Shown here: positions 1 to 64,000 of the stretch, in pieces
Numbering within the stretch: position 1 is the stretch's first letter
Layout of the letters: the number at the start of each line of letters is the position of its first letter
Source: Acidobacteriaceae bacterium
Lineage (GTDB): Bacteria > Acidobacteriota > Terriglobia > Terriglobales > Acidobacteriaceae
Reading direction: 5' to 3'
Length of the DNA stretch: 64,000 nucleotides
NCBI GenBank assembly: GCA_003139095.1
Contig: PLHW01000008.1
Location: forward strand, 98,638 to 162,637
The notes under the pieces: model-generated
The model's input: only the letters and a program-made list of their open reading frames with translations
The model's database searches: none
What the model was told of the DNA's origin: nothing
Program-made: the position numbers and the translations under genes

Positions 1-223
1 CGCCGGTTTGCGAGCCGATGAAGCTCTGGTCTACGCCAGTGCCGGTGGTCGTGGCCCTGCCGATCGAGCCGTTATTATTGTTGGTCCAATAGACATACTG
101 TGTCGCCTTCTGCATGACGCTCTGTGCATGCGACGGAACGACCCACGCGCAGAGCGCGAAAACAGCCAAGATGGTTTTGCCCAGGATGTGCTTTTCCCTG
201 AGGCGGTGCATAGTTTTTTTCAC
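1..223 (-). CDS. Secreted beta-propeller-like protein, N-terminal fragment
   Basis: Partial gene running off the left edge. The translation opens VKKTMHRLREKHILGKTILA, continues through a hydrophobic stretch ending SHAQ (a Sec signal peptide) and then reads YVYWTNNNNGSIGRATTTG, which resembles a YWTD/NHL or virginiamycin-lyase-type propeller blade. I chose the GTG at 223 because a perfect AGGAGG lies six bases upstream (230-235). The ATG at 229 abuts that site with no spacing, and the ATG at 211 is 18 bases away. Export and the start are well supported. The exact family cannot be fixed from about 74 residues. Confidence 0.6.
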   Translation of the reverse strand, partial: MKKTMHRLREKHILGKTILAVFALCAWVVPSHAQSVMQKATQYVYWTNNNNGSIGRATTTGTGVDQSFIGSQTG

Positions 224-385
224 GTCCATCCTCCTAAGCGGGGTTCTCCTTTTGGCCCCTTTGACCCCGACAAATGGCTGCTATTTTCCCGCCAATCTCT
301 TTTCGCGTCAAGGAGAAGGCAAGGCGCGAAGGCACAACCAGCAGCAGGAGGCTGGCGCTACGGTTTTCGCGGCATCGTAGGAGGT

Positions 386-417
386 AAGGTGCAGGCTCAA
401 CGGGCCTGCACCTTTTT
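386..417 (+). terminator. Intrinsic terminator-type hairpin
   Basis: A 10-bp perfect stem (386-395 with 405-414) has a nine-base loop and runs into five T on the plus strand. No plus-strand gene precedes it. It sits between the end of the beta-helix gene (438) and the start of the leftmost gene, so it may work mainly as a stem for minus-strand transcripts, where the U-tract is missing. Confidence 0.5.
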
Positions 418-437
418 CGTTCTGGGGAAAATTGGGA

Positions 438-1775
438 TTACCTTTTCATCGGCTTGTAGGGAGAGGGATGGAAGCGGGCGGGCTTCTTTGCGGAGCCGGA
501 CTTGGCGGCCTGGGGCGGAGTACAGGTGTCGCCGGCCAAGGTGGAGAAATCGGCGCCATAAGTTGGATTGCCGCTGACGGAATTGCCGGTTCCGGTGCCC
601 AAGAGGACGCCGGCGCAAGCTTCGGTGATGGTGTTGGTCTTGACGGTGTTGTTATTGCCGCTGCCGCAAGTGTCATCGAGGTGGATGGCGGATTCGGCGC
701 TGCCGGAGACAACATTGGACTCCACCGTGTTGGAGCTGCTGCACATATCGATGCCATCGAAGATCTGAGTGCCGGAAATATTGTTGCTCTCGACGATGGT
801 GTTGTCGGCGGTGCCGTAGCCGTCGGCGGTATCGGTGACGGCGAGGATGCCGAACTGGGCGCTGTTGATGTTGTTGTGCATCAGAGTGAATCCGGGAGAG
901 GCGTAGATGAGGATGCCGGAGGCGGCGTCGCCGGAATCGCCAATGGTGTCAGGGCCCCAGATATTGTCGCTGACGGTGTTGGAAAGAATTTTGCCGCTGG
1001 CCCCGAAGCCGACCTGAATGCCATTTTCGGCGGCGCCGGGAGTGAGCCAGTTCATGCCGGTGGCGGCGAGTCCGACAATGTAGTTGCTGAGAATTTGCAC
1101 GACGGGGCCGGGCGAGCCGGGACCGGTGGCGGCGCCAGTGGCCGTAACACCGTTCTTCTGGTAGGCGCGAATGGCATTGTTGGAGACGGTAACGGCGCTG
1201 GAACCGGTCAGGCTCTCGACGTTGACGGCGAGACCATTTTGGCAGACACCGTAGTCGGCGTAATCGGTCTGATACTGATTGCGAATCACGCTGTCGGTGA
1301 GGGTTCCGGAGGAGTTCTGAAAGTAGACACCCTCCATGGTGACGGGGACGCAGGGGGCAAGATCGTTGCCGGTGGCGTCGATCACCATATTTTTGATGGA
1401 GAGGCCGGTGGCATTTTGGATGAAGATCTGGGCGGCGACGGGATTGCCGAAAATGTCAGAGCCGTTTTGCACCAGGCCTCCGGCGGGAGGCAGGACGACG
1501 GAAGCGTCACTGGCACCGCTGGCGTAGCCGGCGAGGGTGACTTTGTTTTTGGAGATGATGACCTGCTCGGGGTAAGAACCGGGGCAGACGTTAATGGTGG
1601 TGGGGCCATTGGCGGAGGCGGCGTTGACGGCGGCCTGAATAGTGGAATAGTGGGTGCCGGTGTGGCAGGTGCCGACGTAAACAGTCTTCTTGGCTTGGGC
1701 GAGCGAGCCCGCCAGACAAATGGAAAGAACGAGTGCGATGCCTACCGCGCGTGTGCTTTGAAGTGGTTGAGTCAT
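438..1775 (-). CDS. Secreted right-handed beta-helix (pectin-lyase-fold) protein
   Basis: About 445 residues. A Sec signal peptide (MTQPLQSTRAVGIALVLSIC to AQA) is followed by a mature domain full of short repeats built around V-S-N-N, S-S-N-T-V-E-S-N and G-N-N-N-T-V, which is the Asn-ladder signature of parallel beta-helix proteins (NosD/pectin-lyase-like). Such proteins often bind or cleave polysaccharides or act as surface proteins; no catalytic residues can be assigned here. The start at 1775 is preferred over the ATG at 1787 because GGGAGA ends just upstream at good spacing. The short C-terminal tail is basic (FHPSPYKPMKR). Not obviously in an operon. Confidence 0.75.
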   Translation of the reverse strand: MTQPLQSTRAVGIALVLSICLAGSLAQAKKTVYVGTCHTGTHYSTIQAAVNAASANGPTTINVCPGSYPEQVIISKNKVTLAGYASGASDASVVLPPAGGLVQNGSDIFGNPVAAQIFIQNATGLSIKNMVIDATGNDLAPCVPVTMEGVYFQNSSGTLTDSVIRNQYQTDYADYGVCQNGLAVNVESLTGSSAVTVSNNAIRAYQKNGVTATGAATGPGSPGPVVQILSNYIVGLAATGMNWLTPGAAENGIQVGFGASGKILSNTVSDNIWGPDTIGDSGDAASGILIYASPGFTLMHNNINSAQFGILAVTDTADGYGTADNTIVESNNISGTQIFDGIDMCSSSNTVESNVVSGSAESAIHLDDTCGSGNNNTVKTNTITEACAGVLLGTGTGNSVSGNPTYGADFSTLAGDTCTPPQAAKSGSAKKPARFHPSPYKPMKR

Positions 1776-2220
1776 GCTGTCTCCCATGCTGATATTGGCC
1801 TGATCGTGAGATTAAATTCGCCTTGCCTGGTGGCAGAAACTGGTGCCGAAACTGTGCGATCCCTGTGAATGAATCCGCCGGTGCGGGGCAATGCTATGCG
1901 ACGCAATCCGGTCCGCGAGGGCGGAGGGAAGATGAGCAAAGAATCCCCTTCGCGCACACGGGCAATCGAAATGCAAAATTTAGACAGCGGGGGAACTGCC
2001 CTGGGCCCCGCTAGTTAAGCGGGTCAGAACACGCCGGTCGGAAGCTCGGCGAGGTTGGCGCATGCCGCGATCCAAAAGGACCACAAGAAACTCTACTCTA
2101 CTGGACGGGCAAGTCAAGATTATTTGTGGAGGGGAGGGATTGGGGAGCACTAAATTGTGCAAGGGATTGCACACGGGAGCGGCGGCGTGGCGCAAGAAGC
2201 GGTGGGCCGAGGGTGAAAAC
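1776..2220. other. Intergenic, no gene seen
   Basis: About 445 bases between two minus-strand genes. It must hold the promoter of the beta-helix gene. A small hairpin (CCCGCT/AGCGGG around 2010-2025) has no T-run. The short open frames show no homology-like features or ribosome sites. Confidence 0.5.
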
Positions 2221-3264
2221 CTAGGCCCAGCGGCGGAAGAAGAGGGCCTGGCGGGCGACGGGTTGGGCTTTGTCGGCGAGGGCGGCGAGCTGGCGTTCGC
2301 TGAGGGGAGTGAAGTCTCGCGCGAAGGAGACGTTTTCCTCGAGCTGGGCGATGGTGTCGCAGCCGATGATGACGGTGCTGACGGGCTGGGAGAGGACGTA
2401 ATACATCGCGTCTTTCATGGCGAGCGTGCCGGGGCCGGGGGCGTGGCCTTCAAAGCCGCCCTGGTTGTGCGGGTCGGGCTTCCAAGTGGCGAGGATGCGG
2501 CCGCGGGCGGGGATTTTCATGCCGATGATGCCCATCTGCTTTTCGACGGCGAGGGGAAGAAGTTTTTCCTGGAAGCTGAGGTGATGCTTGTCAGCGGCGT
2601 TGAGGGCCATGAGGATCTGGTCGAAGGGAAAGCGCTCGATGCACTGGATGAGGAGGTCGGGATCGCGATGGCCGGTGACGCCGAGGAAGCGGACCATTTT
2701 TTGTTCTTTGGCCTGCTGGAAGGCCTCGATGGCGCCGCCTTTGGAGAAGATGCGGTCGACGTCGTCCTGGGAGTCGATGTGATGGAGTTGCCAGGCGTCG
2801 AGGTGATCGGTGTTGAGGAGCTTGAGGGATTCTTCGAGGAGCTTGAGGGAGCCGTCGCGGGAGCGGTCGTGGGTTTTGGAGGCGAGATAGGCCTGGTTGC
2901 GGCGGCGCTTCATAGCCTCGCCGACATAGCGCTGGCTCCAGCGATCGGTGCCGCCGTACATGGCGGCGGTGTCGATGTAGTTGACGCCGAGGTCGAGGGC
3001 GCGCTCGACGATGGGGACGGCGATGTGGTCGTTGTGAGGCTGCTCGACGGCGGCCTGGCCTCCGAGGGAGAAGATGCCGACGCGGTAGCCGGTGCGGCCG
3101 AGATTGCGCATGGGCATGGCTTTTTCGGTGGCGGGATTGGCGGGGAGCGGCGGGAGAGTGGCGGCGGAAACTTTGCCGGCGGCTTGGCCAGCGACTACGG
3201 CGGCGCCGAGGACGCCGGTTTTTTTCAGGAAGTCACGGCGGGAGGAATCGGAGTGCGAGGACAT
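2221..3264 (-). CDS. Tat-exported aldo/keto reductase
   Basis: 347 residues. The N-terminus SSRRDFLKKTGVLGAAVVAG is a twin-arginine signal, so the enzyme is probably exported folded with its cofactor. The barrel carries the aldo/keto-reductase tetrad: Asp98 and Tyr103 in NYIDTAAMYG, Lys130 in ASKTHD, and His161 in WQLHHID. The family reduces aldehydes or ketones with NAD(P)H; the substrate is unknown. GGAGGT lies five to six bases before the ATG, which fixes the start. Tat-exported members of this family are common in acidobacteria. Monocistronic as far as can be seen. Confidence 0.88.
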   Translation of the reverse strand: MSSHSDSSRRDFLKKTGVLGAAVVAGQAAGKVSAATLPPLPANPATEKAMPMRNLGRTGYRVGIFSLGGQAAVEQPHNDHIAVPIVERALDLGVNYIDTAAMYGGTDRWSQRYVGEAMKRRRNQAYLASKTHDRSRDGSLKLLEESLKLLNTDHLDAWQLHHIDSQDDVDRIFSKGGAIEAFQQAKEQKMVRFLGVTGHRDPDLLIQCIERFPFDQILMALNAADKHHLSFQEKLLPLAVEKQMGIIGMKIPARGRILATWKPDPHNQGGFEGHAPGPGTLAMKDAMYYVLSQPVSTVIIGCDTIAQLEENVSFARDFTPLSERQLAALADKAQPVARQALFFRRWA

Positions 3265-3403
3265 GGCTGACCTCCAAAAAGAAAATGCTATGCCTGCGCG
3301 GGAGATTTCCGCAAGCGTGGCTTGAGCCGGTGCGGCTGTGGTTTGGACACGGTAACTGCCATTCGGTTCAGAGCGGCGATTTGGGGACGGAGCGCCGACT
3401 GTT

Positions 3404-4246
3404 TTATTTTTTCCTGGGCTTCATCATTTGCCATTCGGCTTCGGTGAGTTGACGGCCGAGGGCGGTGAATTCACCGGCACCCTGGAGCCATTCGCCGCCA
3501 TCCATGGTGACGACTTCGCCGTTGATGTAGGAAGAGGCATCGCTGAGGAGGAAGGCGGCGAGGTTGGCAAATTCTTCGACGGTGCCGAAGCGGCCAAGCG
3601 GATTGCGTTGCTTGGCGGCCTCTTCGAGTTCGGGGCGAGGCAGCAGGCGGGAAAAGGCGCCTTCGGTGGGAATCGGGCCGGGCGCGATGGCGTTCATGCG
3701 AATGCCGCGATTGCCCCACTCGACGGCGAGGCTGCGCGTGAGGGAATGGACTCCGGCCTTGGCGACGGCGGAGGGCACGACATAGGCGGAGCCGGTCGTG
3801 GTGTAGGTGGTGGTGATGTTGAGAACAGCGGCGTGGTGGCGGGCGGCGAGCCAGCGGCGTCCACAGGCCAGAGTGGTGTGCAGCGATCCCATGAGCACAA
3901 TGCCGATGACGGATTGAAAGGCGCCGAGCGAAAGATCTTCGGTGCGGGCGAGAAAATTTCCGGCGGCGTTGTTCATGAGGGCATCGAGCGGGCCGCCGGC
4001 CCAGATGGAGGCAATCATCTCGTCGACGGCGGCGGGATCGCGCACATCGCAGCGAAGGGGATGGATGCGGCCACCGGTGCGCTGATGCAGTTCTTGCGCG
4101 GTGGCCTGAAGGACTTCTTCGCGGCGGCCGCAGATGTAGACCTCGGCGCCGAGCTCGAGAAATTTTTGGGCGGCACCTTTGCCGAGGCCAGTGCCTCCGC
4201 CGGTGATGAGGATGCGGCGGTTGAGGAGAAGGTCGGGTTTGAACAT
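3404..4246 (-). CDS. SDR oxidoreductase, 2,4-dienoyl-CoA reductase-like
   Basis: 280 residues, normal SDR length. The Rossmann motif TGGGTGLGKG is at residues 15-24 and NNAAGN follows mid-protein. The active-site region reads TTTYTTTGSAYVVPSAVAKAG: the Lys is kept, but the classical YxxxK Tyr is replaced by Ser, with a Tyr further upstream, as in 2,4-dienoyl-CoA reductases. The C-terminal block NGEVVTMDGGEWLQGAGEF is also characteristic of that subfamily. The likely role is NADPH-dependent reduction of dienoyl-CoA during unsaturated fatty acid degradation. Cytoplasmic; no signal peptide. A generic short-chain dehydrogenase remains possible. Confidence 0.82.
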   Translation of the reverse strand: MFKPDLLLNRRILITGGGTGLGKGAAQKFLELGAEVYICGRREEVLQATAQELHQRTGGRIHPLRCDVRDPAAVDEMIASIWAGGPLDALMNNAAGNFLARTEDLSLGAFQSVIGIVLMGSLHTTLACGRRWLAARHHAAVLNITTTYTTTGSAYVVPSAVAKAGVHSLTRSLAVEWGNRGIRMNAIAPGPIPTEGAFSRLLPRPELEEAAKQRNPLGRFGTVEEFANLAAFLLSDASSYINGEVVTMDGGEWLQGAGEFTALGRQLTEAEWQMMKPRKK

Positions 4247-4275
4247 GGGAGGATTGTAGAACAGAGGGTAAGAGT

Positions 4276-4317
4276 TAGATTGCAGATTGCACAGGTCAGA
4301 TTGCAGACGTCAGATTG
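4276..4317. repeat. Four copies of AGATTGC in 42 bases
   Basis: AGATTGC occurs at 4276, 4283, 4297 and 4311, in the gap between the SDR gene and the BrnT/BrnA locus. A related pair occurs at 33172-33195. Degenerate low-complexity intergenic repeats of this kind look like replication-slippage products. Confidence 0.6.
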
Positions 4318-4339
4318 CTGAAATCAAGACCTGATCGCA

Positions 4340-4369
4340 TTGACATTTGTCTATACATTTGCGTACTCT
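4340..4369 (+). promoter_or_regulatory. Putative brnTA promoter and operator
   Basis: TTGACA at 4340-4345 is a perfect -35 hexamer. A TACTCT at 4364-4369, 18 bases on, is a weak -10. Between them lies TGTCTATACA (4349 region), with TGT/ACA half-sites like those a CopG/BrnA-type repressor binds. It sits 11 bases before the toxin start, which suits autoregulation by BrnA. Confidence 0.45.
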
Positions 4370-4379
4370 TTGTGCTATC

Positions 4380-4685
4380 GTGACTTTACAAGCGAACGGT
4401 TTCGAATGGGATCGGGGGAACCGAGCCAAGTGCGAAAAACATGGACTCTCCGTTGCCATTATCGAAGGCCTCTTTACGCGCCCCCTGGCAATTTTCCCCG
4501 ACGCGGCCCACTCACAGTAGGAAAATCGTTTTCGCGCGATCGGACGAACGGACATGGGGCGGGGCGTCTTCATCATATTCACGCTTCGGCGCCGGGGCGA
4601 CGAAGTTCTGATCCGTCCAATCAGCGCGCGATATATGCACAAGAAGGAGACCGAGACCTATGAAAAAGAAAATCCCGACCTTTAA
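4380..4685 (+). pseudogene. brnT: BrnT-type toxin, interrupted by in-frame TAG
   Basis: Reading from GTG 4380 gives TLQANGFEWDRGNRAKCEKH and so on to IFPDAAHSQ, then TAG at 4518-4520. The same frame continues as ENRFRAIGRTDMGRGVFIIF and ISARYMHKKETETYEK to a TAA at 4683-4685. Both halves match the BrnT family (FEWD..N..K..KHG at the start; RFRAIG, LIRPISARYMHKKE at the end). The single amber codon is the only lesion; no frameshift is needed. The end overlaps brnA by 26 bases, the usual coupling. BrnT is a RelE-fold ribonuclease toxin. TAG ends other genes here, so it is a true stop. An inactivated toxin, a sequencing error or suppressor readthrough are all possible. Confidence 0.8.
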
Positions 4686-4914
4686 GAGCGACCGTGCGGC
4701 GGCGGCATTCGTGGACCGGGCAGACCTATCGCAGTATGACCTGTCGGGGGCGCAGTTGGTGCGCTTTGAGATCAAGCGCAAAGACAAGTCCATTAATCTG
4801 CGGTTGTCTGAGGAGCTTTACGAGGCGGTGCGCGAGCGGGCGGCCGATGCGGGTCTGCCCTATCAACGTTTCATTCGTTTGACGCTGGAGCGGGCTCTGG
4901 GCGCAGGGATATAA
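4660..4914 (+). CDS. brnA: BrnA-type antitoxin
   Basis: 84 residues. The C-terminal half, SINLRLSEELYEAVRERAAD followed by GLPYQRFIRLTLERALG, is a ribbon-helix-helix (CopG/BrnA) DNA-binding and dimerisation domain. The N-terminal half (PTFKSDRAAAAFVDRADLSQ) is the toxin-neutralising segment typical of BrnA. AGAAGGAGA lies upstream inside the end of brnT, and the overlapping start suggests translational coupling. BrnA binds BrnT and represses its own promoter. Because brnT here carries a stop codon, the antitoxin may now persist as an orphan regulator. Confidence 0.85.
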   Translation: MKKKIPTFKSDRAAAAFVDRADLSQYDLSGAQLVRFEIKRKDKSINLRLSEELYEAVRERAADAGLPYQRFIRLTLERALGAGI

Positions 4915-5033
4915 AGCCCCATACCTCAAAAGTGCAGGGCAAGAGTCCGCGCCCAAGCGGACGGAACCGTTCGTATAGCGATGAAGATTTTCTGGCGCTC
5001 GTCCTGCCGTGAGTTCCGCACTCGCGACTTCGA

Positions 5034-6584
5034 TCAGTGTTTGTCGCCTTGCTCGGTGAAGAAGCGGCCCGACGTGCCGGAGGAGAAATAGCGGGACGTA
5101 ACGGTTTTTTTGCGAGTGAAGAATTCTACCGCGTCTCTGCCGTGGACGTGAAGATCTCCGAAGAAGGAATCCTTCCAACCGGAGAACGGGAAGTAGGCGG
5201 GCGAAGCGGCGACTCCGATGTTGACGCCAACCATGCCGACTTCGACGCGGCGGCTGTACTCGCGGACGGCGGCGCCGTCTTCAGTGAAAATCGAAGTGCC
5301 GTTGCCGCGCAGATCGCTGTTGACGAGGGCAATCGCTTCGTCGAGCGAGTTGACGTGCATGACGGAGAGGACAGGACCAAAAATTTCGTCGCGGGCGGCG
5401 CGCATGGCTGGCTTCACATTGTCGAGAATTGTGGGCCCGACAAAGTTGCCACCAGAGGGAACGTTTTGGGGGCGACGGCCGTCAACGAGCAAGTCCGCTC
5501 CTTCGCGCAATCCGGTTTCGATGGCCTGGTGAATGCGCTCGCACGATTGCGGCGAAATGACCGGTCCCAGGCTGGATTTGGGGTCGGTGCCATCGCCGGC
5601 GACGAGTTTCTGCGCCTCCTGCTTCAGGCGGGGCATGATGGCGGCACGCGCGGCGCCGACCGTGACGAGGATCGATCCGGCCATGCAGCGCTGGCCAGCA
5701 TTGCCGAAGGCGCTGCCGAGAATATTCGAGACTGTCTTGTCGACCGCGGCATCGGGCATGACGACCATGTAGTTTTTTGCGCCGCCGAGGGCTTGCACGC
5801 GTTTGCCTTTTTCCGCCGCACGCCGGTAGATGTATTTCGCAGTGTTCACGGAACCAACGAACGAGACAGCGTGAATGCCGGGGCTATCGAGAATTGCGTT
5901 GACCACATCGTGCGCGCCGTGGACGAGATTGACGACGCCGCGGGGCAATCCGATTTCTTCCAGGATGTGACAGATGAGTTCGGAGGTGAGCGGAACCTGC
6001 TCCGATGGCTTGAGGATGAAGGTATTGCCGCAGACAATGGCGAAGGGCAGAAACCACATGGGCACCATGGCGGGGAAATTAAAGGGCACGATGGCGGCGC
6101 AGACACCAACGGGCTGGCGAAAGGTTTCAGTGTTGATGCCGCGGGCGACGCCTTCGAGCACATAGCCCTGCATCGTCATCGGCGAGGCGCAGGCCACTTC
6201 GAGTACCTCGATGGAGCGCGTGATTTCGGCGCGCGCGTCAGAGAGAACTTTGCCGCCCTCGCGGGTGATGGATTCGGCGAGTTCGTCGATGCGGCAGCGG
6301 AACTGCTCGCGCAAGGCGAAGATGAATTCGGTGCGCTCGCCGACGGCACGGCCGCGCCAATCGGGCAGAGCGGCGGAAGCGGCAGCCACGGCGGATTCGA
6401 GATCGGCGGAGCCCGAGAGCGGCACGCGCGCCAGCACTTGTCCGTTGGCGGGATTGGTGACGTCGATATGCGCGGAAGCCTGCGCGGGCACCCAGCGGCC
6501 ATTGATGTAATTGGGCAAAGTGCGAGGGGCGGGGTTCTCGGCGAGTTCGATGGCCGGGGCGGAATCTCTTACGGGAAAGGTCAT
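5034..6584 (-). CDS. mmsA: CoA-acylating methylmalonate-semialdehyde dehydrogenase
   Basis: 516 residues, aldehyde-dehydrogenase superfamily. Motifs: LPNYINGRWVPA near the start, PFNFPAMVPMWFLPFAIVCG (residues 167-186), ALGGAKNYMVVMPDA, and the catalytic Cys300 in FGNAGQRCMAGS. As in MmsA/IolA enzymes, the general-base Glu of ordinary ALDHs (ELGGK) is absent and replaced by ALGGAK. The enzyme oxidises methylmalonate or malonate semialdehyde with NAD+ and CoA to propionyl- or acetyl-CoA in valine, thymine or inositol breakdown. AAGGAT precedes the ATG. There is no linked inositol or valine gene here. The N-terminal extension of about 20 residues is slightly longer than usual. Confidence 0.92.
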   Translation of the reverse strand: MTFPVRDSAPAIELAENPAPRTLPNYINGRWVPAQASAHIDVTNPANGQVLARVPLSGSADLESAVAAASAALPDWRGRAVGERTEFIFALREQFRCRIDELAESITREGGKVLSDARAEITRSIEVLEVACASPMTMQGYVLEGVARGINTETFRQPVGVCAAIVPFNFPAMVPMWFLPFAIVCGNTFILKPSEQVPLTSELICHILEEIGLPRGVVNLVHGAHDVVNAILDSPGIHAVSFVGSVNTAKYIYRRAAEKGKRVQALGGAKNYMVVMPDAAVDKTVSNILGSAFGNAGQRCMAGSILVTVGAARAAIMPRLKQEAQKLVAGDGTDPKSSLGPVISPQSCERIHQAIETGLREGADLLVDGRRPQNVPSGGNFVGPTILDNVKPAMRAARDEIFGPVLSVMHVNSLDEAIALVNSDLRGNGTSIFTEDGAAVREYSRRVEVGMVGVNIGVAASPAYFPFSGWKDSFFGDLHVHGRDAVEFFTRKKTVTSRYFSSGTSGRFFTEQGDKH

Positions 6585-7058
6585 GACGCGATCCTTTTGC
6601 GCCGCCGCGCTGGGTTGCGGTGCGGGCCGGCGGCGAGACGCTCGATGCTTGGTTTTATCACGTTTTGAGCGGAAGGAACATGCCTGCCCCGGTGGGCGGC
6701 GGGAGAATGACCTGCCCCCTCATCATTCTCCCCGCGCTTCGCTTGGTAGCGGTAACTCGCCACCGGTATCCCCATCAGCCCGCAAACCCGGCGCTCGCTC
6801 GTTGCGTACTCCAACCGCAACCAGTCCGCGTCCGACCGCGAGGGATGCAAAAAACGATGGCGCCCGATTCAGGCGACGGAGACGCAAGTGGTGGGGCCGG
6901 GGAAGCAAGTTCATCTTCCCTGGCGCTGCCCTGGCGCCGCGCGATTTTGCGAAACGGTTCGGACGCGGTAAACTGACTTTTGCAGGTGACGTTTTACAGA
7001 TGATTTCCGTCGTCGGCCGTCAGCAGAAATTTGCTGAACCATTGAAACGGCTCGCTGT
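6585..7058. other. Intergenic with decayed transposase scrap
   Basis: About 470 bases between mmsA and tRNA-Val. Apart from the IS3-like fragment described separately it shows no gene. The tRNA promoter must lie in the last 60 bases. Confidence 0.5.
6716..6817 (-). pseudogene. IS3-family transposase (OrfB) fragment
   Basis: The minus strand encodes LRLEYATSERRVCGLMGIPV followed by ASYRYQAKRGENDE. This strongly resembles the N-terminal segment of IS3-family OrfB proteins (SERRxCxLxGxxxSSYRY). Nothing else of the transposase, no DDE domain and no terminal inverted repeats can be recognised, so this is a decayed relic. The rest of the frame (to 6581) does not look like transposase. Identification rests on one short motif. 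Confidence 0.45.
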
Positions 7059-7135
7059 AGGCGCGTAGCTCAGTTGGTTAGAGCGCTACCTTGACACGGT
7101 AGAGGTCAGGAGTTCGAGTCTCCTCGTGCCTACCA
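7059..7135 (+). tRNA. tRNA-Val (GAC anticodon)
   Basis: 77 bases with the full cloverleaf: acceptor AGGCGCG pairing CGTGCCT, D-stem GCTC/GAGC, anticodon stem CTACC/GGTAG around loop TTGACAC (anticodon GAC), T-arm AGGAG-TTCGAGT-CTCCT, discriminator A and an encoded CCA. It reads GUC and GUU valine codons. Confidence 0.97.
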
Positions 7136-7174
7136 TATTTTCCATAGGGATCCAGAGAATCGCCAAAATTCTCC

Positions 7175-7215
7175 AGCCCGCGCTCAGCCCTTGATTGCGC
7201 GGGCTCGGGCTTTTT
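7175..7215 (+). terminator. Terminator downstream of tRNA-Val
   Basis: AGCCCGCGC (7175-7183) pairs with GCGCGGGCT (7197-7205), followed after CGGGC by TTTTT at 7211-7215. An alternative stem pairs GCCCG with CGGGC directly before the T-run. It lies 40 bases past the tRNA and is probably its terminator. Confidence 0.65.
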
Positions 7216-7502
7216 CAACGCCTCTAGTCAATCGTCTCGAAATTAAAGCCAGCCTATCGGTCACTCCAGCGTTGATCGTTCCCCCAACGGCATTCTGAAA
7301 GCAGAGCGGTGTGTTCTAACGCTGGCCTAAATACGGGCCACGTGGGCGGGGACCCGCCGAAAGCCATTCCTCATCAGCTTGGTAGTTCCGTGAGTCGCGG
7401 CGGAAGGTAGACCAGAGTGCGCGGTGAGGTACGCCTCAAATTTGCTTGACACCGCCGACATTGTTAGAAACGGGATTTTGCGACAGTGGCGAGGGGTTAA
7501 GC

Positions 7503-7644
7503 AAAAAAGACCAGCGCGAGTTTCGAGAGAGATTCGATGCGCTGGTCTGTTGTGCCACGACTCTAAGGACTATTGATGGTAACTAGTTTCCATATCGGCT
7601 AATGGGCGGTCTGTTCAAAATTGCTCACCATCAAAGAAAATGCG
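7503..7644 (-). ncRNA. Structured repeat / small RNA candidate, copy A
   Basis: Minus-strand element closely related to 40948-41092 (plus). Both begin CGCATT-Y-TCTT, then share the identical GTGAGCAATTTTGAACAGAC (here 7609-7628). A middle block GGAAACTAGTTACCATCAAT corresponds to GGAAACTATTTCCCACCAAC in copy B, followed in both by AGTC. Both end in a strong terminator: GACCAGCGC paired with GCGCTGGTC and then TTTTTT (7503-7508). The terminator stem shows a compensatory change between copies (A-T here, G-C in copy B). Spacing between the 5-prime motif and the hairpin is about 60 bases in both. No promoter is clear. It follows the frameshifted gene at 7673-8126, but copy B has unrelated neighbours, so it is not tied to that gene. 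Confidence 0.6.
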
Positions 7645-7672
7645 TTGGTAGTTGATGCAAATCGGGGATGTT

Positions 7673-8126
7673 TCAGGAGTTGACGAGTCTATGGCGGCTG
7701 CGACCACGCCTGTCGAGACCGACCACTGCGCCGGCCCGGTTCGTCATTTCAGTATCTGGCGGTTCGAATGGGAAGGAATCGCAGAAGCGCAACTGGCCCA
7801 CCGGGACAACTAAAATGCCATGTGGCAGCAGCGGCACTTCATTCAGGGAAAATCGGCCGTTGGTCGCCATGTCTGTCTGGCAGTCCTTGCAAGACAGCCC
7901 GCTTGCGGGCCCTTCTCTCGATATGGTCTTGGTACCAGTCCAAGAGCGTGCACGCTTCACGTATGAGGCAGTCGTACACATGCTCCGGCGTCAGTTGGCT
8001 CGGCGGCAGAGATAGGACGGTACTTATCGGAACGTGATTTGAAATTCTCGTGACCGCCAAGAACGCAATGAGTTCGGCGTCAGACTTCGGTTCCTTCTTC
8101 GCTAGACTGTGGAATGGATGCTCCAT
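7673..8126 (-). pseudogene. Small hypothetical gene, apparently frameshifted
   Basis: From ATG 8126 the frame reads MEHPFHSLAKKEPKSDAELI and on to LTPEHVYDCLIREACTLLDW and YQDHIERR, a plausible helical protein, then loses character before a stop at 7839. Another minus frame reading from about 7920 continues SGLSCKDCQTDMATNGRFSL and GILVVPVGQLRFCDSFPFEP to a stop at 7673. Its CxxC motif and hydrophobic pattern look protein-like. One frameshift near 7900-7925 would join them into a protein of about 150 residues. The family is not recognised. It could be a real frameshift, a sequencing error, or two chance frames. Confidence 0.35.
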
Positions 8127-8450
8127 CGCAACCCCGCTTTAAGAAAAAATGGTGCAGGCTCAACTGCTGCGCCGTGATTGGGAGCAAAGGAACCCGGGCG
8201 ACCGCTTGGGGCCCCTAGCTCGTTTGCGGGTTAATTTACAACGGCGCCAATCTAGAAATCTGTTCAAAATTGCACAGTCTCGAAATCAAGGGCATTCCGG
8301 GGCTCCTTCTCCTCTTTCCATGGGTTGACTTCCCCGACCTCGTAGCACGTAACACCGCGCCGAACTATCGCCGGGTTCCATCGTTGGCATTCGCATGGGT
8401 GCATCCTGATAACATGAGGCCGTCGTTCCACGCGCCAAGGAGGCAAGCTC
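8127..8450. other. Intergenic upstream of the transporter
   Basis: No gene is seen. It contains TCTGTTCAAAATTGC at 8259-8273, which matches 15 bases of the ncRNA-element motif, but the flanks are not related. The transporter ribosome site GGAGG lies at the right end. Confidence 0.5.
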
Positions 8451-9929
8451 ATGGCCTCGCCAAGCGATGCGCCACCGAAACCGGCCGCTCCAGTTCGCGC
8501 TTCCGCCGCCACTTCCAAACAGCTTCGAAAATGGATTGGGCCGCTGGCCCTGGGCCTCATCCTTGTTCTGATTCCCGCGCCTTCCGGCCTGACCGCGACC
8601 GCGTGGCATTACTTCGCGCTATTCGCCGCCGTCATTGCCGCGCTCATCACGGAACCGCTGCCGGGCGCAGCCATCGGTTTTATCGGCGTAACCGTAGCCG
8701 CCGCATTAGGGCTGGTTGGGAAAACGCCGGCCGACGCCAACAAATGGGCACTCTCGGGATTCTCCAACGATGCGGTGTGGCTGATTTTTGCCGCCAACAT
8801 GTTCGCGCTGGGATATGAAGTCACCGGTCTGGGCCGGCGCATCGCGTTGCTGCTGGTCAAGGCGCTGGGCGGGCGCACGCTTGGCCTCGGTTACGCCATC
8901 GCGCTCTCCGATCTGGTGCTGGCGCCGGTGATGCCATCCAACACAGCGCGCAGCGGCGGCACGGTGTATCCCATCGTAAAGAACATTCCACCCCTTTATG
9001 GTTCGTTGCCCAACGATGGCCCGCGAAAGATCGGCGGATACCTGCTGTGGACCGGCTTTGCCACGACCTGCGTCACCAGTTCGATGTTTTTGACCGCGCT
9101 CGCGCCCAACCTGCTGGCGGTGGAGATTGCGCGCAAGGTCGCGCACGTGGATATCTCATGGGGCATGTGGGCGTTGGGCTTTCTGCCGGTCGGGGTCTTG
9201 CTGTTCGCGGCGACCCCGTTGCTTGCCTATTTCATTTATCCGCCCGAAATCAAGCGTGGCGACGAGGTTGCACGCTGGGCTGGCGGTGAACTTACCGGCA
9301 TGGGACGGATCACTCGGCCGGAAGTGACCATGGGGTTGCTGGCGGTGGCCGCGCTGGTTGGCTGGATCGCCGGCGGCCGCTGGATCACCCCGGTCACGGT
9401 CGCGCTGGCTGTAATCTCGGTGATGCTGCTCGCGGGCGTGGTCACTTGGAATGACATCCTTGCGAACAAACAGGCGTGGAGCGTCCTGGTCTGGTTTGCC
9501 ACATTAGTTGCGATGGCGGAAGGGCTTGGCACGGTTGGCTTCCTGGCCTGGTTCGGCTCGCGGGCGGCCACTTACATGACGCGCATTCCACTGGTTCCCA
9601 TGATGATCGCGGCCGTCACCGTCTTCTTCGTCATTCACTATCTGTTTGCCAGCATCACGGCGCAGGCGACCGCGCTGCTGCCGGTTTTCCTGCTCGCGGT
9701 GCTGACGGTGCCGGGCGTTCCTGCCCGGGCCATCACGCTGGTTTTGGTGTACTCGCTGGGCTTGATGGGCGTCCTTACTCCCTACGCCAGCGGGCCGGCG
9801 CCAATCTGGTATAGCGGCGGTTACATCCCCACCAAAGACTTCTGGCGACTGGGGGCCACGATGGGAGCGCTGTACCTAGGCGTGCTGCTGGCAGTGGGCT
9901 TGCCGTTCGCGATCCACTTCCTGCGCTGA
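8451..9929 (+). CDS. DASS-family dicarboxylate/anion:Na+ symporter
   Basis: 492 residues with about 12 hydrophobic segments, starting at residue 30. It belongs to the divalent anion:Na+ symporter (SLC13/CitT-like) family, with the two conserved Na+/substrate motifs: MPSNTARSGGTVYPIVKNI near residue 160, and its pseudo-repeat HYLFASITAQATALLPVFL near 400. Members annotated 2-oxoglutarate/malate translocator look like this. It takes up or exchanges C4/C5 dicarboxylates, citrate or tartrate at the inner membrane; substrate not determined. GGAGG sits seven bases before the ATG. It stands alone, with no linked catabolic genes. Confidence 0.85.
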   Translation: MASPSDAPPKPAAPVRASAATSKQLRKWIGPLALGLILVLIPAPSGLTATAWHYFALFAAVIAALITEPLPGAAIGFIGVTVAAALGLVGKTPADANKWALSGFSNDAVWLIFAANMFALGYEVTGLGRRIALLLVKALGGRTLGLGYAIALSDLVLAPVMPSNTARSGGTVYPIVKNIPPLYGSLPNDGPRKIGGYLLWTGFATTCVTSSMFLTALAPNLLAVEIARKVAHVDISWGMWALGFLPVGVLLFAATPLLAYFIYPPEIKRGDEVARWAGGELTGMGRITRPEVTMGLLAVAALVGWIAGGRWITPVTVALAVISVMLLAGVVTWNDILANKQAWSVLVWFATLVAMAEGLGTVGFLAWFGSRAATYMTRIPLVPMMIAAVTVFFVIHYLFASITAQATALLPVFLLAVLTVPGVPARAITLVLVYSLGLMGVLTPYASGPAPIWYSGGYIPTKDFWRLGATMGALYLGVLLAVGLPFAIHFLR

Positions 9930-10101
9930 TGGCGCGTAGCCCGTGCTCAGCCCGTCATTCCGCAAAACGGAATACGAGGCGGACATAGGAGTCGCCACAC
10001 CTGCCACTGGGTCAAGCTGAAGTTCGACAGAGGCCTCTCTCAAGAATCACAGGCTCCAGCTGCAAGCGGCTTCCCTGCATACCTCGTGCTAGCATTTCCG
10101 C

Positions 10102-11082
10102 ATGCGAAACCGCTTGCTGATTCTCGTCTTCGTTGGCACCGCTTGTCTGACTTGTTCTGCCCAAACTTCCGAGCCCCCGAACCTGTTTCCCATTCAGGAA
10201 GGCTTCGTGGACAGCCATGGCGCTCTGATCTACTACCAATCGGTAGGACGCGGCGCGCCCTTAATGATCATCCACGGCGGGCCCGGCGCCTCGCACGATT
10301 ACTTCCTACCCTACTTACTGCCTCTTATGCGCACCAGTCGGCTCGTCTTCATCGACGAACGCGGCTCCGGCAAGTCGTCCAAGATCGAGGACCCCACTCA
10401 ATACAACATCGCCAACATGGTCGAGGATATCGAGGCCGTCCGCCAAGCCCTTGACCTGGGTAAGATCAGCCTTCTCGGCCATTCCTTCGGTGGAGCGTTA
10501 GTGCAGGCCTATGCGTTCAAGTACCAGAAGAATCTCTCTCATCTTATTCTCGGGAGCACCTTCGCCAGCACCAAGGAACTGAACCAGGCGCTGGCAAAAA
10601 TGAAAGCCGAGATGAATCCCAAGGAGCGCGATCGCGTCAACGCGCTCGAAGCCGCCGGCTTGTTCGGCAAGGGCGAACTCTGGGAGCACGGCCGCTACCC
10701 CGAAGAGTATGCCAAACTGGCCTGGGGCAAAGGGTATTTTCCCTATGTCTATCAGAACCACCCCGATCCGAATTACGACCCGCTAGCTTCTAATACCGGC
10801 ACTGCCTGGGACGTGTATCGCGAGATGTGGGGCTCGGACGGTGAATTCGTCGTGGACGGCAATCTCAAGGAAGTCGAGTACCTTGGCCAGCTATCGCAAA
10901 TCAAAGTCCCCACGCTGATCATCGTGGGCGATCACGACGAAAGCGATCCAAGAATGTCGCAGGAGATGCATGAAAAAATCGCTGGGTCCCAACTCGTCAT
11001 CCTGCCCAACAGCGGTCACATGACGTTCGAGGATCAGCCCGAAAAGTTCTTGCGCGCAGTCCGCGACTTTGTCGCGCAGTAG
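10102..11082 (+). CDS. Exported alpha/beta hydrolase, prolyl-iminopeptidase-like
   Basis: 326 residues. The N-terminal signal peptide ends near LTCSAQ. The alpha/beta-hydrolase core has the oxyanion motif HGGPGASHDYF (residues 58-68), the nucleophile Ser128 in LLGHSFGGAL, an acid Asp in IIVGDHDESDP, and His in PNSGHMTFEDQPEKF. HGGPG is characteristic of proline iminopeptidases (S33), so release of N-terminal proline from peptides in the periplasm is plausible; an esterase cannot be excluded. The start lacks a clear ribosome site. Converges on the hemerythrin gene. Confidence 0.82.
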   Translation: MRNRLLILVFVGTACLTCSAQTSEPPNLFPIQEGFVDSHGALIYYQSVGRGAPLMIIHGGPGASHDYFLPYLLPLMRTSRLVFIDERGSGKSSKIEDPTQYNIANMVEDIEAVRQALDLGKISLLGHSFGGALVQAYAFKYQKNLSHLILGSTFASTKELNQALAKMKAEMNPKERDRVNALEAAGLFGKGELWEHGRYPEEYAKLAWGKGYFPYVYQNHPDPNYDPLASNTGTAWDVYREMWGSDGEFVVDGNLKEVEYLGQLSQIKVPTLIIVGDHDESDPRMSQEMHEKIAGSQLVILPNSGHMTFEDQPEKFLRAVRDFVAQ

Positions 11083-11181
11083 TTCTTCAGCAACCCGGCG
11101 AAGGGACGGGTTCAATCTGCCGACGTTCCATCCGTTGCAGGCCTGCTGGCTGTTTTACCTGTGTCGTTGCCGGGAGGGTGG

Positions 11182-11592
11182 TTACGCTATACCTTTGGCA
11201 TTGAGAAACAGAGCGAATTCGTTATCTTTTTTCCACGTGTGTTCTTCCAGCCACTGTTGCAGGAAGTTCAGGAGTCCTTCCGCAGCCTCCGGTTTGCCCA
11301 CAGCGTGTTCCTCTTGAAAGCCGAATATCTTCAGTGTCAGGTCATTGTGCGCAATGCGGTGCGCGACGATGCCAGGGAACCCGTGTTGTTGCATCAAATC
11401 CTCTTCGGTGGCGAAGTGATAAATCGTGTAGTTCACAACTTGAGCCAAAGCCGATTCAATGACTTCCTGGCCCCGCCCTGCGGCAATAGCGCGGTGCAGA
11501 TTCTGAATGATACGAACGAGGTTTTGATGCTGGCGGTCGATTTCAGCCATAGTGGCCGCGGGTTCGGGCTGCCAAGAGAGAGGTTCTGACAT
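11182..11592 (-). CDS. Bacteriohemerythrin
   Basis: 136 residues from ATG 11592; an upstream extension to 11796 is open but unlike the family. All seven di-iron ligands are visible: His22 (EIDRQHQ), His59 and Glu63 (HFATEED), His78 and His82 (HRIAH), His118 and Asp123 (HTWKKD). The four-helix bundle binds O2 at a non-heme di-iron site and serves in O2 storage, delivery or sensing. Its position about 5 kb from a terminal-oxidase cluster is suggestive only. The ribosome site is weak. A signal peptide is absent, so cytoplasmic. Confidence 0.93.
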   Translation of the reverse strand: MSEPLSWQPEPAATMAEIDRQHQNLVRIIQNLHRAIAAGRGQEVIESALAQVVNYTIYHFATEEDLMQQHGFPGIVAHRIAHNDLTLKIFGFQEEHAVGKPEAAEGLLNFLQQWLEEHTWKKDNEFALFLNAKGIA

Positions 11593-11805
11593 TGAAAGAG
11601 CGTAGGCATATCTCGTGGGAAAGGATGTGATGGAAATCACAGTATTTCGTCCTTTGTTCATCGAGTGGCTAGGGGCGCGAAGCAAGGGCTTCTGGGGGAG
11701 CATCGAGATGAATTCAGTCGGTCCAGTCGAAAGAAAAAGCTCGGGCGATCGCACAAACTTGCGCGCTCGCTGCACCAATCCTCCCCTTGATACCATCCAT
11801 ACGTT

Positions 11806-12873
11806 ATGAACCTGTTTGACTCATTCAAAATTCGAGATATTTCCTTCCGGAACCGCATTGCGGTTTCGCCCATGTGCGAGTACTCGAGCGAGGATGGATT
11901 CGCCAACGACTGGCATCTGGTTCACCTCGGCTCGCGAGCTGTAGGCGGCGCAGGAGCCGTCCTCACCGAAGCCATCGCTGTGCTCGCCAAGGGACGCATC
12001 AGTCCTTGCGACCTCGGCATCTGGAAAGACGCGCATATCGAAAATCTGGCGCGCATCGTCCGATTCGTTCGCCAGCAGGGCAGCGTGGCCGGAACTCAGT
12101 TGGCGCACGCGGGCTTCAAAGCGTCCACGGCCGCGCCCTGGCAGAATCAGCGCGGGCCGGTCGCCGTGACAGAGGGCGGCTGGCGCCCCATCTACTCCTC
12201 CACCAGCAAGGGTTTCACGCCGGAATCCCTGGAACCCGAAGCGCTGACGCCCGAAGGCATCGCGCAGGTTGCACACGCGTTCGCCGAAGGCGCTCGCCGC
12301 AGCCTGGAGGCCGGCTTCGAACTCGTCGAAATTCACGGCGCCCACGGCTACCTCATCCACCAGTTTCTGTCGCCACTGGTCAACACCCGCACCGACCAGT
12401 ATGGCGGCAGCTTTGGGAACCGCACGCGAATCCTGCGCGAGGTTGTCGAGGCAGTTCGTAAAGTCTGGCCCGAACGCCTCCCGTTGTGGCTCCGCATTTC
12501 GGCATCGGACTGGACCGAGGGTGGCTGGACGATCGAGGATTCCGTCGCCCTGGCTCGGCAAGTCAAGCCACTCGGAGTCGACCTGATCGACGCATCCTCG
12601 GGAGGCATTGTTCCGGCAGCCAAAATTCCTGTTGGTCCCGGCTATCAAACCAGCTTTGCCGAGCGCATTCGCCATGGGGCGGGAATTCTCACTGGAACTG
12701 TGGGCATGATCATTGCACCGGAACAAGCGCAGCACATCATCGCGACGGGACAAGCTGACGTTGTGCTGCTGGCGCGCGAATTTCTCCGCCACCCTTACTG
12801 GCCGCTTTCGGCCGCGCAGGTGCTCAAGCAGCAGATCGCATGGCCGAAACAATACGAACGCGCCCGCTTCTGA
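11806..12873 (+). CDS. NADH:flavin oxidoreductase, old yellow enzyme (YqjM class)
   Basis: 355-residue FMN-dependent TIM barrel. The N-terminus MNLFDSFKIRDISFRNRIAV followed by SPMCEYSSEDGFANDWHLVH is typical of the YqjM/thermophilic-like OYE class, including the redox-tuning Cys in SPMC. Later motifs: VEIHGAHGYLIHQFLSPLVN, TRTDQYGGSFGNR, and LAREFLRHPYWPL near the C-terminus. These enzymes reduce activated C=C bonds of enones, nitro compounds or maleimides with NAD(P)H. The physiological substrate is unknown, often xenobiotic or oxidative-stress related. Little ribosome site is visible; the gene diverges from the hemerythrin gene. Confidence 0.9.
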   Translation: MNLFDSFKIRDISFRNRIAVSPMCEYSSEDGFANDWHLVHLGSRAVGGAGAVLTEAIAVLAKGRISPCDLGIWKDAHIENLARIVRFVRQQGSVAGTQLAHAGFKASTAAPWQNQRGPVAVTEGGWRPIYSSTSKGFTPESLEPEALTPEGIAQVAHAFAEGARRSLEAGFELVEIHGAHGYLIHQFLSPLVNTRTDQYGGSFGNRTRILREVVEAVRKVWPERLPLWLRISASDWTEGGWTIEDSVALARQVKPLGVDLIDASSGGIVPAAKIPVGPGYQTSFAERIRHGAGILTGTVGMIIAPEQAQHIIATGQADVVLLAREFLRHPYWPLSAAQVLKQQIAWPKQYERARF

Positions 12874-12893
12874 CCTTGGCGATGAGCACGTGG

Positions 12894-13805
12894 TTAGTGT
12901 CCGGCGTTCAACATCATGAGGGCGAACAACGCGGGCAGGTAGAGGATAGTCGCACGAAGCAGGCGACGGGCGGGCGGTTTGGAGGCTGGGGCGGTGGCTG
13001 GGAGCGGGCTGGCCATTCCCATGGAGTAGCGAAACAACATCGCGCCCAACAGAACCGCTCCCACTAAGTACGCGCGGCCGGCCATTCCCCACGCGACCGG
13101 CAACAGGCTCACGGGAATGAGCGCGGCGGAGTAGGCGAGAATTCGCCAGACGGTGGATTTGCCGTCGGCGTCGACGACCGGCAACATGCGAATTTCACCC
13201 TGCGCGTAGTCTTCGCGATAGAGCCAAGCAATCGAGAGGAAATGCGGGAACTGCCAGACGAACATGATGGCAAAGAGAATTAGAGTTTCGATCTCGATGC
13301 GGCCGCGGACCGCGGTCCATCCGAGCATGACGGGCATGGCTCCGGGAAATGCGCCCACAAACGTACACACGGGCGAAACTTTTTTCAGCGGAGTGTAGGC
13401 CGCCAGATAAACGAGCGCGGTGAGGAAGACGAGCAATCCAGTGAGGGGATTGGCGTAGATCGTCAGATAGACGGAACCGCCGAGGGTGAGCGCCAGGCCG
13501 ACGATCAGGGCATGGGTGCGCGACATGCGGCCCGAAGGCAACGGGCGCGAGGCGGTGCGCCGCATGTGCGCATCGACATTGGCTTCGATCACTTCGTTGA
13601 GCGCGGCGGTGCCGCTGGAGACAAAAGCGATGCCGAGGAGAGCGTGGAAAAGTCCGAGCGACCAGGAAGGTACGCCGGCACGATGCGCGCCGAAGAAGTA
13701 TCCGCACCAGGCAGTGAGCACGATTAAGGTTGTGATACGCGCCTTGGTCAGCTCCGCATAGTCGCGCAGCAAACCCGGCAATGTCCGAGCAGTAATTTGT
13801 GCCAT
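12894..13805 (-). CDS. ctaB: Protoheme IX farnesyltransferase (heme O synthase)
   Basis: About 303 residues, UbiA-type prenyltransferase with several transmembrane segments. The first Asp-rich motif reads NEVIEANVDAHMRRTASRPL, diagnostic for CyoE/CtaB. The N-terminus LRDYAELTKARITTLIVLTA is also typical. It farnesylates heme B to heme O, the first step towards heme A needed by aa3 oxidases, which fits the cox cluster 7 kb away. The start may be ATG 13805 or GTG 13814; spacing to a G-rich stretch slightly favours 13805. CtaA (heme A synthase) is not in the window. Confidence 0.92.
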   Translation of the reverse strand: MAQITARTLPGLLRDYAELTKARITTLIVLTAWCGYFFGAHRAGVPSWSLGLFHALLGIAFVSSGTAALNEVIEANVDAHMRRTASRPLPSGRMSRTHALIVGLALTLGGSVYLTIYANPLTGLLVFLTALVYLAAYTPLKKVSPVCTFVGAFPGAMPVMLGWTAVRGRIEIETLILFAIMFVWQFPHFLSIAWLYREDYAQGEIRMLPVVDADGKSTVWRILAYSAALIPVSLLPVAWGMAGRAYLVGAVLLGAMLFRYSMGMASPLPATAPASKPPARRLLRATILYLPALFALMMLNAGH

Positions 13806-14022
13806 GAACCCCACACCGGCCGATCTCTTCCGTCCTCATTACGGCTTGCTTGAGACCGACAGCCGAATTCTAATCATAACCCGCGGACCGAGTTCCACAA
13901 TCGCAAACAATTCGAACCCGCACGAGGATTGCATTCGTATCGCGAGATCGGTGCTGCTGTCAAGATAAAACTCCAATGCCGCGGAAAACCTGCCCTGTTC
14001 AAAGTGGAGATAGACTGCCCGG

Positions 14023-15345
14023 CTAACGTGCTCCGGTGGTTGCGCTCGATACGGTAAAGGTTTCGGGCGGATCGAAATAGCACTGATGCCAGAGCGCGGC
14101 ATCGGTCAGCGAGCCGGCCTTCCAGCGGCGAATGGTGGGCAGAGTGGCGGCGATCATTCCGCCATCGGCCGAATCAAAAATGAGCACGAGTCCGGACAAA
14201 TCCGGAGACTTGGCGAGCTCGGCGTAGGTCGAGTCGAGCAGCGATTTGGCGAATTGCAGTTTCGCGCTCGGGCCGCCATCCTGCTCGTTTTCTTTGATTT
14301 TTTGCACCGAGATGATTTTTACGCTCTTGCCGCGAAGCGGCGCCCAGTCGCCGGGAAATTGCGCAGTCTCTTCGCGGCTGACCTGAAACAAGTCGGCGGC
14401 GGTGGGGGCGGAGGCCGCGGCGGTGGTCGGAACGTCGGAGATGCCTTCCGGCATCTCAAGCCCGGTGCGCCAGAGCCAGCCGCGCGAGAGGCCGGAAATA
14501 CGGACGTGTACCCAGTCAGCGTTGTAATCGAGCATTTCGAACTCGTCGTGCGCGTCGGCCAGGAAGAGCGTTTTGCCGGCGAGGCTGGGAGAAGCGACGA
14601 CGGGAGTTCCAGATTTGCGGACGGCGACGAGATTTCTCGGGCGGACCTGATTTCTTAACGCTTCCTGCAGGGTCGCGGTCTCGGCCTCGATGGATGCGGC
14701 GGATTTTTCGGGGGATGCAGAAGGGCTGCTTTTGCTTGTGGCCGCGTCTGGGGCCGACAAAGATTTATCGGGCGATGACGAGATGAAGATGTTGCCGCTA
14801 TCCGGCGCGTTCGGCATGGGCGCGGAGATGGTGGGCTCATCGGGCAGAGCCTGTTTAGCGGAAGTCTCGGCGTCACCGGCGCGAGAGTTCGGCGAGGATG
14901 CAGATGCGACATTTCCCGGGTTCGAAAGTTGGTCGGCGAGTCGATCGAGGAAGTCGGCTTCAAGGCGGCCGTTGGAGGTGAGCAACTGGTAGCCGGAATG
15001 AGATACGTCGGGGTCGGCATACCAGGCAGTTACATTGGCGGTCACGCGGACGATCGAGCCTCCGGAAGGCGTGGCGCTCACTTTCGCAGTGCACTGGTAG
15101 AACGCGCGCTGATAGCGGCTCACGGGATGATCGCCCACCAGGACAAAGCCGGCGACGGTGGGCAAATGTCCGCTCATCGACGCGTGCATTTGTTTGAGCG
15201 CCTTTTCGACGGGGGCTTTCGACGCGGAGAAGGTGCGCTCGGTGGGAGCGGTCTGTGCGGCGACGGTAACGACGGAGAAAACCAACGCGGCGTAGAGCGC
15301 GGCTCCGAGTGGCGCTCGCGGGAATCGGCGGCCCGAACGCATCAT
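14023..15345 (-). CDS. Exported SH3-like domain protein
   Basis: 440 residues, second gene of a coupled pair: its ATG overlaps the upstream stop by four bases (ATGA). Layout: signal peptide (residues 1-31, ending VTVAAQ); a region to about 135 with a duplicated VSRYQRAFYQCTAKVSATPS-type beta pattern; a low-complexity Ser/Pro/Ala linker (about 140-235); an SH3-like segment FLADAHDEFEMLDYNADWVH followed by SRGWLWRTGLEMP (about 265-305); and a C-terminal domain of about 120 residues. No enzyme motif is seen. Bacterial SH3 domains often bind cell-wall peptides, so a periplasmic or envelope role is inferred. Family not recognised. Confidence 0.6.
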   Translation of the reverse strand: MMRSGRRFPRAPLGAALYAALVFSVVTVAAQTAPTERTFSASKAPVEKALKQMHASMSGHLPTVAGFVLVGDHPVSRYQRAFYQCTAKVSATPSGGSIVRVTANVTAWYADPDVSHSGYQLLTSNGRLEADFLDRLADQLSNPGNVASASSPNSRAGDAETSAKQALPDEPTISAPMPNAPDSGNIFISSSPDKSLSAPDAATSKSSPSASPEKSAASIEAETATLQEALRNQVRPRNLVAVRKSGTPVVASPSLAGKTLFLADAHDEFEMLDYNADWVHVRISGLSRGWLWRTGLEMPEGISDVPTTAAASAPTAADLFQVSREETAQFPGDWAPLRGKSVKIISVQKIKENEQDGGPSAKLQFAKSLLDSTYAELAKSPDLSGLVLIFDSADGGMIAATLPTIRRWKAGSLTDAALWHQCYFDPPETFTVSSATTGAR

Positions 15346-16316
15346 GGCAAGGGCTCCAGTTCATCGCGGCGAATCCAGCCATGTTCGCCGTCATGGGTTT
15401 CCACGCCGAGCCAGTAGGGCGTCAAGACAACGATCAAAACCTCGGTGCCGGGGTCGAGAGTCTTCAACGTGCTGGCGGTGTGAAAGGGCGCGGACTTGAG
15501 GGGCGCGCCGGGCTTTTTGACGAGGCGTTCCACATCTCTGCGGAGCCGCGCGAGGCGTTGCTCGGGCGTTTCGTTGGGATCGATCGGCTCCGCCAGCTTC
15601 GCGGATGAAGAGCGATCGGCGAGAGCGTCGGGGCGGCTGGAACTTTCCAAACTGGACGATGGCGGAGTGCTCAAGAGTTCGGTGCCGTTATTCAGATCGA
15701 ACTCTTTCTTGGCGATGTGTTCCGCTTTTTCCTTCTCCGCGTCGGCGGTTTCTTTCTTTATGAGTTCCATCTGCGAGAGATGGTCCTGAATATCTTTGTA
15801 CTCGCTGGATTCGACGGAACCGTTGGATTGGTGAACGGTGCGGCGGAAGTCCTCGACGTAAAGGGCGTCAATGCGGAGAATGGAATTATTTTCGCCCTGG
15901 GGTTGTAGGACATAGCGAACGGCGATGGTGCCAACATCGGCGCTGTCTTTGAAGTTCCAGGGATTGAGGACGGCCTTGCGAATTTTATAGAAAACCTTGC
16001 CCGGCTCTTTCGACGGGGGAAACAGGGGAGTGGATGAGGCGGCGAACGCTCCGCTGACGTATTCGTCTTTGGCGTACTCCCTGGTGCCGCGAATGATGCC
16101 GTTGCCGGCGACGTCTTGAACGGCCTCGGAGACCTCGGCGATGGGAGCCGGGATGTTGATGATGAGCCCATCCCCGTAATGTGCAATATTTTTCGCGCGC
16201 GCCTGGGGGGAAATCACCACCAGGATGAAGAGGGAAATTAGCGCATGGCGGCGAAGGATGAGGGCTCGGCGTCCCTTGCTCTGGCGCTCTCCCGGCGACT
16301 GCACGTCTGACTGCAT
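15342..16316 (-). CDS. Exported protein with C-terminal SH3-like domain
   Basis: About 324 residues from ATG 16316, which has GGAG four bases upstream; the frame is open to 16361. The basic N-terminus and hydrophobic stretch (ALISLFILVVISPQARA) form a signal peptide. The mature N-terminal domain reads KNIAHYGDGLIINIPAPIAE. A charged coiled-coil-like stretch (KKETADAEKEKAEHIAKKEF) is followed by a Ser-rich linker. The last 45 residues (DPGTEVLIVVLTPYWLGVET, HGWIRRDELEPLP) form an SH3-like fold resembling the one in its downstream partner. The four-base overlap with that gene implies translational coupling and joint function. Function unknown. Confidence 0.6.
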   Translation of the reverse strand: MQSDVQSPGERQSKGRRALILRRHALISLFILVVISPQARAKNIAHYGDGLIINIPAPIAEVSEAVQDVAGNGIIRGTREYAKDEYVSGAFAASSTPLFPPSKEPGKVFYKIRKAVLNPWNFKDSADVGTIAVRYVLQPQGENNSILRIDALYVEDFRRTVHQSNGSVESSEYKDIQDHLSQMELIKKETADAEKEKAEHIAKKEFDLNNGTELLSTPPSSSLESSSRPDALADRSSSAKLAEPIDPNETPEQRLARLRRDVERLVKKPGAPLKSAPFHTASTLKTLDPGTEVLIVVLTPYWLGVETHDGEHGWIRRDELEPLP

Positions 16317-16404
16317 GGGCTCCCGATCCAAGAGTCTGATACGAAGAAGGCCTGCTGTCAACCTCGATGGCTGTTTCCGCCGCGTTGCCGCCCGGCGATT
16401 GAGG

Positions 16405-16430
16405 TTGTAAACAATTTGAAAAAATATTTT
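16405..16430. promoter_or_regulatory. AT-rich control region upstream of the cytochrome cluster
   Basis: Within the 320-base divergent gap a markedly AT-rich block contains TTGTAAACAA (16405-16414, TTGT/ACAA arms) and a run of A and T just after. It is the best candidate for promoter and regulator binding for the porin-cytochrome gene. No exact sigma-70 pair is assigned. Confidence 0.3.
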
Positions 16431-16636
16431 GCGAACATGCTTGCGCTATGCCCGAGCGCGGTAGTAGTATTTGCGCGCTGCGATTTGTGGTTGGACCACT
16501 TGACCGGAAAATTCTTGCGCTTGTCAGTCCCGTCAAGTTTTCGCAAGGGCTGGAGGCGGCTTTCTCCGGTTCGTTGGGCAGTTCGTGGGGTTGTTGGGGT
16601 TACAGCAAAATTCGAGTCGTGACTGAGGAGTGCAGC

Positions 16637-18094
16637 ATGCGTATGTGGGCGCAGTCTCTTCTCTGCCGTAAGGTGCGGCTGGTTCCATCGTTCGGCGCCG
16701 CCCTTGCGTTGGTTTTTCTAATCCTTGCCAGCAGTCAACCGGCGCACGCCATTCCGGCTTTCGCCAGAAAGTATGGCCTGCGCTGTTCGGCCTGTCATGA
16801 AAGCTGGCCCATGCTGAATTTCTTTGGCCAGAAGTTCAAGGACAACGGCTACCAGTTGATGAACGACCGGGATTCGCCCATCTGGCAGAATCCCAGTTAC
16901 TGGCCGGCTACGATGCGCATGACGCCGATCTGGCACCGGGTGAGCACGAACCGGAACCAGGTCGATGTTTACACGGGCGACACGGTAACGGGCACCACCG
17001 AAGCCAAGATCACATCTTCGGGCTTTGACCTGAGCGGCCTCGATTTCCACACGGCCGGCACGCTGGAAAAGAACTTCTCTTTCTACTTACTTCCATCGTC
17101 GGACCCAACCGGCGCCTTCCATTTTGAGAGCGTGTTCGCCCGCGTCGATAACATCGGCAATAATCCGTGGCTCAACGTTAAGTTCGGCAAGTTCGAACTC
17201 GACAACCTGCTCTCGGAGAAGCGCATTTTAACCTTGACCGCGAATGGCGGGATTTACCAGCTCTATCACTTCATCCCGGCGGGAGATAACAACATCTTCG
17301 GCCAGATAGGAGACAACCAACTCGGCGCGGAGTGGATGGGACACTCGGCCAACGACCGGACGAGAATCTCGGCCGCATTGCTGAGTTCGAATGACGGGTC
17401 GGTCCTCCTGCCTTATGGCTCGGAATCGTATTCCGCATTTTTCGCGGCCAGTCAGGCTTTTGACTTTGGCAAACTCGGCGTCTCGCGCTTTGGTGGATAC
17501 GCGATGGTCGGCGAGGCGCCTACGCAGTGGCTTACAAACGGCGGATCGGGCGCGCCAATCCCGGGCTCGGGAACGGGCAACAAAGGCTATCACCGGGAAG
17601 GTTTTGTTGGTCAGATCTACTTTGGAGAACATGCTGACGTAACCGTGGTCACGCAGCATGGCTGGGATAGTGCGTGGTTCGGCCAGGGATATGGCGACTT
17701 TGTGGATAATCCAACGGCGACCTGCGCGAATTCAACCGGCTTCCCGGCTCCCTGCAACAACCTGCCCGGCACTTCGCTGGCGCCCGGCTCGCGCGCGCCC
17801 ACCTGGAACGGCGTGCTGGTTGAGCCGCATTACGTCGTGAACCCGCAATGGATCCTGCTAACACGTTACGAAACGATTCGCATGTCGCAGCAGTCCACAC
17901 CGGGAACGCCAAGCGATCTGGGTAACGTCACGACTTACACGCTGGGCACGCGCATCAACCCATTCATGAACAACCGCGCGGGTTTTGCTTATCACGCGGA
18001 ATATAACTGGTTCCATCAGGATGGGACATCACCAGTTACAGGCAGTAACTTGACGAGCAGTGAGCTGTTATTTGGGTTTGACTTCGACTTCTAA
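16637..18094 (+). CDS. Outer-membrane porin-cytochrome c fusion (Cyc2-like)
   Basis: 485 residues from ATG 16637, chosen because GAGGAG lies six bases upstream; the frame is open back to 16448. A signal peptide ends at QPAHA (about 38). The mature N-terminus IPAFARKYGLRCSACHESWP carries a single c-type heme motif, Cys50-x-x-Cys53-His54. The remaining 400 or so residues alternate polar and hydrophobic residues, rich in Gly, Asn, Tyr and Trp, and end in LLFGFDFDF with a C-terminal Phe, the signature of outer-membrane barrels. Single-heme domain plus barrel is the Cyc2-type fused cytochrome-porin layout that moves electrons across the outer membrane in Fe(II) oxidisers. It heads a cluster with diheme c, cupredoxin and oxidase. 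Electron donor not known. Confidence 0.75.
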   Translation: MRMWAQSLLCRKVRLVPSFGAALALVFLILASSQPAHAIPAFARKYGLRCSACHESWPMLNFFGQKFKDNGYQLMNDRDSPIWQNPSYWPATMRMTPIWHRVSTNRNQVDVYTGDTVTGTTEAKITSSGFDLSGLDFHTAGTLEKNFSFYLLPSSDPTGAFHFESVFARVDNIGNNPWLNVKFGKFELDNLLSEKRILTLTANGGIYQLYHFIPAGDNNIFGQIGDNQLGAEWMGHSANDRTRISAALLSSNDGSVLLPYGSESYSAFFAASQAFDFGKLGVSRFGGYAMVGEAPTQWLTNGGSGAPIPGSGTGNKGYHREGFVGQIYFGEHADVTVVTQHGWDSAWFGQGYGDFVDNPTATCANSTGFPAPCNNLPGTSLAPGSRAPTWNGVLVEPHYVVNPQWILLTRYETIRMSQQSTPGTPSDLGNVTTYTLGTRINPFMNNRAGFAYHAEYNWFHQDGTSPVTGSNLTSSELLFGFDFDF

Positions 18095-18107
18095 AGAGAG
18101 GGAAACG

Positions 18108-18989
18108 ATGAACTCGCGACTACCACAAATGACTTATGCCGCGGTGATTGCCGGCGTGTTTGCTTTTCCCGCTCTGGCGCAAGCGCAGATAACCGAGTAC
18201 CAGCAGGATCAGTGGCTGCATACCGCAGCCATCACCAGCCACGTCGGGAATGTGACCGGAGACGGAAGCGGCGCAGAGGAACGCTACCGGCGGTATTGCC
18301 AGGTCTGTCACGGAAAGATGGGCGACGGGAATGGCGAGAGCGCGCAGTGGTTCGAACCCCCGTTGTACCCGAAGCCGCGCGACTTCACGCTAGGCGTCTT
18401 TAAGTGCCGCTCGACTCCGACGGGCACGCTGCCCACAGACGAAGATCTCTACAACACGATCGGGCGCGGGATGGATCGCTCGAACATGCCGCCCTGGAAT
18501 ACGTTCTCGGAGCAGACTCGAGCGGACCTAGTGGCGTGGATTAAACATTACTCGCCGCGCTGGCAGACCGAGAAAGCGGGCCCGCCGATCGAGATTCCGG
18601 CCGAACCCGAAGTAACCGCCGAACGTGTGAAAGCCGGGCAGGAAGTGTACTCGCGCGTGCAGTGCTGGAAATGTCATGGCGTGACGGGCAACGCGAACGG
18701 GCCATCCGCCTCGACGCTCACCGACGATCCGGGACATCCGATCCTGCCCTATAACTTCCACGAGGGTCGGCCGAAGTGCGGCAACAGCGACACCGAACTC
18801 TACAAGATTTTTATGACCGGCCTGGATGGCACTCCCATGCCGTCGTTTTCCGATAACATCAAACCGGATGAGGCGTGGGATCTGGTGTTCTTCCTGCGCA
18901 CGCTCCAGTCGTATCCGTCCAAGGCGAAAGAAATTGCCGAACAGCTCCATCTGAAGCCCCTCAATCCAGATGGGTCGCTCCCCAAATGA
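18108..18989 (+). CDS. Periplasmic diheme cytochrome c
   Basis: 293 residues from ATG 18108 (AGAGAGGG upstream; 13 bases after the porin-cytochrome gene). Signal peptide ends PALAQAQ. Two class-I cytochrome c domains: CQVCH (Cys64, Cys67, His68) with likely axial Met127 in RSNMPPW, and CWKCH (Cys186, Cys189, His190) with likely axial Met244 in GTPMPSF. The position matches Cyc1 (c4-type) in the Acidithiobacillus rus operon, so it probably carries electrons from the outer-membrane cytochrome towards the oxidase. Spacing suggests one transcript with the gene before and after. Confidence 0.88.
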   Translation: MNSRLPQMTYAAVIAGVFAFPALAQAQITEYQQDQWLHTAAITSHVGNVTGDGSGAEERYRRYCQVCHGKMGDGNGESAQWFEPPLYPKPRDFTLGVFKCRSTPTGTLPTDEDLYNTIGRGMDRSNMPPWNTFSEQTRADLVAWIKHYSPRWQTEKAGPPIEIPAEPEVTAERVKAGQEVYSRVQCWKCHGVTGNANGPSASTLTDDPGHPILPYNFHEGRPKCGNSDTELYKIFMTGLDGTPMPSFSDNIKPDEAWDLVFFLRTLQSYPSKAKEIAEQLHLKPLNPDGSLPK

Positions 18990-19022
18990 GGCCCTAGCAA
19001 AAATAGAAGGAGAATTTTGAAA

Positions 19023-19772
19023 ATGAAGCATGGGTACAAGAAAAGCTTTGGAATCGTATTGGCAGTGGTTGTCGCCGCCCTGGTAGTCACGGTCGTCGAT
19101 CAGCGGGTAAAGGCCGCCGGCGAAGGATCGATCACGGGCTCAGTGAAACTCAACGGAACGGCGCCGCACATGAAGGGCATCGATATGTCGAAGGACCCGT
19201 ACTGTGCGCAACAGCACACGAGCAGCCCGGCGACATTGGAGAACGTGGTCGTCGGCGCCAACGGCGGACTGCACAACGTTGTTCTGTACATTTCCGAAGG
19301 GTTGAGCGCAACGGCGGCGAGCGCAGTGCCGTCGGATGAGCCGAGCTTCGATCAAAAAGGCTGTATGTACACGCCGCACGTCATGGCCGTCGACGCGAAT
19401 CAGAAATTCAAAGTCACGACCAGCGACCAGACGACACATAACATCCATCCGCTGCCGGCCGCCACCAGCGGCAACATCGGCTGGAACAAGTCGCAGCCGC
19501 CGGGAGCTCCGCCGATCGAAAACAGTTGGAAGAACCAGGAGATCGCGATTCCGGTAAAGTGCAACATCCATCCGTGGATGCACGGCTGGCACGTGGTGGT
19601 GAAAGGCCCGTACGCGGTCACCGACGACAACGGCAATTTCACCATCAAGAATGTGCCGGCGGGCTCTTACACGGTTACGGCCTGGCAGGAAGATCTGGGA
19701 ACGCAGACGGCCAAAGTTACAGTCGCCGGCGGCCAGGCAGCAAAGGCAGACTTTACGTTTAAAGCGAAGTAG
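19023..19772 (+). CDS. Exported cupredoxin-like / carboxypeptidase-regulatory-like protein
   Basis: 249 residues from ATG 19023; a TTG at 19017 is an alternative, with AAGGAG upstream of both. N-terminal signal or anchor (SFGIVLAVVVAALVVTVV). Possible type-1 copper ligands: His139 (TTHNIHP), Cys180, His183 and Met186 (VKCNIHPWMHGW), the C-x2-H-x2-M spacing of plastocyanin-like proteins. The last 60 residues (AVTDDNGNFTIKNVPAGSYT) form a carboxypeptidase-regulatory-like beta sandwich. It sits where a soluble carrier such as rusticyanin would be expected, between diheme cytochrome c and oxidase. Copper binding is inferred from motif only. Confidence 0.7.
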   Translation: MKHGYKKSFGIVLAVVVAALVVTVVDQRVKAAGEGSITGSVKLNGTAPHMKGIDMSKDPYCAQQHTSSPATLENVVVGANGGLHNVVLYISEGLSATAASAVPSDEPSFDQKGCMYTPHVMAVDANQKFKVTTSDQTTHNIHPLPAATSGNIGWNKSQPPGAPPIENSWKNQEIAIPVKCNIHPWMHGWHVVVKGPYAVTDDNGNFTIKNVPAGSYTVTAWQEDLGTQTAKVTVAGGQAAKADFTFKAK

Positions 19773-19785
19773 CAAGCCGATCTCT

Positions 19786-19817
19786 GGGCGGCGGTGTTGA
19801 ACAACCGCCGCCCTTTT
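19786..19817 (+). terminator. Strong terminator inside the respiratory cluster
   Basis: GGGCGGCGGT (19786-19795) pairs perfectly with ACCGCCGCCC (19804-19813) around an eight-base loop, followed by TTTT. It lies 14 bases after the cupredoxin-like gene and before the STAS fusion, so the electron-carrier genes and oxidase genes are at least partly separate transcripts. Confidence 0.75.
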
Positions 19818-19829
19818 AGCGGGGACCCA

Positions 19830-20681
19830 ATGGACACTGCAATCGGAGTATTTTCCGCACGCGATCGTGCCGAGGAAGCGGTTAAGGAACTACGCAAGAA
19901 AGGTGTACCGGAAGATTCGATCGTCTATCTCACTCGTTCTGAGGGTGAAGCGAAGACGATTGCCAAACAATTCGGCGCGACGGTCGGCGGATTTTTGGGC
20001 GGTGCAACCGGCATGTCAGCCGGAGTGGTTGCTGCGACACTGCTTCTCCCCGGCGTCGGACCGGTTTTTGCTTTGGGCTTCGGCGCTGCCGCGCTGCTCG
20101 GACTGGCGGGAGCAGGAGCAGGAGCCGGCGTCGGTTCGTGGGCCGCACACGATGCGGAAGCTCCGCAGCCTGCCACGGAGACCAGCGCCGAGGATGCCAA
20201 CTTTTTCCGCGAGGTCCTCAAGGAAGGGCGCTCTTTGATTGTGGTTCGAACCGATTCGAAGGAGATTGCCAATGCGGCATGCGCGATTCTCGACCGCCTT
20301 GGGATCGGAATACAGGGAAAAACCCCGGTCGCAATGCAAACGACGTCGAAACAGGTGGGCGACGTAACTGTATTGGACGTCAGCGGGCGGATCACGCTGG
20401 GCGAAGGCAATGTGATGCTCCGCGAAATTGTCCGCGAGTTGGCCGACAAAGGACAGACCCGAATCGTTCTCAACCTTGGCGACGTGCACTACATTGACAG
20501 CTCCGGGCTGGGGGAGTTGGTCAAAACGCATACGACCATTCACAACAAGGGGGGCGAACTGAAGCTGGCCAACCTCAACAAGAGGGTTCACGACCTGCTC
20601 CAGATGACAAGACTGGCGGCCATTTTCGACATCCAGGCAGACGAGGCCAGTGCCGTCAAGTCATTTCGCCGCCGGGCTTAA
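19830..20681 (+). CDS. General-stress (YflT-like) domain fused to STAS domain
   Basis: 283 residues from ATG 19830; the frame is open to 19794. Residues 1-55 (MDTAIGVFSARDRAEEAVKE) resemble the general-stress/heat-induced YflT-type domain. A Gly/Ala-rich double hydrophobic hairpin (about 50-105, GGATGMSAGVVAATLLLPGV) looks like a glycine zipper or membrane-inserting segment. A linker leads to a STAS domain (about 168-283) with VTVLDVSGRITLGEG and the phospho-acceptor region HYIDSSGLGELVK (Ser224/225). STAS proteins act as anti-sigma-factor antagonists, switched by serine phosphorylation. The combination and its place before coxB hint at stress control of respiration, which is inference. Confidence 0.7.
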   Translation: MDTAIGVFSARDRAEEAVKELRKKGVPEDSIVYLTRSEGEAKTIAKQFGATVGGFLGGATGMSAGVVAATLLLPGVGPVFALGFGAAALLGLAGAGAGAGVGSWAAHDAEAPQPATETSAEDANFFREVLKEGRSLIVVRTDSKEIANAACAILDRLGIGIQGKTPVAMQTTSKQVGDVTVLDVSGRITLGEGNVMLREIVRELADKGQTRIVLNLGDVHYIDSSGLGELVKTHTTIHNKGGELKLANLNKRVHDLLQMTRLAAIFDIQADEASAVKSFRRRA

Positions 20682-20799
20682 CTGCGAGCTCTCGCTTGAG
20701 TGAGCGCAGGGTCGAGCTCTATCGAAGAAAGCGCAATTGACACAGTAGTTCGGTAATCGGTTCGAATTTCAAACTACGGCTTTTCGTACGCGAGGACAA

Positions 20800-21603
20800 A
20801 TGGCGAAATTGTTGGCTATCACTTTGATCGTCATCGCGATTGTTTCTGCGATCCCCATTCTGCGGCACACCTGGTGGATGCCGGAAGATATTTCGACACA
20901 CGGGCACGCCATTGACGAACAGATGTCGGAGACGATGGCGGAGGCTGGCATCTCGTTCCTTGCCTCCCAGTTTCTGCTGGCCCTCTTCATCTGGCAGTAC
21001 GCCCGCCCCAGGCCGGGAGAGAAGATCAAGAAGTTTCCGGGCGGAGCGATGGGCCTGGTGATTGCCGCGTTTCTGCTGGTCGGAACCGAAGTGCTGGCGC
21101 TCGGCGTGTTTGGAATGAAGGCTTGGGCCAACGTCTACCTCGCTCCACCCGCGGCCGACGCGCTGCCCGTCCAGGTGCAGGCCGGCCAGTTCGCGTTCTA
21201 CTTCCGCTATCCCGGGCCGGACGGGACATTCGGGCCCCTTCATCCCGACCAGATCAACGAAGGCAACGAAAACTTTTTCGGACTCGACACGGCCCACGAT
21301 CCGGACTCGAAAGACGACATTGTTACGGCCGAGATGGCAATTCCCGTCAACCGCGAGATTCATCTGCTGATGCACTCGAAAGACGTGGGGCACTCGTTCT
21401 TTGTGCCGCAACTGCGCGTGCAGCAGGATTTTGTTCCCGGGCTGGATTTGTCGCTGCACTTCACGGCCGCGAAGACGGGCCGTTACGAAATCGTATGTAC
21501 GCAGTTGTGCGGGCTGGGGCACTACAACATGAAGGCGTATTTGACTGTGATGTCCCAGGCTGAGTTCGACGACTGGCTGAAGAAGCAGGCAGCACTTCAG
21601 TAG
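20800..21603 (+). CDS. coxB: Cytochrome c oxidase subunit II
   Basis: 267 residues. Transmembrane helices at about 4-22, 50-68 and 84-106 precede the periplasmic cupredoxin domain. CuA ligands are all present: His198 (DVGHSFFVPQ), Cys233, Cys237, His241 and Met244 (VCTQLCGLGHYNM). The usual CSELCG Glu is Gln235 here; that residue binds CuA through its backbone and Mg through its side chain in model oxidases. No c-heme domain is fused, so it takes electrons from separate carriers. First structural gene of the oxidase set, GAGGAC-type ribosome site. Confidence 0.93.
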   Translation: MAKLLAITLIVIAIVSAIPILRHTWWMPEDISTHGHAIDEQMSETMAEAGISFLASQFLLALFIWQYARPRPGEKIKKFPGGAMGLVIAAFLLVGTEVLALGVFGMKAWANVYLAPPAADALPVQVQAGQFAFYFRYPGPDGTFGPLHPDQINEGNENFFGLDTAHDPDSKDDIVTAEMAIPVNREIHLLMHSKDVGHSFFVPQLRVQQDFVPGLDLSLHFTAAKTGRYEIVCTQLCGLGHYNMKAYLTVMSQAEFDDWLKKQAALQ

Positions 21604-21656
21604 GCGGTAGACGCCCGTTTCGTCTTGCACGCAAGAAATTTTTTTGAGGTGACCCG

Positions 21657-23441
21657 ATGCACGATATGTCAGCGCAGGCACATGCCGCACATCATGCTCC
21701 GACCGGTTTTATTCGGAAGTATGTCTTCAGCCTCGATCACAAGGTGATTGGAAAGCAGTACTACGGACTGGCTTTCTTCGCGGCCATTATCGGCATGATC
21801 CTTTCCTGGATTATGCGCGTGCATCTGGGTTGGACAAACTTCGCGATTCCGGGCCTGCACCTGCTTTCGAAGAACGGCGCGCCCGGCGACATTCTGACGC
21901 CGGAGTATTACCTGCAACTGATGACCATGCACGGAACCATCATGGTCTTCTTCGTGCTGACAACCGCGCCCTTCGCGGCGTTTGGTAACTTCTTTCTGCC
22001 GATTCAAGTGGGCGCCGAAGACATGCCCTTCCCGCGCTTCAACATGATGTCGTTCTGGGTCACGTTCGTATCGTTCCTCGTGATGATCGCGGCATTCTTC
22101 GTCGGCGATGGGCCGAGTCTGGCGGGCTGGACGCAGTATGCTCCGCTCAGCGCCGTCGGTCCCGCGGCGGGACCCGGCCAAGGCATGGGAGAAGTCCTCT
22201 GGGCCTCCTCGATCGCGATTTTCTGCGTGGGCCAATTGCTGGGCTCATTGAACTTCATCACCACCACGCTCGACATGCGCACGCAGGGCATGAGTTTGTG
22301 GCGCATGCCGCTCACGACCTGGGCGTGGTTCATCACGTCGGTGATGGGCCTGACGGCCTTCGCGGTGCTGATGCCAGCTTGCATCCTGCTTGTTCTCGAT
22401 CACGTGGCCGGAACCAGCTTTTTCGTTCCGTCGAATCTGGTCATCAACGATCAACTCCAGCCGCATTCCGGCGGATCGACTCTGTTGTGGCAACATCTCT
22501 TTTGGTTCTTCGGCCATCCCGAGGTGTACATCGCCATCGTGCCCGCCATGGGCATCGTTTCTCACATCCTGATGGCCAACATCCGCCGGCCTCTTCTCAG
22601 CCACCGCGCGCTGATCTACTCCATGGGGGCGATTGCCGTCCTCAGCTACATGGTCTATGGCCATCACATGTTTGTCAGCGGGATGAATCCGATCTCGTCG
22701 ATTGCGTTTTCTTTCCCAACTCTGGTCATCACGATTCCCGCAACCATCATCGTGCTGATCTGGCTGGGCAGCCTTTACGGGTCGAAGATTCGGCTCAACT
22801 CCGCCTGCCTGTTTTCGCTGGGCATGATTTCGATGTTCATCAGCGGCGGCGTCAGCGGATTTTTCCTGGCGCAGCCTTCGCTCGACATCATGCTGCACGC
22901 GACCTATTTCGTTGTCGGCCACTTCCACTTCGTCATGGCCGTAGCAGCCATGTTCGGTATTTTTGCCGGAACTTACTTCTGGTTCCCTAAGATGTATGGC
23001 CGAATGATGAACGAAACCCTGGGCAAGATCCATTTCATCCTCACGTTCATCGGCGCCTATTGCATCTTCATGCCGTTCCATTACCTCGGAATGGCGGGTA
23101 ACGTGCGCCGCTACCAGGCATTCACTGACGATTATCTCCAGCCGCTGATTCCGGTTCACCGCTTCATCACGATCGCGGCTGTGGCGACGGGCGCAGTGCA
23201 GGCTATCTTCCTCTATAACTTCATTCACAGCCGGTTCTGGGGCAAACCTGCACCGGAGAATCCGTGGGAAGCAACTTCGCTGGAGTGGTCCACCACCTCG
23301 CCGCCGCCGTTCGATAACTTCGGCGGAAAGCTGCCGGTCGTCTATCACGATCCTTATCAATACGGCGTTGAAGGGCCGGCGGGCGATTACGTGATGCAGA
23401 CCGATCCCACGCAAATTCAGTTGGAGAGTGACGAAGCATAA
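21657..23441 (+). CDS. coxA: Heme-copper oxidase subunit I (aa3-type)
   Basis: 594 residues, 12 helices. Heme and CuB ligands: His92 (MTMHGTIM), His287 (FFGHPEVY), His336/His337 (GHHMF), His422 and His424 (VGHFHFV). The Tyr291 cross-link position and D-channel elements Asp122, Asn129 and Glu289 (HPEV) are kept, placing it in type A1. The K-channel block reads ITIPATIIVLIW, so by alignment Thr and Lys of the usual PTGIKVF are Ala362 and Ile365. It reduces O2 to water at the inner membrane. GAGGT upstream of ATG; 53 bases after coxB. C-terminal tail is long and soluble. Confidence 0.93.
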   Translation: MHDMSAQAHAAHHAPTGFIRKYVFSLDHKVIGKQYYGLAFFAAIIGMILSWIMRVHLGWTNFAIPGLHLLSKNGAPGDILTPEYYLQLMTMHGTIMVFFVLTTAPFAAFGNFFLPIQVGAEDMPFPRFNMMSFWVTFVSFLVMIAAFFVGDGPSLAGWTQYAPLSAVGPAAGPGQGMGEVLWASSIAIFCVGQLLGSLNFITTTLDMRTQGMSLWRMPLTTWAWFITSVMGLTAFAVLMPACILLVLDHVAGTSFFVPSNLVINDQLQPHSGGSTLLWQHLFWFFGHPEVYIAIVPAMGIVSHILMANIRRPLLSHRALIYSMGAIAVLSYMVYGHHMFVSGMNPISSIAFSFPTLVITIPATIIVLIWLGSLYGSKIRLNSACLFSLGMISMFISGGVSGFFLAQPSLDIMLHATYFVVGHFHFVMAVAAMFGIFAGTYFWFPKMYGRMMNETLGKIHFILTFIGAYCIFMPFHYLGMAGNVRRYQAFTDDYLQPLIPVHRFITIAAVATGAVQAIFLYNFIHSRFWGKPAPENPWEATSLEWSTTSPPPFDNFGGKLPVVYHDPYQYGVEGPAGDYVMQTDPTQIQLESDEA

Positions 23442-23529
23442 CAACGAAGCATGACTGGCTAGTTACAACTGGCTAGTCCTAACCGGCTTGTCCTAACAAA
23501 GACTTGTAAGCGAAAGTTGGAGTATCGAA

Positions 23530-24210
23530 ATGGCAACCACAATTCATCCGCCGGCAACTCCGGGCATTGACGACCGATCGCGCCTGAAAGCGACGTCGGG
23601 AAACGGCGGCGGACGCTGCCTTGTGCCGGAAGGCGGAACACTGCGCGGGGTGCGGGATTACGCGCCGCCTCCGTCCTCGACTGCGATATGGGTGTTTGTC
23701 GGCGCCGTGTGCATGACCTTCGCTGCGCTGACCAGCGCGCTCGTGGTTCGCAAAGGCGGAGCGCTCGACTGGCAGCACTTTACGCTGCCGTCCATCCTTT
23801 ATCTCAACACGGTCGTGCTGCTCGCCAGCAGTGTGACGATTGAAATCGCGCGCCGCCGTGTAGCTACTTTCATGACGGGCGGGCGCGAGGCAGCATCGCA
23901 CCCCGCGCGCTGGCTCTACATAACTCTCATACTGGGCCTGGTGTTCTTAGCTGGCCAGTACGTTGCGTGGCGGCAGTTATACGCGCAGGGGCTGTACCTT
24001 GCAACCTTCCCCAGCAGTTCTTTCTTTTATGTATTCACAGCGGCGCACGCGTTGCACTTGTTTGGCGGCCTGGTCGGCATGGCGCGAGTAATTCGCAAGC
24101 TCAAGCTGCATGTTCTGCGCCGCAGCACACTGGATGCGACCGTGCGCTACTGGCATTTTATGGACGTGCTTTGGATTTACCTGCTTATTTTGCTGTGGGC
24201 AAAACTCTGA
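23530..24210 (+). CDS. coxC: Heme-copper oxidase subunit III (first copy)
   Basis: 226 residues. After a 45-residue polar N-terminus come five helices: IWVFVGAVCMTFAALTSALV, LPSILYLNTVVLLASSVTIE, WLYITLILGLVFLAGQYVAW, YVFTAAHALHLFGGLVGMAR and FMDVLWIYLLILLWAKL. The HALH and WHFMDVLW patterns are typical of CtaE/CoxC. It stabilises the catalytic core and proton uptake. An 88-base gap from coxA contains small CTGGCTAGT repeats; the gap to the next gene is 18 bases. Five rather than seven helices is usual for short bacterial forms. Confidence 0.88.
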   Translation: MATTIHPPATPGIDDRSRLKATSGNGGGRCLVPEGGTLRGVRDYAPPPSSTAIWVFVGAVCMTFAALTSALVVRKGGALDWQHFTLPSILYLNTVVLLASSVTIEIARRRVATFMTGGREAASHPARWLYITLILGLVFLAGQYVAWRQLYAQGLYLATFPSSSFFYVFTAAHALHLFGGLVGMARVIRKLKLHVLRRSTLDATVRYWHFMDVLWIYLLILLWAKL

Positions 24211-24228
24211 TCGATCCGAGGAGGCTCC

Positions 24229-24858
24229 GTGAGCCAAGCCGATTTGACCATGTCACACCCTGCACACCCGCCCGGAATGACCATTGGACTCGCGCCGTTT
24301 TCCGTCTCGGCAAATAAGATGGCGATCTGGCTTTTCATCATCGCCGATGCCGCCACCTTTGCGGCCTGCCTCGTGGCCTATGGGTTCCTGCGCAATGGCA
24401 CCGCCAATTGGCCGCGCCCATTCCATAGCATCGTAAATGTTTCGGTGATGACATTCATCCTTCTTACCAGCAGCCTGACCATGTTACTGGGCGTGCGGGC
24501 GGCGAAGGCGGGAGATAAATCGGGCGCATTCCGTTGGACGATGATCACGGCCGTGATGGGCATTCTTTTCGCCGCGTTGCACATCCGCGAGTGGATGGGC
24601 CTGATTGACGAAGGTATGTCGATGTTTCACAACCCTTGGGGGACGGGGCTTTTCGGCGCATCGTTCTTCAGCATTACCGGCCTGCACCTTTTGCACGTAA
24701 CGGGCGGCGTAGTCGCGCTACTCGCGGTTGGATTTCGCTACATGGGCGGCCGCTATGACGCCGATGACCTGGAAGTAACTGGACTTTACTGGCACTTTGT
24801 CGATCTGGTTTGGATGTTCGTCGTTCCATTCGTCTATCTATTGAACCTCGCTCATTAG
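24229..24858 (+). CDS. Heme-copper oxidase subunit III-like (second copy)
   Basis: 209 residues from GTG 24229, supported by GAGGAGG five bases upstream. Helices include MAIWLFIIADAATFAACLVA, a helix near MTFILLTSSLTMLLGVRAAK, and a GLHLLHVTGGVVALLAVGFR segment, ending YWHFVDLVWMFVVPFVYLLN. HLLHVTGG and YWHFVDLVW are subunit III (CoxC/CyoC) hallmarks. Having two subunit-III genes in a row suggests either a heteromeric subunit III or an added role for one of them. Clearly not an exact duplication: the two proteins share pattern rather than sequence. Confidence 0.85.
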   Translation: MSQADLTMSHPAHPPGMTIGLAPFSVSANKMAIWLFIIADAATFAACLVAYGFLRNGTANWPRPFHSIVNVSVMTFILLTSSLTMLLGVRAAKAGDKSGAFRWTMITAVMGILFAALHIREWMGLIDEGMSMFHNPWGTGLFGASFFSITGLHLLHVTGGVVALLAVGFRYMGGRYDADDLEVTGLYWHFVDLVWMFVVPFVYLLNLAH

Positions 24859-24880
24859 AAGCCGGGAGGGAGTAAATACT

Positions 24881-25231
24881 ATGGCCAACGCACACGATGT
24901 GCAAAAGCACGAACCGCACGAACCGCTTGGACGCTATCTGCTGATCTACGTCTGCATTCTGATTCTGGCGGCGGCGCAGTTCTTCATCGCCTTCACGCAC
25001 ATCGATGCGGAAGCAATGTTTGCCCGCATGCTGTTTGTTGCGATCGCCGAGGCGATCCTCGCGCTGTTGTTCTTCATGCACTTATGGGCGGAGAAGCGCG
25101 GCTTTCTCCTGTTCGTCGTGGTGTTCACGGGGTTTGTCATACTGGTCATGCAATTTGGCTGGACAGACAGTCATCGAATGGAAGCTGGCGCACCTTACTC
25201 GCAGTCTAAGAGCGGGACGGTCGCACCGTGA
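24881..25231 (+). CDS. Cytochrome c oxidase subunit IV (prokaryotic CoxD/CyoD-like)
   Basis: 116 residues with three hydrophobic helices (YLLIYVCILILAAAQFFIAF, ARMLFVAIAEAILALLFFMH, FLLFVVVFTGFVILVMQFGW). The middle segment EAILALLFFMHL is characteristic of prokaryotic oxidase subunit IV. It helps assembly or stability of the CuB site in relatives. GGGAGG lies upstream. It overlaps the next gene by four bases (GTGA). Confidence 0.82.
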   Translation: MANAHDVQKHEPHEPLGRYLLIYVCILILAAAQFFIAFTHIDAEAMFARMLFVAIAEAILALLFFMHLWAEKRGFLLFVVVFTGFVILVMQFGWTDSHRMEAGAPYSQSKSGTVAP

Positions 25232-25530
25232 AACTTCTGCCGACAGATACACACACAGACCATCGCGGCCCATGGAAGCGTGGAACACTGGTGCTCGCGA
25301 GCCTGATGGTGCTGGCAAACCCGCTCACCGCTTCCGCCCAAGGTTGCGCCCTGTGCTACACGCAAGCCGCCTCCGCGGGCCAGAAGATGATCGAAGCCCT
25401 GCGCAGCGGGATTTTGATCATGATCATCCCTCCCACTCTGGCAATGATCGCCCTCCTGTTCGTCATCCACCATAAGCGCAATCAGGTGCGCGGCGCGGAG
25501 GACGGCGAGGGATCGAATCTGGGCTGGTAA
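25228..25530 (+). CDS. Small membrane protein with CxxC motif, oxidase-linked
   Basis: 100 residues from GTG 25228, overlapping the subunit IV stop. A signal peptide or helix (WKRGTLVLASLMVLANPLTA) leads to SAQGCALCYTQAASAGQKMI with a CALC pair just after the predicted cleavage site, then one transmembrane helix (GILIMIIPPTLAMIALLFVI) and a basic cytoplasmic tail. No CxxCH heme motif. Tight coupling to the cox genes suggests an assembly or copper/thiol role, but this is inference. Family not recognised by name. Confidence 0.7.
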   Translation: MKLLPTDTHTDHRGPWKRGTLVLASLMVLANPLTASAQGCALCYTQAASAGQKMIEALRSGILIMIIPPTLAMIALLFVIHHKRNQVRGAEDGEGSNLGW

Positions 25531-25708
25531 AAAACCTGGATCCTGCCCCCGGGCCAGCACACGATATATTCCCTCTCAGCGGCGACACGTCCCCGAGGAA
25601 TCCTTCGCGATCGCGCACAACCTGTGGCACACAACCATTTCCCTGTGCGCCGGGTCACAGCACAGTTGCCCGTGACGCCTTCAATATCGGTAGGATGGAG
25701 GCAAAGAC

Positions 25709-26185
25709 ATGCGAGGCAGTGAAAAAGTAATCGAACAATTGAATGTGGCGCTCAGTTCGGAATTAACCGCGTCCGTGCAGTACATGACGCAATCGGAGAT
25801 GTGCCAGAACTGGGGCTATACAAGGCTCGCCGGCCTGACCAAAGTGCGCGCCATCGAAGAGATGCGCCACGCCGAAGGCCTGATCGAGCGCATTATTTTT
25901 CTCGACAGCATTCCCACTGTCGACGTCGGTCTGAAGCCGCAGCTCGGCAGCAAGGTGCAAGAACAGATGGAGATCAATCTCAAGGACGAGGTTGAGGCCG
26001 TCGGTCAGTACAACACGGCCGCGAGGATCTGCATCGAGGCCGGCGACGATGGATCGAAGGCCCTATTCGAGCACATGATTGCGGACGAAGAGCGACACGC
26101 CGACTTCCTCGAGGCCCAACTGCACGCCATCAAGGAAATGGGCATCGCGAATTATCTCGCGCAGCAGATCGGCGAAACGAAGTAG
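25709..26185 (+). CDS. bfr: Bacterioferritin
   Basis: 158 residues, full length. Di-iron ferroxidase ligands: Glu18 (LSSELTAS), Glu51 and His54 (IEEMRHAEG), Glu94 (DEVEAVGQY), Glu127 and His130 (ADEERHADF). The heme-ligand Met52 (EEMRHAE) is present, so heme-binding bacterioferritin rather than plain ferritin. 24-mers oxidise and store iron in the cytoplasm. GGAGG is seven bases upstream. It follows the oxidase cluster with a 178-base gap of its own, so it probably has its own promoter, but the location fits an iron-linked respiratory region. Confidence 0.95.
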   Translation: MRGSEKVIEQLNVALSSELTASVQYMTQSEMCQNWGYTRLAGLTKVRAIEEMRHAEGLIERIIFLDSIPTVDVGLKPQLGSKVQEQMEINLKDEVEAVGQYNTAARICIEAGDDGSKALFEHMIADEERHADFLEAQLHAIKEMGIANYLAQQIGETK

Positions 26186-26241
26186 AGCGATAGCTTACAG
26201 CGCGGAACTTTGCTTCGGCCGCGCGTTACCTCGGTCGTGCA

Positions 26242-29079
26242 TTACTTCGGCCGCGCGTTCAGCGCGTCGAGCTTACGCTTGAGTTCTTCCAGCTTCTGGC
26301 CGGCTTCGCCCAGCTTGCCCTCGGCGGTCAGGCGCTGATAGTCGGCGAGGTCTCTGGCCGCTCCGCTAATCAGCGAGTTCACGTCCTCCGCAGGGTTGGG
26401 CGCGGCGCCGGCGCCCATGCCGGCGGCTTGCGGCGCGCTCGGCCCGGATTCTGCGGGCGCGGCCGTCCCGCTCAATGACGACGTCTCTCCGCCGAACAAC
26501 GCTCGCATCGCCGATTCGAACGTCGGCCCATACGCCAGCCGGTCCTGCAGCGCCAGCACCACCAACCGCAGTTCAGGCATGGGACTGCGCTCAGCCTGCA
26601 AATAGATCGGCTCCGCATATAACAGCGCGCGGCCGCATGGAATCACGAGCAGCGTTCCCCGCCGCACATGCGAGCCCTGCTGATTCCACAAAGTAAGTTG
26701 CCCGGAGAGCTGCGCGTTCTGGTCAATGCGCGCCTCCACTTGCAGCGGTCCATCGACCAGCTTGGTCTTGGGGAAATCGTAGACCACCGAGGTTCCGTAA
26801 TTCGCGCCATCGCTGCGCCCGGCGATCCATCCGATCAGATTGTTGCGATTGGCCGGGGTGAACGGCAATATCTCCACGAACTCGACGTTATTCTCGCCGG
26901 GCAGTTTCATGAGCACAAAATTCGGCTCGATCGTTTGCGTCTTCTGCTCCCCCGCCTGCCCCATGCCGACTTCGGAGGCAACGTTCCACAAGTCCTCGCG
27001 GTTGTAAAACACCTCCGGGTCTGTCATGTGATAAAGCCCATAGACGGCGGCTTGAAGTTTCAGCAGGAGTTCGGGATAGCGCACATGCTTTCGCAGCGCC
27101 GCGGGCATCGCCGACGCATCTTTATATAGGGAGGGAAAGATCGCCCGATAGGCCGCAATGATAGGATCCTGCGCATCAAACACATAGAAGACGGTCGAAC
27201 CATCGAAGGCATCCACCACAACCTTGACGCTGTTTCTCAGGTAATTGACGTCATTTCCATTCAAGGGATAATGGCTGGAATAAGGATAGTTATCCGATGT
27301 AGTAAATCCATCCATCATCCACGAGAGCCGGCCGTCGTCGTCGACGATAAGATATGGATCGGAGTCGAAGGTCAGCCAAGGGGCAAGGGCCGTGACGCGA
27401 TCGCGCACGTTGCGCCGCATCAGCAGCCGGCTTTCGCTATTGACGTCGTCGCTGAATGGCAGCTTCGCCAGGTCGCCCTGGTCGATTGCGATGAGGATAC
27501 GGCGTAGAAATCCGCCGATCGGAATGCCCCCCGTCCCTTCGTAAGACGTCAGGTTATTCGTCTGGCCTTGCGGATAATTGAATTCCTGCTGTCGGGTCTT
27601 CACATATACATCGGTGTTGGTAAGTTCTCCGAAGTATATCTCGGGCCGGCTAACCTTGATATTGCCGGCCGTACTCTGAACCGGCATATTACTAAGAATG
27701 AGGGCCGGCAATCCCTCCGCATTAAAGCCGTTCACCGGATTCATAGTCAAGCCGTAACCATGGGTATAGATCAGCTTTTCGTTGATCCAGTTGCGGCTGC
27801 TCTCGGGCAGCTTGTCCACATTCAACTCGCGCCCGGCGAGCATGACCTCGCGCATGGTGCCGTCGATCTCATAGCGATCGATATCGATATCTGGAAAGTC
27901 GTAGTAAGTCCGGATCTCCTGAATCTGGCGCAGCGTATCTTGCAGCGCCCGCCAATCCCACAGCCGGATGTTCTGGAGCGTAGGCTGGTTATTGGCGGGA
28001 TCGGCCGCCTGAACTGTGGTCTCGGCGGGAAATTCGCGCTGCGAAACTCGATCCAATCCGTAAGCCTGCCGCGTCATCGCAATGTTATGGGCAATGTAAG
28101 GCCGTTCGCGGACTAACTCATTCGGCTTGACGATAAAGTTACCGACATACCATCCAACGATCTGAAGGCCAACATAGCAAACCAACGCGGGAATAACCGC
28201 GGTGGCGAGCCAGCGCACGCGCGGCGCGGAGACGACATTGATCAGTGCCAAGGCAGCGCCCACAATCAGCGCCGCGCAGACGACGAGCAATCCGGGCAGC
28301 GTGATATGTGCGTCGGTATAGTTAACCCCGGAAAAAACGGTGTGCTCTTCAAACAGCGCGTCAAACCGGCTGAGATACACGCGCATCGCCACCACCAGCA
28401 ACAGGAAGGCAAACGCCAGCGAGAATCCGCGCCAGGGCAAGGGGATGGAACTGGCTTTGCGGCCGGCGAAGATGCGCGTGCTGCCGGTGATCAATATAAA
28501 GAAGAGGGCGAAGCCGCACGCGATGATGGCAATGGTGAGCAACCACCCTGCCAGCAATTGCCATGCCGGCAACGTGAACAGGTAAAAGTGCAGCGAACGC
28601 CCGAAAATCGGATCGAAAACCGCAGCACTAGGGCCAGGCGTGGTTTGCGGGGCGTACCAATAAAGAGCGAAGGTGGGCCATTCCGCCATCATGCCCGCGC
28701 CGGTTGCCAGCGCAATAATGGCCGACACGACGAGCACAATCAGGCGCAGAATGCGCTCCACCGGCAGCTTCAGCGGCTGCCCACCAATATAAATGACGCC
28801 GCCATCCGGCAAGTCGGGCTGGTAGGCGCGGCGCAGCGCCAGAAACCATCCATAGAGAATTACAAATGTCACGACGCTAAAAACCGCGAACACCCCGTAC
28901 TGAAGGCGCAGTGTTTTTCGGAATACGTCGGCAAAACCCAGCGAGCCGAACCAGAGGAGCTCGACATAATACGACAACGCCGTGCGACTGCTTAGGAGAA
29001 GGAAGACAACGATCGCGATGACCAGCAAAACCTTCCGGCGCCGTGGCGGACGGCTCCGCCACTCAATCGACTCGGGCAT
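26242..29079 (-). CDS. UPF0182 (COG1615) membrane protein
   Basis: 945 residues. About seven transmembrane helices lie in the first 320 residues (e.g. KVLLVIAIVVFLLLSSRTAL, LIVLVVSAIIALATGAGMMA). A large extracytoplasmic domain follows, with motifs such as YTHGYGLTMNPVNGFNAEGL and RPEIYFGELTNTDVYVK that mark the UPF0182 family. The C-terminus ends in a Pro/Gly/Ala linker and a charged helix (LEELKRKLDALNARPK). Function is not established for the family. It converges on bfr; its last codons contain one of two copies of CTTCGGCCGCGCGTT (the other is at 26213-26227). Confidence 0.9.
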   Translation of the reverse strand: MPESIEWRSRPPRRRKVLLVIAIVVFLLLSSRTALSYYVELLWFGSLGFADVFRKTLRLQYGVFAVFSVVTFVILYGWFLALRRAYQPDLPDGGVIYIGGQPLKLPVERILRLIVLVVSAIIALATGAGMMAEWPTFALYWYAPQTTPGPSAAVFDPIFGRSLHFYLFTLPAWQLLAGWLLTIAIIACGFALFFILITGSTRIFAGRKASSIPLPWRGFSLAFAFLLLVVAMRVYLSRFDALFEEHTVFSGVNYTDAHITLPGLLVVCAALIVGAALALINVVSAPRVRWLATAVIPALVCYVGLQIVGWYVGNFIVKPNELVRERPYIAHNIAMTRQAYGLDRVSQREFPAETTVQAADPANNQPTLQNIRLWDWRALQDTLRQIQEIRTYYDFPDIDIDRYEIDGTMREVMLAGRELNVDKLPESSRNWINEKLIYTHGYGLTMNPVNGFNAEGLPALILSNMPVQSTAGNIKVSRPEIYFGELTNTDVYVKTRQQEFNYPQGQTNNLTSYEGTGGIPIGGFLRRILIAIDQGDLAKLPFSDDVNSESRLLMRRNVRDRVTALAPWLTFDSDPYLIVDDDGRLSWMMDGFTTSDNYPYSSHYPLNGNDVNYLRNSVKVVVDAFDGSTVFYVFDAQDPIIAAYRAIFPSLYKDASAMPAALRKHVRYPELLLKLQAAVYGLYHMTDPEVFYNREDLWNVASEVGMGQAGEQKTQTIEPNFVLMKLPGENNVEFVEILPFTPANRNNLIGWIAGRSDGANYGTSVVYDFPKTKLVDGPLQVEARIDQNAQLSGQLTLWNQQGSHVRRGTLLVIPCGRALLYAEPIYLQAERSPMPELRLVVLALQDRLAYGPTFESAMRALFGGETSSLSGTAAPAESGPSAPQAAGMGAGAAPNPAEDVNSLISGAARDLADYQRLTAEGKLGEAGQKLEELKRKLDALNARPK

Positions 29080-29400
29080 GACTCTACCCCGCTTTCCCTG
29101 ACGTTTTATCTGGAATCCAGGTTGCGGCTCATTGTATCGCCTGCAATCTGGAAAAGACTAACGTGGTCGGGCGACGGCGCAACCCGACCCGTCGTTGTAA
29201 TTGCCGCGCCACTCCGTTTCAATCCCGCGCACGCCAGCGCCAGCGACAAGAATTGTGCAAAGCGGTGACGCCGCGATGACAACCTGCCCCTGCCCGCTCC
29301 TCTAGCATTCGATTCGCCGGACATTTCGGGAAGAGTTGTCGGCGAACGATTTCGCCAAGACTCGATTCCCGCGCATGGCGGCAAATTGAAGGAGGAGTTT
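29080..29400. other. Divergent intergenic region
   Basis: About 320 bases between the UPF0182 start and the TIGR03118 gene. It must hold two divergent promoters. No extra gene is seen. GGAGGAG just before 29401 is the ribosome site of the right-hand gene. Confidence 0.5.
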
Positions 29401-30423
29401 ATGAGTCGAAAAATTGCATTAACACTTTGCCTCGGGCTCGCGGTTCTGCTCGTTTCGACCGCGGCGGTGGCGCAATATCAACTGACCAATCTGGTCTCGA
29501 ACCAGGTGGGGGACGCGCGGCATACGGATCCCCTGCTGGTGAACGGTTGGGGGCTGGCGTATGGCCCGGGAGGCCCGTTTTGGCTGAGCGACGAAGGCTC
29601 GGGCTGGTCAACGCTCTACACCGGCAACGGCGCAGCCAAAGGTCTGAAGGTGGTTGTGCCATCCGAGTCGGGCGCGGGCCCAGGCTCGCCGACCGGAATT
29701 GTCTTCAACGGGTCGCCGGATTTTGCGGTGCTGGGAAACCCGGCGATTTTTTTGTTTGCGACTTTGGACGGAACCATCAGCGGCTGGGCGCCGCAGTCGA
29801 ATCCGAACGAAGCGATCATCGCCGTCGACAACTCCGCCGCAGGCGCGGTTTACACGGGACTGGCGATCACGAGCAAGGCGTCAGGCAACTATCTTTATGC
29901 GGCCGACCTCGCCAATAACAAGGTTGATGTTTACGACGGAAATTTCACGCTCGTGACGTCGTTCACCGACTCTTCCCTGCCCGCGGGCGTCGCGCCGTTT
30001 GGCATTCAGGACATCAATGGCCTGGTGTATGTGGCGTTCGCGCCGGTGGATGAAAGTCCCACCGGCTACGTGGACGTTTTCCGCGAAGATGGCACCATGG
30101 TGAGCCAACTGATCGCGGGCAAGCCGCTGGCGCAGCCTTGGGGATTTGCGATCGCGCCCAAGAATTTCGGGCCCCTCAGCAACGCGCTGCTGGTCTCGAA
30201 CAATACCAACAACGGCACTATCAATGCCTTCAACCTCGAGAGCGGACAGTTTGTCGGCACGGTGAAAGACACGAACGGAAAAGCGATCCACATCGACCAG
30301 CTCTGGGGCATCGAGTTCGGCGGCGGCAGCAAAAATAACGGCGCGAGGAATCAGCTATTCTTCACGGCGGGTCCCAACAACAATCTGGCCGGAACATTTG
30401 GCCGCATCCAACCCAAACCGTGA
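29401..30423 (+). CDS. Secreted TIGR03118-family protein
   Basis: 340 residues from ATG 29401 with GGAGGAG upstream. Signal peptide MSRKIALTLCLGLAVLLVST to VAQ. The mature start YQLTNLVSNQVGDARHTDPL followed by LVNGWGLAYGPGGPFWLSDE is the hallmark of the TIGR03118 family, which is frequent in acidobacteria and probably forms an NHL-like beta propeller. Blade-like repeats recur (NYLYAADLANNKVDVYDGNF, PWGFAIAPKNFGPLSNALLV). Extracellular or periplasmic; no enzymatic activity is known. A terminator follows at 30483. Confidence 0.88.
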   Translation: MSRKIALTLCLGLAVLLVSTAAVAQYQLTNLVSNQVGDARHTDPLLVNGWGLAYGPGGPFWLSDEGSGWSTLYTGNGAAKGLKVVVPSESGAGPGSPTGIVFNGSPDFAVLGNPAIFLFATLDGTISGWAPQSNPNEAIIAVDNSAAGAVYTGLAITSKASGNYLYAADLANNKVDVYDGNFTLVTSFTDSSLPAGVAPFGIQDINGLVYVAFAPVDESPTGYVDVFREDGTMVSQLIAGKPLAQPWGFAIAPKNFGPLSNALLVSNNTNNGTINAFNLESGQFVGTVKDTNGKAIHIDQLWGIEFGGGSKNNGARNQLFFTAGPNNNLAGTFGRIQPKP

Positions 30424-30482
30424 ACCAAGGTCGACCGAACCAAGATGGGCCGAACGAACGATCCACGGAACGAAGAATCGTT

Positions 30483-30515
30483 GGAGGGCCGCCCGGTGCG
30501 GCCTTCCACCTTTTT
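30483..30515 (+). terminator. Intrinsic terminator
   Basis: GGAGGGCCGC (30483-30492) pairs with GCGGCCTTCC (30498-30507) with one G-T wobble and a five-base loop, followed by ACC and TTTTT. Ends the TIGR03118 transcript. Confidence 0.7.
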
Positions 30516-30690
30516 GTCTAAGTCGACTTCGGCCGCGCCAATTGCGGGTCGAACCTTATCCGCGAAGAGTCATAGGATCAAGACCTGGAGATCGGCGGGG
30601 GCGTCGCACCCAAATTGCGCTCCTTCCCGGGTTGACCGCGCATGCAAGCAGGACCTAACATTACCGCCGAGGGCATCTTGAGGCCTCGGA

Positions 30691-33105
30691 ATGATCGGCC
30701 AGACAGTCTCCCACTATCACATCATTGGCAAACTCGGTGGTGGCGGCATGGGCGTCGTCTACGAGGCCGAAGACACCCGTCTGACGCGGCACGTCGCGCT
30801 CAAATTCATTCCCGAGGAGATGGCCAAGGACAAGAAGTCTCTCGACCGCTTCGTGCGCGAGGCCCGCGCCGCGTCGCAACTGAACCATCCCGGCATCTGC
30901 ACCATCCACGACATTGAAGATAACAACGGCCATCCCTTCATCGTCATGGAGAAGCTGGAGGGCAACAGCCTCAAGGATCTGATTCGCGAGCGCAAAATCG
31001 GCACCGATGAACTGCTCGACATCGGCGTGCAGGTTGCCGACGCGCTCGCCGCCTCCCACGCCAAGGGAGTAATTCACCGCGACATCAAGCCCGCCAACAT
31101 CTTCGTTGCGAGCAACGGCCAGACCAAAATCCTCGACTTCGGCCTGGCCAAGATGGTCCACGATCCCAACTCGAGTGAGGCCGCCTTCGAAGACTCACTG
31201 ACCGCGATGGGAGTGATTCCGGGCACGGCCGTCTACATGTCGCCCGAGCAGGCGCGCGGCGAAGAACTCGATGCCCGCAGCGACCTGTTTTCTCTCGGCG
31301 TCGTCCTCTACGAAATGGCCACCGGCAAAAAGCCATTTGCCACCGGCAACATTATTACTACGCTCGACGCGGTCTTGAACCAGAAGCCGGTCTCGCCTTT
31401 GCAACTCAATCCTAAAATGCCCGCCGACCTCGAGGGCATAATCGGCCGCGCTATGGAGAAGGAGCGCGGCCATCGGTATCCCAACGCGCTCGCCATGAAG
31501 GGCGATCTGCAATCGCTGCGCAGGGAGACCGAGTCCGGCATCTCGAAGAGTGGCCATCGTCGGCCCACATTGCCCTACCGCCTCGCGACCACGACCTTCC
31601 AGGCCACCACGCGATGGTCCACGTACATTCTTCTTGGCATCTGCGCGGTGCTGCTCACGCTTCTTGTCACGGCGGGCGCCTGGTGGTACAAGCACCGCGG
31701 ATCGTTTGCCGCGGCCGCTCCCAAGAACACGATTGCGGTGCTGCCAATGCAAAATATGAATGGCGACATCAGCGTGGAGTTTCTGCGCTTCGCTCTCTCC
31801 GATGAAATCGCCAACACGCTGACCTACACGCGCAGCCTCGACGTGCGCCCCTCGGCGATCACGCGCAAATTTGTCGGCAACGACATCGATCCGCAGAAGG
31901 CGGGCCGCGACGTCCACGTTGCCACCGTGCTGAGTGGACATTTCCTGAAACAGGGCGAGCGCTTGCTCATCACCATTGAAGCGACGCAGGTGCACGACGA
32001 CCGCCTGCTCTGGCAGACGACAGTGACCGCGCCCGCCAACGATCTGATCGCGATGCAATCGCAAATCGCCGCGCAAATCCGCCAGGGATTGCTGCCCGCG
32101 CTCGGCATTGGGGGAAGTTTCCTCGATACCGGCACGCGCCCAAAGAATCCGGATGCGTACGATCTCTATCTGCATAGCCTGGCCCTGGCGCACGACGCCG
32201 GGCCCAACAAAGATGCGATCTCTGTGCTTGAGACCGTTGTCAAAATGGACCCGACCTACGCGCCGGCGTGGGAGCAGCTCGGCCTGCGCTGTTACTACGA
32301 CGCCGATTACTCCGACGGCGGCGAAGAAATGTTCCAGCGTTCCACTAAAGCCTACGAGCGTGCCCTCGAACTCGATCCCAACCGCATCGTCGCCGCCGGC
32401 CAGTTAATCAACAACCATGTGGAGCGCGGCGAACTCGGCAAGGCCTACAAAGAGGCGCAGGCCTTCGTCAAAAGCCGCCCGGATAGCGCCCAGGCCCACT
32501 TCACGGTAAGTTATGTCTTCCGATATGCCGGAATGCTCGAGCAATCGGTGAGTGAGTGCAACACGGCGCTCGCGCTCGATCCCGGCAACTACGCGTTCCG
32601 CTCCTGCGCCTGGGCTTTTATGGAATTGGGCAAAACGGAACAGGCGGCGGATTTTGTTCGCCTCGATGCGGGCTCGGAATGGGCCGCCTACGCAACGCCC
32701 TCGATCCTGCTGCGCGAAGGCAAAGTGCAAGAGGCGCGCGAGGCAGTCAAAAAGATGCCTACCACTCCGCGCTATCACCGCGACCTGCTGGAGGCCTGCC
32801 TCGGCTTGCGCCCCGCATCGGAACTCGATCGCATCGCCCACGACGATGAAACCAATCTCCCCAGCGATGCCGACCCCGAAACCTGGTACTACCAGGGAGC
32901 GATTCTCGCCTACTGCGGCAAGAAATCGGCCGCCCTGCACATGCTGCAAGCCGCGGTCGAACAGAATTATTGCGCATATTCGAACCTTCTCTACGATCCG
33001 TTGCTCGCAAAACTCCGCACAGACACAGCCTTCGACAAAGTGTTAACCGAGGCCGGCAATTGTCAGGAAGCGGTGCGCACCGCCGCCAGTTCCCCCGACC
33101 ATTAA
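30691..33105 (+). CDS. Membrane Ser/Thr protein kinase with TolB-like and TPR regions
   Basis: 804 residues. N-terminal kinase domain (1-270): Gly-rich loop KLGGGGMGVVYEA, Lys38, catalytic Asp131 in HRDIKPAN, DFG at 149-151, and MSPEQARGEELDARSDLFSL. One transmembrane helix at about 309-331. The outer region starts NTIAVLPMQNMNGDISVEFL, the TolB/FlgO-like domain that often follows such helices, then TPR-like repeats (PTYAPAWEQLGLRCYYDADY, CNTALALDPGNYAFRSCAWA). It is a Hanks-type receptor kinase; the ligand and substrates are unknown. Such kinase-TPR fusions are expanded in acidobacteria. The start has a weak ribosome site. Confidence 0.9.
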   Translation: MIGQTVSHYHIIGKLGGGGMGVVYEAEDTRLTRHVALKFIPEEMAKDKKSLDRFVREARAASQLNHPGICTIHDIEDNNGHPFIVMEKLEGNSLKDLIRERKIGTDELLDIGVQVADALAASHAKGVIHRDIKPANIFVASNGQTKILDFGLAKMVHDPNSSEAAFEDSLTAMGVIPGTAVYMSPEQARGEELDARSDLFSLGVVLYEMATGKKPFATGNIITTLDAVLNQKPVSPLQLNPKMPADLEGIIGRAMEKERGHRYPNALAMKGDLQSLRRETESGISKSGHRRPTLPYRLATTTFQATTRWSTYILLGICAVLLTLLVTAGAWWYKHRGSFAAAAPKNTIAVLPMQNMNGDISVEFLRFALSDEIANTLTYTRSLDVRPSAITRKFVGNDIDPQKAGRDVHVATVLSGHFLKQGERLLITIEATQVHDDRLLWQTTVTAPANDLIAMQSQIAAQIRQGLLPALGIGGSFLDTGTRPKNPDAYDLYLHSLALAHDAGPNKDAISVLETVVKMDPTYAPAWEQLGLRCYYDADYSDGGEEMFQRSTKAYERALELDPNRIVAAGQLINNHVERGELGKAYKEAQAFVKSRPDSAQAHFTVSYVFRYAGMLEQSVSECNTALALDPGNYAFRSCAWAFMELGKTEQAADFVRLDAGSEWAAYATPSILLREGKVQEAREAVKKMPTTPRYHRDLLEACLGLRPASELDRIAHDDETNLPSDADPETWYYQGAILAYCGKKSAALHMLQAAVEQNYCAYSNLLYDPLLAKLRTDTAFDKVLTEAGNCQEAVRTAASSPDH

Positions 33106-33171
33106 CGGCAAAAATATGGGTTACAAGTGGCACTTCAAAGCGTCCAACACTGTTACAATCCGACGTTGTTT

Positions 33172-33195
33172 AAGATTGCTGGCTCAAGATTGCTG
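33172..33195. repeat. AAGATTGCTG direct repeat
   Basis: AAGATTGCTG occurs at 33172-33181 and 33186-33195, just before the tricorn gene. Same core as the AGATTGC run at 4276-4317. Confidence 0.55.
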
Positions 33196-33242
33196 ATCAT
33201 TTGCGAACGACCTCTGCAACCGAAATCCCCACAGGAGCCCTC

Positions 33243-36200
33243 ATGATTTCTCTCCGGAAATTACTTGCGCTGACCATTCTCGCGTGCCTCACTTCCCTTC
33301 TCTCTGCGCAGGCGCCGCCACAAGAAGGTCGCCTCCTTCTTTTTCCCGACATTCATAAAGATAAAATTGCCTTCGTCTACGGCGGCGATATCTGGCTCGC
33401 TTCCAGCCAGGGCGGCGAGGCGCGCCGCGTCACCTCGCACCCCGGCCGTGAACAGTTCCCCAAGTTCTCTCCCGACGGCAAATGGCTCGCCTTCACCGGC
33501 CAATACGACGGGAATTTCAACGTCTATGTCATGTCCTCCGAAGGGGGCCAGCCCACGCAACTCACCTTTTTCCAGGGGCAGGCCGGCCCGCTCAACGACC
33601 GCATGGGCGTTCTCAATCAGGTCATCGGCTGGACGCCTGACAGCAAGAACATAATTTTTCTATCGCGGCGCGATGCCTCCAACGGCTGGACCAAGCGTCC
33701 CTTCACCGTCAGCGTGCAAGGCGGCCTGGCGCAGCCCATGTTTATGGATGAAGGCGGCCTGCTCTCCTATTCCCCCGATGCCGGCAAGATTGCCTACAAC
33801 CGCATCTTCCGCAATTTTCGCCAGTGGAAGCGCTACACCGGCGGCATGGCGCAGGACATCACCATCTACGACCTCAAAAACAACACCGTCGACGGCGTCA
33901 TCCCGCACACCGAGTGGACCGATACGTTTCCCATGTGGCACGGCAACACCATCTTCTTCACCTCCGATCGCGGCCCCGAACATCGCCTCAATCTCTACGG
34001 CTATGACCTCGCCAGCAAACAGGTGCAGCAGCTCACAACCTTCGCCGACTTCGATGTCATGTTCCCCAGCCTCGGGCCCGACGCCATCATCTTTGAAAAC
34101 GGTGGCTATCTTTATACCTTCGATTTCGAAACCAAAAAGCCGAAGAAGCTGACCTTGTTCGTAGACGGCGAGCGCGATCAGGCCATGAAGCATTGGGCTG
34201 ACGCCAGCCATCACATCACCGATTTTGACATTGCCCCTGACGGCAAACGCGCCGTCTTTGCCGCACGCGGCGAGGTCTTCACCGTGCCCGCCAAAGAGGG
34301 CAGCATCCGCAATCTCACCCATTCTCCGGATGTGCGCGAGCACAAAGTTACCTGGTCGCCCAACGGCCAATGGATCGCCTATATTTCCGATCGTACCGGC
34401 GAAGACGAAATCTACATCGCGCCCCAGGATGGCCTCGGCCCCGAAGAGCAAATCACCAGCGGCCACAAGGGTTTCATGTACCAACCCGCATGGTCGCCGG
34501 ACAGCACCAAGATTGCCTGGTCCGATCAAACCCTGCGCCTCTGGTACATCGACAGCAAGGCCAAGAAGCCGATCGAAGTCGACCGCGGAAAGTTTTTTGA
34601 AATTCTCAATTACAACTGGTCGCCCGATAGCCAGTGGCTAGCCTATGACAAGAATTTAGACACCGGCTTATCGGTCGTCTACCTCTACAGCCTCGCCGAC
34701 CAGAAAATCACGCCGGTCACTTCGACTCTTACTAACAGCTCGAATGCCGTCTTCGATCCGGGCAAACGCTACCTCTATTTCCTTTCCGACCGCGACTACA
34801 ACGAAGTGCTGGGAAACTACGACGCCGAGTTCGCTAATCCCAAAACAACTCGCGTCTATCTCGTCACCCTCACGGCCGACGAACTATCCCCGTTTCCCGC
34901 GTTGAGCGATGAAGTGAAGGTAAAAACAGACGAGCCCGCGGCCTCGGGCGCCGGGCCGGAAATGACTCCCGAAACCAAGAAGAATAAAAAACCGCAGACC
35001 CCGCCCGTGAATACCAAGGAGCAAAAGACCGAAGAGAAAACGGTAGAGACCGAGACCAAGCAGCCGCCGCGCGTTTTCAAAATCGATCTCGATGGAATTC
35101 AGAATCGCGTCGTCGCCCTCGCCGTTCCGCCCGCAGTAATCCGGAGCTTCAACGCCTCGAAAGATGCCATCTACTACGGCACCTCGCCCATCCCGGGGCT
35201 CTCCGGTCCCATCCCGGGCGAAGAGCCGGCCATCCATGCCTACGATTTAAAGGATCACAAAGACAAAATTGTGATCGAAGGCGCAAGCCGTTTCACGCTC
35301 TCCTTCGACGGCACAAAACTTCTTTACCGCGCCGGCGGTGACACCGCCCCGGACGGCCCGCCCGCCCCGGGAGGCCCCAGGTACGGCATCATTGACGCCA
35401 AGCCCCCCGAGGCGCCCCACAAGTCCGGAGACGGCTTAATCAATCTCGCCGGCATGCGCGCCCTCGTCGACCCTCCCGCCGAGTGGAAGGAAATGTACAA
35501 CGAGGTCTGGCGGCAGGAGCGCGACTTTTTCTTCGAGGCCTCCATGAACGGCGTCGACTGGCAAAAGGTTCATGACCAATACGCGCAGTTGCTGCCCTAC
35601 GTCGCCGACCGCTATTCCCTCACCTACATCCTGGCCGGAATGATCGGCGAGCTCTCGAATTCGCACACCTACGTGGGCGGCGGCGAATACCCCGAACTCC
35701 GTCCCGTCAACGTCGGTCTGCTCGGCGCCGACTACTCTCTCGATTCCGCCAGCGGCGTCTATTGCTTCAAGAAAATATATGCCGGTGAAAACTGGGATGC
35801 GCATACGCGCTCTCCCCTGACCGAGCCCGGCGTAAATATGAAGGAAGGCGATTACCTGATTGCCATCAACGGCCGCGCCCTTCGCGCGCCGCAAACCCCG
35901 GACGAATTGCTGGTCAACACCGCCAACCAGGTCGTCACCTTAACCGTCAACTCCAAGCCCACCGCCGATGGCGCGCGCAAGGTCGTCGTCAAACCCATTG
36001 CCGACGAGTACAACCTGCGCGAATTAAACATGGTTGAAACCAACCGCAAGAAAGTCGACGCCGCCAGCGGCGGAAAAATCGGCTACGTCTACCTCCGCAA
36101 CATGGGCGACGAAGGCCTCAATCAGTTCGTCAAGCAGTTCTTCCCGCAAGTCCGTAAGCAAGGGATGATCTTCGACGTCCGCTACAACGGCGGTGGCTTC

Positions 36201-36692
36201 GTCGATCAACTCATCTTCGAGCGTCTGCGCCGCGTGCTCGCCGGAATGGACTCGGCCCGGAACTTCGAGTCCGGCACCATTCCCGATGTCGTCTTCCACG
36301 GCTATCTGGCTTGTATCACCAACCGCTACGCCGCTTCCGACGGCGACTTCTTCAGCTACTTCTTCAAGCAATACAAACTCGGTCCGCTCATCGGCGAGCG
36401 TACCTGGGGCGGAGTGCGCGGCATTCGCGGCGAATTCGAACTGATGGATGGCGGCTACATCACCCGTCCCGAGTTCTCGCTCTACGGCCTCGACAGCCAA
36501 TGGGCGATCGAAAACCGCGGCGTAGCCCCAGATGTTGAGGTCGATAACTCGCCCGACCTGGTCGTTAAAGGTCGGGACCCGCAACTCGAAAAAGCAATTG
36601 AGATGGTGATGCAGCAGATCAACGCGAATCCAAAGAAACTCCCCGCCCGTCCGCCAGATCTGCCGGCCTACCCGTCAGGTCCCGGAATGTAG
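33243..36692 (+). CDS. Secreted tricorn-protease homologue (WD40/PDZ/S41)
   Basis: 1149 residues from ATG 33243 (AGGAG upstream). Signal peptide (KLLALTILACLTSLLSAQ). N-terminal two-propeller region with TolB-like blades (FPKFSPDGKWLAFTGQYDGN, VTWSPNGQWIAYISDRTGED). A Lys/Glu/Thr-rich insert at about 570-620 is unusual and probably a flexible linker. The C-terminal tricorn core has Ser807-His808 (LSNSHTYVGGG), a PDZ segment (EGDYLIAINGRALRAPQTPD), and the S41-type nucleophile Ser1032 in YAASDGDFFSYFFK. It degrades peptides of 6-12 residues downstream of larger proteases. Here it is exported, unlike the archaeal cytosolic enzyme. Confidence 0.92.
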   Translation: MISLRKLLALTILACLTSLLSAQAPPQEGRLLLFPDIHKDKIAFVYGGDIWLASSQGGEARRVTSHPGREQFPKFSPDGKWLAFTGQYDGNFNVYVMSSEGGQPTQLTFFQGQAGPLNDRMGVLNQVIGWTPDSKNIIFLSRRDASNGWTKRPFTVSVQGGLAQPMFMDEGGLLSYSPDAGKIAYNRIFRNFRQWKRYTGGMAQDITIYDLKNNTVDGVIPHTEWTDTFPMWHGNTIFFTSDRGPEHRLNLYGYDLASKQVQQLTTFADFDVMFPSLGPDAIIFENGGYLYTFDFETKKPKKLTLFVDGERDQAMKHWADASHHITDFDIAPDGKRAVFAARGEVFTVPAKEGSIRNLTHSPDVREHKVTWSPNGQWIAYISDRTGEDEIYIAPQDGLGPEEQITSGHKGFMYQPAWSPDSTKIAWSDQTLRLWYIDSKAKKPIEVDRGKFFEILNYNWSPDSQWLAYDKNLDTGLSVVYLYSLADQKITPVTSTLTNSSNAVFDPGKRYLYFLSDRDYNEVLGNYDAEFANPKTTRVYLVTLTADELSPFPALSDEVKVKTDEPAASGAGPEMTPETKKNKKPQTPPVNTKEQKTEEKTVETETKQPPRVFKIDLDGIQNRVVALAVPPAVIRSFNASKDAIYYGTSPIPGLSGPIPGEEPAIHAYDLKDHKDKIVIEGASRFTLSFDGTKLLYRAGGDTAPDGPPAPGGPRYGIIDAKPPEAPHKSGDGLINLAGMRALVDPPAEWKEMYNEVWRQERDFFFEASMNGVDWQKVHDQYAQLLPYVADRYSLTYILAGMIGELSNSHTYVGGGEYPELRPVNVGLLGADYSLDSASGVYCFKKIYAGENWDAHTRSPLTEPGVNMKEGDYLIAINGRALRAPQTPDELLVNTANQVVTLTVNSKPTADGARKVVVKPIADEYNLRELNMVETNRKKVDAASGGKIGYVYLRNMGDEGLNQFVKQFFPQVRKQGMIFDVRYNGGGFVDQLIFERLRRVLAGMDSARNFESGTIPDVVFHGYLACITNRYAASDGDFFSYFFKQYKLGPLIGERTWGGVRGIRGEFELMDGGYITRPEFSLYGLDSQWAIENRGVAPDVEVDNSPDLVVKGRDPQLEKAIEMVMQQINANPKKLPARPPDLPAYPSGPGM

Positions 36693-37038
36693 AGTGAAAG
36701 GGTTCAAGGACTCGAGTTGCAAAGTTTGGAGAAGTTTCAAGGTTGCAGAGTTTCAAGGTAGAGCAGATGTCCCGGGTTTTACCTTGAAACTTTGAAACCT
36801 TCTGACCCTGAAACCTCTTACCTCTGACCTCAACCTCCGACACCGGTGCTAACGCATCCCGGCTCACGCGCCCCGCTTTGGTAATCCCCGAATTAGTTAC
36901 TCCAGACACCCGATTTCGCAGGTACTTATTTTCCGCCGCCCATTACGGAAGTGACATTTACACTCCGCCCATAAGGCCCTACGATGAGCATGTAGTTTGG
37001 CAGTTCTGGGGGAGGGCTGCCAGAGGCGTTCTGAGAAA
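36693..37038. other. Convergent intergenic region rich in short repeats
   Basis: About 345 bases between the tricorn and queG stop codons. The left half holds AGTTTCAAGGT-type repeats. The right end carries the tricorn terminator. No gene is seen. Confidence 0.55.
36733..36791. repeat. AGTTTCAAGGT repeats with 12-bp inverted pair
   Basis: AGTTTCAAGGTA at 36749-36760 is an exact inverted repeat of TACCTTGAAACT at 36780-36791, with a 19-base loop. Another direct copy, AAGTTTCAAGGTT, is at 36733-36745. The stem is AT-rich with no T-run. It looks like a slippage-prone intergenic repeat. Confidence 0.6.
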
Positions 37039-37053
37039 TCAGGACGCCTTTTT
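37024..37053 (+). terminator. Terminator of tricorn gene, embedded in queG 3-prime end
   Basis: AGGCGTTCTGA (37024-37034) pairs with TCAGGACGCCT (37039-37049), one T-G wobble, around a GAAA tetraloop, then T-run to 37053. On the plus strand this is a textbook terminator. Its right arm is also the last codons and stop of queG. Confidence 0.75.
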
Positions 37054-38241
37054 GATTTCCAGCCGCTTCACCGCCCACCGCGCGTGCGCAGCCACCACCG
37101 CGTCCCCATCCTCCGCCAACTCCCTCAGCGCCGCCGCAAACTTCGCGTCCCCGCTGTTGCCCATCGCAATCACCGCATTCCGCCGCAACCCGGAAAGCTT
37201 GGCCCGCGCCACCGGCGATCCCCGAAACACCGCCCGAAACTCCTCCGCCCCCATCGCAGCCAGCCACTCCAGCCGAGGATTGACCAATCCTGCCCGAGCC
37301 TCGAATTCCTCCGCCGCCGTAACTGGCGCCTTCCGATTCCACGGACACACATCCTGGCAAATGTCGCATCCAAAAACATGCCGCCCCACGCCCGCCCGCA
37401 ATTCCTCGGCAATATCCCCGCGCTTCTCAATCGTCAAATACGAAATACACAGCCGCGCATCCAGTTCCCCCGGCGCAACAATCGCGTGCGTCGGGCAGGC
37501 CGCGATGCAACGTGTGCACGTGCCACACCGATCCGGCGCCGCCAAATCCGCCGCGTATTCGCCCCCCACTTCCACCGACGTCAGAATCACTCCCAGAAAA
37601 ATCCACGACCCGATCTTCTGATTAATGATGCATGTATTTTTCCCAATCCACCCAATCCCCGCATACTTCGCATACACGCGCTCCACCAGCGGCCCCGTAT
37701 CGACGTAAGCCCGCGACTGAAATTCCGCGCCCGCCCATCGCCCCTCATCATCCGAGGTGAGCGCCTCGCGCAGCCGCCCTTCCACCGCCCGCAGCCGCCG
37801 CATCACCGCGTCATGGTAGTCTTCCCGGCTCCACGCGTACCGCGAAATCCACCCCGTCCCCGCGCTCTCGCTCGCATCCACCTGCGTCGAATACGCCTCC
37901 GCCGTGTTGTAGTTGATCGCGCACGCAATCACACTCCGGGCCCACGGAGCCGCATTCGCCAGCCTCTCCCGCTTCAACTCCCCGGCCTCGTTGCGCGCCT
38001 CCATGTATTTCATCTCCCCATGCCGCCCCTCGGCGATCCACGAAGGAAACACGCGCAATTCCCCAAATTCGCGCACCGCAGCAATCCCGCAAAGCTCAAA
38101 CCCGGCCTCGCGCGCGAACTCCTTAATGCGGTTTGAAAGTAGCTGAGACAAGAAGCCCACCGGCGGCAGGCGCTGGATGCCCCATTCATCGCGTTCTTTG
38201 CGATGAGTGGGATTCCCGACCGCCGCCGTATTTACCGTCAC
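37039..38241 (-). CDS. queG: Epoxyqueuosine reductase
   Basis: 400 residues. Two [4Fe-4S] clusters: CGTCTRCIAACP (Cys239, 242, 245, 249) and HVFGCDICQDVCPWNRKAP. The catalytic acid Asp181 lies in YVDTGPLVER. The last 70 residues look like HEAT repeats (LSGLRRNAVIAMGNSGDAKF, ALRELAEDGDAVVAAHARWA). This B12-dependent enzyme reduces epoxyqueuosine to queuosine in tRNA wobble position 34. The start is GTG 38241; the first 30 residues are poorly conserved and a downstream start is possible. Diverges from the NfnA-like gene across a regulatory gap. Confidence 0.93.
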   Translation of the reverse strand: MTVNTAAVGNPTHRKERDEWGIQRLPPVGFLSQLLSNRIKEFAREAGFELCGIAAVREFGELRVFPSWIAEGRHGEMKYMEARNEAGELKRERLANAAPWARSVIACAINYNTAEAYSTQVDASESAGTGWISRYAWSREDYHDAVMRRLRAVEGRLREALTSDDEGRWAGAEFQSRAYVDTGPLVERVYAKYAGIGWIGKNTCIINQKIGSWIFLGVILTSVEVGGEYAADLAAPDRCGTCTRCIAACPTHAIVAPGELDARLCISYLTIEKRGDIAEELRAGVGRHVFGCDICQDVCPWNRKAPVTAAEEFEARAGLVNPRLEWLAAMGAEEFRAVFRGSPVARAKLSGLRRNAVIAMGNSGDAKFAAALRELAEDGDAVVAAHARWAVKRLEIKKAS

Positions 38242-38318
38242 GATGCTAACATTCCCCCTCTAATCCCCGTAAATCACTGCCGCGCACGTGACCCACCTTC
38301 TCCCCATGACCATTGCCT

Positions 38319-38334
38319 TGTGACTCACGTCACA
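38319..38334. promoter_or_regulatory. CRP-type palindrome TGTGA-N6-TCACA
   Basis: TGTGACTCACGTCACA is a perfect match to the CRP/FNR-superfamily consensus TGTGA-N6-TCACA. Its centre is about 60 bases before the NfnA-like start at 38388 and 85 bases before queG, in the divergent gap. Confidence 0.6.
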
Positions 38335-38340
38335 TCGGCA

Positions 38341-38360
38341 TGTCACACCCCCACGTGACA
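38341..38360. promoter_or_regulatory. Second palindrome TGTCAC-N8-GTGACA
   Basis: TGTCAC (38341-38346) and GTGACA (38355-38360) are exact inverted repeats eight bases apart, seven bases after the CRP-type site. The half-site is related but in the opposite arrangement. It may be a second operator or overlap the promoter of the NfnA-like gene. Confidence 0.45.
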
Positions 38361-38387
38361 ATAAATCCGGCTTTCTACGGAGACTCC

Positions 38388-39281
38388 GTGTTCAAAATTA
38401 TCCACGCTGAGTTCATCGCCCCTGGCATCAAGCGCTTCGTCATCGAAGCGCCCCGCATCGCCCGCAAGCAGCGCCCAGGACAGTTCGTCATCGTTCGCGT
38501 CAACGAAACCGGCGAACGCATCCCGCTCACCATCGAGCGCTCCGACCCCGACAAAGGTACGGTCAACATCGTCGTCCAGTCGATCGGAAAAACCACCCAC
38601 CTTCTCAACTCGCTCCAGACCGGCGACGCCATTCTCGATATCGTCGGTCCGCTCGGCAAGCCCTCCGAGATTGAGAACTTCGGCACCGTCGTCGTTATGG
38701 GTGGAGGCGTCGGCACGGCCATGGCCTATCCCAGCGCCGCCGCCCTGAAGCGCGCCGGCAATCGCGTCATCACCATTCTCGGCGGCCGCAACAAAGATCT
38801 CGTCATCCTCGAAAACGAAATGCGCGAAGTCAGCGACACTGTCTTCATCACCACCGACGACGGCAGCTACGGCGACAAGGGCCTCGTCACCGACAAGCTT
38901 CGCCAACTCATCGACAACGGCACGCGCATCGACGAAGTCCTCGCCGTCGGCCCCATTCCCATGATGCGCGCCGTCGCCGACATGACCCGCAAAGAGCGCA
39001 TCCACACCGTCGTCAGCCTCAATCCCATCATGATCGATGGCACCGGAATGTGCGGTGGCTGCCGCGTTCAGGTCGAGGGTAAAAGCGAATTTGCCTGCGT
39101 CGATGGCCCCGAGTTTGACGCCCATCGCGTCGACTTCGCCATCCTCGTCCAGCGCAATGCCATGTATCGCGACGCCGAAAAACGCTCGCTCGAAAATTTT
39201 CAGCGCGATTGCCAACTCGAAAAACAAAAAGCCTCCGCCCCCGCCGAGGCCGAAACCACCTGCGCCGTAGAGGGAAAGTAA
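38388..39281 (+). CDS. nfnA: NfnA-like FAD/NAD-binding [2Fe-2S] subunit
   Basis: 297 residues from GTG 38388 with GGAG just upstream; the frame is open to 38313 but VFKIIHAEFIAPGIKRFVIE matches the family start. FAD-binding RxPLT-type motif in GERIPLTIER; NAD-binding VVVMGGGVGTAMAYPSAAAL; C-terminal [2Fe-2S] cysteines in GTGMCGGCRVQVEGKSEFAC. It belongs to the sulfide/dihydroorotate-dehydrogenase-like NfnA family. With the next gene (zero spacing, TAA then ATG) it forms a putative NAD-dependent ferredoxin:NADP+ oxidoreductase, an electron-bifurcating transhydrogenase. The Sud-type sulfide dehydrogenase is the main alternative. Confidence 0.85.
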   Translation: MFKIIHAEFIAPGIKRFVIEAPRIARKQRPGQFVIVRVNETGERIPLTIERSDPDKGTVNIVVQSIGKTTHLLNSLQTGDAILDIVGPLGKPSEIENFGTVVVMGGGVGTAMAYPSAAALKRAGNRVITILGGRNKDLVILENEMREVSDTVFITTDDGSYGDKGLVTDKLRQLIDNGTRIDEVLAVGPIPMMRAVADMTRKERIHTVVSLNPIMIDGTGMCGGCRVQVEGKSEFACVDGPEFDAHRVDFAILVQRNAMYRDAEKRSLENFQRDCQLEKQKASAPAEAETTCAVEGK

Positions 39282-40730
39282 ATGCCGACAACGCACAAGT
39301 CCAGCAATCCAGTCCCCAACAAAGAGCGCATCAAAATGCCCCGGCAGCACATGCCCGAGCAGCTCCCCCAGATCCGCAATAAGCAGTTCACCGAGGTCAA
39401 TCTCGGCTACTCAGCCGAACTCGCGCGCCAGGAAGCCCTGCGCTGCCTCGAATGCGCCAAGCCCACCTGCACCAAGGATTGCCCCGTCGGCGTCAAGGTC
39501 AAGGATTTCGTCCAGCTCATCGTCGACGGCGACTTCCTCGCCGCCGCCGCCAAAATTCGCGAAGATAACGTCCTCCCCGCCATCACCGGCCGCGTCTGCC
39601 CGCAGGAGGATCACTGCGAAGGCGCTTGCCTGCTCTGCAAGCGCGGCGAGTCCCTCGGCATCGGCTATCTCGAGCGCTTCGTCGCCGACTACGAGCAGCA
39701 GCACTTCGATCCTTCCACCATCGTCAAGGCGCCGCCCACCGGCAAAAAAGTTGCCATCGTCGGCAGCGGTCCCTCCGGCCTCACGGCCGCCGGCGACCTC
39801 ATTCAAAAGGGCCACCAGGTGCACGTTTTTGAGGCTCTCCACGAAATCGGCGGCGTCCTCGTCTATGGCATCCCCGAGTTCCGCCTCCCCAAGAAAATCA
39901 TCCGCGAGCAGGTCGACATCATGCGCGCCATGGGCGTCGTCTTTGAAACCGACGTCGTCGTCGGCCGCACCGTCACCGTCGACGAACTCATGAACGAGGA
40001 GGGTTACGACGCCGTCTTCATCGGCACCGGCGCCGGACTCCCGCAATTCATGGGCATTCCCGGCGAGCACCTCAATGGCGTTTATTCCGCCAATGAATTC
40101 CTCACCCGCATCAACCTCATGCACGCCTACGAATTCCCCAAGTACGACGAGCCCATGGTCGACTTCCGCGGCAAAAACGTAGCCGTCATCGGCGGCGGCA
40201 ACACCGCCCTCGACGCCATTCGCTCCTCATTACGCCTCGGCGCCGGCAACGCCTTCATCCTCTATCGCCGCAGCGAGGCCGAAATGCCCGCCCGCCTGGA
40301 AGAAGTCAAGCACGCCAAAGAAGAAGGTGTTCAGTTCCAAACCCTCGCCGCCCCGCTCGAATTTCTCGACGACGGCAAAGGCTGGCTCACCGGCGCGCGC
40401 TGTCAAAAAATGGAGCTCGGCGAACCCGACTCTTCCGGCCGCCGCCGCCCCATCCCCATCGAAGGTTCCGAATACGTCGTCCCGCTCTCCGTTGCCATCA
40501 TGGCCATCGGCACCACAGCCAACCCTATCATCCGCACCACCACGCCCGGTCTCGCCACCACAAAAAAGGGCTACATCCAGGCCGACGACACTACCCAGAA
40601 AACTTCGCGCAAGGGAGTCTTCGCCGGCGGCGACATCGTAACCGGTGGCGCCACGGTAATCTTGGCCATGGGCGCAGGTCGCCGCGCCGCCAGCGCCATG
40701 CACGACTATCTCACCACTGGAAACTGGTAA
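39282..40730 (+). CDS. nfnB: NfnB-like / glutamate-synthase-small-subunit-type flavoprotein
   Basis: 482 residues. N-terminal cysteine clusters CLECAKPTCTKDCPVGVKVK and CPQEDHCEGACLLCKRG bind two [4Fe-4S]. Then come FAD-binding VAIVGSGPSGLTAAGDLIQK and NADP-binding VAVIGGGNTALDAIRSSLRL, with GVFAGGDIVTGGATVILAMG at the end. Homologues are called GltA/GltD or NfnB. No large glutamate-synthase subunit is adjacent, and the NfnA-like gene directly precedes it, so the Nfn complex is the better call. A cytoplasmic redox-balancing role is inferred. About 530 bases without a gene follow. Confidence 0.87.
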   Translation: MPTTHKSSNPVPNKERIKMPRQHMPEQLPQIRNKQFTEVNLGYSAELARQEALRCLECAKPTCTKDCPVGVKVKDFVQLIVDGDFLAAAAKIREDNVLPAITGRVCPQEDHCEGACLLCKRGESLGIGYLERFVADYEQQHFDPSTIVKAPPTGKKVAIVGSGPSGLTAAGDLIQKGHQVHVFEALHEIGGVLVYGIPEFRLPKKIIREQVDIMRAMGVVFETDVVVGRTVTVDELMNEEGYDAVFIGTGAGLPQFMGIPGEHLNGVYSANEFLTRINLMHAYEFPKYDEPMVDFRGKNVAVIGGGNTALDAIRSSLRLGAGNAFILYRRSEAEMPARLEEVKHAKEEGVQFQTLAAPLEFLDDGKGWLTGARCQKMELGEPDSSGRRRPIPIEGSEYVVPLSVAIMAIGTTANPIIRTTTPGLATTKKGYIQADDTTQKTSRKGVFAGGDIVTGGATVILAMGAGRRAASAMHDYLTTGNW

Positions 40731-40822
40731 GACAGTCGTACGTTGCGGATAAGTCACTCGTCTAAGTCCTATCTGTTTGTCGCGCGTGTGCCTTGAGGTC
40801 TACCTGCGCCAAAAAAAAACGC

Positions 40823-40943
40823 TTTGAAGTCGCGTGTCCCCCTTTGGTGAAAGGTTTTGACCTCGAAATCCCCCCTATACCCCGGTGGTGAAAAGGTTTG
40901 CACTTTGACGTCCCCCTATACCCCGTGGTGAAAGGTCTTGACA
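40823..40943. repeat. Three degenerate 40-bp tandem repeats
   Basis: Units begin at about 40823, 40863 and 40904. The shared pattern is TTTGA-N-GTCCCCCTATACCCC followed by GTGGTGAAAGGTTTTGAC. Units 2 and 3 agree best. The array ends 5 bases before the ncRNA-element homology. The TTGACA inside the last unit (40938-40943) could be a -35 element. The rest of 40731-40822 shows nothing but a nine-A run. Confidence 0.7.
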
Positions 40944-40947
40944 TCGT

Positions 40948-41092
40948 CGCATTCTCTTCAAAGTGAGCAATTTTGAACAGACTTTCGCCCGGCCCACGAA
41001 GGAAACTATTTCCCACCAACAGTCACCTGAGAAGTGCACTAACGGCCAGCGCATCGAACGTTCTTTCCCACCTCGCGCTGGCCTTCTTTTTT
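40948..41092 (+). ncRNA. Structured repeat / small RNA candidate, copy B
   Basis: Plus-strand homologue of 7503-7644. It carries GTGAGCAATTTTGAACAGAC at 40963-40982, the GGAAACTATTTCCCACCAAC block (possible GGAAA/TTTCC hairpin), AGTC, then a terminator GGCCAGCGC (41044-41052) with GCGCTGGCC (41075-41083) and TTCTTTTTT. Loop sequences differ between copies while the stem is conserved with a compensatory pair. The open frames through it have no ribosome site and low-complexity content. Relationship to known acidobacterial RNA motifs could not be checked. Confidence 0.65.
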
Positions 41093-41259
41093 CCTCCGCC
41101 TCCTCATTATTATTATTACTGTCGCAAAATCCCAATTACACTCACAACCCGAGTTCTGAGCGCAATCGCCTGAGTTCGCCGGTTGACAAAGCCAGCGCCG
41201 AATTAGACCTTTAGGCGGTTACGCTCAGATGCCTACAACTACAGGCCAGCCGAGAGTTC

Positions 41260-42222
41260 CTAGCGGTTGGCGCGCATGAAGTTCCAGGCAGTGCTTACTA
41301 TGTTGTCTAAGTCGCGCGCGGCAGTCCAGCCCAAGACTTGCTTTGCTTTGCTGGGGTCGGCCACCAGTGCTGGCGGATCGCCGGGACGGCGGGGGCCAAT
41401 TTTGCGGCGAACTGGTTGGCCGGTGGCTTTCTCGGCGGCGTGAATTACCTCTAACACGGAATTTCCCTGGCCGGTGCCCAGGTTTAAGGCCAACGAGTCG
41501 CCGCCTTGCTCGAGATGCTGGAGGGCGCGGACGTGGGCGTCGGCTAGGTCGTTGACATGGATATAGTCGCGGAGGCAGGTGCCGTCGGGGGTGGGATAGT
41601 CGTCGCCGAAGATTTGGAGTTCGGAGCCGCTCGCGGTTGCGGCTTGCAGGGCTAGCGGGATGAGGTGGGTTTCGGGATCGTGGAGTTCGCCGATTTCGCC
41701 GCTGTCATCGGCTCCGGCGGCGTTGAAGTAACGCAGGCGGGCGGAGCGCAGGCCATAGGCGCGGCCGTAGGCTTCGAGGGCGTTTTCGAAAGCGAGTTTG
41801 GTGGCGCCGTAGGGATTGATCGGCTCGCGGGGATTCTCTTCGGTGATGGGGACTTTGACGGGGACTCCGTAGACGGCGCAGGTGGAAGAGAAGACGATGT
41901 GGCGGATACCGGCGTCGACGGCGGCGTTGAGGAGGGTGAGCGCGTCGGTGACGTTGTTGCGAAAATATTTGCGCGGGTCGGTGACGGATTCTCCAACGTA
42001 GCAGAGAGCGGCGAAGTGCATGATGGCGTCGACGCGCGAGAGGACGTGGTGAAGCTTAGAAGGATCGCCAATGTTGCCCTCGACGAGTTCAAACCCTTCG
42101 GCGAGTCGGCGGAAGCCGGTGGAAAGATTGTCGTAGATGATGACGTTGTAACGGGCGCGACGCAATGCGCGCGCCGCGTGACTGCCGATGTAGCCTGCGC
42201 CTCCGACGACTAGAACCGCCAA
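41260..42222 (-). CDS. galE: UDP-glucose 4-epimerase
   Basis: 320 residues, extended SDR. NAD-binding VVGGAGYIGSHAARAL at the N-terminus, catalytic Ser-Ser-Thr in FSSTCAVYG, YGATK (YxxxK), and LRYFNAAGAD with a C-terminal SVLEVIHAAEKATGQPVRRK block, all typical of GalE. It interconverts UDP-glucose and UDP-galactose for exopolysaccharide or the Leloir pathway. Alone here; no other galactose genes. The ribosome site is weak. Confidence 0.92.
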   Translation of the reverse strand: MAVLVVGGAGYIGSHAARALRRARYNVIIYDNLSTGFRRLAEGFELVEGNIGDPSKLHHVLSRVDAIMHFAALCYVGESVTDPRKYFRNNVTDALTLLNAAVDAGIRHIVFSSTCAVYGVPVKVPITEENPREPINPYGATKLAFENALEAYGRAYGLRSARLRYFNAAGADDSGEIGELHDPETHLIPLALQAATASGSELQIFGDDYPTPDGTCLRDYIHVNDLADAHVRALQHLEQGGDSLALNLGTGQGNSVLEVIHAAEKATGQPVRRKIGPRRPGDPPALVADPSKAKQVLGWTAARDLDNIVSTAWNFMRANR

Positions 42223-42521
42223 TGGAACCTCGCTTTGGATGAATTCATTTGCGCGATGAGCTCGCGACCTGTGGCCGGAAGCCCAGTGAATGTGAACCCG
42301 TAAGATTAGCAGTTCGGTTTACGAGTTGCACGCGGAGAGATGGGCGCCTTCGCAGGCAAAGGTTGAAACCGAGTTCCTCGTTCGAATGACATTACCCGGG
42401 TCTGCTGCAGCGCTACTCGCTGCCCGTTCGTTGTGCTTGTGCCAATCACTGCGACTGGTGACATCGGTCCTACTCGGAGGTGCGGGGCCGCGAGTAGGTT
42501 CAGACAGAAGCGAGGTGGAAC

Positions 42522-44084
42522 ATGACGCTCACGTTGAATGAAGTGGCAAGCAGCACGACGGGCACAACGGTGTTGGATGGACATTCGCTGACGATTGAGG
42601 ACGTGGTTGCAATCGCGCGGAATCGTAGGCCGATCGAGTTGCACGCCGAGGCAATTGCGCGCATCAATCGCTGCCGTGCGCTGCTGGAGCGAAAGATCGA
42701 GGCGCGGGAAATCATGTACGGGGTCAACACCGGGATAGGCGAACTCTCGGAGGTGGTGCTGACGCCGGAACAGGCGGAGCAGTATCAGAAATATCTGCTC
42801 TATTCGCATGCGGCGGGCTGCGGAGAGCCCTGTGCCGAGGAGAACGTCCGGGCGGGGATGCTGTCGCGCCTGAACACGCATTGCTGGGGGCATTCGGGCA
42901 TCCGACTGGAAGTGGTGGAGACGCTGGTGGCGATGCTGAATCGCGGGGTGACGCCGGTGGTGTGCCAGAAGGGCTCGGTGGGAGCGTGCGGGGATCTATC
43001 GCCGATGGCGCAGATGGCGATCACGATGATGGGCGAGGGAGAGGTCTTTTACCGGGGACGCAGGCTGCCGGCGAAGGCGGGGATGGACGAGGCGGGGATT
43101 CCGACGATTGTTTTCCGCGAGCGCGATGGGCTGGCGACAATCAACGGCTCGAACATGATCACCGGGATGGGATGCGTGGAACTGTATGACGCGGAGCAGT
43201 GGCTGAAGACGCAGGAAGTAGCGCTGGCGATGAGCCTGGAGGCGCTGAACGCGAACATGAAAGCATTCGATGCGCGCATTCATCATGTGCGCGGCTATCC
43301 CGGGGCGGAAGTGTGCGCGGAGAATGTGCGGCGGCTTACGGAAGGATCGGAACTGTTAAGACTGCCGGGCAAGAAAGTGCAGGACGCGTATTCGCTGCGC
43401 TCGAGTCCGCAGGTCGTTGGCGCGGCGCGCGAGGCGTTCCGTTGGGCGCGCTACATGCTGGAGATCGAGCTGAACCATGCCGCCGATAATCCCACATTTT
43501 TCCCGGATGAAGAACTCGTGCTGACGGGCGCGAATTTCCAGGGCACGCCGATGGCGTTGGCTCTGGAACTGGCGGGGATGTCGGTGACGACAGTGGCGGC
43601 GCTCTCGGAGCGGCGGCTCAACCGGCTGATGAATCCGCATCTTTCGATGGGACTGCCGGCATTCCTGACAAAGGGCGCGGGAATGTTCTCCGGCCTGATG
43701 CTGTCGCAATACACGGCGGGCGCGCTGGTCTGCGAGAACCGTGTGCTGAGCCATCCGGCGGCGACGGGGTCGATTCCGGCGGCGGCCGATCAGGAAGACT
43801 TTGTCTCGATGGGAATGACAACGGCCATTAAGACCCGGCAGATCATTGAGAACGCCTGGTACGTAGTGGCGATTGAGATGATGGCGGCAGCGCAGGCATT
43901 CGATATGCGTTATCCGGTGAGACCTTCTCCGGCCGGGCAGGCCGCGTATGAGGAGATTCGCAGGCACGTCAAGAAGCTGGAGGAAGATCGGCCGCTGCAC
44001 GAGGACATCAACACGCTGGCGAGAGTCGCGAAAGAGGGTGCCATCGTTGAAGCGGCGGAGAAGGTTGTCGGGAAGTTGAATTGA
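42522..44084 (+). CDS. Aromatic amino-acid ammonia-lyase / HAL-PAL family with Cys in MIO triad
   Basis: 520 residues. Contains the catalytic Tyr66 (YGVNTGIGEL) and the MIO region QKGSVGACGDLSPMAQMA, where the usual Ala-Ser-Gly is Ala155-Cys156-Gly157. Other family blocks: RDGLATINGSNMITGMG, QDAYSLRSSPQVVGAAREAF, and SIPAAADQEDFVSMGM. The family eliminates ammonia from His, Phe or Tyr, or acts as an aminomutase. The cyclised prosthetic group can form from Cys in a studied HutH mutant, so activity is plausible. No hut genes flank it, so histidine catabolism is not supported by context. The ribosome site is AGCGAGGTGG just upstream. Confidence 0.88.
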   Translation: MTLTLNEVASSTTGTTVLDGHSLTIEDVVAIARNRRPIELHAEAIARINRCRALLERKIEAREIMYGVNTGIGELSEVVLTPEQAEQYQKYLLYSHAAGCGEPCAEENVRAGMLSRLNTHCWGHSGIRLEVVETLVAMLNRGVTPVVCQKGSVGACGDLSPMAQMAITMMGEGEVFYRGRRLPAKAGMDEAGIPTIVFRERDGLATINGSNMITGMGCVELYDAEQWLKTQEVALAMSLEALNANMKAFDARIHHVRGYPGAEVCAENVRRLTEGSELLRLPGKKVQDAYSLRSSPQVVGAAREAFRWARYMLEIELNHAADNPTFFPDEELVLTGANFQGTPMALALELAGMSVTTVAALSERRLNRLMNPHLSMGLPAFLTKGAGMFSGLMLSQYTAGALVCENRVLSHPAATGSIPAAADQEDFVSMGMTTAIKTRQIIENAWYVVAIEMMAAAQAFDMRYPVRPSPAGQAAYEEIRRHVKKLEEDRPLHEDINTLARVAKEGAIVEAAEKVVGKLN

Positions 44085-44195
44085 GATTGCTACGGTTTGC
44101 CGCGACCGGGTGCTTTGCGGCGCGACTTTTTTCCGCGGGAACGGGACTAGAATACGCACGTAGGAAGAGATATCCAATTTCCGAAGGAGGACGTC

Positions 44196-44360
44196 ATGCC
44201 GGTATACGACTACATTTGCCATGACTGTCAGAAAACCTTTGAGGAGGTTCTGACCCTGGACGAGCATGATCACGAAACGCTCAAGTGCCCGCATTGCGGG
44301 AGCAAGAACGTGGAGCAGGAAGCGACCGCGTTTTTCGCGGTGACGTCGAGGAAGAGCTAG
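44196..44360 (+). CDS. FmdB-type zinc-ribbon protein
   Basis: 54 residues: MPVYDYICHDCQKTFEEVLT with CHDC, then a second CPHC in LKCPHCGSKNVEQE, ending AVTSRKS. Two CxxC pairs form the zinc ribbon of the FmdB/CxxC_CXXC_SSSS family, whose role (perhaps regulatory or RNA/protein binding) is unclear. AAGGAGG lies five bases before the ATG. It follows the ammonia-lyase gene by 111 bases. Confidence 0.85.
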   Translation: MPVYDYICHDCQKTFEEVLTLDEHDHETLKCPHCGSKNVEQEATAFFAVTSRKS

Positions 44361-44386
44361 CAGAAAGCCAGCCATCAGCAATCGCT

Positions 44387-44459
44387 CCGGGGCTAAAAGC
44401 CGGCATTCCCGGCGCCCATTAAGGGCACGACTGAAGTCGTGCCCTTCCCGAAATCCGGG
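44387..44459. repeat. Dispersed GGGGCTAAAAGCC / GGGCACGAC hairpin element
   Basis: Begins CCGGGGCTAAAAGCC and contains a perfect 11-bp stem AAGGGCACGAC (44421-44431), TGAA loop, GTCGTGCCCTT (44436-44446). A diverged copy lies at 57997-58064. REP-like; it may also act as the end of the FmdB transcript, though a T-run is missing. Confidence 0.7.
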
Positions 44460-44517
44460 TGCGGTCCACAGTAACCGAAACCAGGCTGGGACGGCAGGGA
44501 ATTTCTTGCCCGCCGCT

Positions 44518-46485
44518 TCATGGCAAACCCATGCGGCGCTCGATGGCCTGGAAAGCTGGGTCGGGACGGAGGGGATCCCAGACGGGATCGACTTTGAGGT
44601 AGATCAGGCCGGGCTCGTGCTGATTGCAGGATTGCTGGAGTGCGGCCAGAGCTTTTGCGCGCTGGCCCAACGCGGTGTACGACATTGCCGTGACGAACGG
44701 CGAGGGGCGAGTCGCTGTATGAAAGCTGCCGCCCGTGGCGGCGCTCTCCGCCATTAACGTTCGGTATCCACCTTTAGCAAAGAGAGAGCGCAGAGATTGG
44801 GCGCGCTCAGGGGTGGAGACGGCAAGTTCCTCTTGCAGCCACGCGTCGGTTTTTCCCATCAGCTGGTAGTAGCGAGCCAGATCGTAATGGACGGGGACGA
44901 AGGCGGGATCGATGGCCACCACTTTTTGATATTGCGCAAACGCATCATCGTAGCGGCGGGCTAAATAGTAGGCGAAGCCGACGTCTGTGTTAATGATGAG
45001 AGAGAGCGGATCGAGGCTCTGCGCGCGCTTGAGTTCGCCGATGGCCTCCTCGTGGCGTCCCAGAGGACCGAGCAAAATATTTCCATACCAGTGGTGGGCC
45101 GGAGCGTAATTGGGATTCAGATCCAGCGCGCGCTTGAATTCGGTTTCGGCGCCGGCCCAGTCCCAATCGCCAAAGACTTTGACGGCAGCAAGAGAGGTGT
45201 GGGCCTCGGCCAATCCGTCGTCGAGCGCGAGGGCCTTGAGTGCCGCGGCTTTTGCCCGGGGCATTTTTTCGGGGTCGGGCGCATTCAGAGCCATCAGCGT
45301 ATAGCAGTCGGCGAGACCGGAATAGGCCAGCGCAAAATCCGGATCGGTCGCGATGGCCTGATTAAAGTACTGGACAGCTTTTTGAAATCCGGCCTCGTCG
45401 CGGCGGTTCCAGGAAAAACGGCCGCGCAGGTACGCTTCGTAGGCCGCGGGATCCACGGGATGCGCGCGCTGGAGGCGAGTGCGCTCGGCGGCGGTGAGAG
45501 TGAGCTTCACCTCGCCGGTAATTTCTTCGGCCACGGACGCCTGGAGGGAGAGGACATCTTTCATGGCTCCCTCATAGGATTTCGCCCAGAGATGGGAATC
45601 GGTGGCGGTGCGAATGAGTTGCGCGGTGATGCGGACGCGGTCGCCGGAACGCAAGACCGAACCTTCAACGACGGCGTCAACACCGAGTTCGCGGCCGATC
45701 TGCGGTAACGGCCGGTGCGCCCCTTTGTATTGCATGACGGATGTTTTGGAGACGACGCGTAATTCGCGCACCTGGGCGAGATCGGTGATGAGCTCGTCGG
45801 TCATGCCGTCGGCGAAATATTCCTGCTCAGGATCGTTGGAGAGATTTTGAAGAGGGAGGACGGCGACGGAGCGGATGGTCTGGAGGTCGGCCTGATTTCG
45901 CCGGTTCTCGCGCCAGGTTGAAAGCTGCGTAAAAGCGGCAATGAGCAGAATGAGGAGTGCTCCCCCTAGTGCCCAAAGCGCCCAGCGGAATTTCGGAGAA
46001 GTGGCTGCGGGAGCCGAACCTGCGCCGCCTGGCCGTGCCGGTGCAGACTCCGAATCGACGTCGCTCCGGGGCAGTAAATTTCGAGGCTCGGCCGAGCCGT
46101 TGCCCGCGCTGAGGCTAGTGTCTGATTCAGCTTTCCAGACGTCATCTTCCCCATTCTCCACTTCGCGAACGCGGGCCACGAACCGATAGCCTTGTTTGGG
46201 GACGGTCTCGATGTACTTCATGCCGTCTTCGCCGTCATGCAAAACCTTGCGGATCAGATAGACAGCCTGACTGAGATTGTTTTCCTCGACGACGGTGTCA
46301 GGCCAGATGGCGCGCATCAGGCGGTCTTTCTCGACGAGGTTGCCCTTTTCGGTGACAAGGACGACCAGGGTATCGAAGGCGCGGGGAGGCAAGTCCAGGC
46401 GCCGGTCTCCGTGCAGGAGCGCACGCTCGGAAGGGATCAGGCGGAAGGCCCCAAACTGATACGAGGACTGGCCGGGCATATCCAT
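44518..46485 (-). CDS. CadC-like membrane transcription regulator with TPRs
   Basis: 655 residues. Residues 1-105 are an OmpR/PhoB-type winged helix (FGAFRLIPSERALLHGDRRL, ENNLSQAVYLIRKVLHDGED, ETVPKQGYRFVARVREV). A Ser/Pro-rich linker leads to one transmembrane helix (ALWALGGALLILLIAAFTQL, about 165-190). The periplasmic part begins with the TolB/FlgO-like domain (SVAVLPLQNLSNDPEQEYFA) and continues with several TPRs (YFNQAIATDPDFALAYSGLA, AETEFKRALDLNPNYAPAHH). ToxR/CadC-type regulators couple outside sensing to promoter binding. Target genes unknown. The outer half resembles that of the kinase at 30691-33105. Confidence 0.88.
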   Translation of the reverse strand: MDMPGQSSYQFGAFRLIPSERALLHGDRRLDLPPRAFDTLVVLVTEKGNLVEKDRLMRAIWPDTVVEENNLSQAVYLIRKVLHDGEDGMKYIETVPKQGYRFVARVREVENGEDDVWKAESDTSLSAGNGSAEPRNLLPRSDVDSESAPARPGGAGSAPAATSPKFRWALWALGGALLILLIAAFTQLSTWRENRRNQADLQTIRSVAVLPLQNLSNDPEQEYFADGMTDELITDLAQVRELRVVSKTSVMQYKGAHRPLPQIGRELGVDAVVEGSVLRSGDRVRITAQLIRTATDSHLWAKSYEGAMKDVLSLQASVAEEITGEVKLTLTAAERTRLQRAHPVDPAAYEAYLRGRFSWNRRDEAGFQKAVQYFNQAIATDPDFALAYSGLADCYTLMALNAPDPEKMPRAKAAALKALALDDGLAEAHTSLAAVKVFGDWDWAGAETEFKRALDLNPNYAPAHHWYGNILLGPLGRHEEAIGELKRAQSLDPLSLIINTDVGFAYYLARRYDDAFAQYQKVVAIDPAFVPVHYDLARYYQLMGKTDAWLQEELAVSTPERAQSLRSLFAKGGYRTLMAESAATGGSFHTATRPSPFVTAMSYTALGQRAKALAALQQSCNQHEPGLIYLKVDPVWDPLRPDPAFQAIERRMGLP

Positions 46486-46723
46486 GGTATTCAGAAGAAT
46501 TCAGAAAAAAATGAGAACTCTTAACGACTTCCAGGCTGGTTGCACGGCAGAGTGCTACTGGCAATCAGGCGACCGGGGGATGGCCTGCAAGGCGCGTCAA
46601 TCCTAGCAATCTTATCCCAATTTCGCCCCGTGGCGGAAAAAGGGAGAAGCTGGATTTAAGCCGGGCAAAGTTGCAAGGTCTTGCAGCTTTTTCGCTGAAA
46701 ATTTGACTGGAGGAACTCGGATT

Positions 46724-47824
46724 ATGTTGGTATCGAAGACCACGAAAGTTCTCTTTCTGCTGCTGGCGGGGTTCTTGGCAGTGCCAACGGCTTGGGCGCA
46801 GGCCTCGTACAAGTACACCGAGGTGAAAGTTCCTCGCTCCGAGACCACAGACGTGTTCGGAGTAAACGATTCCGGCGTCATGTCCGGGAATTACACGGAT
46901 TCGAGCGGTGTGAGTCATTGCTTCATGCGCGTCGGGTCCACCGTCACCACCATCACCGACCCCAACGGGATAGGGACGAACTGCTACGGGATCAACTCAG
47001 CTGGTGCGATTGTCGGAGGCTATGCCCTTCAGGGCGGTTTCGGCAATGGATTCATCTACCAAAACGGGGTTTTCACTGACGTTATTGTGCCCGGGGCGAC
47101 TGCCGGCACAACCGCCTATGGCATCAACGACGATGGGATCGTGGTCGGCAGTTTCGCGGACAATGTCGGCCAACACGGATTTATTTTTGACGGGTCTACG
47201 TACCAGACGCTGGATGCGCCCGGTGCCGCGGTCACCCTCGCCGTCGGCATCAACACCAGCAACCTGATTACCTTGCAATCATTGAACTCCAGTGGGTTCG
47301 TGTCGGCCTGGCTGCTCGCCGGCGGCAACTACACCGTGCTGAACGTTCCCAATGCAGTGATCACAGAAGTTCATGCGATCAATAACCGTGGTGAGATTGC
47401 GTTCGGCTGGGTGGATACGAATAACGAATTGCACGGCGCAATTTTCGCCAATGGCCAGTATTACGTGGATGACGATCCCGCCGGTACCAACACGAGCATC
47501 GACACGATCAACGACCACAACGAAATTGTCGGCCACTACCTACCCACTGGAGCTTCGCAGGCACAAGGCTTCAAGGGGCTGAACACGCCATCGATCCTGT
47601 CATTCAATCCACCATCGGGGCCGGTAGGAACGCCAGTGACGATCATGGGCGCGGGCTTTACGCAAACCACCAGCGTGGCGTTTGGCAGTAAGGCGGCGGC
47701 GTTCACTGTGATCTCCGACAGCGAGTTGACGGCGACCGTGCCCAACAAAGCCAAGACGGGGAAGATCAAAGTCACGACACCGGCGGGATCTGCAACCAGC
47801 AAAACCAGTTTCGTCGTCAACTAG
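46724..47824 (+). CDS. Secreted HAF-repeat protein with C-terminal IPT/TIG domain
   Basis: 366 residues from ATG 46724, GGAGG ten bases upstream. Signal peptide VLFLLLAGFLAVPTAWAQ. Residues 25-290 consist of repeated units of the type CYGINSAGAIVGGYALQGGF and AYGINDDGIVVGSFADNVGQ, which match HAF-type extracellular repeats and suggest a propeller. The last 80 residues (SFNPPSGPVGTPVTIMGAGF, VTTPAGSATSKTSFVVN) are an IPT/TIG immunoglobulin-like domain. A role at the cell surface is inferred from architecture. Divergent from the CadC-like regulator. Confidence 0.8.
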   Translation: MLVSKTTKVLFLLLAGFLAVPTAWAQASYKYTEVKVPRSETTDVFGVNDSGVMSGNYTDSSGVSHCFMRVGSTVTTITDPNGIGTNCYGINSAGAIVGGYALQGGFGNGFIYQNGVFTDVIVPGATAGTTAYGINDDGIVVGSFADNVGQHGFIFDGSTYQTLDAPGAAVTLAVGINTSNLITLQSLNSSGFVSAWLLAGGNYTVLNVPNAVITEVHAINNRGEIAFGWVDTNNELHGAIFANGQYYVDDDPAGTNTSIDTINDHNEIVGHYLPTGASQAQGFKGLNTPSILSFNPPSGPVGTPVTIMGAGFTQTTSVAFGSKAAAFTVISDSELTATVPNKAKTGKIKVTTPAGSATSKTSFVVN

Positions 47825-48001
47825 AGAGCCCCGAACTGTAAGCTGCGAGTTGCGAGGGCAGTTGGGTTTCAGCGGAACGGGATCGTTTTCCTTAGGGTGT
47901 TGTTAGCGGTTGCTCGTCAGGTTCGCGCCGGCAGACTGGAAAAGTCAAGCGGGGAGGCTTGGCTCATCGAGTTGCCGGCGTGAAATCTAACCTTGCCATA
48001 T

Positions 48002-49372
48002 CTAGCTCTTCAGGACTTGATCGATCGTCTGAATGTCCACTAACCCATTGCAGCCATAGATTGCCGGGAGCACTTTCGCCGCCGGGTACATTCTGCGCAA
48101 GGCCGCGACCTTGTCGGTGCCGGCGCGATAAGCTGGCAGATACATCCGGCCGAGCAGGGGATGGCGTCCCCAGGCTCCGGAGAGCTTGTCGGCGCGCTCT
48201 TCGGTGACGAGGAAATCGCGGCGCAGCGTGGCGGCGACTTCCGGTTGCGGTCTTTTTTCGCCCCATGTCATATAGGACGACTGGTTCTTCGCGTCGTCTT
48301 GCAAAAGGGCGAGCAGCACGCCAATCTGGAGATCTTCATCGGGCAACTGTTCGACTTCGGTGACGCCATTGGCGATGAGAATAGCGTTATTGGCGATGCC
48401 TTCAAACAGGGTTGCGGCGCGGGTGTTCATGGTGAGGACGGTGGTTTCGAACCCGACTTTGCCGCGGACGTATAAGTCTTGCAAGTAGGCAAAGGTGGTG
48501 ACATGGCCTGGGACTACTTCGTGACTTACTAATTGCTCGAACTCGGGGTAGGAGATTTGCAGCGAGGCATTGATTTCGTAAGTGGCTTCGTATTGGGGCG
48601 AGCCGTCGGCGTTGCGGGCGCGGCCGAGATAGTTCATGGAGCCGGAAAACCAGGCGTCTTTAATGGCGAGGAAATTGATGTTAGCGCGCGGGATGGGGGC
48701 GAGCTCTTTGGGCAGATAGGGGAGGAGATTTTTGGCGCTGAGATTGTCGAAGTGAGTGATGACGGCCGCGCCGAGGGCGCGGACCGAGGCCATGGGGGCG
48801 ATGCGATCGCGGCGCCAGGCATCGACGGCGTGCAAGAGGGCGGCTCCGTTGCCGGCGTTGGGCAGGTAGCCGGCGCGGCCAAGGAGTTCGGCGACGCGGG
48901 CGCGTTTTTTCTCGGGCTGTGAGGGCTCGGGCGGCTTGGCGGTGGAGGCCTCGACGCAGCGGGTATAGGGCACGGGATCGCCTTTGCCCGCAACTTCCAT
49001 GGCGAGGTCCCACATGGTGTCGAGCGAATCAGCTAAGGCGGTGAGGTAAGCGCCGCGAAGTCCGCCGATTTTCTTCGCCTCTTCGCGAACTCCGGCGAAC
49101 GCCCGGGGAAGGTTGATCTCTTGCAGATAAAGGTCGAGGGCCTCGCGATCGATGGTTTTGCCGGAGACGCCGCCCGACTGGCGGAGGCGCGCGGCCGCGG
49201 GATGGGTGTAGGCGGCGGGGAGAGGCTCGTCGGAGAACCAGGAGTCGGCGATAAAGCGGCCGGTGCCGGAGGCGCATAAGACGTCGCCGCCCCAGAGCGT
49301 GTCGATGCCGAGAACGGCGTCGCCGACGTACTGTCCTACTGCGTCTTTTGTGAGCAGAGATTGATTTGTCAT
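48002..49372 (-). CDS. DUF885-like metallopeptidase
   Basis: 456 residues without a signal peptide. The motif SHEVVPGHVTTFAYLQDLYV contains HEVVPGH, matching the HExxPGH zinc site of DUF885 proteins. The second half (VSHEVVPGH, FEGIANNAILIANGVTEVEQ, AAKVLPAIYGCNGLVDIQTI) also fits that group. It is shorter than the usual 550-600 residues. Its ATG overlaps the stop of the OPT transporter gene (ATGA), with AAGGAG upstream, so the two are translationally coupled. Cytoplasmic hydrolysis of imported oligopeptides is a reasonable inference. Confidence 0.72.
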   Translation of the reverse strand: MTNQSLLTKDAVGQYVGDAVLGIDTLWGGDVLCASGTGRFIADSWFSDEPLPAAYTHPAAARLRQSGGVSGKTIDREALDLYLQEINLPRAFAGVREEAKKIGGLRGAYLTALADSLDTMWDLAMEVAGKGDPVPYTRCVEASTAKPPEPSQPEKKRARVAELLGRAGYLPNAGNGAALLHAVDAWRRDRIAPMASVRALGAAVITHFDNLSAKNLLPYLPKELAPIPRANINFLAIKDAWFSGSMNYLGRARNADGSPQYEATYEINASLQISYPEFEQLVSHEVVPGHVTTFAYLQDLYVRGKVGFETTVLTMNTRAATLFEGIANNAILIANGVTEVEQLPDEDLQIGVLLALLQDDAKNQSSYMTWGEKRPQPEVAATLRRDFLVTEERADKLSGAWGRHPLLGRMYLPAYRAGTDKVAALRRMYPAAKVLPAIYGCNGLVDIQTIDQVLKS

Positions 49373-51372
49373 TCGAGCTCCTTTTCCTTTCTTATAGAAC
49401 CAAACCAGACGTAAACACAGAGGCCAATGAAACAGAGGGCCGAGACGGTTTGAGAGACGGGCATATTTTCGTAGAAGGGCGTCTGGATCAAATCTTCGCG
49501 ATACCAGTGGGACAGATGCAAGGCCGCGCCGATCACACCGCCGAGAGCGCCGCCGGCCATCAGGCCTGAGGCGATGATGATGCCACGCTCGCGGATGGAC
49601 TTGCCGTGCTCGCCGCCGATTTTCTCACCCCGCTTGTTGACCAGGTGCGAGAGGAATCCGCCGGCGAGAATGGGCGTGGTGAGTTGGAGTGGCAAATAGA
49701 TTCCGAGGGCGAAGACCATGGACGAGAGCCCGAGCATTTCGAGGACGACGGTGATCATGGCGCCGATGCCGAAGAGCATATAGGCGACGGGCTGGCCGCT
49801 CATGAATCCCGAGACCACAGCTTTGAGCGCGGAGGCTTGGGGCGCCACCAGCACCTGACGCAGGTCGCCGGGAGCGGCTTCTCCGAACTGGTAGGCCTTG
49901 GCGAGGAGGACGATGGTTAACCCCGCGGTGATCGCCGAGGCGACGACCCCAATGAATTTCACTTTTTCTTGCGCGGCGGGCGTCGAACCGATCCAATAGC
50001 CGGCTTTCAGGTCGGTAATGAACTGTCCCGAGGCGCAGAGGGCTACACAGACCATGCCGGCCAGGGCCATGACGAAGAACATACCGGTGGTGCCGGAGAG
50101 TCCGAACTTCAGCAATACGACCGTGGAGACGATGACCGTCAGCAAGGTCATGCCGCTGGCCGGATTGTTTGCCGTAGTGGCAATGGCGTTCGCAGCCACG
50201 GTGGCGAAGAAGAATGCGAAGAGCAGCGTGAGCGCCAGGCCCACGGCGACCACGGTCCACGAAACGTGAAGGAGTGCGAAAAAGACGGCTACTGCGATTG
50301 TGCACAGGACCACGCCGAGGAGGATGGCACCGATGGGAATATCACGGTCAGTGCGATCCATTTGTGGCGCCTCGCCGTGGCGGAAGGCGTGGAGCGCGAT
50401 GCCGAACGATCCGACAATCACACGCAGCGATTTGAGCAGGCCGGCGAATCCAGCGGTCGCGATGGCGCCGACCGCGATGAGGCGCACGTAATTGCGGTAG
50501 ATGTCTGAAGCCGCCATGTGTGAGATGGGGATGGAGGCGGGATAGACGGTGGTATCGCCCATGTGGCTGCCGATGAACCAGATCAACGGGACGAGGACGA
50601 AGTTTACGAGGATGCCACCTGCACAAAAGATCAAGCCGATGCGCAGGCCGATCACGTAGCCAATGCCGAGGATGAAGCCAACTGCGTCGAAATTGAAGAC
50701 CATGCGTCCGCGATCGGCGAGCGAACGCACCACCGGTACGAACTGGAAGTTCAAATATTCCTTCCAGACGTGGAAGGTGGTGACGAAGAAATCGTAAATA
50801 GCGGCGATGCTGGTGGCTTGGAGCAACAGTTTGGCTTGCGATCCTCCCTTTTCGCCCGTCACGAGGACTTCGGTGATGGCGGTGGCCTCCGGGAAGGGGA
50901 ACTTGCCGTGCATTTCGCGTACGAAGTAGCGGCGCAGCGGAATGAGAAAGAGAACGCCGAGGCAGCCGCCGGTCAGGCAGATGAAGACGGTCTGCGCGGG
51001 ATGCGGGTCGAGGTGAAGAATGTAGAGCGCGGGCAGGGTGAAGACGGCACCGGACACCACGGCGGCGGAGGCTCCGCCCATGCCCGTGATGATCATGTTC
51101 TCGAGCACGGTGGAGCGCCGCGAGTAAACGCGCGCCAGGCCGATGGCGAGGATGGAGATGGGAATGGCCGCCTCCATGCCTTGGCCGACTTTAAGGGTGG
51201 AGTAGGCCGAGGCGACGCTGAAGATGATGCAGAGCAATGTGCCCCAGAGGACCGCGCGCCAGGTGACCTCCGGCGGGGCGGAAGAGGCGGGGACAAGCGG
51301 AATGTAGGTTTCGCCGTCTTTTAAAGGCTGGTAGGCGTTGTCGGGAAGGGATTTGGTTTCGAGTTCGGTCAT
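49369..51372 (-). CDS. OPT-family oligopeptide transporter
   Basis: 667 residues from ATG 51372; the frame is open to 51510, but that extension is polar and unlike the family. Around 14-16 helices. Conserved segments include VTWRAVLWGTLLCIIFSVAS, RYFVREMHGKFPFPEATAIT and ENMIITGMGGASAAVVSGAV, typical of bacterial OPT proteins. The family imports small peptides or metal chelates by proton symport. Cotranscribed with the DUF885-like peptidase, which supports peptide uptake and breakdown. A weak ribosome site (AGGAC) precedes the start. Confidence 0.88.
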   Translation of the reverse strand: MTELETKSLPDNAYQPLKDGETYIPLVPASSAPPEVTWRAVLWGTLLCIIFSVASAYSTLKVGQGMEAAIPISILAIGLARVYSRRSTVLENMIITGMGGASAAVVSGAVFTLPALYILHLDPHPAQTVFICLTGGCLGVLFLIPLRRYFVREMHGKFPFPEATAITEVLVTGEKGGSQAKLLLQATSIAAIYDFFVTTFHVWKEYLNFQFVPVVRSLADRGRMVFNFDAVGFILGIGYVIGLRIGLIFCAGGILVNFVLVPLIWFIGSHMGDTTVYPASIPISHMAASDIYRNYVRLIAVGAIATAGFAGLLKSLRVIVGSFGIALHAFRHGEAPQMDRTDRDIPIGAILLGVVLCTIAVAVFFALLHVSWTVVAVGLALTLLFAFFFATVAANAIATTANNPASGMTLLTVIVSTVVLLKFGLSGTTGMFFVMALAGMVCVALCASGQFITDLKAGYWIGSTPAAQEKVKFIGVVASAITAGLTIVLLAKAYQFGEAAPGDLRQVLVAPQASALKAVVSGFMSGQPVAYMLFGIGAMITVVLEMLGLSSMVFALGIYLPLQLTTPILAGGFLSHLVNKRGEKIGGEHGKSIRERGIIIASGLMAGGALGGVIGAALHLSHWYREDLIQTPFYENMPVSQTVSALCFIGLCVYVWFGSIRKEKELE

Positions 51373-51522
51373 GGGTTGAAGGTCCTGGTTGCGGTCATTG
51401 TTGCGGTCATTCTTCTCTCTGGAAACTTCTCCGATCGTTCGATCCGCAATCGACAAAAAGCGCAAATCAGACTGCGGTGCGCGGAGGATCCGGGCGATGC
51501 GATCAAGCAAACGCCTAAGAGT

Positions 51523-52731
51523 TTATCCTGCTTCGCTGGTCATTATGAAGAGCGGTTTCATCTCAAAGCTCTTGTAATGCGGACGGAGGCGTTGCGTGTT
51601 GTAGTGCTCCCTGACATTAACAGTTTTTTTGCTGGCCGTGACGACGTCGATGGGAGTGTTGTCATAGCGGCCGTTGCGCAATACGACGAGGCGGCCGTAA
51701 ATGTGGCCGAGGATGAGGTCGAGAGCGAGATTTCCGTAGGCCATGGGAACGATGGAGTCGATGGCGTCGGGATCGCCGCCGCGAACCAGGTAGCCGAGTT
51801 TCTGGTTGATGATGTCGATGGACTTGCCGTTGTTGAATTTCTTGGAGATTTCTTTGAGTTGCTCGGAGACGAGGTCGCCGATGCCGCCTAGTTTTTTGTG
51901 GCCGTAGGCATCGGTGGTTTCGCCGGAAAAGATCATCTCGCCGCCCTCGAACATGGCGCCTTCTGAAACGAGGACGACCGAATAGCGGCTGGGATTTTTA
52001 TTGCGATCCTGGACCATTAGCTCGGTCAGTTGCTCCATGTTGAACTTGTGCTCGGGAATGACGCAGCGGTTGGCGGCCCCGGCCATGGTGGGGAGCATGG
52101 CGGTGTAGCCGGCGTAGCGGCCGAAAACTTCGAGCACGAGAAAGCGCTCGTGCGAACCGGCCGAGGTGCGAAGACTGTTGGCCATCTGAATGGTGCGGGT
52201 GACGCAGGTGCTGAAGCCGATGCAGTAGTCGGTGCCGGGAACGTCGTTGTCCATGGTCTTGGGAATGGCGACAACCTTAACGCCTTCCTGGTCGAGACGA
52301 ACGCCATAGCTGAGCGTGTCATCGCCGCCGATGGGAATGAGATAGTCAATGCCGAGCCAATCGAGAGTTTTCAAAACCTCCGGCGTGAGGTCGTTTTTCT
52401 CGGCGTGGAAGGCATCTTTGAGGTGGTCGGGAACGCTGGCTTTGCCGACCTTGCTGGGATTGGTGCGCGAAGTGTGGAGGAATGTGCCACCGGTGCGGCC
52501 GGCGCGGTTGACGACGTCTTCGGAGAGCAATTGGAAGTTATTGGTGTTATCCGCGTCTTTGTCGCGGATGATGTCGACGAGACCGCCCCAGCCGCGGCGA
52601 AGTCCGATGACCTGGTAGCCCTCTCGAATGGCGCGAATGGTGACCGCGCGAATTGCGGGATTAAGGCCGGGTACATCGCCCCCGCCGGTGAGAATTCCAA
52701 GAACGCCTCTTTTCGTGCTGACGGCTGCCAT
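51523..52731 (-). CDS. 6-phosphofructokinase, probably PPi-dependent
   Basis: 402 residues from ATG 52731, fixed by GGAGG five bases upstream. PFK signature GILTGGGDVPGLNPAIRAVT near the start and FGRYAGYTAMLPTMAGAANR later. The phosphoryl-donor discriminating positions read GGDDT (135-139; ATP enzymes have GGDGS) and PKTMDND (157-163; ATP enzymes have PGTIDND). Asp plus Lys at these sites is the PPi-type pattern, so reversible phosphorylation of fructose-6-phosphate with pyrophosphate is likely. At about 400 residues it fits the longer PFK groups. The central enzyme of glycolysis; not linked to other sugar genes here. Confidence 0.88.
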   Translation of the reverse strand: MAAVSTKRGVLGILTGGGDVPGLNPAIRAVTIRAIREGYQVIGLRRGWGGLVDIIRDKDADNTNNFQLLSEDVVNRAGRTGGTFLHTSRTNPSKVGKASVPDHLKDAFHAEKNDLTPEVLKTLDWLGIDYLIPIGGDDTLSYGVRLDQEGVKVVAIPKTMDNDVPGTDYCIGFSTCVTRTIQMANSLRTSAGSHERFLVLEVFGRYAGYTAMLPTMAGAANRCVIPEHKFNMEQLTELMVQDRNKNPSRYSVVLVSEGAMFEGGEMIFSGETTDAYGHKKLGGIGDLVSEQLKEISKKFNNGKSIDIINQKLGYLVRGGDPDAIDSIVPMAYGNLALDLILGHIYGRLVVLRNGRYDNTPIDVVTASKKTVNVREHYNTQRLRPHYKSFEMKPLFIMTSEAG

Positions 52732-52894
52732 CTTGCCCTCCGTAGGAGATGATGAACCGGAATGAGACAGGGGTCTATGACGAGTCTCACATTTGGCGGT
52801 GAGGTTGGGGAAGTCGGAAGGCAGAAGTTGAAGCAAGACCGTCAACCCCGGGGGGGGGGCATTTTTACCTTCTAAATTCTGACTTCTAACCTCG

Positions 52895-54154
52895 TCAGAG
52901 CCATAGCAACGGTATGAGGCCGGCTAGCGTGAGGCCGATCAGGAGAGACAGGCTTTGTTTGCCGGTTTTTCTATCGGCGAGGATGAAGGAATAAATGCCT
53001 TTGATCAGGTTGTTGCTGGCGGCGGCGATGAGGACTGCGGCGGCTGCGATTTTGAACGGGGTAAGCGTGCCGGCAGCTTGGGTCATGCCCATGACGAAGG
53101 GAGTTACGTCGGTGACTCCCATTATGGCCGCGAGAGTATTCACGCCGGCTCTGCCAAGGTAGGTAGCGGCCAACTGCGTGGCTACGAGCATGGCAAGGAA
53201 GACCAGCGCGAAGAGAAACGCCGCTGTCAGTTCCAGAGGGTTACCCGGTTCAAACTCGCGCTTAATCTGCGAGTCGACCGGGTCGGGGCGGCGGGACCAG
53301 AACCAGCCGATGGCAATGGCAAGAACCGCGAGGACGACGAAGGCTGGCACCAGCATTGCACCAAGCTGACGATTGAAAAGCTCCAGGAGAACGGCCAGAC
53401 GGATATAGGTCACCCCGGAAGCAATCAAAATTCCGCCGGCGAACAAGTGGGGGCGATCCTCACGAGCGGCGCGGCGCGACATGGCAACTGTCGTCACGGT
53501 GGAGGAGTAGGCTCCGCCCAAAAAGGCGGTGAGGACTACGCCGCCGGTCTCTTTTGTTACCTTTTGCAGGATGTAGCTGCCGTACGAAATTGTACTTACA
53601 GCGACCACCACGAGCCAGGTCTTGAAGGGATTGATGTGGAAGCGGCCGAACTGCTGGTTGGGCAAGGCGGGCAGAATGACGGCCGAGAGCAGGAGGAACT
53701 TGGCGAAGGTGAGGATTTCTTCCGGGGCGGCGCGGCTGGCGAGCTTTTCAAGGCGCGCCTTCAGGTCGAGGAAGAACAGGCTGGCGACGCTGAGGGTGGT
53801 GGCGATCCAGACGTGGTCGTAGCAGACAAGCGCACCGACGAGGTAGGTAGCGAGCCCGGACATTTCTGTAGTTACTCCGGCGGACTCGGAGCGCGAGATC
53901 TTATGCCAATAAGAGAGCGCCAGGAACACGCCGATGACCATGAATCCGAGAGTTACTGGAAGGAATTGAGCGCCCGAGAGAAGCGCGATGGAATAGCCGA
54001 TGAGGCCGAGCAGAGGGAAGGTGCGGACACCGCCGAAGGAGTAAAAGCCGGCGGCAAGTTTGTGCTCCTCGCGTTCCAGGCCGATCAGGAAGGAGAGAAA
54101 AATAACCAGAAGAAGTTTCGCGGCTTCAGGCGGCAACCAGTGGTAGATCTCCAC
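52895..54154 (-). CDS. MgtC/SapB-DUF4010 family membrane protein
   Basis: About 419 residues from GTG 54154 (AAAGGAGG upstream, though 11 bases away); the frame is open to 54271. The N-terminal third (LLLVIFLSFLIGLEREEHKL, TFPLLGLIGYSIALLSG) is MgtC/SapB-like. The rest (FAKFLLLSAVILPALPNQQF, VVAVSTISYGSYILQKVTKE, TAFLGGAYSSTVTTVAMSRR) is the DUF4010 domain. About ten helices. MgtC proteins affect Mg2+ homeostasis and ATP synthase; the DUF4010 role is unknown. Divergent from the VWFA gene. Confidence 0.85.
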   Translation of the reverse strand: MEIYHWLPPEAAKLLLVIFLSFLIGLEREEHKLAAGFYSFGGVRTFPLLGLIGYSIALLSGAQFLPVTLGFMVIGVFLALSYWHKISRSESAGVTTEMSGLATYLVGALVCYDHVWIATTLSVASLFFLDLKARLEKLASRAAPEEILTFAKFLLLSAVILPALPNQQFGRFHINPFKTWLVVVAVSTISYGSYILQKVTKETGGVVLTAFLGGAYSSTVTTVAMSRRAAREDRPHLFAGGILIASGVTYIRLAVLLELFNRQLGAMLVPAFVVLAVLAIAIGWFWSRRPDPVDSQIKREFEPGNPLELTAAFLFALVFLAMLVATQLAATYLGRAGVNTLAAIMGVTDVTPFVMGMTQAAGTLTPFKIAAAAVLIAAASNNLIKGIYSFILADRKTGKQSLSLLIGLTLAGLIPLLWL

Positions 54155-54379
54155 TAGCGGTTCGGCCTCCTTTGGATGGATCGGTGTGATGGAACTTTGC
54201 GACGCTTGGATTCTGCCACAAGCGATGCAAATTGAACAGGCGCCGGAAAGTTCGGGGCGCCGTGTGGGCAACGTTCAGCAGTGTCGCGCATCGAACATTA
54301 AGGGAGCAAGCCAGAGAATCGCGGTCGGTGAATGACAACCGGTGTAGCAATCGGCTATCGCGTTTTAGAGGAGCGATGC

Positions 54380-55327
54380 ATGAACAGAGGAAAGTTTTTA
54401 CTTGCAGCAGTGGTCATGATGGCGCTCGCAATAGCAAGTAGCCAGAGTCTGCGGGCCCAACAAGCTCCGGCTGGGAACGGAGTTCCCGTGCAGATGATCG
54501 TCACGGTTGAGGCGCGTCATGGCTCGGACGTGCCGGATGTGACGCAGAAAGATGTGATGGTGTATGAGGGGCACAATCGCGACCAGGTGACCGATTGGGT
54601 GCCGGCGAGGGCGGAGCACGCGCAACTGGAACTTTTTGTGCTCATCGACGACAGCTCGGGCGGGAGCATCGGCAATCAACTGGACGAGTTGCGCAAATTC
54701 ATGGAGGAGTTGCCGAGTTCCGCGCTGGTCGGAGTCGCGTATATGCAGAATGGCACAGCGAAGGTGGAGCAGAATCTGACGAACGATCATGCGCTCGCGG
54801 CCAAGGGTCTGCGACTCCCGCTGGGTATGGCGGGCGCGAATGCGAGCCCCTATTTTTCGCTTAGCGATTTGCTGAAACGCTGGCCGCAAACCAAGAGCCG
54901 CCGGGAAGTATTGATGGTGACGGATGGAATCGACCGGTACTATGGCAGCGGGGACCTGAATGACCCTTATTTGTCGTCCGCGATCGATGCGGCGCAGCGT
55001 GAAGGCGTGCTGGTATCGGCAATTTACAACCCTAGCGCAGGGCATTTTGGCCATAGTTACTGGCAAGCCTATTGGGGGCAGATGTATCTTGCTGAAATTG
55101 CGGATAGAACCGGCGGCGAAGCCTATTACATTGGCATGACCGGATCGCCGGTTTCGTTTTCGCCGTATTTGAGAGACCTCACTAACCGGACGAATCACCA
55201 GTATCTTTTGACATTTGTGGCGAAGGCGGAGAAGAAGGGGGGATTGCGATCTGTCAAGGTGCGGACGGAAGTTTCCAATGCGGAATTGGTGGCGGCGGAC
55301 CGGGTTTTTGTTCCGGCGGCGCAATAG
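54380..55327 (+). CDS. Secreted VWFA-related protein, acidobacterial type
   Basis: 315 residues from ATG 54380, GAGGAG six bases upstream. Signal peptide ends SLRAQQ. An N-terminal Ig-like segment (VPVQMIVTVEARHGSDVPDV, KDVMVYEGHNRDQVTDW) precedes a von Willebrand A fold with a MIDAS-like DDSSG in ELFVLIDDSSGGSIGN and VLMVTDGIDRYYG. This is the domain family described as VWFA-related in acidobacteria (TIGR03436), of which these genomes hold many. Extracellular metal-dependent adhesion or assembly is assumed. A strong bidirectional terminator follows. Confidence 0.88.
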   Translation: MNRGKFLLAAVVMMALAIASSQSLRAQQAPAGNGVPVQMIVTVEARHGSDVPDVTQKDVMVYEGHNRDQVTDWVPARAEHAQLELFVLIDDSSGGSIGNQLDELRKFMEELPSSALVGVAYMQNGTAKVEQNLTNDHALAAKGLRLPLGMAGANASPYFSLSDLLKRWPQTKSRREVLMVTDGIDRYYGSGDLNDPYLSSAIDAAQREGVLVSAIYNPSAGHFGHSYWQAYWGQMYLAEIADRTGGEAYYIGMTGSPVSFSPYLRDLTNRTNHQYLLTFVAKAEKKGGLRSVKVRTEVSNAELVAADRVFVPAAQ

Positions 55328-55401
55328 AGGGAATGATGCCTCTTTCCGAAACCCCCGGTCGCGATTCTTAGTAGTTCAGAAAAGAAGTTCAGAGGAGAAA
55401 A

Positions 55402-55440
55402 ACTCCCCCGCCCCGATCAATCGGGGCGGGGGAGTTTTTA
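55402..55440. terminator. Bidirectional terminator
   Basis: A perfect stem of about 16 bp (AACTCCCCCGCCCCGA with TCGGGGCGGGGGAGTT) and a tiny loop, flanked by A-run on the left and TTTTT on the right. It separates the convergent VWFA and porin genes and can serve both. Confidence 0.9.
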
Positions 55441-55460
55441 CATGCTTTATTTTGTTGGCG

Positions 55461-57338
55461 TTACGGTAAGTAGTAACGGAATGACGTCAGGAACATGTTG
55501 TCGATCCCGTGAGGGGAAGAGAACAACACCGTGGGGGATTTGGCGAACGTTCCGGTCCAGGCATTCCGGGATACATAGGAGTACTGCGGACCAAACTGGA
55601 GCCTTCCGTGGGGACCGCTATGTACCTTAATCCAAAAGCCCATTGTGCCCTCGATCAGGCTCTGGGTATCGGCGCTGCAACCGGAGAGCGAGCCGAAGGA
55701 AAAGCCGTTGCCGGCAGAAGGCGGGGTTTCCTTGTAGCAGCCCGAGGTGGAGTTGGTGGGAGCGCCATAGCCTACGACGGCACCGCTAGTCGATAGAGGA
55801 TCAACGAGATAGCGGCGTTTTACGTATTCTTCGCCGCCATTCAGGTAAAAGTCGAATCGGGGCATGTGAACTTCGAGGGTGGCCAATCCCTGATAGTTGC
55901 GCAGGGGAGCCAGGGTGCCGTCGGGGTTCACGGTGGAGTCGGGGAGGCCGCCAGTGCCATAGCGACCGATGCCGCGGCCGGTGAGGGCGTGGAGACCGAA
56001 ATCGAAGTGCTTGGCAACGGTGACGCGAGCATTGGCGCCGAAGCCACCCGCGTTGGTGGAGGAGTTATAGGCTCCGAGGGCTACCGACGTGTTTCCATTG
56101 CAGATCGGGTTGGGATTGGTCTCCACGCAGGGATAGACGCGGTCGCGGAAACGGCTGCCGATGGCGAAAATTTCATAGTGGCCAATGCCGGGCTCAAACG
56201 CGGCCTTGAGGATGAAATCCGGGGTGGCATTGAACGAGTAAGTGGCGAGCGGTGTACAAGTTGTAACGGGACTGGTGCCAACCAGCGAGGTGGAACAAGT
56301 GCTGATGCCGTTGTTGTAAGTTCCGCTGCCGTTTCCGGGGCCGCCGAGAGAGAAGTTGGCGGCATTGCCGCGGGCCGAGAAGGTGGTCTGCGGATTTTCG
56401 ATAGAAGCCGCTAACCATAATTTGTTGTTGAAGTTGCGGACGAGGCGGACGCCGGCCTGGCGAGCCCAACTGAAGCCGACGGTGTACTGCGCGTCGATCG
56501 TCATGGGCAGCGCTTCCTGCCGGTTGTCGATGCCTTTTCTGGTTTCCGTGACCAGACTCCACATCTGGCCGCCGGTGAAGCTCCACTCGGGGTTGGAGAC
56601 CTGTCCCCAGACCTGACGCTGACGGAGCGTGTAACTATTGGATTGATTGTTGTTAGAGGTGACGCCGGCAGAAAGGAAGTCGGCTTCGTAGTAGCCTGTC
56701 ATCTTTATGTCGCCAGCTTTACCTTCACCCAACAGGCTGATGCGGGACTGACGGCCGGAGTAGAAGAACTCAGAGACGGCGTTCTGGCCGGCGCCGGGGA
56801 AGTTTAAACTATTGAAAGGAGTGTTGATATCGGCACCGAGGCCGCGATTGCGATACACGGATTCAGCCGCCAGGAAGCCGCCGGGAGTGATGGTGATGCC
56901 CTTATAGTGAAGAGCCATGGGGCTCTCAAACTGCTCGCGGACGTTCTTCTGCGTCTCCTGAAGGGTCATGGCGACATTGGTAGCATTGGACTTAAGGTCG
57001 GTTACGTCGCTCCTGAGGGAACTGACGTATTGCGCCTGGTCGGCGGTCTGGGTGGCTGCCGCGTCGGCCTTGGCCTGAGCCTGAGTGGCTGCCGCCTGGT
57101 TCTGATCGAGCCGCTGTTGGAGGGTCTGGATCTGCTGATCGCGGCTTTGGATCTGCTGACTAAGTTGTTGGATTTGCTGTTGTTGCGTCTGGATGGCGTC
57201 TTTCAACTCATTGAGCTGACTGGCGATTGAGGGAGCAGCCTTCTTTTTGCGGGGGCTCTTCTCAGTCGCCGATTCCTGGGCAAAGGCAATTGTGCCGACT
57301 AACGCCATCGCCAGCGTTGCGGCCAAAAGTCGCTTCAT
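55461..57338 (-). CDS. Coiled-coil outer-membrane porin
   Basis: 625 residues from ATG 57338, chosen because AAGGAG is six bases upstream of it; the frame is open to 57551. Signal peptide ends TIAFAQ. Residues 38-130 are a Gln-rich heptad coiled coil (SQLNELKDAIQTQQQQIQQL, RDQQIQTLQQRLDQNQ), probably trimerising in the periplasm. Residues 140-625 are a barrel with Gly/Asn/Tyr-rich strands (HYKGITITPGGFLAAESVYR, GRQSRISLLGEGKAGDIKMT). The layout resembles DcaP- or OprP-like trimeric porins. The ligand is unknown. A second outer-membrane channel besides the Cyc2-like protein. Confidence 0.82.
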   Translation of the reverse strand: MKRLLAATLAMALVGTIAFAQESATEKSPRKKKAAPSIASQLNELKDAIQTQQQQIQQLSQQIQSRDQQIQTLQQRLDQNQAAATQAQAKADAAATQTADQAQYVSSLRSDVTDLKSNATNVAMTLQETQKNVREQFESPMALHYKGITITPGGFLAAESVYRNRGLGADINTPFNSLNFPGAGQNAVSEFFYSGRQSRISLLGEGKAGDIKMTGYYEADFLSAGVTSNNNQSNSYTLRQRQVWGQVSNPEWSFTGGQMWSLVTETRKGIDNRQEALPMTIDAQYTVGFSWARQAGVRLVRNFNNKLWLAASIENPQTTFSARGNAANFSLGGPGNGSGTYNNGISTCSTSLVGTSPVTTCTPLATYSFNATPDFILKAAFEPGIGHYEIFAIGSRFRDRVYPCVETNPNPICNGNTSVALGAYNSSTNAGGFGANARVTVAKHFDFGLHALTGRGIGRYGTGGLPDSTVNPDGTLAPLRNYQGLATLEVHMPRFDFYLNGGEEYVKRRYLVDPLSTSGAVVGYGAPTNSTSGCYKETPPSAGNGFSFGSLSGCSADTQSLIEGTMGFWIKVHSGPHGRLQFGPQYSYVSRNAWTGTFAKSPTVLFSSPHGIDNMFLTSFRYYLP

Positions 57339-58098
57339 TTTCATCTCCTTACAGACAAAATTAGACACCTGGGGTAAACGGCCCCTACTAATGGTCCGAT
57401 GGAATGCTGTTTCCTTCAGAATCAGACATCGTAAAACCGGGATTGTTAAGAACGGGTGAACGTTTGTTGAATATCCGGTTAATCCGCTTGACCTCAGTCG
57501 TTTAGCTGGGGATGGGTGAGGCTGGCGAAGGGCGGCGCGGAATTTAGTCATTTCATCATCTGATCATTTAGTCATTGCGCATGCTGGAGGGTTTGGCGGC
57601 GACGGCGAGTGGCGTTTTTTTGTTGATCTTTTCGTTAACCTGGAGGTGCTTCATTTTTTACTACTTAAATAGCATGTAGAGACTCTATTTTGTGATATAT
57701 AGAGCGGCCTGTTTTCCGGGAGATGTCGGAGGCGTTTTGGGGTGGTTGGAGCCCAGTCCAGGGCTGGCGTTTTCTTGTAGTGAAGTAGTTTTGAGGGGAC
57801 TGCCGAAACGGAGAATCCCGGCGAACGGGAGCGGCCATGGGTTCGAGATTCGCCTTAGGCCCAGACCAAAATCTTAAACCGCAGAGTTCGCGGAGGGGTT
57901 CATGCGGCATCTGCGACCTTTCTACGGGCGGGATTCGCCGTTGGTTAGTAGGAAGCTATCTCATAATGAACTAGGGAAGTACACGGCCGACTCCCTCAGG
58001 GGCTAAAGCCCGCGTCTTTGTTGGCTGTGGACGGCACCACCAAAAGTCGTGCCCTCCCAAACCCGATTTATGAAACAAGCTTTAGATATTTGGCGATT
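57339..58098. other. Long intergenic region with repeats
   Basis: About 760 bases without a recognisable gene. It contains ATTTAGTCATT-type repeats at about 57545-57575 upstream of the porin, and the second GGGGCTAAAGCC element at 57997. Small open frames lack ribosome sites. Confidence 0.55.
57997..58064. repeat. Dispersed GGGGCTAAAGCC element, diverged copy
   Basis: CAGGGGCTAAAGCC (from 57997) followed about 20 bases on by GGCACCAC-CAAAA-GTCGTGCCC. The same order occurs in the copy at 44387-44459. The hairpin here has one C-C mismatch. Confidence 0.6.
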
Positions 58099-58515
58099 TC
58101 AGCAGCCGTCTTTCTTGCCGAACGCCACTAGACCATTGTCGGTCAGGCCTAAATAATTGAAGGCGCCTTTGCCGATGTTGCGGTTGCTGGCGCGAGCGGT
58201 GAAAACAAAGAAGTCACAACAGTCGCCTTCGCCCGACGGATAGGTGAAAGTCACAGTGATGAGCCCATTGATCACTGTGAAATAGCCGGGATACGGGCCA
58301 TTTTGGCCGTTCAGTTTGGCCTCGCCGCTGTGCGGCCAGCCATAGCTGCCATCGTCGGTAAGGGTCACGCAGTACGTGCCGTTGGAGCGCTGCGACTGGG
58401 TCACAGTCGCCGGCCAATTGCCGGTGTAGCTCTGCGCCATGGCAGCGCTGGTGGTGAGGGCGAAGGCCGCAATTGCCAAGGCCGTCGGGATGAATCTACG
58501 AATGTGTCTGGTCAT
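58099..58515 (-). CDS. Small secreted protein with Cys pair, unknown family
   Basis: 138 residues from ATG 58515 (AGGA about eight bases upstream; an ATG at 58521 is the alternative). Signal peptide FIPTALAIAAFALTTSAAMA, then a compact beta-rich domain YTGNWPATVTQSQRSNGTYC, PYPGYFTVINGLITVTFTYP and SGEGDCCDFFVFTARASNRN, ending KKDGC. Four Cys (GTYC, DCCD, DGC) could form two disulfides. Function unknown. Confidence 0.65.
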   Translation of the reverse strand: MTRHIRRFIPTALAIAAFALTTSAAMAQSYTGNWPATVTQSQRSNGTYCVTLTDDGSYGWPHSGEAKLNGQNGPYPGYFTVINGLITVTFTYPSGEGDCCDFFVFTARASNRNIGKGAFNYLGLTDNGLVAFGKKDGC

Positions 58516-58777
58516 TTTCATTTTCCTGTTCCTGTCTCCCAATCCCTGTCTTCCAAAGAAAGTTGTGGTTACTGTCCTTATGAGAGTAGCTAAGGAAGAC
58601 TCAGCCAGTTGTCGTGAAAATGTAAAACCATTGTAAAAACTCTGAGGGCTTTTGCCAGTGTCTTCCAATCTCTTCGATGCGGTCGGTGTCGGCCCGCCCG
58701 GATGTCGATGGCGTGGCATCATGCTCAGAGTCGATTGATGAGTGAAATCGGGAGTGCACTCATTGAGTTGACCGCGC

Positions 58778-61081
58778 CTACTCTAACCCGCGCGCCGCCG
58801 TGTCGATCACCGCCGCCTCATCCTCCAGCGCCTTGGCCACGCGCACAATCTCCGCGTCCGCCTCGGCCCATTGTTTCTGCTCGATCCCCTCGCGCACGCC
58901 CGGAACCGTCTTCACGCCATATCCCGTGTACACTCCCGGCGCGTAGAGCAGATGCTTGTACCAAGAGCGCCGCGGCAATCCATCTTCATTCGTCAGCCGC
59001 CGTTCGCTCTCCATCAGCTTCTTATTCACCGCGCCCAGCTTCGCCGCAAACGTCTCATCCCCCAAACTCGCCTGCGCCTTCGCCATCGCCCGCTGATAAT
59101 CTTTGCCGCTCCGCGTCAGCGCTTCCACCGCATTTTCCAGCGGCGCAAAATTCAAATGCGGAGGCACCTCCTCTTTCACCGGAGCCACCGTCGGCCGCCG
59201 CGGATCGTTCGTCGCCGCAAACACTCCTTCATCCAACTCCAAATTCCGCTCGCGAATCTCCTCCTGCTTCGCCGCCAGCAACTTCTGCAATTCTTTTTTG
59301 TACATATCCACCGTGTCGGCAAAATCCACGAAGTCAAAGGGCAGCACCTCGGCATCCGCCAACCGCATCACCGATGTCCCCACCGTCTGCGCCATCGCGC
59401 GGCCATAGGTGAAATCCATATCCGAAAAATGTGTGTACCAATAAAAATCGTCGTAAATCGAGTGATAGATCCCCTGCTCATCCTCGCCACCGTATCCCAA
59501 ATCCAAAGTTGCGATCCCCAGATGATCGAGATATGCGGTAAAATCCGTCCCCGAACCGAGCGCGCTAATGCGCAAATCGGCCCGCGATCGCACCTCCTGC
59601 CGCTCCTCCGGCGACTTCGCGGCCGCAATCCGCGAGAGCTGCGCCCGCTTCCACACCGACATGTGCGTCTCCGGATCGTCAATGTCGCGCGCCACGCCGT
59701 TAATAAACTGCTCCAGACTGTGCGAACCGCCCATATTCAGCAGGCCGCGATCGTTCGCGTCTGTGTTGATGTAAACGGCCGCGTGCTCCTGCAACTCCGC
59801 CGCATGCTGTTCTGCCCACTCGGTCGAGCCGAGCAGCATTGGCTCCTCGCCATCCCATGCGCAATAAATAATTGTGCGCCGCGGCTTCCATCCCTGCTTC
59901 ACCAGCGCCGCCAGCGACCGCGCCTCTTCGAGCAGCGCCACCTGCCCGGAAACCGGATCCTCCGCCCCATTGACCCACGCGTCATGATGATTGCCGCGTA
60001 CAATCCACTCGTTCGCCGCCGCGCTCCCCGGAATCTTGGCGATCACGTCATACACCGGCTTGATGTCCCAGTTGAACGCAACCTTCAAATGCACTTTCGC
60101 CGGTCCCGGCCCCACGTGGTAAGGGATGGGCAGCGATCCGCGCCACTCCGCCGGAGCCATTGGCCCGGCAAGCGCCGCCAGCAGCGGCTGCGCGTCGCCA
60201 TAAGAAATCGGCATCACCGGAATTTTCGTGATGCTCTTCGCGTCTTTAATGTCCAGCCGCTTCGCCCCCGGAACGGCGCCCCAACCCGGCGTCAGAGGAT
60301 CGCCCGGATTCGAGGACGCAAAATCCATCACGCTCCCGCGCTGCACGCCATCCGGATTGCGCATCGGGCCTTTTGGAAAGACATCATCCACCGAGTAGCC
60401 ATCGTCCTTCGGCTCGGAATAAATCAAGCACCCAATCGCACCATGCTCCGCCGCGACTTTCGGTTTTACGCCGCGCCAGGAGTGATAATATTTCGCGATC
60501 ACAATCGCCCCCTTCACCGAAACTCCAAGCCGGTCCAGCTTTTCGTAATCCTCGGGCACGCCATAATTCACAAACACCAGCGGAGCCGTCACGTCGCCAT
60601 CGATCGAGTAGGCGTTATAAGTCGGCAACTGCTCCGACTTCTGATTCGAAGTCGGGTCCACGGCTAGCGACGGCTCCTCCAGCTTGGCCGTAAACTTCGT
60701 CGGCTCGACCATCTCCACTGCGCGCACCTTCGGCGTCGGAAACAGCACATCAAATTTTTCTATGTGCGCATCCAGCCCCCACTCTTTAAAATGGGCCAGA
60801 ATCCACTGGGCATTATCCTTGTCGTAAACTGAGCCCACATGATGCGGGCGCGCCGACAGCCGCCGCATGTACTCACGCAAATTCGCGGGATCGGGCATCG
60901 CCCGAAACTTCGCCTCCCACTCCCGCTCGCTCGCCGCGTTCGGCGCCGAGTAGCCCGCCAGCGCAGCATCGGCCGCGCGCGGATCGGTCGCCTGCGCCTG
61001 CCCGATCGCAGCATCCGCGCCGAACAAAAACGATGGAACCACGAGAGAAAAAATCAAAACCATCGCCCCAAACGCTCGCAT
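58778..61081 (-). CDS. Exported M28 zinc peptidase (glutamate carboxypeptidase II-like)
   Basis: 767 residues. Signal peptide ends LFGADAAIGQ. A protease-associated domain (THVV-like insert, VKGAIVIAKYYHSWRGVKPK) is followed by the M28 catalytic domain: zinc ligands in VRGNHHDAWVNGAEDPVSG, catalytic Glu-Glu in CAWDGEEPMLLGS, NTDAN, and YHSIYDDFYWYTHF. The C-terminal 130 residues match the transferrin-receptor-like dimerisation domain. Length and layout match PSMA/GCPII-like carboxypeptidases, which remove C-terminal acidic residues. AGGAG is five bases upstream. The kinase gene ends 28 bases upstream, suggesting cotranscription. Confidence 0.9.
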   Translation of the reverse strand: MRAFGAMVLIFSLVVPSFLFGADAAIGQAQATDPRAADAALAGYSAPNAASEREWEAKFRAMPDPANLREYMRRLSARPHHVGSVYDKDNAQWILAHFKEWGLDAHIEKFDVLFPTPKVRAVEMVEPTKFTAKLEEPSLAVDPTSNQKSEQLPTYNAYSIDGDVTAPLVFVNYGVPEDYEKLDRLGVSVKGAIVIAKYYHSWRGVKPKVAAEHGAIGCLIYSEPKDDGYSVDDVFPKGPMRNPDGVQRGSVMDFASSNPGDPLTPGWGAVPGAKRLDIKDAKSITKIPVMPISYGDAQPLLAALAGPMAPAEWRGSLPIPYHVGPGPAKVHLKVAFNWDIKPVYDVIAKIPGSAAANEWIVRGNHHDAWVNGAEDPVSGQVALLEEARSLAALVKQGWKPRRTIIYCAWDGEEPMLLGSTEWAEQHAAELQEHAAVYINTDANDRGLLNMGGSHSLEQFINGVARDIDDPETHMSVWKRAQLSRIAAAKSPEERQEVRSRADLRISALGSGTDFTAYLDHLGIATLDLGYGGEDEQGIYHSIYDDFYWYTHFSDMDFTYGRAMAQTVGTSVMRLADAEVLPFDFVDFADTVDMYKKELQKLLAAKQEEIRERNLELDEGVFAATNDPRRPTVAPVKEEVPPHLNFAPLENAVEALTRSGKDYQRAMAKAQASLGDETFAAKLGAVNKKLMESERRLTNEDGLPRRSWYKHLLYAPGVYTGYGVKTVPGVREGIEQKQWAEADAEIVRVAKALEDEAAVIDTAARGLE

Positions 61082-61109
61082 GAATCTCCTTTATTCGGAT
61101 GCCCAGCCG

Positions 61110-63710
61110 CTACTTGCTCGCCTCCGACACAAACAAACTCGACACCTGGTAATACGCGGTATACGCATACGACCGCAAATCGTCCGTCACAAAAATCTCG
61201 CGCATCGACAAAAGGCCCGTCCGATCCGCTGGTGCAAATTCTTTGAACAGCGTTCGCCGCCCCGTCGCCAGATCGACGCGCTCGATCCGGCACGGAATCT
61301 CCGCCCGCCGATAGACCAGCACCGACCGGCCATCCGCGCTCCACTCGGCCACCGTATCCGCCTCGGTGAGCGCCGTCACGGCCTGCGGTTCTCCGCCCGC
61401 AATCGGGTAAATAAAATACTTCCCTTCCGCTCCGCGCGCCAGAATCAGCTTCCCGTCGGCGGAGAGCGTCCCATCGCGGGTTCCCTCCGGCGTAATCGGC
61501 CGCGCCGCGTCCTCGCTCTCCCGCGCGGCGCCGACGCCCTGCACATAAAACCGCGTGCTCTTCCCCGGCTCATTGCCGTTGATCAGCACGCGCTTGCCGT
61601 CGCGGAACCACTGCGCAGTCACATAATTTTCAATCGCGCCGCGCTTGAGTTGCTGCGTCTCGCCCGCTCCGGTCGGATAAATCACCAGCTGTGGGGGCTT
61701 GGACTGCACCACCGCCAGCGCAAACTTTCCGTCCGCCGACAAATCCGCCGGCCATCCCTCGCCCAGCCGCACTACCGGCGAGCCATCCGTCTTCCGCAAA
61801 CACACCGCATAATTATTTCCCAGGCCCGTCTCGGCAAACAGCAGGGTGTGCCCGTCTGCGCTGAGCGCCCGCGCGTGCGACGTGTTGAGCCACGACAGAT
61901 TCCGATCCTCCGCCGCCGCGCCGCTATGCACCATCGCCGCATAGCGATAATCCAGCCGCGTGGTCAGCCACCTGCCATCGCGCGCCACGTCCTGAATCGT
62001 CAAGCCGCCCGGCGACTGGTACGCAATCCGCGTGCGCCCCGCGACCGTTGCCGCGTAAATCGTGTACGGCCCGCCGCTCTGGCTCGCCGAAAAAAATACC
62101 TCATCGCCCTTTGGCGACCAAGCCAGCCCACGCTCGCTCCAGTAGCCCTCCGACAGCACAATATTATTTCCGCCCAGGTCGACCAGGTTCACCGAGCCCC
62201 GGTCATCCCACTTCCGCGGATGCTCGAAATAGGCGATGCGGTCGCCGCGCGGCGAAAAACGCAAGTCGCTCATGTAGCCACTCACCTCGCGCAGCACATG
62301 GCCTATCGGATACTCCAGTCGATCCTTCCCGTCCACCTCGCGAATGATCGCCAACTGCGAGCCATCCGGCGCCCAGTCCGCCTGCCGCACTCCATCCTGA
62401 ATCTCGCGCGGCGCTCCGCCGTCGAGCGGCATGCGCGCCAGCGTGCCCGTGAACAGCCGGTACCACACGTATTTCGCCCCCATCAAAACCGCCAGTTCGC
62501 CCTTCGACGAAACCGCCAGCAGTTGCATGCCCGGCGCGCCCACCGGCTGCGGCTCGGGATAGTCCGGCCGCACCGCGAAAATCTGCGGCGTGTTTCCCGA
62601 CAGCGCCGCGCTATACACCACGGTGTCTTTCTCCGCGAATGCCGCCTGGAAAACCGCCTCGCGCCGAAAATTCAGTTGCCGAAAAGCGAGCGCCTCCGGG
62701 CCATGCCCGTCCAGCCGGCTCCGCAGCGCCATGCCCAGCGCGAATGCCGCCACCACGGCCGCAACTGCAATCCCCATATTCCACGCGATCCCGGGCCTCG
62801 AGGCCCGTCGGACTCGCAATGCAATCGGCATCCCTCCGCTTTGCGACCCGCTCTCCGTAATCCACCGCAGTTCCTTGCAAAGATCGCCCGCCGACTGCCA
62901 ACGCGCGTCCGGGTCTTTCGCCAGGCAAACTCGAATCGTCCGCTCCAGCGCGGGCGGCGTCAGCGGTTGCAGCGTACTGATCGGCTCCGGCTCCTTCACC
63001 AAAATCGCTGACGCCACGCCGAAATCGCTCTGCCCCTGGAACGCCCGCCCGCCCGTCACCATCTCGTACAGCACCGCGCCCAGCGAAAAAATATCGCTGC
63101 GCCCGTCCACTTCTTTTCCTTCCACCTGCTCGGGAGACATGTAGGGCACGGTCCCGATCACGGCGCCCTCTTTCGTCATCGGGTGGGCTTCGGCCCCCGC
63201 ATTCGTCTGCGTCACGCCGGCGGCTAGCGGCGGCGCCGTCGCTTTCGCCAGTCCAAAATCCAGCAACTTCGTGCCCGACTTCGTCAGCATGATGTTGCCC
63301 GGCTTCAGATCCCGATGCGTCACGCCGTTGCGGTGCGCCTTGTCGAGTGCGCTCGCCAGTTGAATCCCATACTCCAGCAACTCGGCCGTCGGCAGCGGAC
63401 CCTTTTCCAGACGCGACGCCAGCGTGATTCCCTCCACGTACTCCATGACGATGAAGTCAAGACCATCCTGGCAGCCAATGTCGTACAGCGTGCAAATGTG
63501 TGGATGATTCAGGCTGGAGACGGCCTTGGCTTCGCGTTCAAAGCGCTGCCGCCGGACAGGATCGTTCGACAGATGCGCTGGAAGAATCTTGATGGCGACC
63601 GTGCGCTCCAGGCGCGTATCCCGCGCCTCATAAACCTCGCCCATCCCGCCTGCGCCGAGTGGCGCGACAATTTCGTACGGTCCGAGCTTTTTGCCAGAGG
63701 TCAGGGCCAT
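61110..63710 (-). CDS. Ser/Thr protein kinase with TolB/WD40 propeller
   Basis: About 866 residues from ATG 63710; the frame is open to 63737, but MALTSGKKLGPYEIVAPLGA is the usual start of this acidobacterial kinase family. Kinase domain: GAGGMGEVYEARDTRLERTV, Lys41, HRDLKPGN, LLDFGLAKA, MSPEQVEGKEVDGRSDIFSL. One transmembrane helix at about 310-335 (WNMGIAVAAVVAAFALGMAL). The outer half has TolB-like blades (GDRIAYFEHPRKWDDRGSVN, GRWLTTRLDYRYAAMVHSG). It probably senses an extracytoplasmic ligand through the propeller. It shares a likely operon with the M28 peptidase. Confidence 0.92.
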   Translation of the reverse strand: MALTSGKKLGPYEIVAPLGAGGMGEVYEARDTRLERTVAIKILPAHLSNDPVRRQRFEREAKAVSSLNHPHICTLYDIGCQDGLDFIVMEYVEGITLASRLEKGPLPTAELLEYGIQLASALDKAHRNGVTHRDLKPGNIMLTKSGTKLLDFGLAKATAPPLAAGVTQTNAGAEAHPMTKEGAVIGTVPYMSPEQVEGKEVDGRSDIFSLGAVLYEMVTGGRAFQGQSDFGVASAILVKEPEPISTLQPLTPPALERTIRVCLAKDPDARWQSAGDLCKELRWITESGSQSGGMPIALRVRRASRPGIAWNMGIAVAAVVAAFALGMALRSRLDGHGPEALAFRQLNFRREAVFQAAFAEKDTVVYSAALSGNTPQIFAVRPDYPEPQPVGAPGMQLLAVSSKGELAVLMGAKYVWYRLFTGTLARMPLDGGAPREIQDGVRQADWAPDGSQLAIIREVDGKDRLEYPIGHVLREVSGYMSDLRFSPRGDRIAYFEHPRKWDDRGSVNLVDLGGNNIVLSEGYWSERGLAWSPKGDEVFFSASQSGGPYTIYAATVAGRTRIAYQSPGGLTIQDVARDGRWLTTRLDYRYAAMVHSGAAAEDRNLSWLNTSHARALSADGHTLLFAETGLGNNYAVCLRKTDGSPVVRLGEGWPADLSADGKFALAVVQSKPPQLVIYPTGAGETQQLKRGAIENYVTAQWFRDGKRVLINGNEPGKSTRFYVQGVGAARESEDAARPITPEGTRDGTLSADGKLILARGAEGKYFIYPIAGGEPQAVTALTEADTVAEWSADGRSVLVYRRAEIPCRIERVDLATGRRTLFKEFAPADRTGLLSMREIFVTDDLRSYAYTAYYQVSSLFVSEASK

Positions 63711-63946
63711 GAAAAGGGCAGACGAAGACAGAGCCAAGATTATAGACTGCCCTCCGCTTCAAACCTTTAGGTTTTATCCGCACTCTCGTTGCGCTTCAAG
63801 CCTTTCGGTTCCTCCGGGTTCCCGTGGCTGCAAGCTCTCTGGTTTTCTCTGCGTCCTCAGCGCGCTCCGTGTTTAGAAGCTTTTTCCCGCGCGCTTTTTC
63901 CGCCCACGATCCGCCGCTGCCCCGAAAATGCTAAATTAAAAGATTC

Positions 63947-64000
63947 ATGTCCGCTCCCAATTCTCTCTTCGTCCGCGCTTGTAAGGCTCAACCTACCGAA
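63947..64000 (+). CDS. hemE: Uroporphyrinogen decarboxylase, first 18 codons
   Basis: From ATG 63947 to the window edge: MSAPNSLFVRACKAQPTE. The block N-x-LF-x-RAC-x-x-x-P is the conserved N-terminus of HemE, which decarboxylates uroporphyrinogen III in heme synthesis. No strong ribosome site. Only the very start is visible, so the call rests on one motif. Confidence 0.7.
   Translation, partial: MSAPNSLFVRACKAQPTE

Follow-up and report, generated by a model that had tools for sequence, protein, structure and literature searches.

The window analysed here is a 64,000-nucleotide stretch of contig PLHW01000008.1 from an Acidobacteriaceae bacterium. In it, genes for a putative porin-cytochrome, two candidate periplasmic electron carriers and a heme-copper oxidase stand side by side, raising the question of whether electrons from outside the cell may be passed to oxygen, and from which donor. 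Such a path, with a suspected link to iron, was suggested by a first-pass annotation of the DNA.

Layout of the gene run

Positions 16637-25530 hold a single co-directional run on the plus strand, with all genes in frame. The order is porin, diheme cytochrome c, type-1-like copper protein, STAS gene, coxB-coxA-coxC-coxC-coxD and a small CxxC membrane protein (Table 1). Pfam/NCBIfam matches are found for the diheme cytochrome, CoxB, CoxA, the two COX3 proteins and, marginally, subunit IV. The genes named in the first-pass annotation are all present in the order and on the strand it gave; its list was incomplete, lacking the STAS gene between the cupredoxin gene and coxB. Its limits describe the run itself but not the extent of conservation, since two divergent minus-strand genes upstream also recur. 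Counts of promoter patterns (5, versus 3.8 in shuffles) and terminator patterns (16, versus 10.4 in shuffles, sd 3.1) in the window DNA are uninformative.

Table 1. Genes of the run and its flanks, with window positions
Product	Position	Strand	Features
Cyc2-family porin-cytochrome (predicted), 485 aa	16637..18094	+	signal peptide; one N-terminal heme c site, CSACH; barrel ~83-485
Diheme cytochrome c, predicted periplasmic	18108..18989	+	two CxxCH; two conserved Met as candidate axial ligands
Type-1-like copper protein, predicted periplasmic	19017..19772	+	cupredoxin domain ~104-196 within CarboxypepD_reg/transthyretin-like domain
STAS-domain protein with YflT-like N-terminal part, optional	19794..20681	+	Pfam STAS 1.3e-17; YflT 0.0098 (weak)
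CoxB, cytochrome c oxidase subunit II	20800..21603	+	Pfam COX2; CuA ligand set; no heme c
CoxA, heme-copper oxidase subunit I	21657..23441	+	Pfam COX1 9.6e-124; CtaD_CoxA 3.7e-159, below its cut-off
CoxC, subunit III, copy 1	23530..24210	+	Pfam COX3 1.1e-12
CoxC-like, subunit III, copy 2	24229..24858	+	Pfam COX3 8e-13
CoxD, subunit IV	24881..25231	+	Pfam COX4_pro 28.6 bits (cut-off 28.9); NCBIfam caa3_sub_IV 7.2e-6, below cut-off
Small membrane protein	25228..25530	+	CxLCYTQAA stretch; nothing above cut-off in Pfam/NCBIfam
Bacterioferritin	25709-26185		after the run; PF00210
Divergent conserved protein	15342..16361	-	upstream of porin; no Pfam family (tested as 15342-16313)
Second divergent conserved protein	14023..15345	-	recurs together with the 15342..16361 gene; no Pfam family
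CtaB-like heme O synthase (UbiA family)	12894..13814	-	upstream; Pfam UbiA 2e-48

Porin-cytochrome, carriers and oxidase

The heme end of the porin reads AIPAFARKY-GLR-CSACH-ESW-PML, which fits the published Cyc2 consensus, a motif called unique to Cyc2 (PMC8406198). The stretch AXPXFAR[Q/K][T/Y] upstream of CXXCH occurs in 33 of 35 aligned sequences, including the window porin (AIPAFARKY); the two others, L062 and L063, differ at one position each. The single CXXCH has PXL four residues downstream (CSACH-ESW-PML). Residues F42 A43 R44 K45 Y46, C50 S51 A52 C53 H54, P58 and L60 are invariant across this alignment, which comprises the window and 34 of 39 loci (L053, L056, L069, L070 and L071 were left out). 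A Cyc2 protein is expected to have at least 365 residues and a fused beta-barrel porin; the window protein has 485, and its AF2 model (pLDDT 70.6) contains a porin barrel across residues 83-485. The best solved structural matches of the model are OprP (E 2.5e-12; also OprO) and PorB (3a2s; Z 24.2, 3.4 Å over 306 residues), neighbours also published for Cyc2 of Mariprofundus and for Cyc572. The VIA-align rows span residues 83-485, so this comparison leaves the heme domain untouched.

Of the one-heme barrel anticipated by the first-pass annotation, the barrel fold is thus present in the model, but no heme pocket is visible, since the heme domain (residues 32-89) has a pLDDT below 50. No family in Pfam or NCBIfam is matched by the porin, and a PDB sequence search gave no match up to E 1. 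Motif and modelled barrel nevertheless support assignment of the protein to the Cyc2 porin-cytochrome family, as first proposed from its one N-terminal CSACH. A plasmid search with the porin returned five short N-terminal matches, three of which (L072-L074) were taken as outside rows.

The diheme cytochrome, in a translation begun at 18105 (one codon ahead of the ATG), matches Pfam Cytochrome_CBB3 and Cytochrom_C. Both CxxCH motifs, M128 and M245 are invariant in 22 sequences (the window and 21 of 38 locus genes). Its best solved relative is PDB 6h5l chain B, part of a Kuenenia HAO-like complex, at E 1.4e-71 over about 213 residues; the Acidithiobacillus cytochrome 1h1o (Cyc1), presumably of the cytochrome c4 kind, is matched only at E 0.14, over 40 residues.

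In the copper protein the ligands H141, C182, H185 and M188 are invariant in 26 sequences (the window and 25 of 32 locus genes), and the cupredoxin count is at least 20 of 54. The AF2 model (pLDDT 87.7) has a plastocyanin/amicyanin-like fold with Z about 10-11. Foldseek places amicyanin at E 8.8e-5; the TM scores are 0.29/0.65 for amicyanin 1id2 (probability 1.00) and 0.15/0.25 for AcoP 7z3g (probability 0.54). By its model, then, the copper protein looks closer to amicyanin and plastocyanin than to AcoP. AcoP is not among the VIA rows listed for this protein, which carries no weight either way.

The oxidase combines a COX1-family subunit I with CuA ligands in subunit II, as in CuA-type heme-copper oxidases. 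The CuA set of CoxB reads GHSF..C-x3-C-x3-H-x2-M in 20 of 25 sequences; four of the remaining five keep it via GHAF, DHAF or SHSF, and L070 reads as frameshifted. None of the 25 contains CxxCH. Given the CuA set, a cytochrome or cupredoxin should feed CoxB. The CoxA alignment joined the window protein to those of 21 loci whose gene is complete, together with three other oxidases (the COX1 of contig C63, the fourth of this genome, gave no BLAST match and was left out). CoxA retains GHPEVY and what we take to be the D-channel Asp; the presumed K-channel Lys position is Asn or Thr in all 22 aligned. A CtaA match is found in the genome, and the oxidase is likely to contain heme A. The genome's three other COX1 genes (E <= 1e-20) adjoin ActD/NrfD, a cytochrome b, and Rieske plus cytochrome b, none of which is encoded in the window run: those three go with quinol-oxidising modules and the window COX1 goes with the porin.

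Conservation and comparison with known systems

The porin shares 46-78% identity with relatives in many genomes, and retention of the cluster over this range rules out chance. Where 5 kb or more of sequence is available beyond the porin, coxA follows it in 21 of 27 relatives. The 61 near genomes hold 29 full-length porins: 24 of these have a same-strand COX1 gene beginning 0-7 kb further downstream, and the contigs of the remaining five end no more than 3.0 kb past the porin. Coupling to an oxidase is therefore kept in many relatives, not all, and the porin's neighbours are far from being always unrelated to oxidases. No oxidase adjoins the porin and diheme gene in six of the 27 loci, five of which keep the cupredoxin too; the same holds for L102 of G226 (porin and diheme) and L103 of G131 (porin, diheme and cupredoxin). 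Conversely, an oxidase with 63% CoxA identity occurs apart from a porin in G005 (with a cupredoxin) and G009, G005 additionally carrying the full porin-oxidase cluster; such a pairing of related oxidase and cupredoxin, lacking a porin, is seen at locus L108.

With at least 8 kb downstream, the small CxxC membrane protein is present in 18 of 24 loci, the other six being those without coxA, and ctaB is scored downstream in 7 of 24. Of 39 loci, 30 have the divergent gene of 15342..16361 upstream of the porin and in the opposite orientation. The STAS gene recurs in only 2 of 24 loci (L039, L071) and in L107 of G011, of the same genus, and was rejected as a fixed member of the unit. Bacterioferritin, read by the first-pass annotation as an iron link, is a real gene, but no match was found beside the porin at E 1e-6 in 71 loci (24 of them with at least 8 kb downstream); it falls outside the conserved unit, provides no evidence for iron and was rejected as an iron clue. 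In the porin tree (51 rows, 16 unlabelled; long branches flagged by the program), the 'cox' label needs 2 changes, compared with a mean of 10.2 in shuffles; for L035 and L044 the label was read from a cut-off coxB only. The bc-linked porins form one group (95/97).

Related porins occur in other settings. In G333, of another class, relatives of the cupredoxin (34%), the porin (31%) and the diheme cytochrome (48%) are followed by ccoN-like and ccoO/P-like genes on one strand. This genome (contig C28) and its relatives also have a distant Cyc2-like porin, beside which a cupredoxin, a GltD-like flavoprotein, a multiheme cytochrome, Rieske and cytochrome b are encoded. Distant porins elsewhere in the phylum, in other gene surroundings, often carry heme ends that resemble the motif (39 of 149 genomes with a profile match at 1e-6), and no match to the window cox genes was found around those of L077, L085, L086, L093, L094 and L104. 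At E 0.001 the genome has no MtrB/PioB-type conduit and no RuBisCO large subunit.

PMC10654088 gives the Acidithiobacillus rus order as cyc2-cyc1-cup-coxBACD, where cup is a copper protein. By position and protein kind, porin-cytochrome, diheme cytochrome, copper protein, coxB, coxA, coxC and coxD follow the same order in the window, a likeness even nearer than that drawn in the first-pass annotation; the downstream ctaB of some relatives is a further resemblance. The window differs in having an extra gene before coxB, a second coxC and the small CxxC gene, a diheme protein like 6h5l and unlike 1h1o, and a copper domain set within a CarboxypepD_reg-like domain. No rusticyanin gene is detected by Pfam/NCBIfam in 16637-26185 (bacterioferritin by Pfam only). 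Membership in the rus operon by descent was rejected, likeness to Cyc1 and rusticyanin both being missing. A diheme cytochrome not of the Cyc1 kind and a copper protein nearer amicyanin make independent assembly likely, judged by these two carriers; the diheme part of this earlier suggestion is borne out, and the copper protein may point the same way.

With cluster 3 of Cyc2 (Leptospirillum Cyc572 and homologues) the porin shares the single N-terminal heme, the consensus motif and a porin part with PorB among its structural neighbours. The Leptospirillum genes are reported unclustered, ending at cbb3, whereas the window holds a run with an aa3-type oxidase. Proteins called Cyc2 are reported from the same phylum, in Acidobacteriota MAGs (PMC9671151, PMC11312239, PMC8446621), and the available portions of these reports give their presence with no oxidase link. 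Such homologues were already published, then, and our literature search found no such oxidase-linked Cyc2 operon for Acidobacteriota.

Direction, donor and alternatives

A heme-bearing pore predicted to lie in the outer membrane, two periplasmic carriers and an oxygen-reducing enzyme, encoded together, suggest that external electrons may pass to oxygen; the conserved operon suggests both direction and acceptor. The one heme of the porin-cytochrome would accept single electrons from a surface donor, of which dissolved Fe(II) is the likeliest. These would pass to the periplasmic diheme cytochrome and/or copper protein, whose order we can only infer, then to the CuA site of the dedicated aa3-type oxidase, where O2 would be reduced. 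That an extracellular donor of some kind feeds an inward conduit to O2 seems quite likely to us, and a conduit with Fe(II) as its probable donor somewhat less so, though still the favoured reading; that Fe(II) is the main physiological donor has about an even chance. The oxidase coupling of the path first proposed has held; its argument for iron from bacterioferritin has not.

Several observations count against this path. Cyc2 sequences of Acidobacteriota have been placed in cluster 3 (PMC9671151), and the function of that cluster is called the most uncertain (PMC8406198). The loci with porin and carriers but no neighbouring oxidase, the related oxidases lacking a porin, the motif-like heme ends on distant porins elsewhere in the phylum and the unseen heme pocket also weigh against it. 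Counting in its favour, related sets stand beside two different oxygen reductase types, aa3 and, in G333, cbb3-like.

The same inward conduit might instead draw on reduced humic or phenolic compounds, Mn(II), Cu(I) or another cell, which we regard as possible but rather unlikely. Bog, palsa and soil-like isolate names occur among the relatives, bacterioferritin adjacency is not conserved, and the uncertainty over cluster 3 would leave room for such a donor; yet Fe(II) is oxidised by all three Cyc2 proteins examined biochemically, which represent one cluster each (PMC8406198). Electron export through the porin module, with Fe(III) or humic reduction and an oxidase adjacent through shared regulation only, seems improbable: the distant porin set with the GltD-like flavoprotein could run outward, and some acidobacteria are reported to reduce iron (PMC8790237), but no gene for quinol oxidation lies in the window run, and related sets adjoin both oxygen reductase types. 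Equally improbable is that the carriers are ordinary donors to the aa3 oxidase, with a complex III from another locus feeding it, and that the porin serves metal uptake or detoxification and uses its heme otherwise, as L108 and the porin-diheme pairs lacking a nearby oxidase might suggest. In the 61 near genomes COX1 follows every one of the 24 full-length porins whose contig continues for more than 3.0 kb, the diheme match starts within about 150 bases of the porin end in loci where scored, and the genome's other oxidases bring their own quinol modules.

A wider and decidedly tentative reading is that Acidobacteriota possess a modular Cyc2 platform, of which two systems here would give bifurcated oxidation of extracellular electrons. 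The porin-cytochrome and copper-protein pair would plug into one of three partners: an aa3 or a cbb3-type oxidase, or Rieske/cytochrome b with a GltD-like flavoprotein. The window system would be wired downhill to O2 and the distant C28 system to a bc-type complex, together yielding energy plus reducing power; this would be a convergent counterpart of the Acidithiobacillus rus and pet operons, in a lineage for which iron oxidation is not known.

Returning to the inward conduit to oxygen, the lack of a RuBisCO large subunit makes it more likely to supplement heterotrophy than to sustain Calvin-cycle growth. Cyc2 homologues have been reported in many soils and sediments, and whether cluster 3 members are iron oxidases stays an open question in the literature (PMC8406198), which the operon makes testable with a defined set of proteins. 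The study in which Ca. Sulfotelmatobacter and relatives were named (PMC6018796) records, in its seven MAGs, no dissimilatory iron metabolism genes except one putative metal reductase. In soil and peat, uncultivated acidobacteria may use iron or another outside donor as an electron source, with oxygen as the acceptor; if so, heterotrophic members of these communities would gain energy from surface electrons, and the attribution of iron oxidation there would change.

The cluster and its porin

The genome around the window is acidobacterial and comprises 5.53 Mb in 75 contigs, with an estimated completeness of 98%. All of the genes named in the first-pass annotation are present on the + strand, but its list lacked a STAS-domain gene, which is also present in the near genome G011. 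The proposed resemblance to the rus operon of Acidithiobacillus is borne out in layout, and the porin is of the Cyc2 kind, as judged by its motif and its barrel model.

Coordinates of the cluster and of related or neighbouring features
Feature	Sequence	Position	Strand	Content
Cluster	window	16637-25530	+	porin, diheme cytochrome c, copper protein, STAS-domain gene, coxB, coxA, two coxC, coxD, small CxxC membrane protein
CoxA	window	21657-23441	+	
Small protein	window	25228-25530	+	CxLCYTQAA stretch
Divergent genes upstream of porin	window	14023-16361	minus	two conserved genes without known family
Second, distant Cyc2-like porin	G000:C28:244000-260000 (L075)	6216-7778	minus	
Other distant porin	L086 (genome G043)	7598-15495		porin (FSRQT..CSTCH), then alternative complex III-like operon, judged by eye
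cbb3-type set	L101 (G333, another acidobacterial class)	12055 down to 5800	single strand	cupredoxin, porin, diheme cytochrome, ccoN-like, ccoO/ccoP-like fusion

The porin has 485 residues and a single N-terminal CSACH. Excerpts of PMC8406198 give the Cyc2 consensus as AXPXFAR[Q/K][T/Y] before CXXCH, with PXL four residues after, and the first of these elements is said there to be unique to Cyc2. The window porin reads AIPAFARKY-GLR-CSACH-ESW-PML, and AXPXFAR[Q/K][T/Y] is satisfied by 33 of 35 aligned porin sequences. An AlphaFold2 model from a 35-sequence input (mean pLDDT 70.6) contains 18 strand elements, from residue 92 onward. Its top solved match in Foldseek is OprP (E 2.5e-12), much as OprO/OprP are the structural neighbours published for Mariprofundus Cyc2 (PMC8406198, in excerpt); likewise VIA-align places PorB, the neighbour published for Leptospirillum Cyc572 (PMC10654088, in excerpt), first among 50 listed matches, all of them porins (Z 21.5-24.2, 2.9-3.8 A). 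The model predicts the barrel anticipated earlier, but no heme pocket is visible in it, the heme domain (residues 32-89) being of low confidence.

Linkage of porin and oxidase

A porin-locus scan, with one genome taken per species, yielded 39 loci. Of the 27 loci whose sequence runs 5 kb or more past the porin, 21 have coxA on the same strand, with its start within 3.8 kb, and six lack it (L037, L061, L064, L065, L066 and L068). By scripted scoring the diheme gene follows the porin in 32/33 loci, the 33rd (L066) having a diheme match which overlaps the porin's end; a cupredoxin follows in 29/30 (all but L066). The set of 61 near genomes includes 29 whose porin is complete or almost so (a contig end truncates one of them), and in 24 of the 29 a COX1 gene follows on the porin's strand at a distance of 0-7 kb. 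The contigs of the remaining five (G004, G006, G011, G021 and G032) extend no more than 3.0 kb past the porin, as judged from coordinates and, in G011 and G032, also by reading; in G032 and G021 (locus L035) coxB starts before the contig ends. Conservation of the cluster in related genomes, which the first-pass annotation had proposed as a check, is upheld by both samples.

Strong porin relatives are rare across the phylum (6/396 sampled genomes at E 1e-60). No oxidase was found near the porin and diheme gene of L102 (genome G226), or near the porin, diheme gene and more distant cupredoxin of L103 (G131). Related aa3-type oxidase operons with 63% CoxA identity occur without a porin at L108 (contig C88 of G005) and L092 (C31 of G009); the former has a cupredoxin, and G005 carries the full porin cluster as well. 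A strict porin-oxidase link is weakened by the six coxA-less loci, by L102 and L103, and by these porin-less oxidases. The cluster is genuine, belongs to the Cyc2 kind, and is conserved and linked to an oxidase in acidobacteria that are uncultivated.

At L103, the diheme gene is separated from the cupredoxin by relatives of both divergent upstream genes. The porin loci L065 and L068 are nearly identical, and their source MAGs are labelled Acidobacteria and Verrucomicrobia; one of the two labels is probably a binning error.

Carriers, oxidase subunits and other Cyc2-like porins

Both CxxCH sites and two Met of the diheme cytochrome are kept across 22 sequences. Its closest solved relative is chain B of 6h5l (presumably the Kuenenia HAO-like complex), a 'conserved hypothetical cytochrome protein' (E 1.4e-71), whereas 1h1o, which is taken to be Acidithiobacillus Cyc1, matches at just E 0.14 across 40 residues. 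Despite the similar layout, at least one part of the acidobacterial cluster is unrelated to its rus counterpart. In the copper protein H141, C182, H185 and M188, presumably a type-1 copper set, are invariant in 26 sequences, and a confident model (pLDDT 87.7) shows a plastocyanin/amicyanin-like domain (approximately residues 104-196) embedded in a CarboxypepD_reg-like domain.

CoxB has the CuA set without heme c in 24/25 sequences, by pattern and by eye, and CoxA retains GHPEVY. At the position presumed to be that of the K-channel lysine, CoxA and its 21 relatives have Asn or Thr (22/22 aligned); of the two other oxidases of this genome in the alignment, one has Lys there and the other Gln. 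The small protein, found in all 18 of the loci that have coxA and 8 kb or more of sequence after the porin, has no family match and is perhaps an oxidase assembly factor.

The porin on contig C28 carries AIPAFSRQY, one residue away from the Cyc2 motif. After it come a related cupredoxin (37%) and a flavoprotein region broken by an unread base; Rieske, cytochrome b and hexaheme cytochrome genes were assigned there by reading. This layout is repeated in G009, G036 and G058 (L076, L083 and L084), the Pfam check being done on the G009 genes. Across 149 sampled phylum genomes a cupredoxin lies within 6 kb of at least 20 of 54 porin-profile matches, where a rough estimate that assumes uniform spacing predicts 0.26, so the copper protein often partners Cyc2-like porins in Acidobacteriota.

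Direction of electron flow

Acidobacteriota homologues of Cyc2 are already in print, according to excerpts of PMC9671151 (cluster 3), PMC11312239 and PMC8446621, and Leptospirillum Cyc572 is said to descend from a cluster with acidobacterial homologues (PMC10654088, in excerpt). The function of cluster 3 is called the most uncertain in excerpts of PMC8406198, a caution voiced also in those of a 2026 cave-MAG study (PMC13264449). Among the open-access papers listed by literature searches, no title or abstract opening names a porin-to-oxidase operon in Acidobacteriota, and one may be described elsewhere.

At E 1e-20, four COX1 genes are present in the window's genome. Of the three outside the cluster, one neighbours the alternative complex III genes ActD and NrfD, a second neighbours a cytochrome b, and the third, with a FixO-like subunit, neighbours a Rieske protein and cytochrome b; the window run has no ActD/NrfD, Rieske or cytochrome b gene, and the porin set stands there instead. 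In G333 the cupredoxin (34% identity), motif-bearing porin (31%) and diheme cytochrome (48%) adjoin a cbb3-type set, its ccoN and ccoO assigned at scores under NCBI's cut-offs, so that, with the aa3-type set of the window, related sets adjoin two kinds of oxygen reductase. Both observations argue for an inward, O2-directed reading, in which the porin set would take electrons from the cell surface and hand them to O2. The cluster most probably delivers electrons from the cell surface to O2, and iron is the leading but unproven donor.
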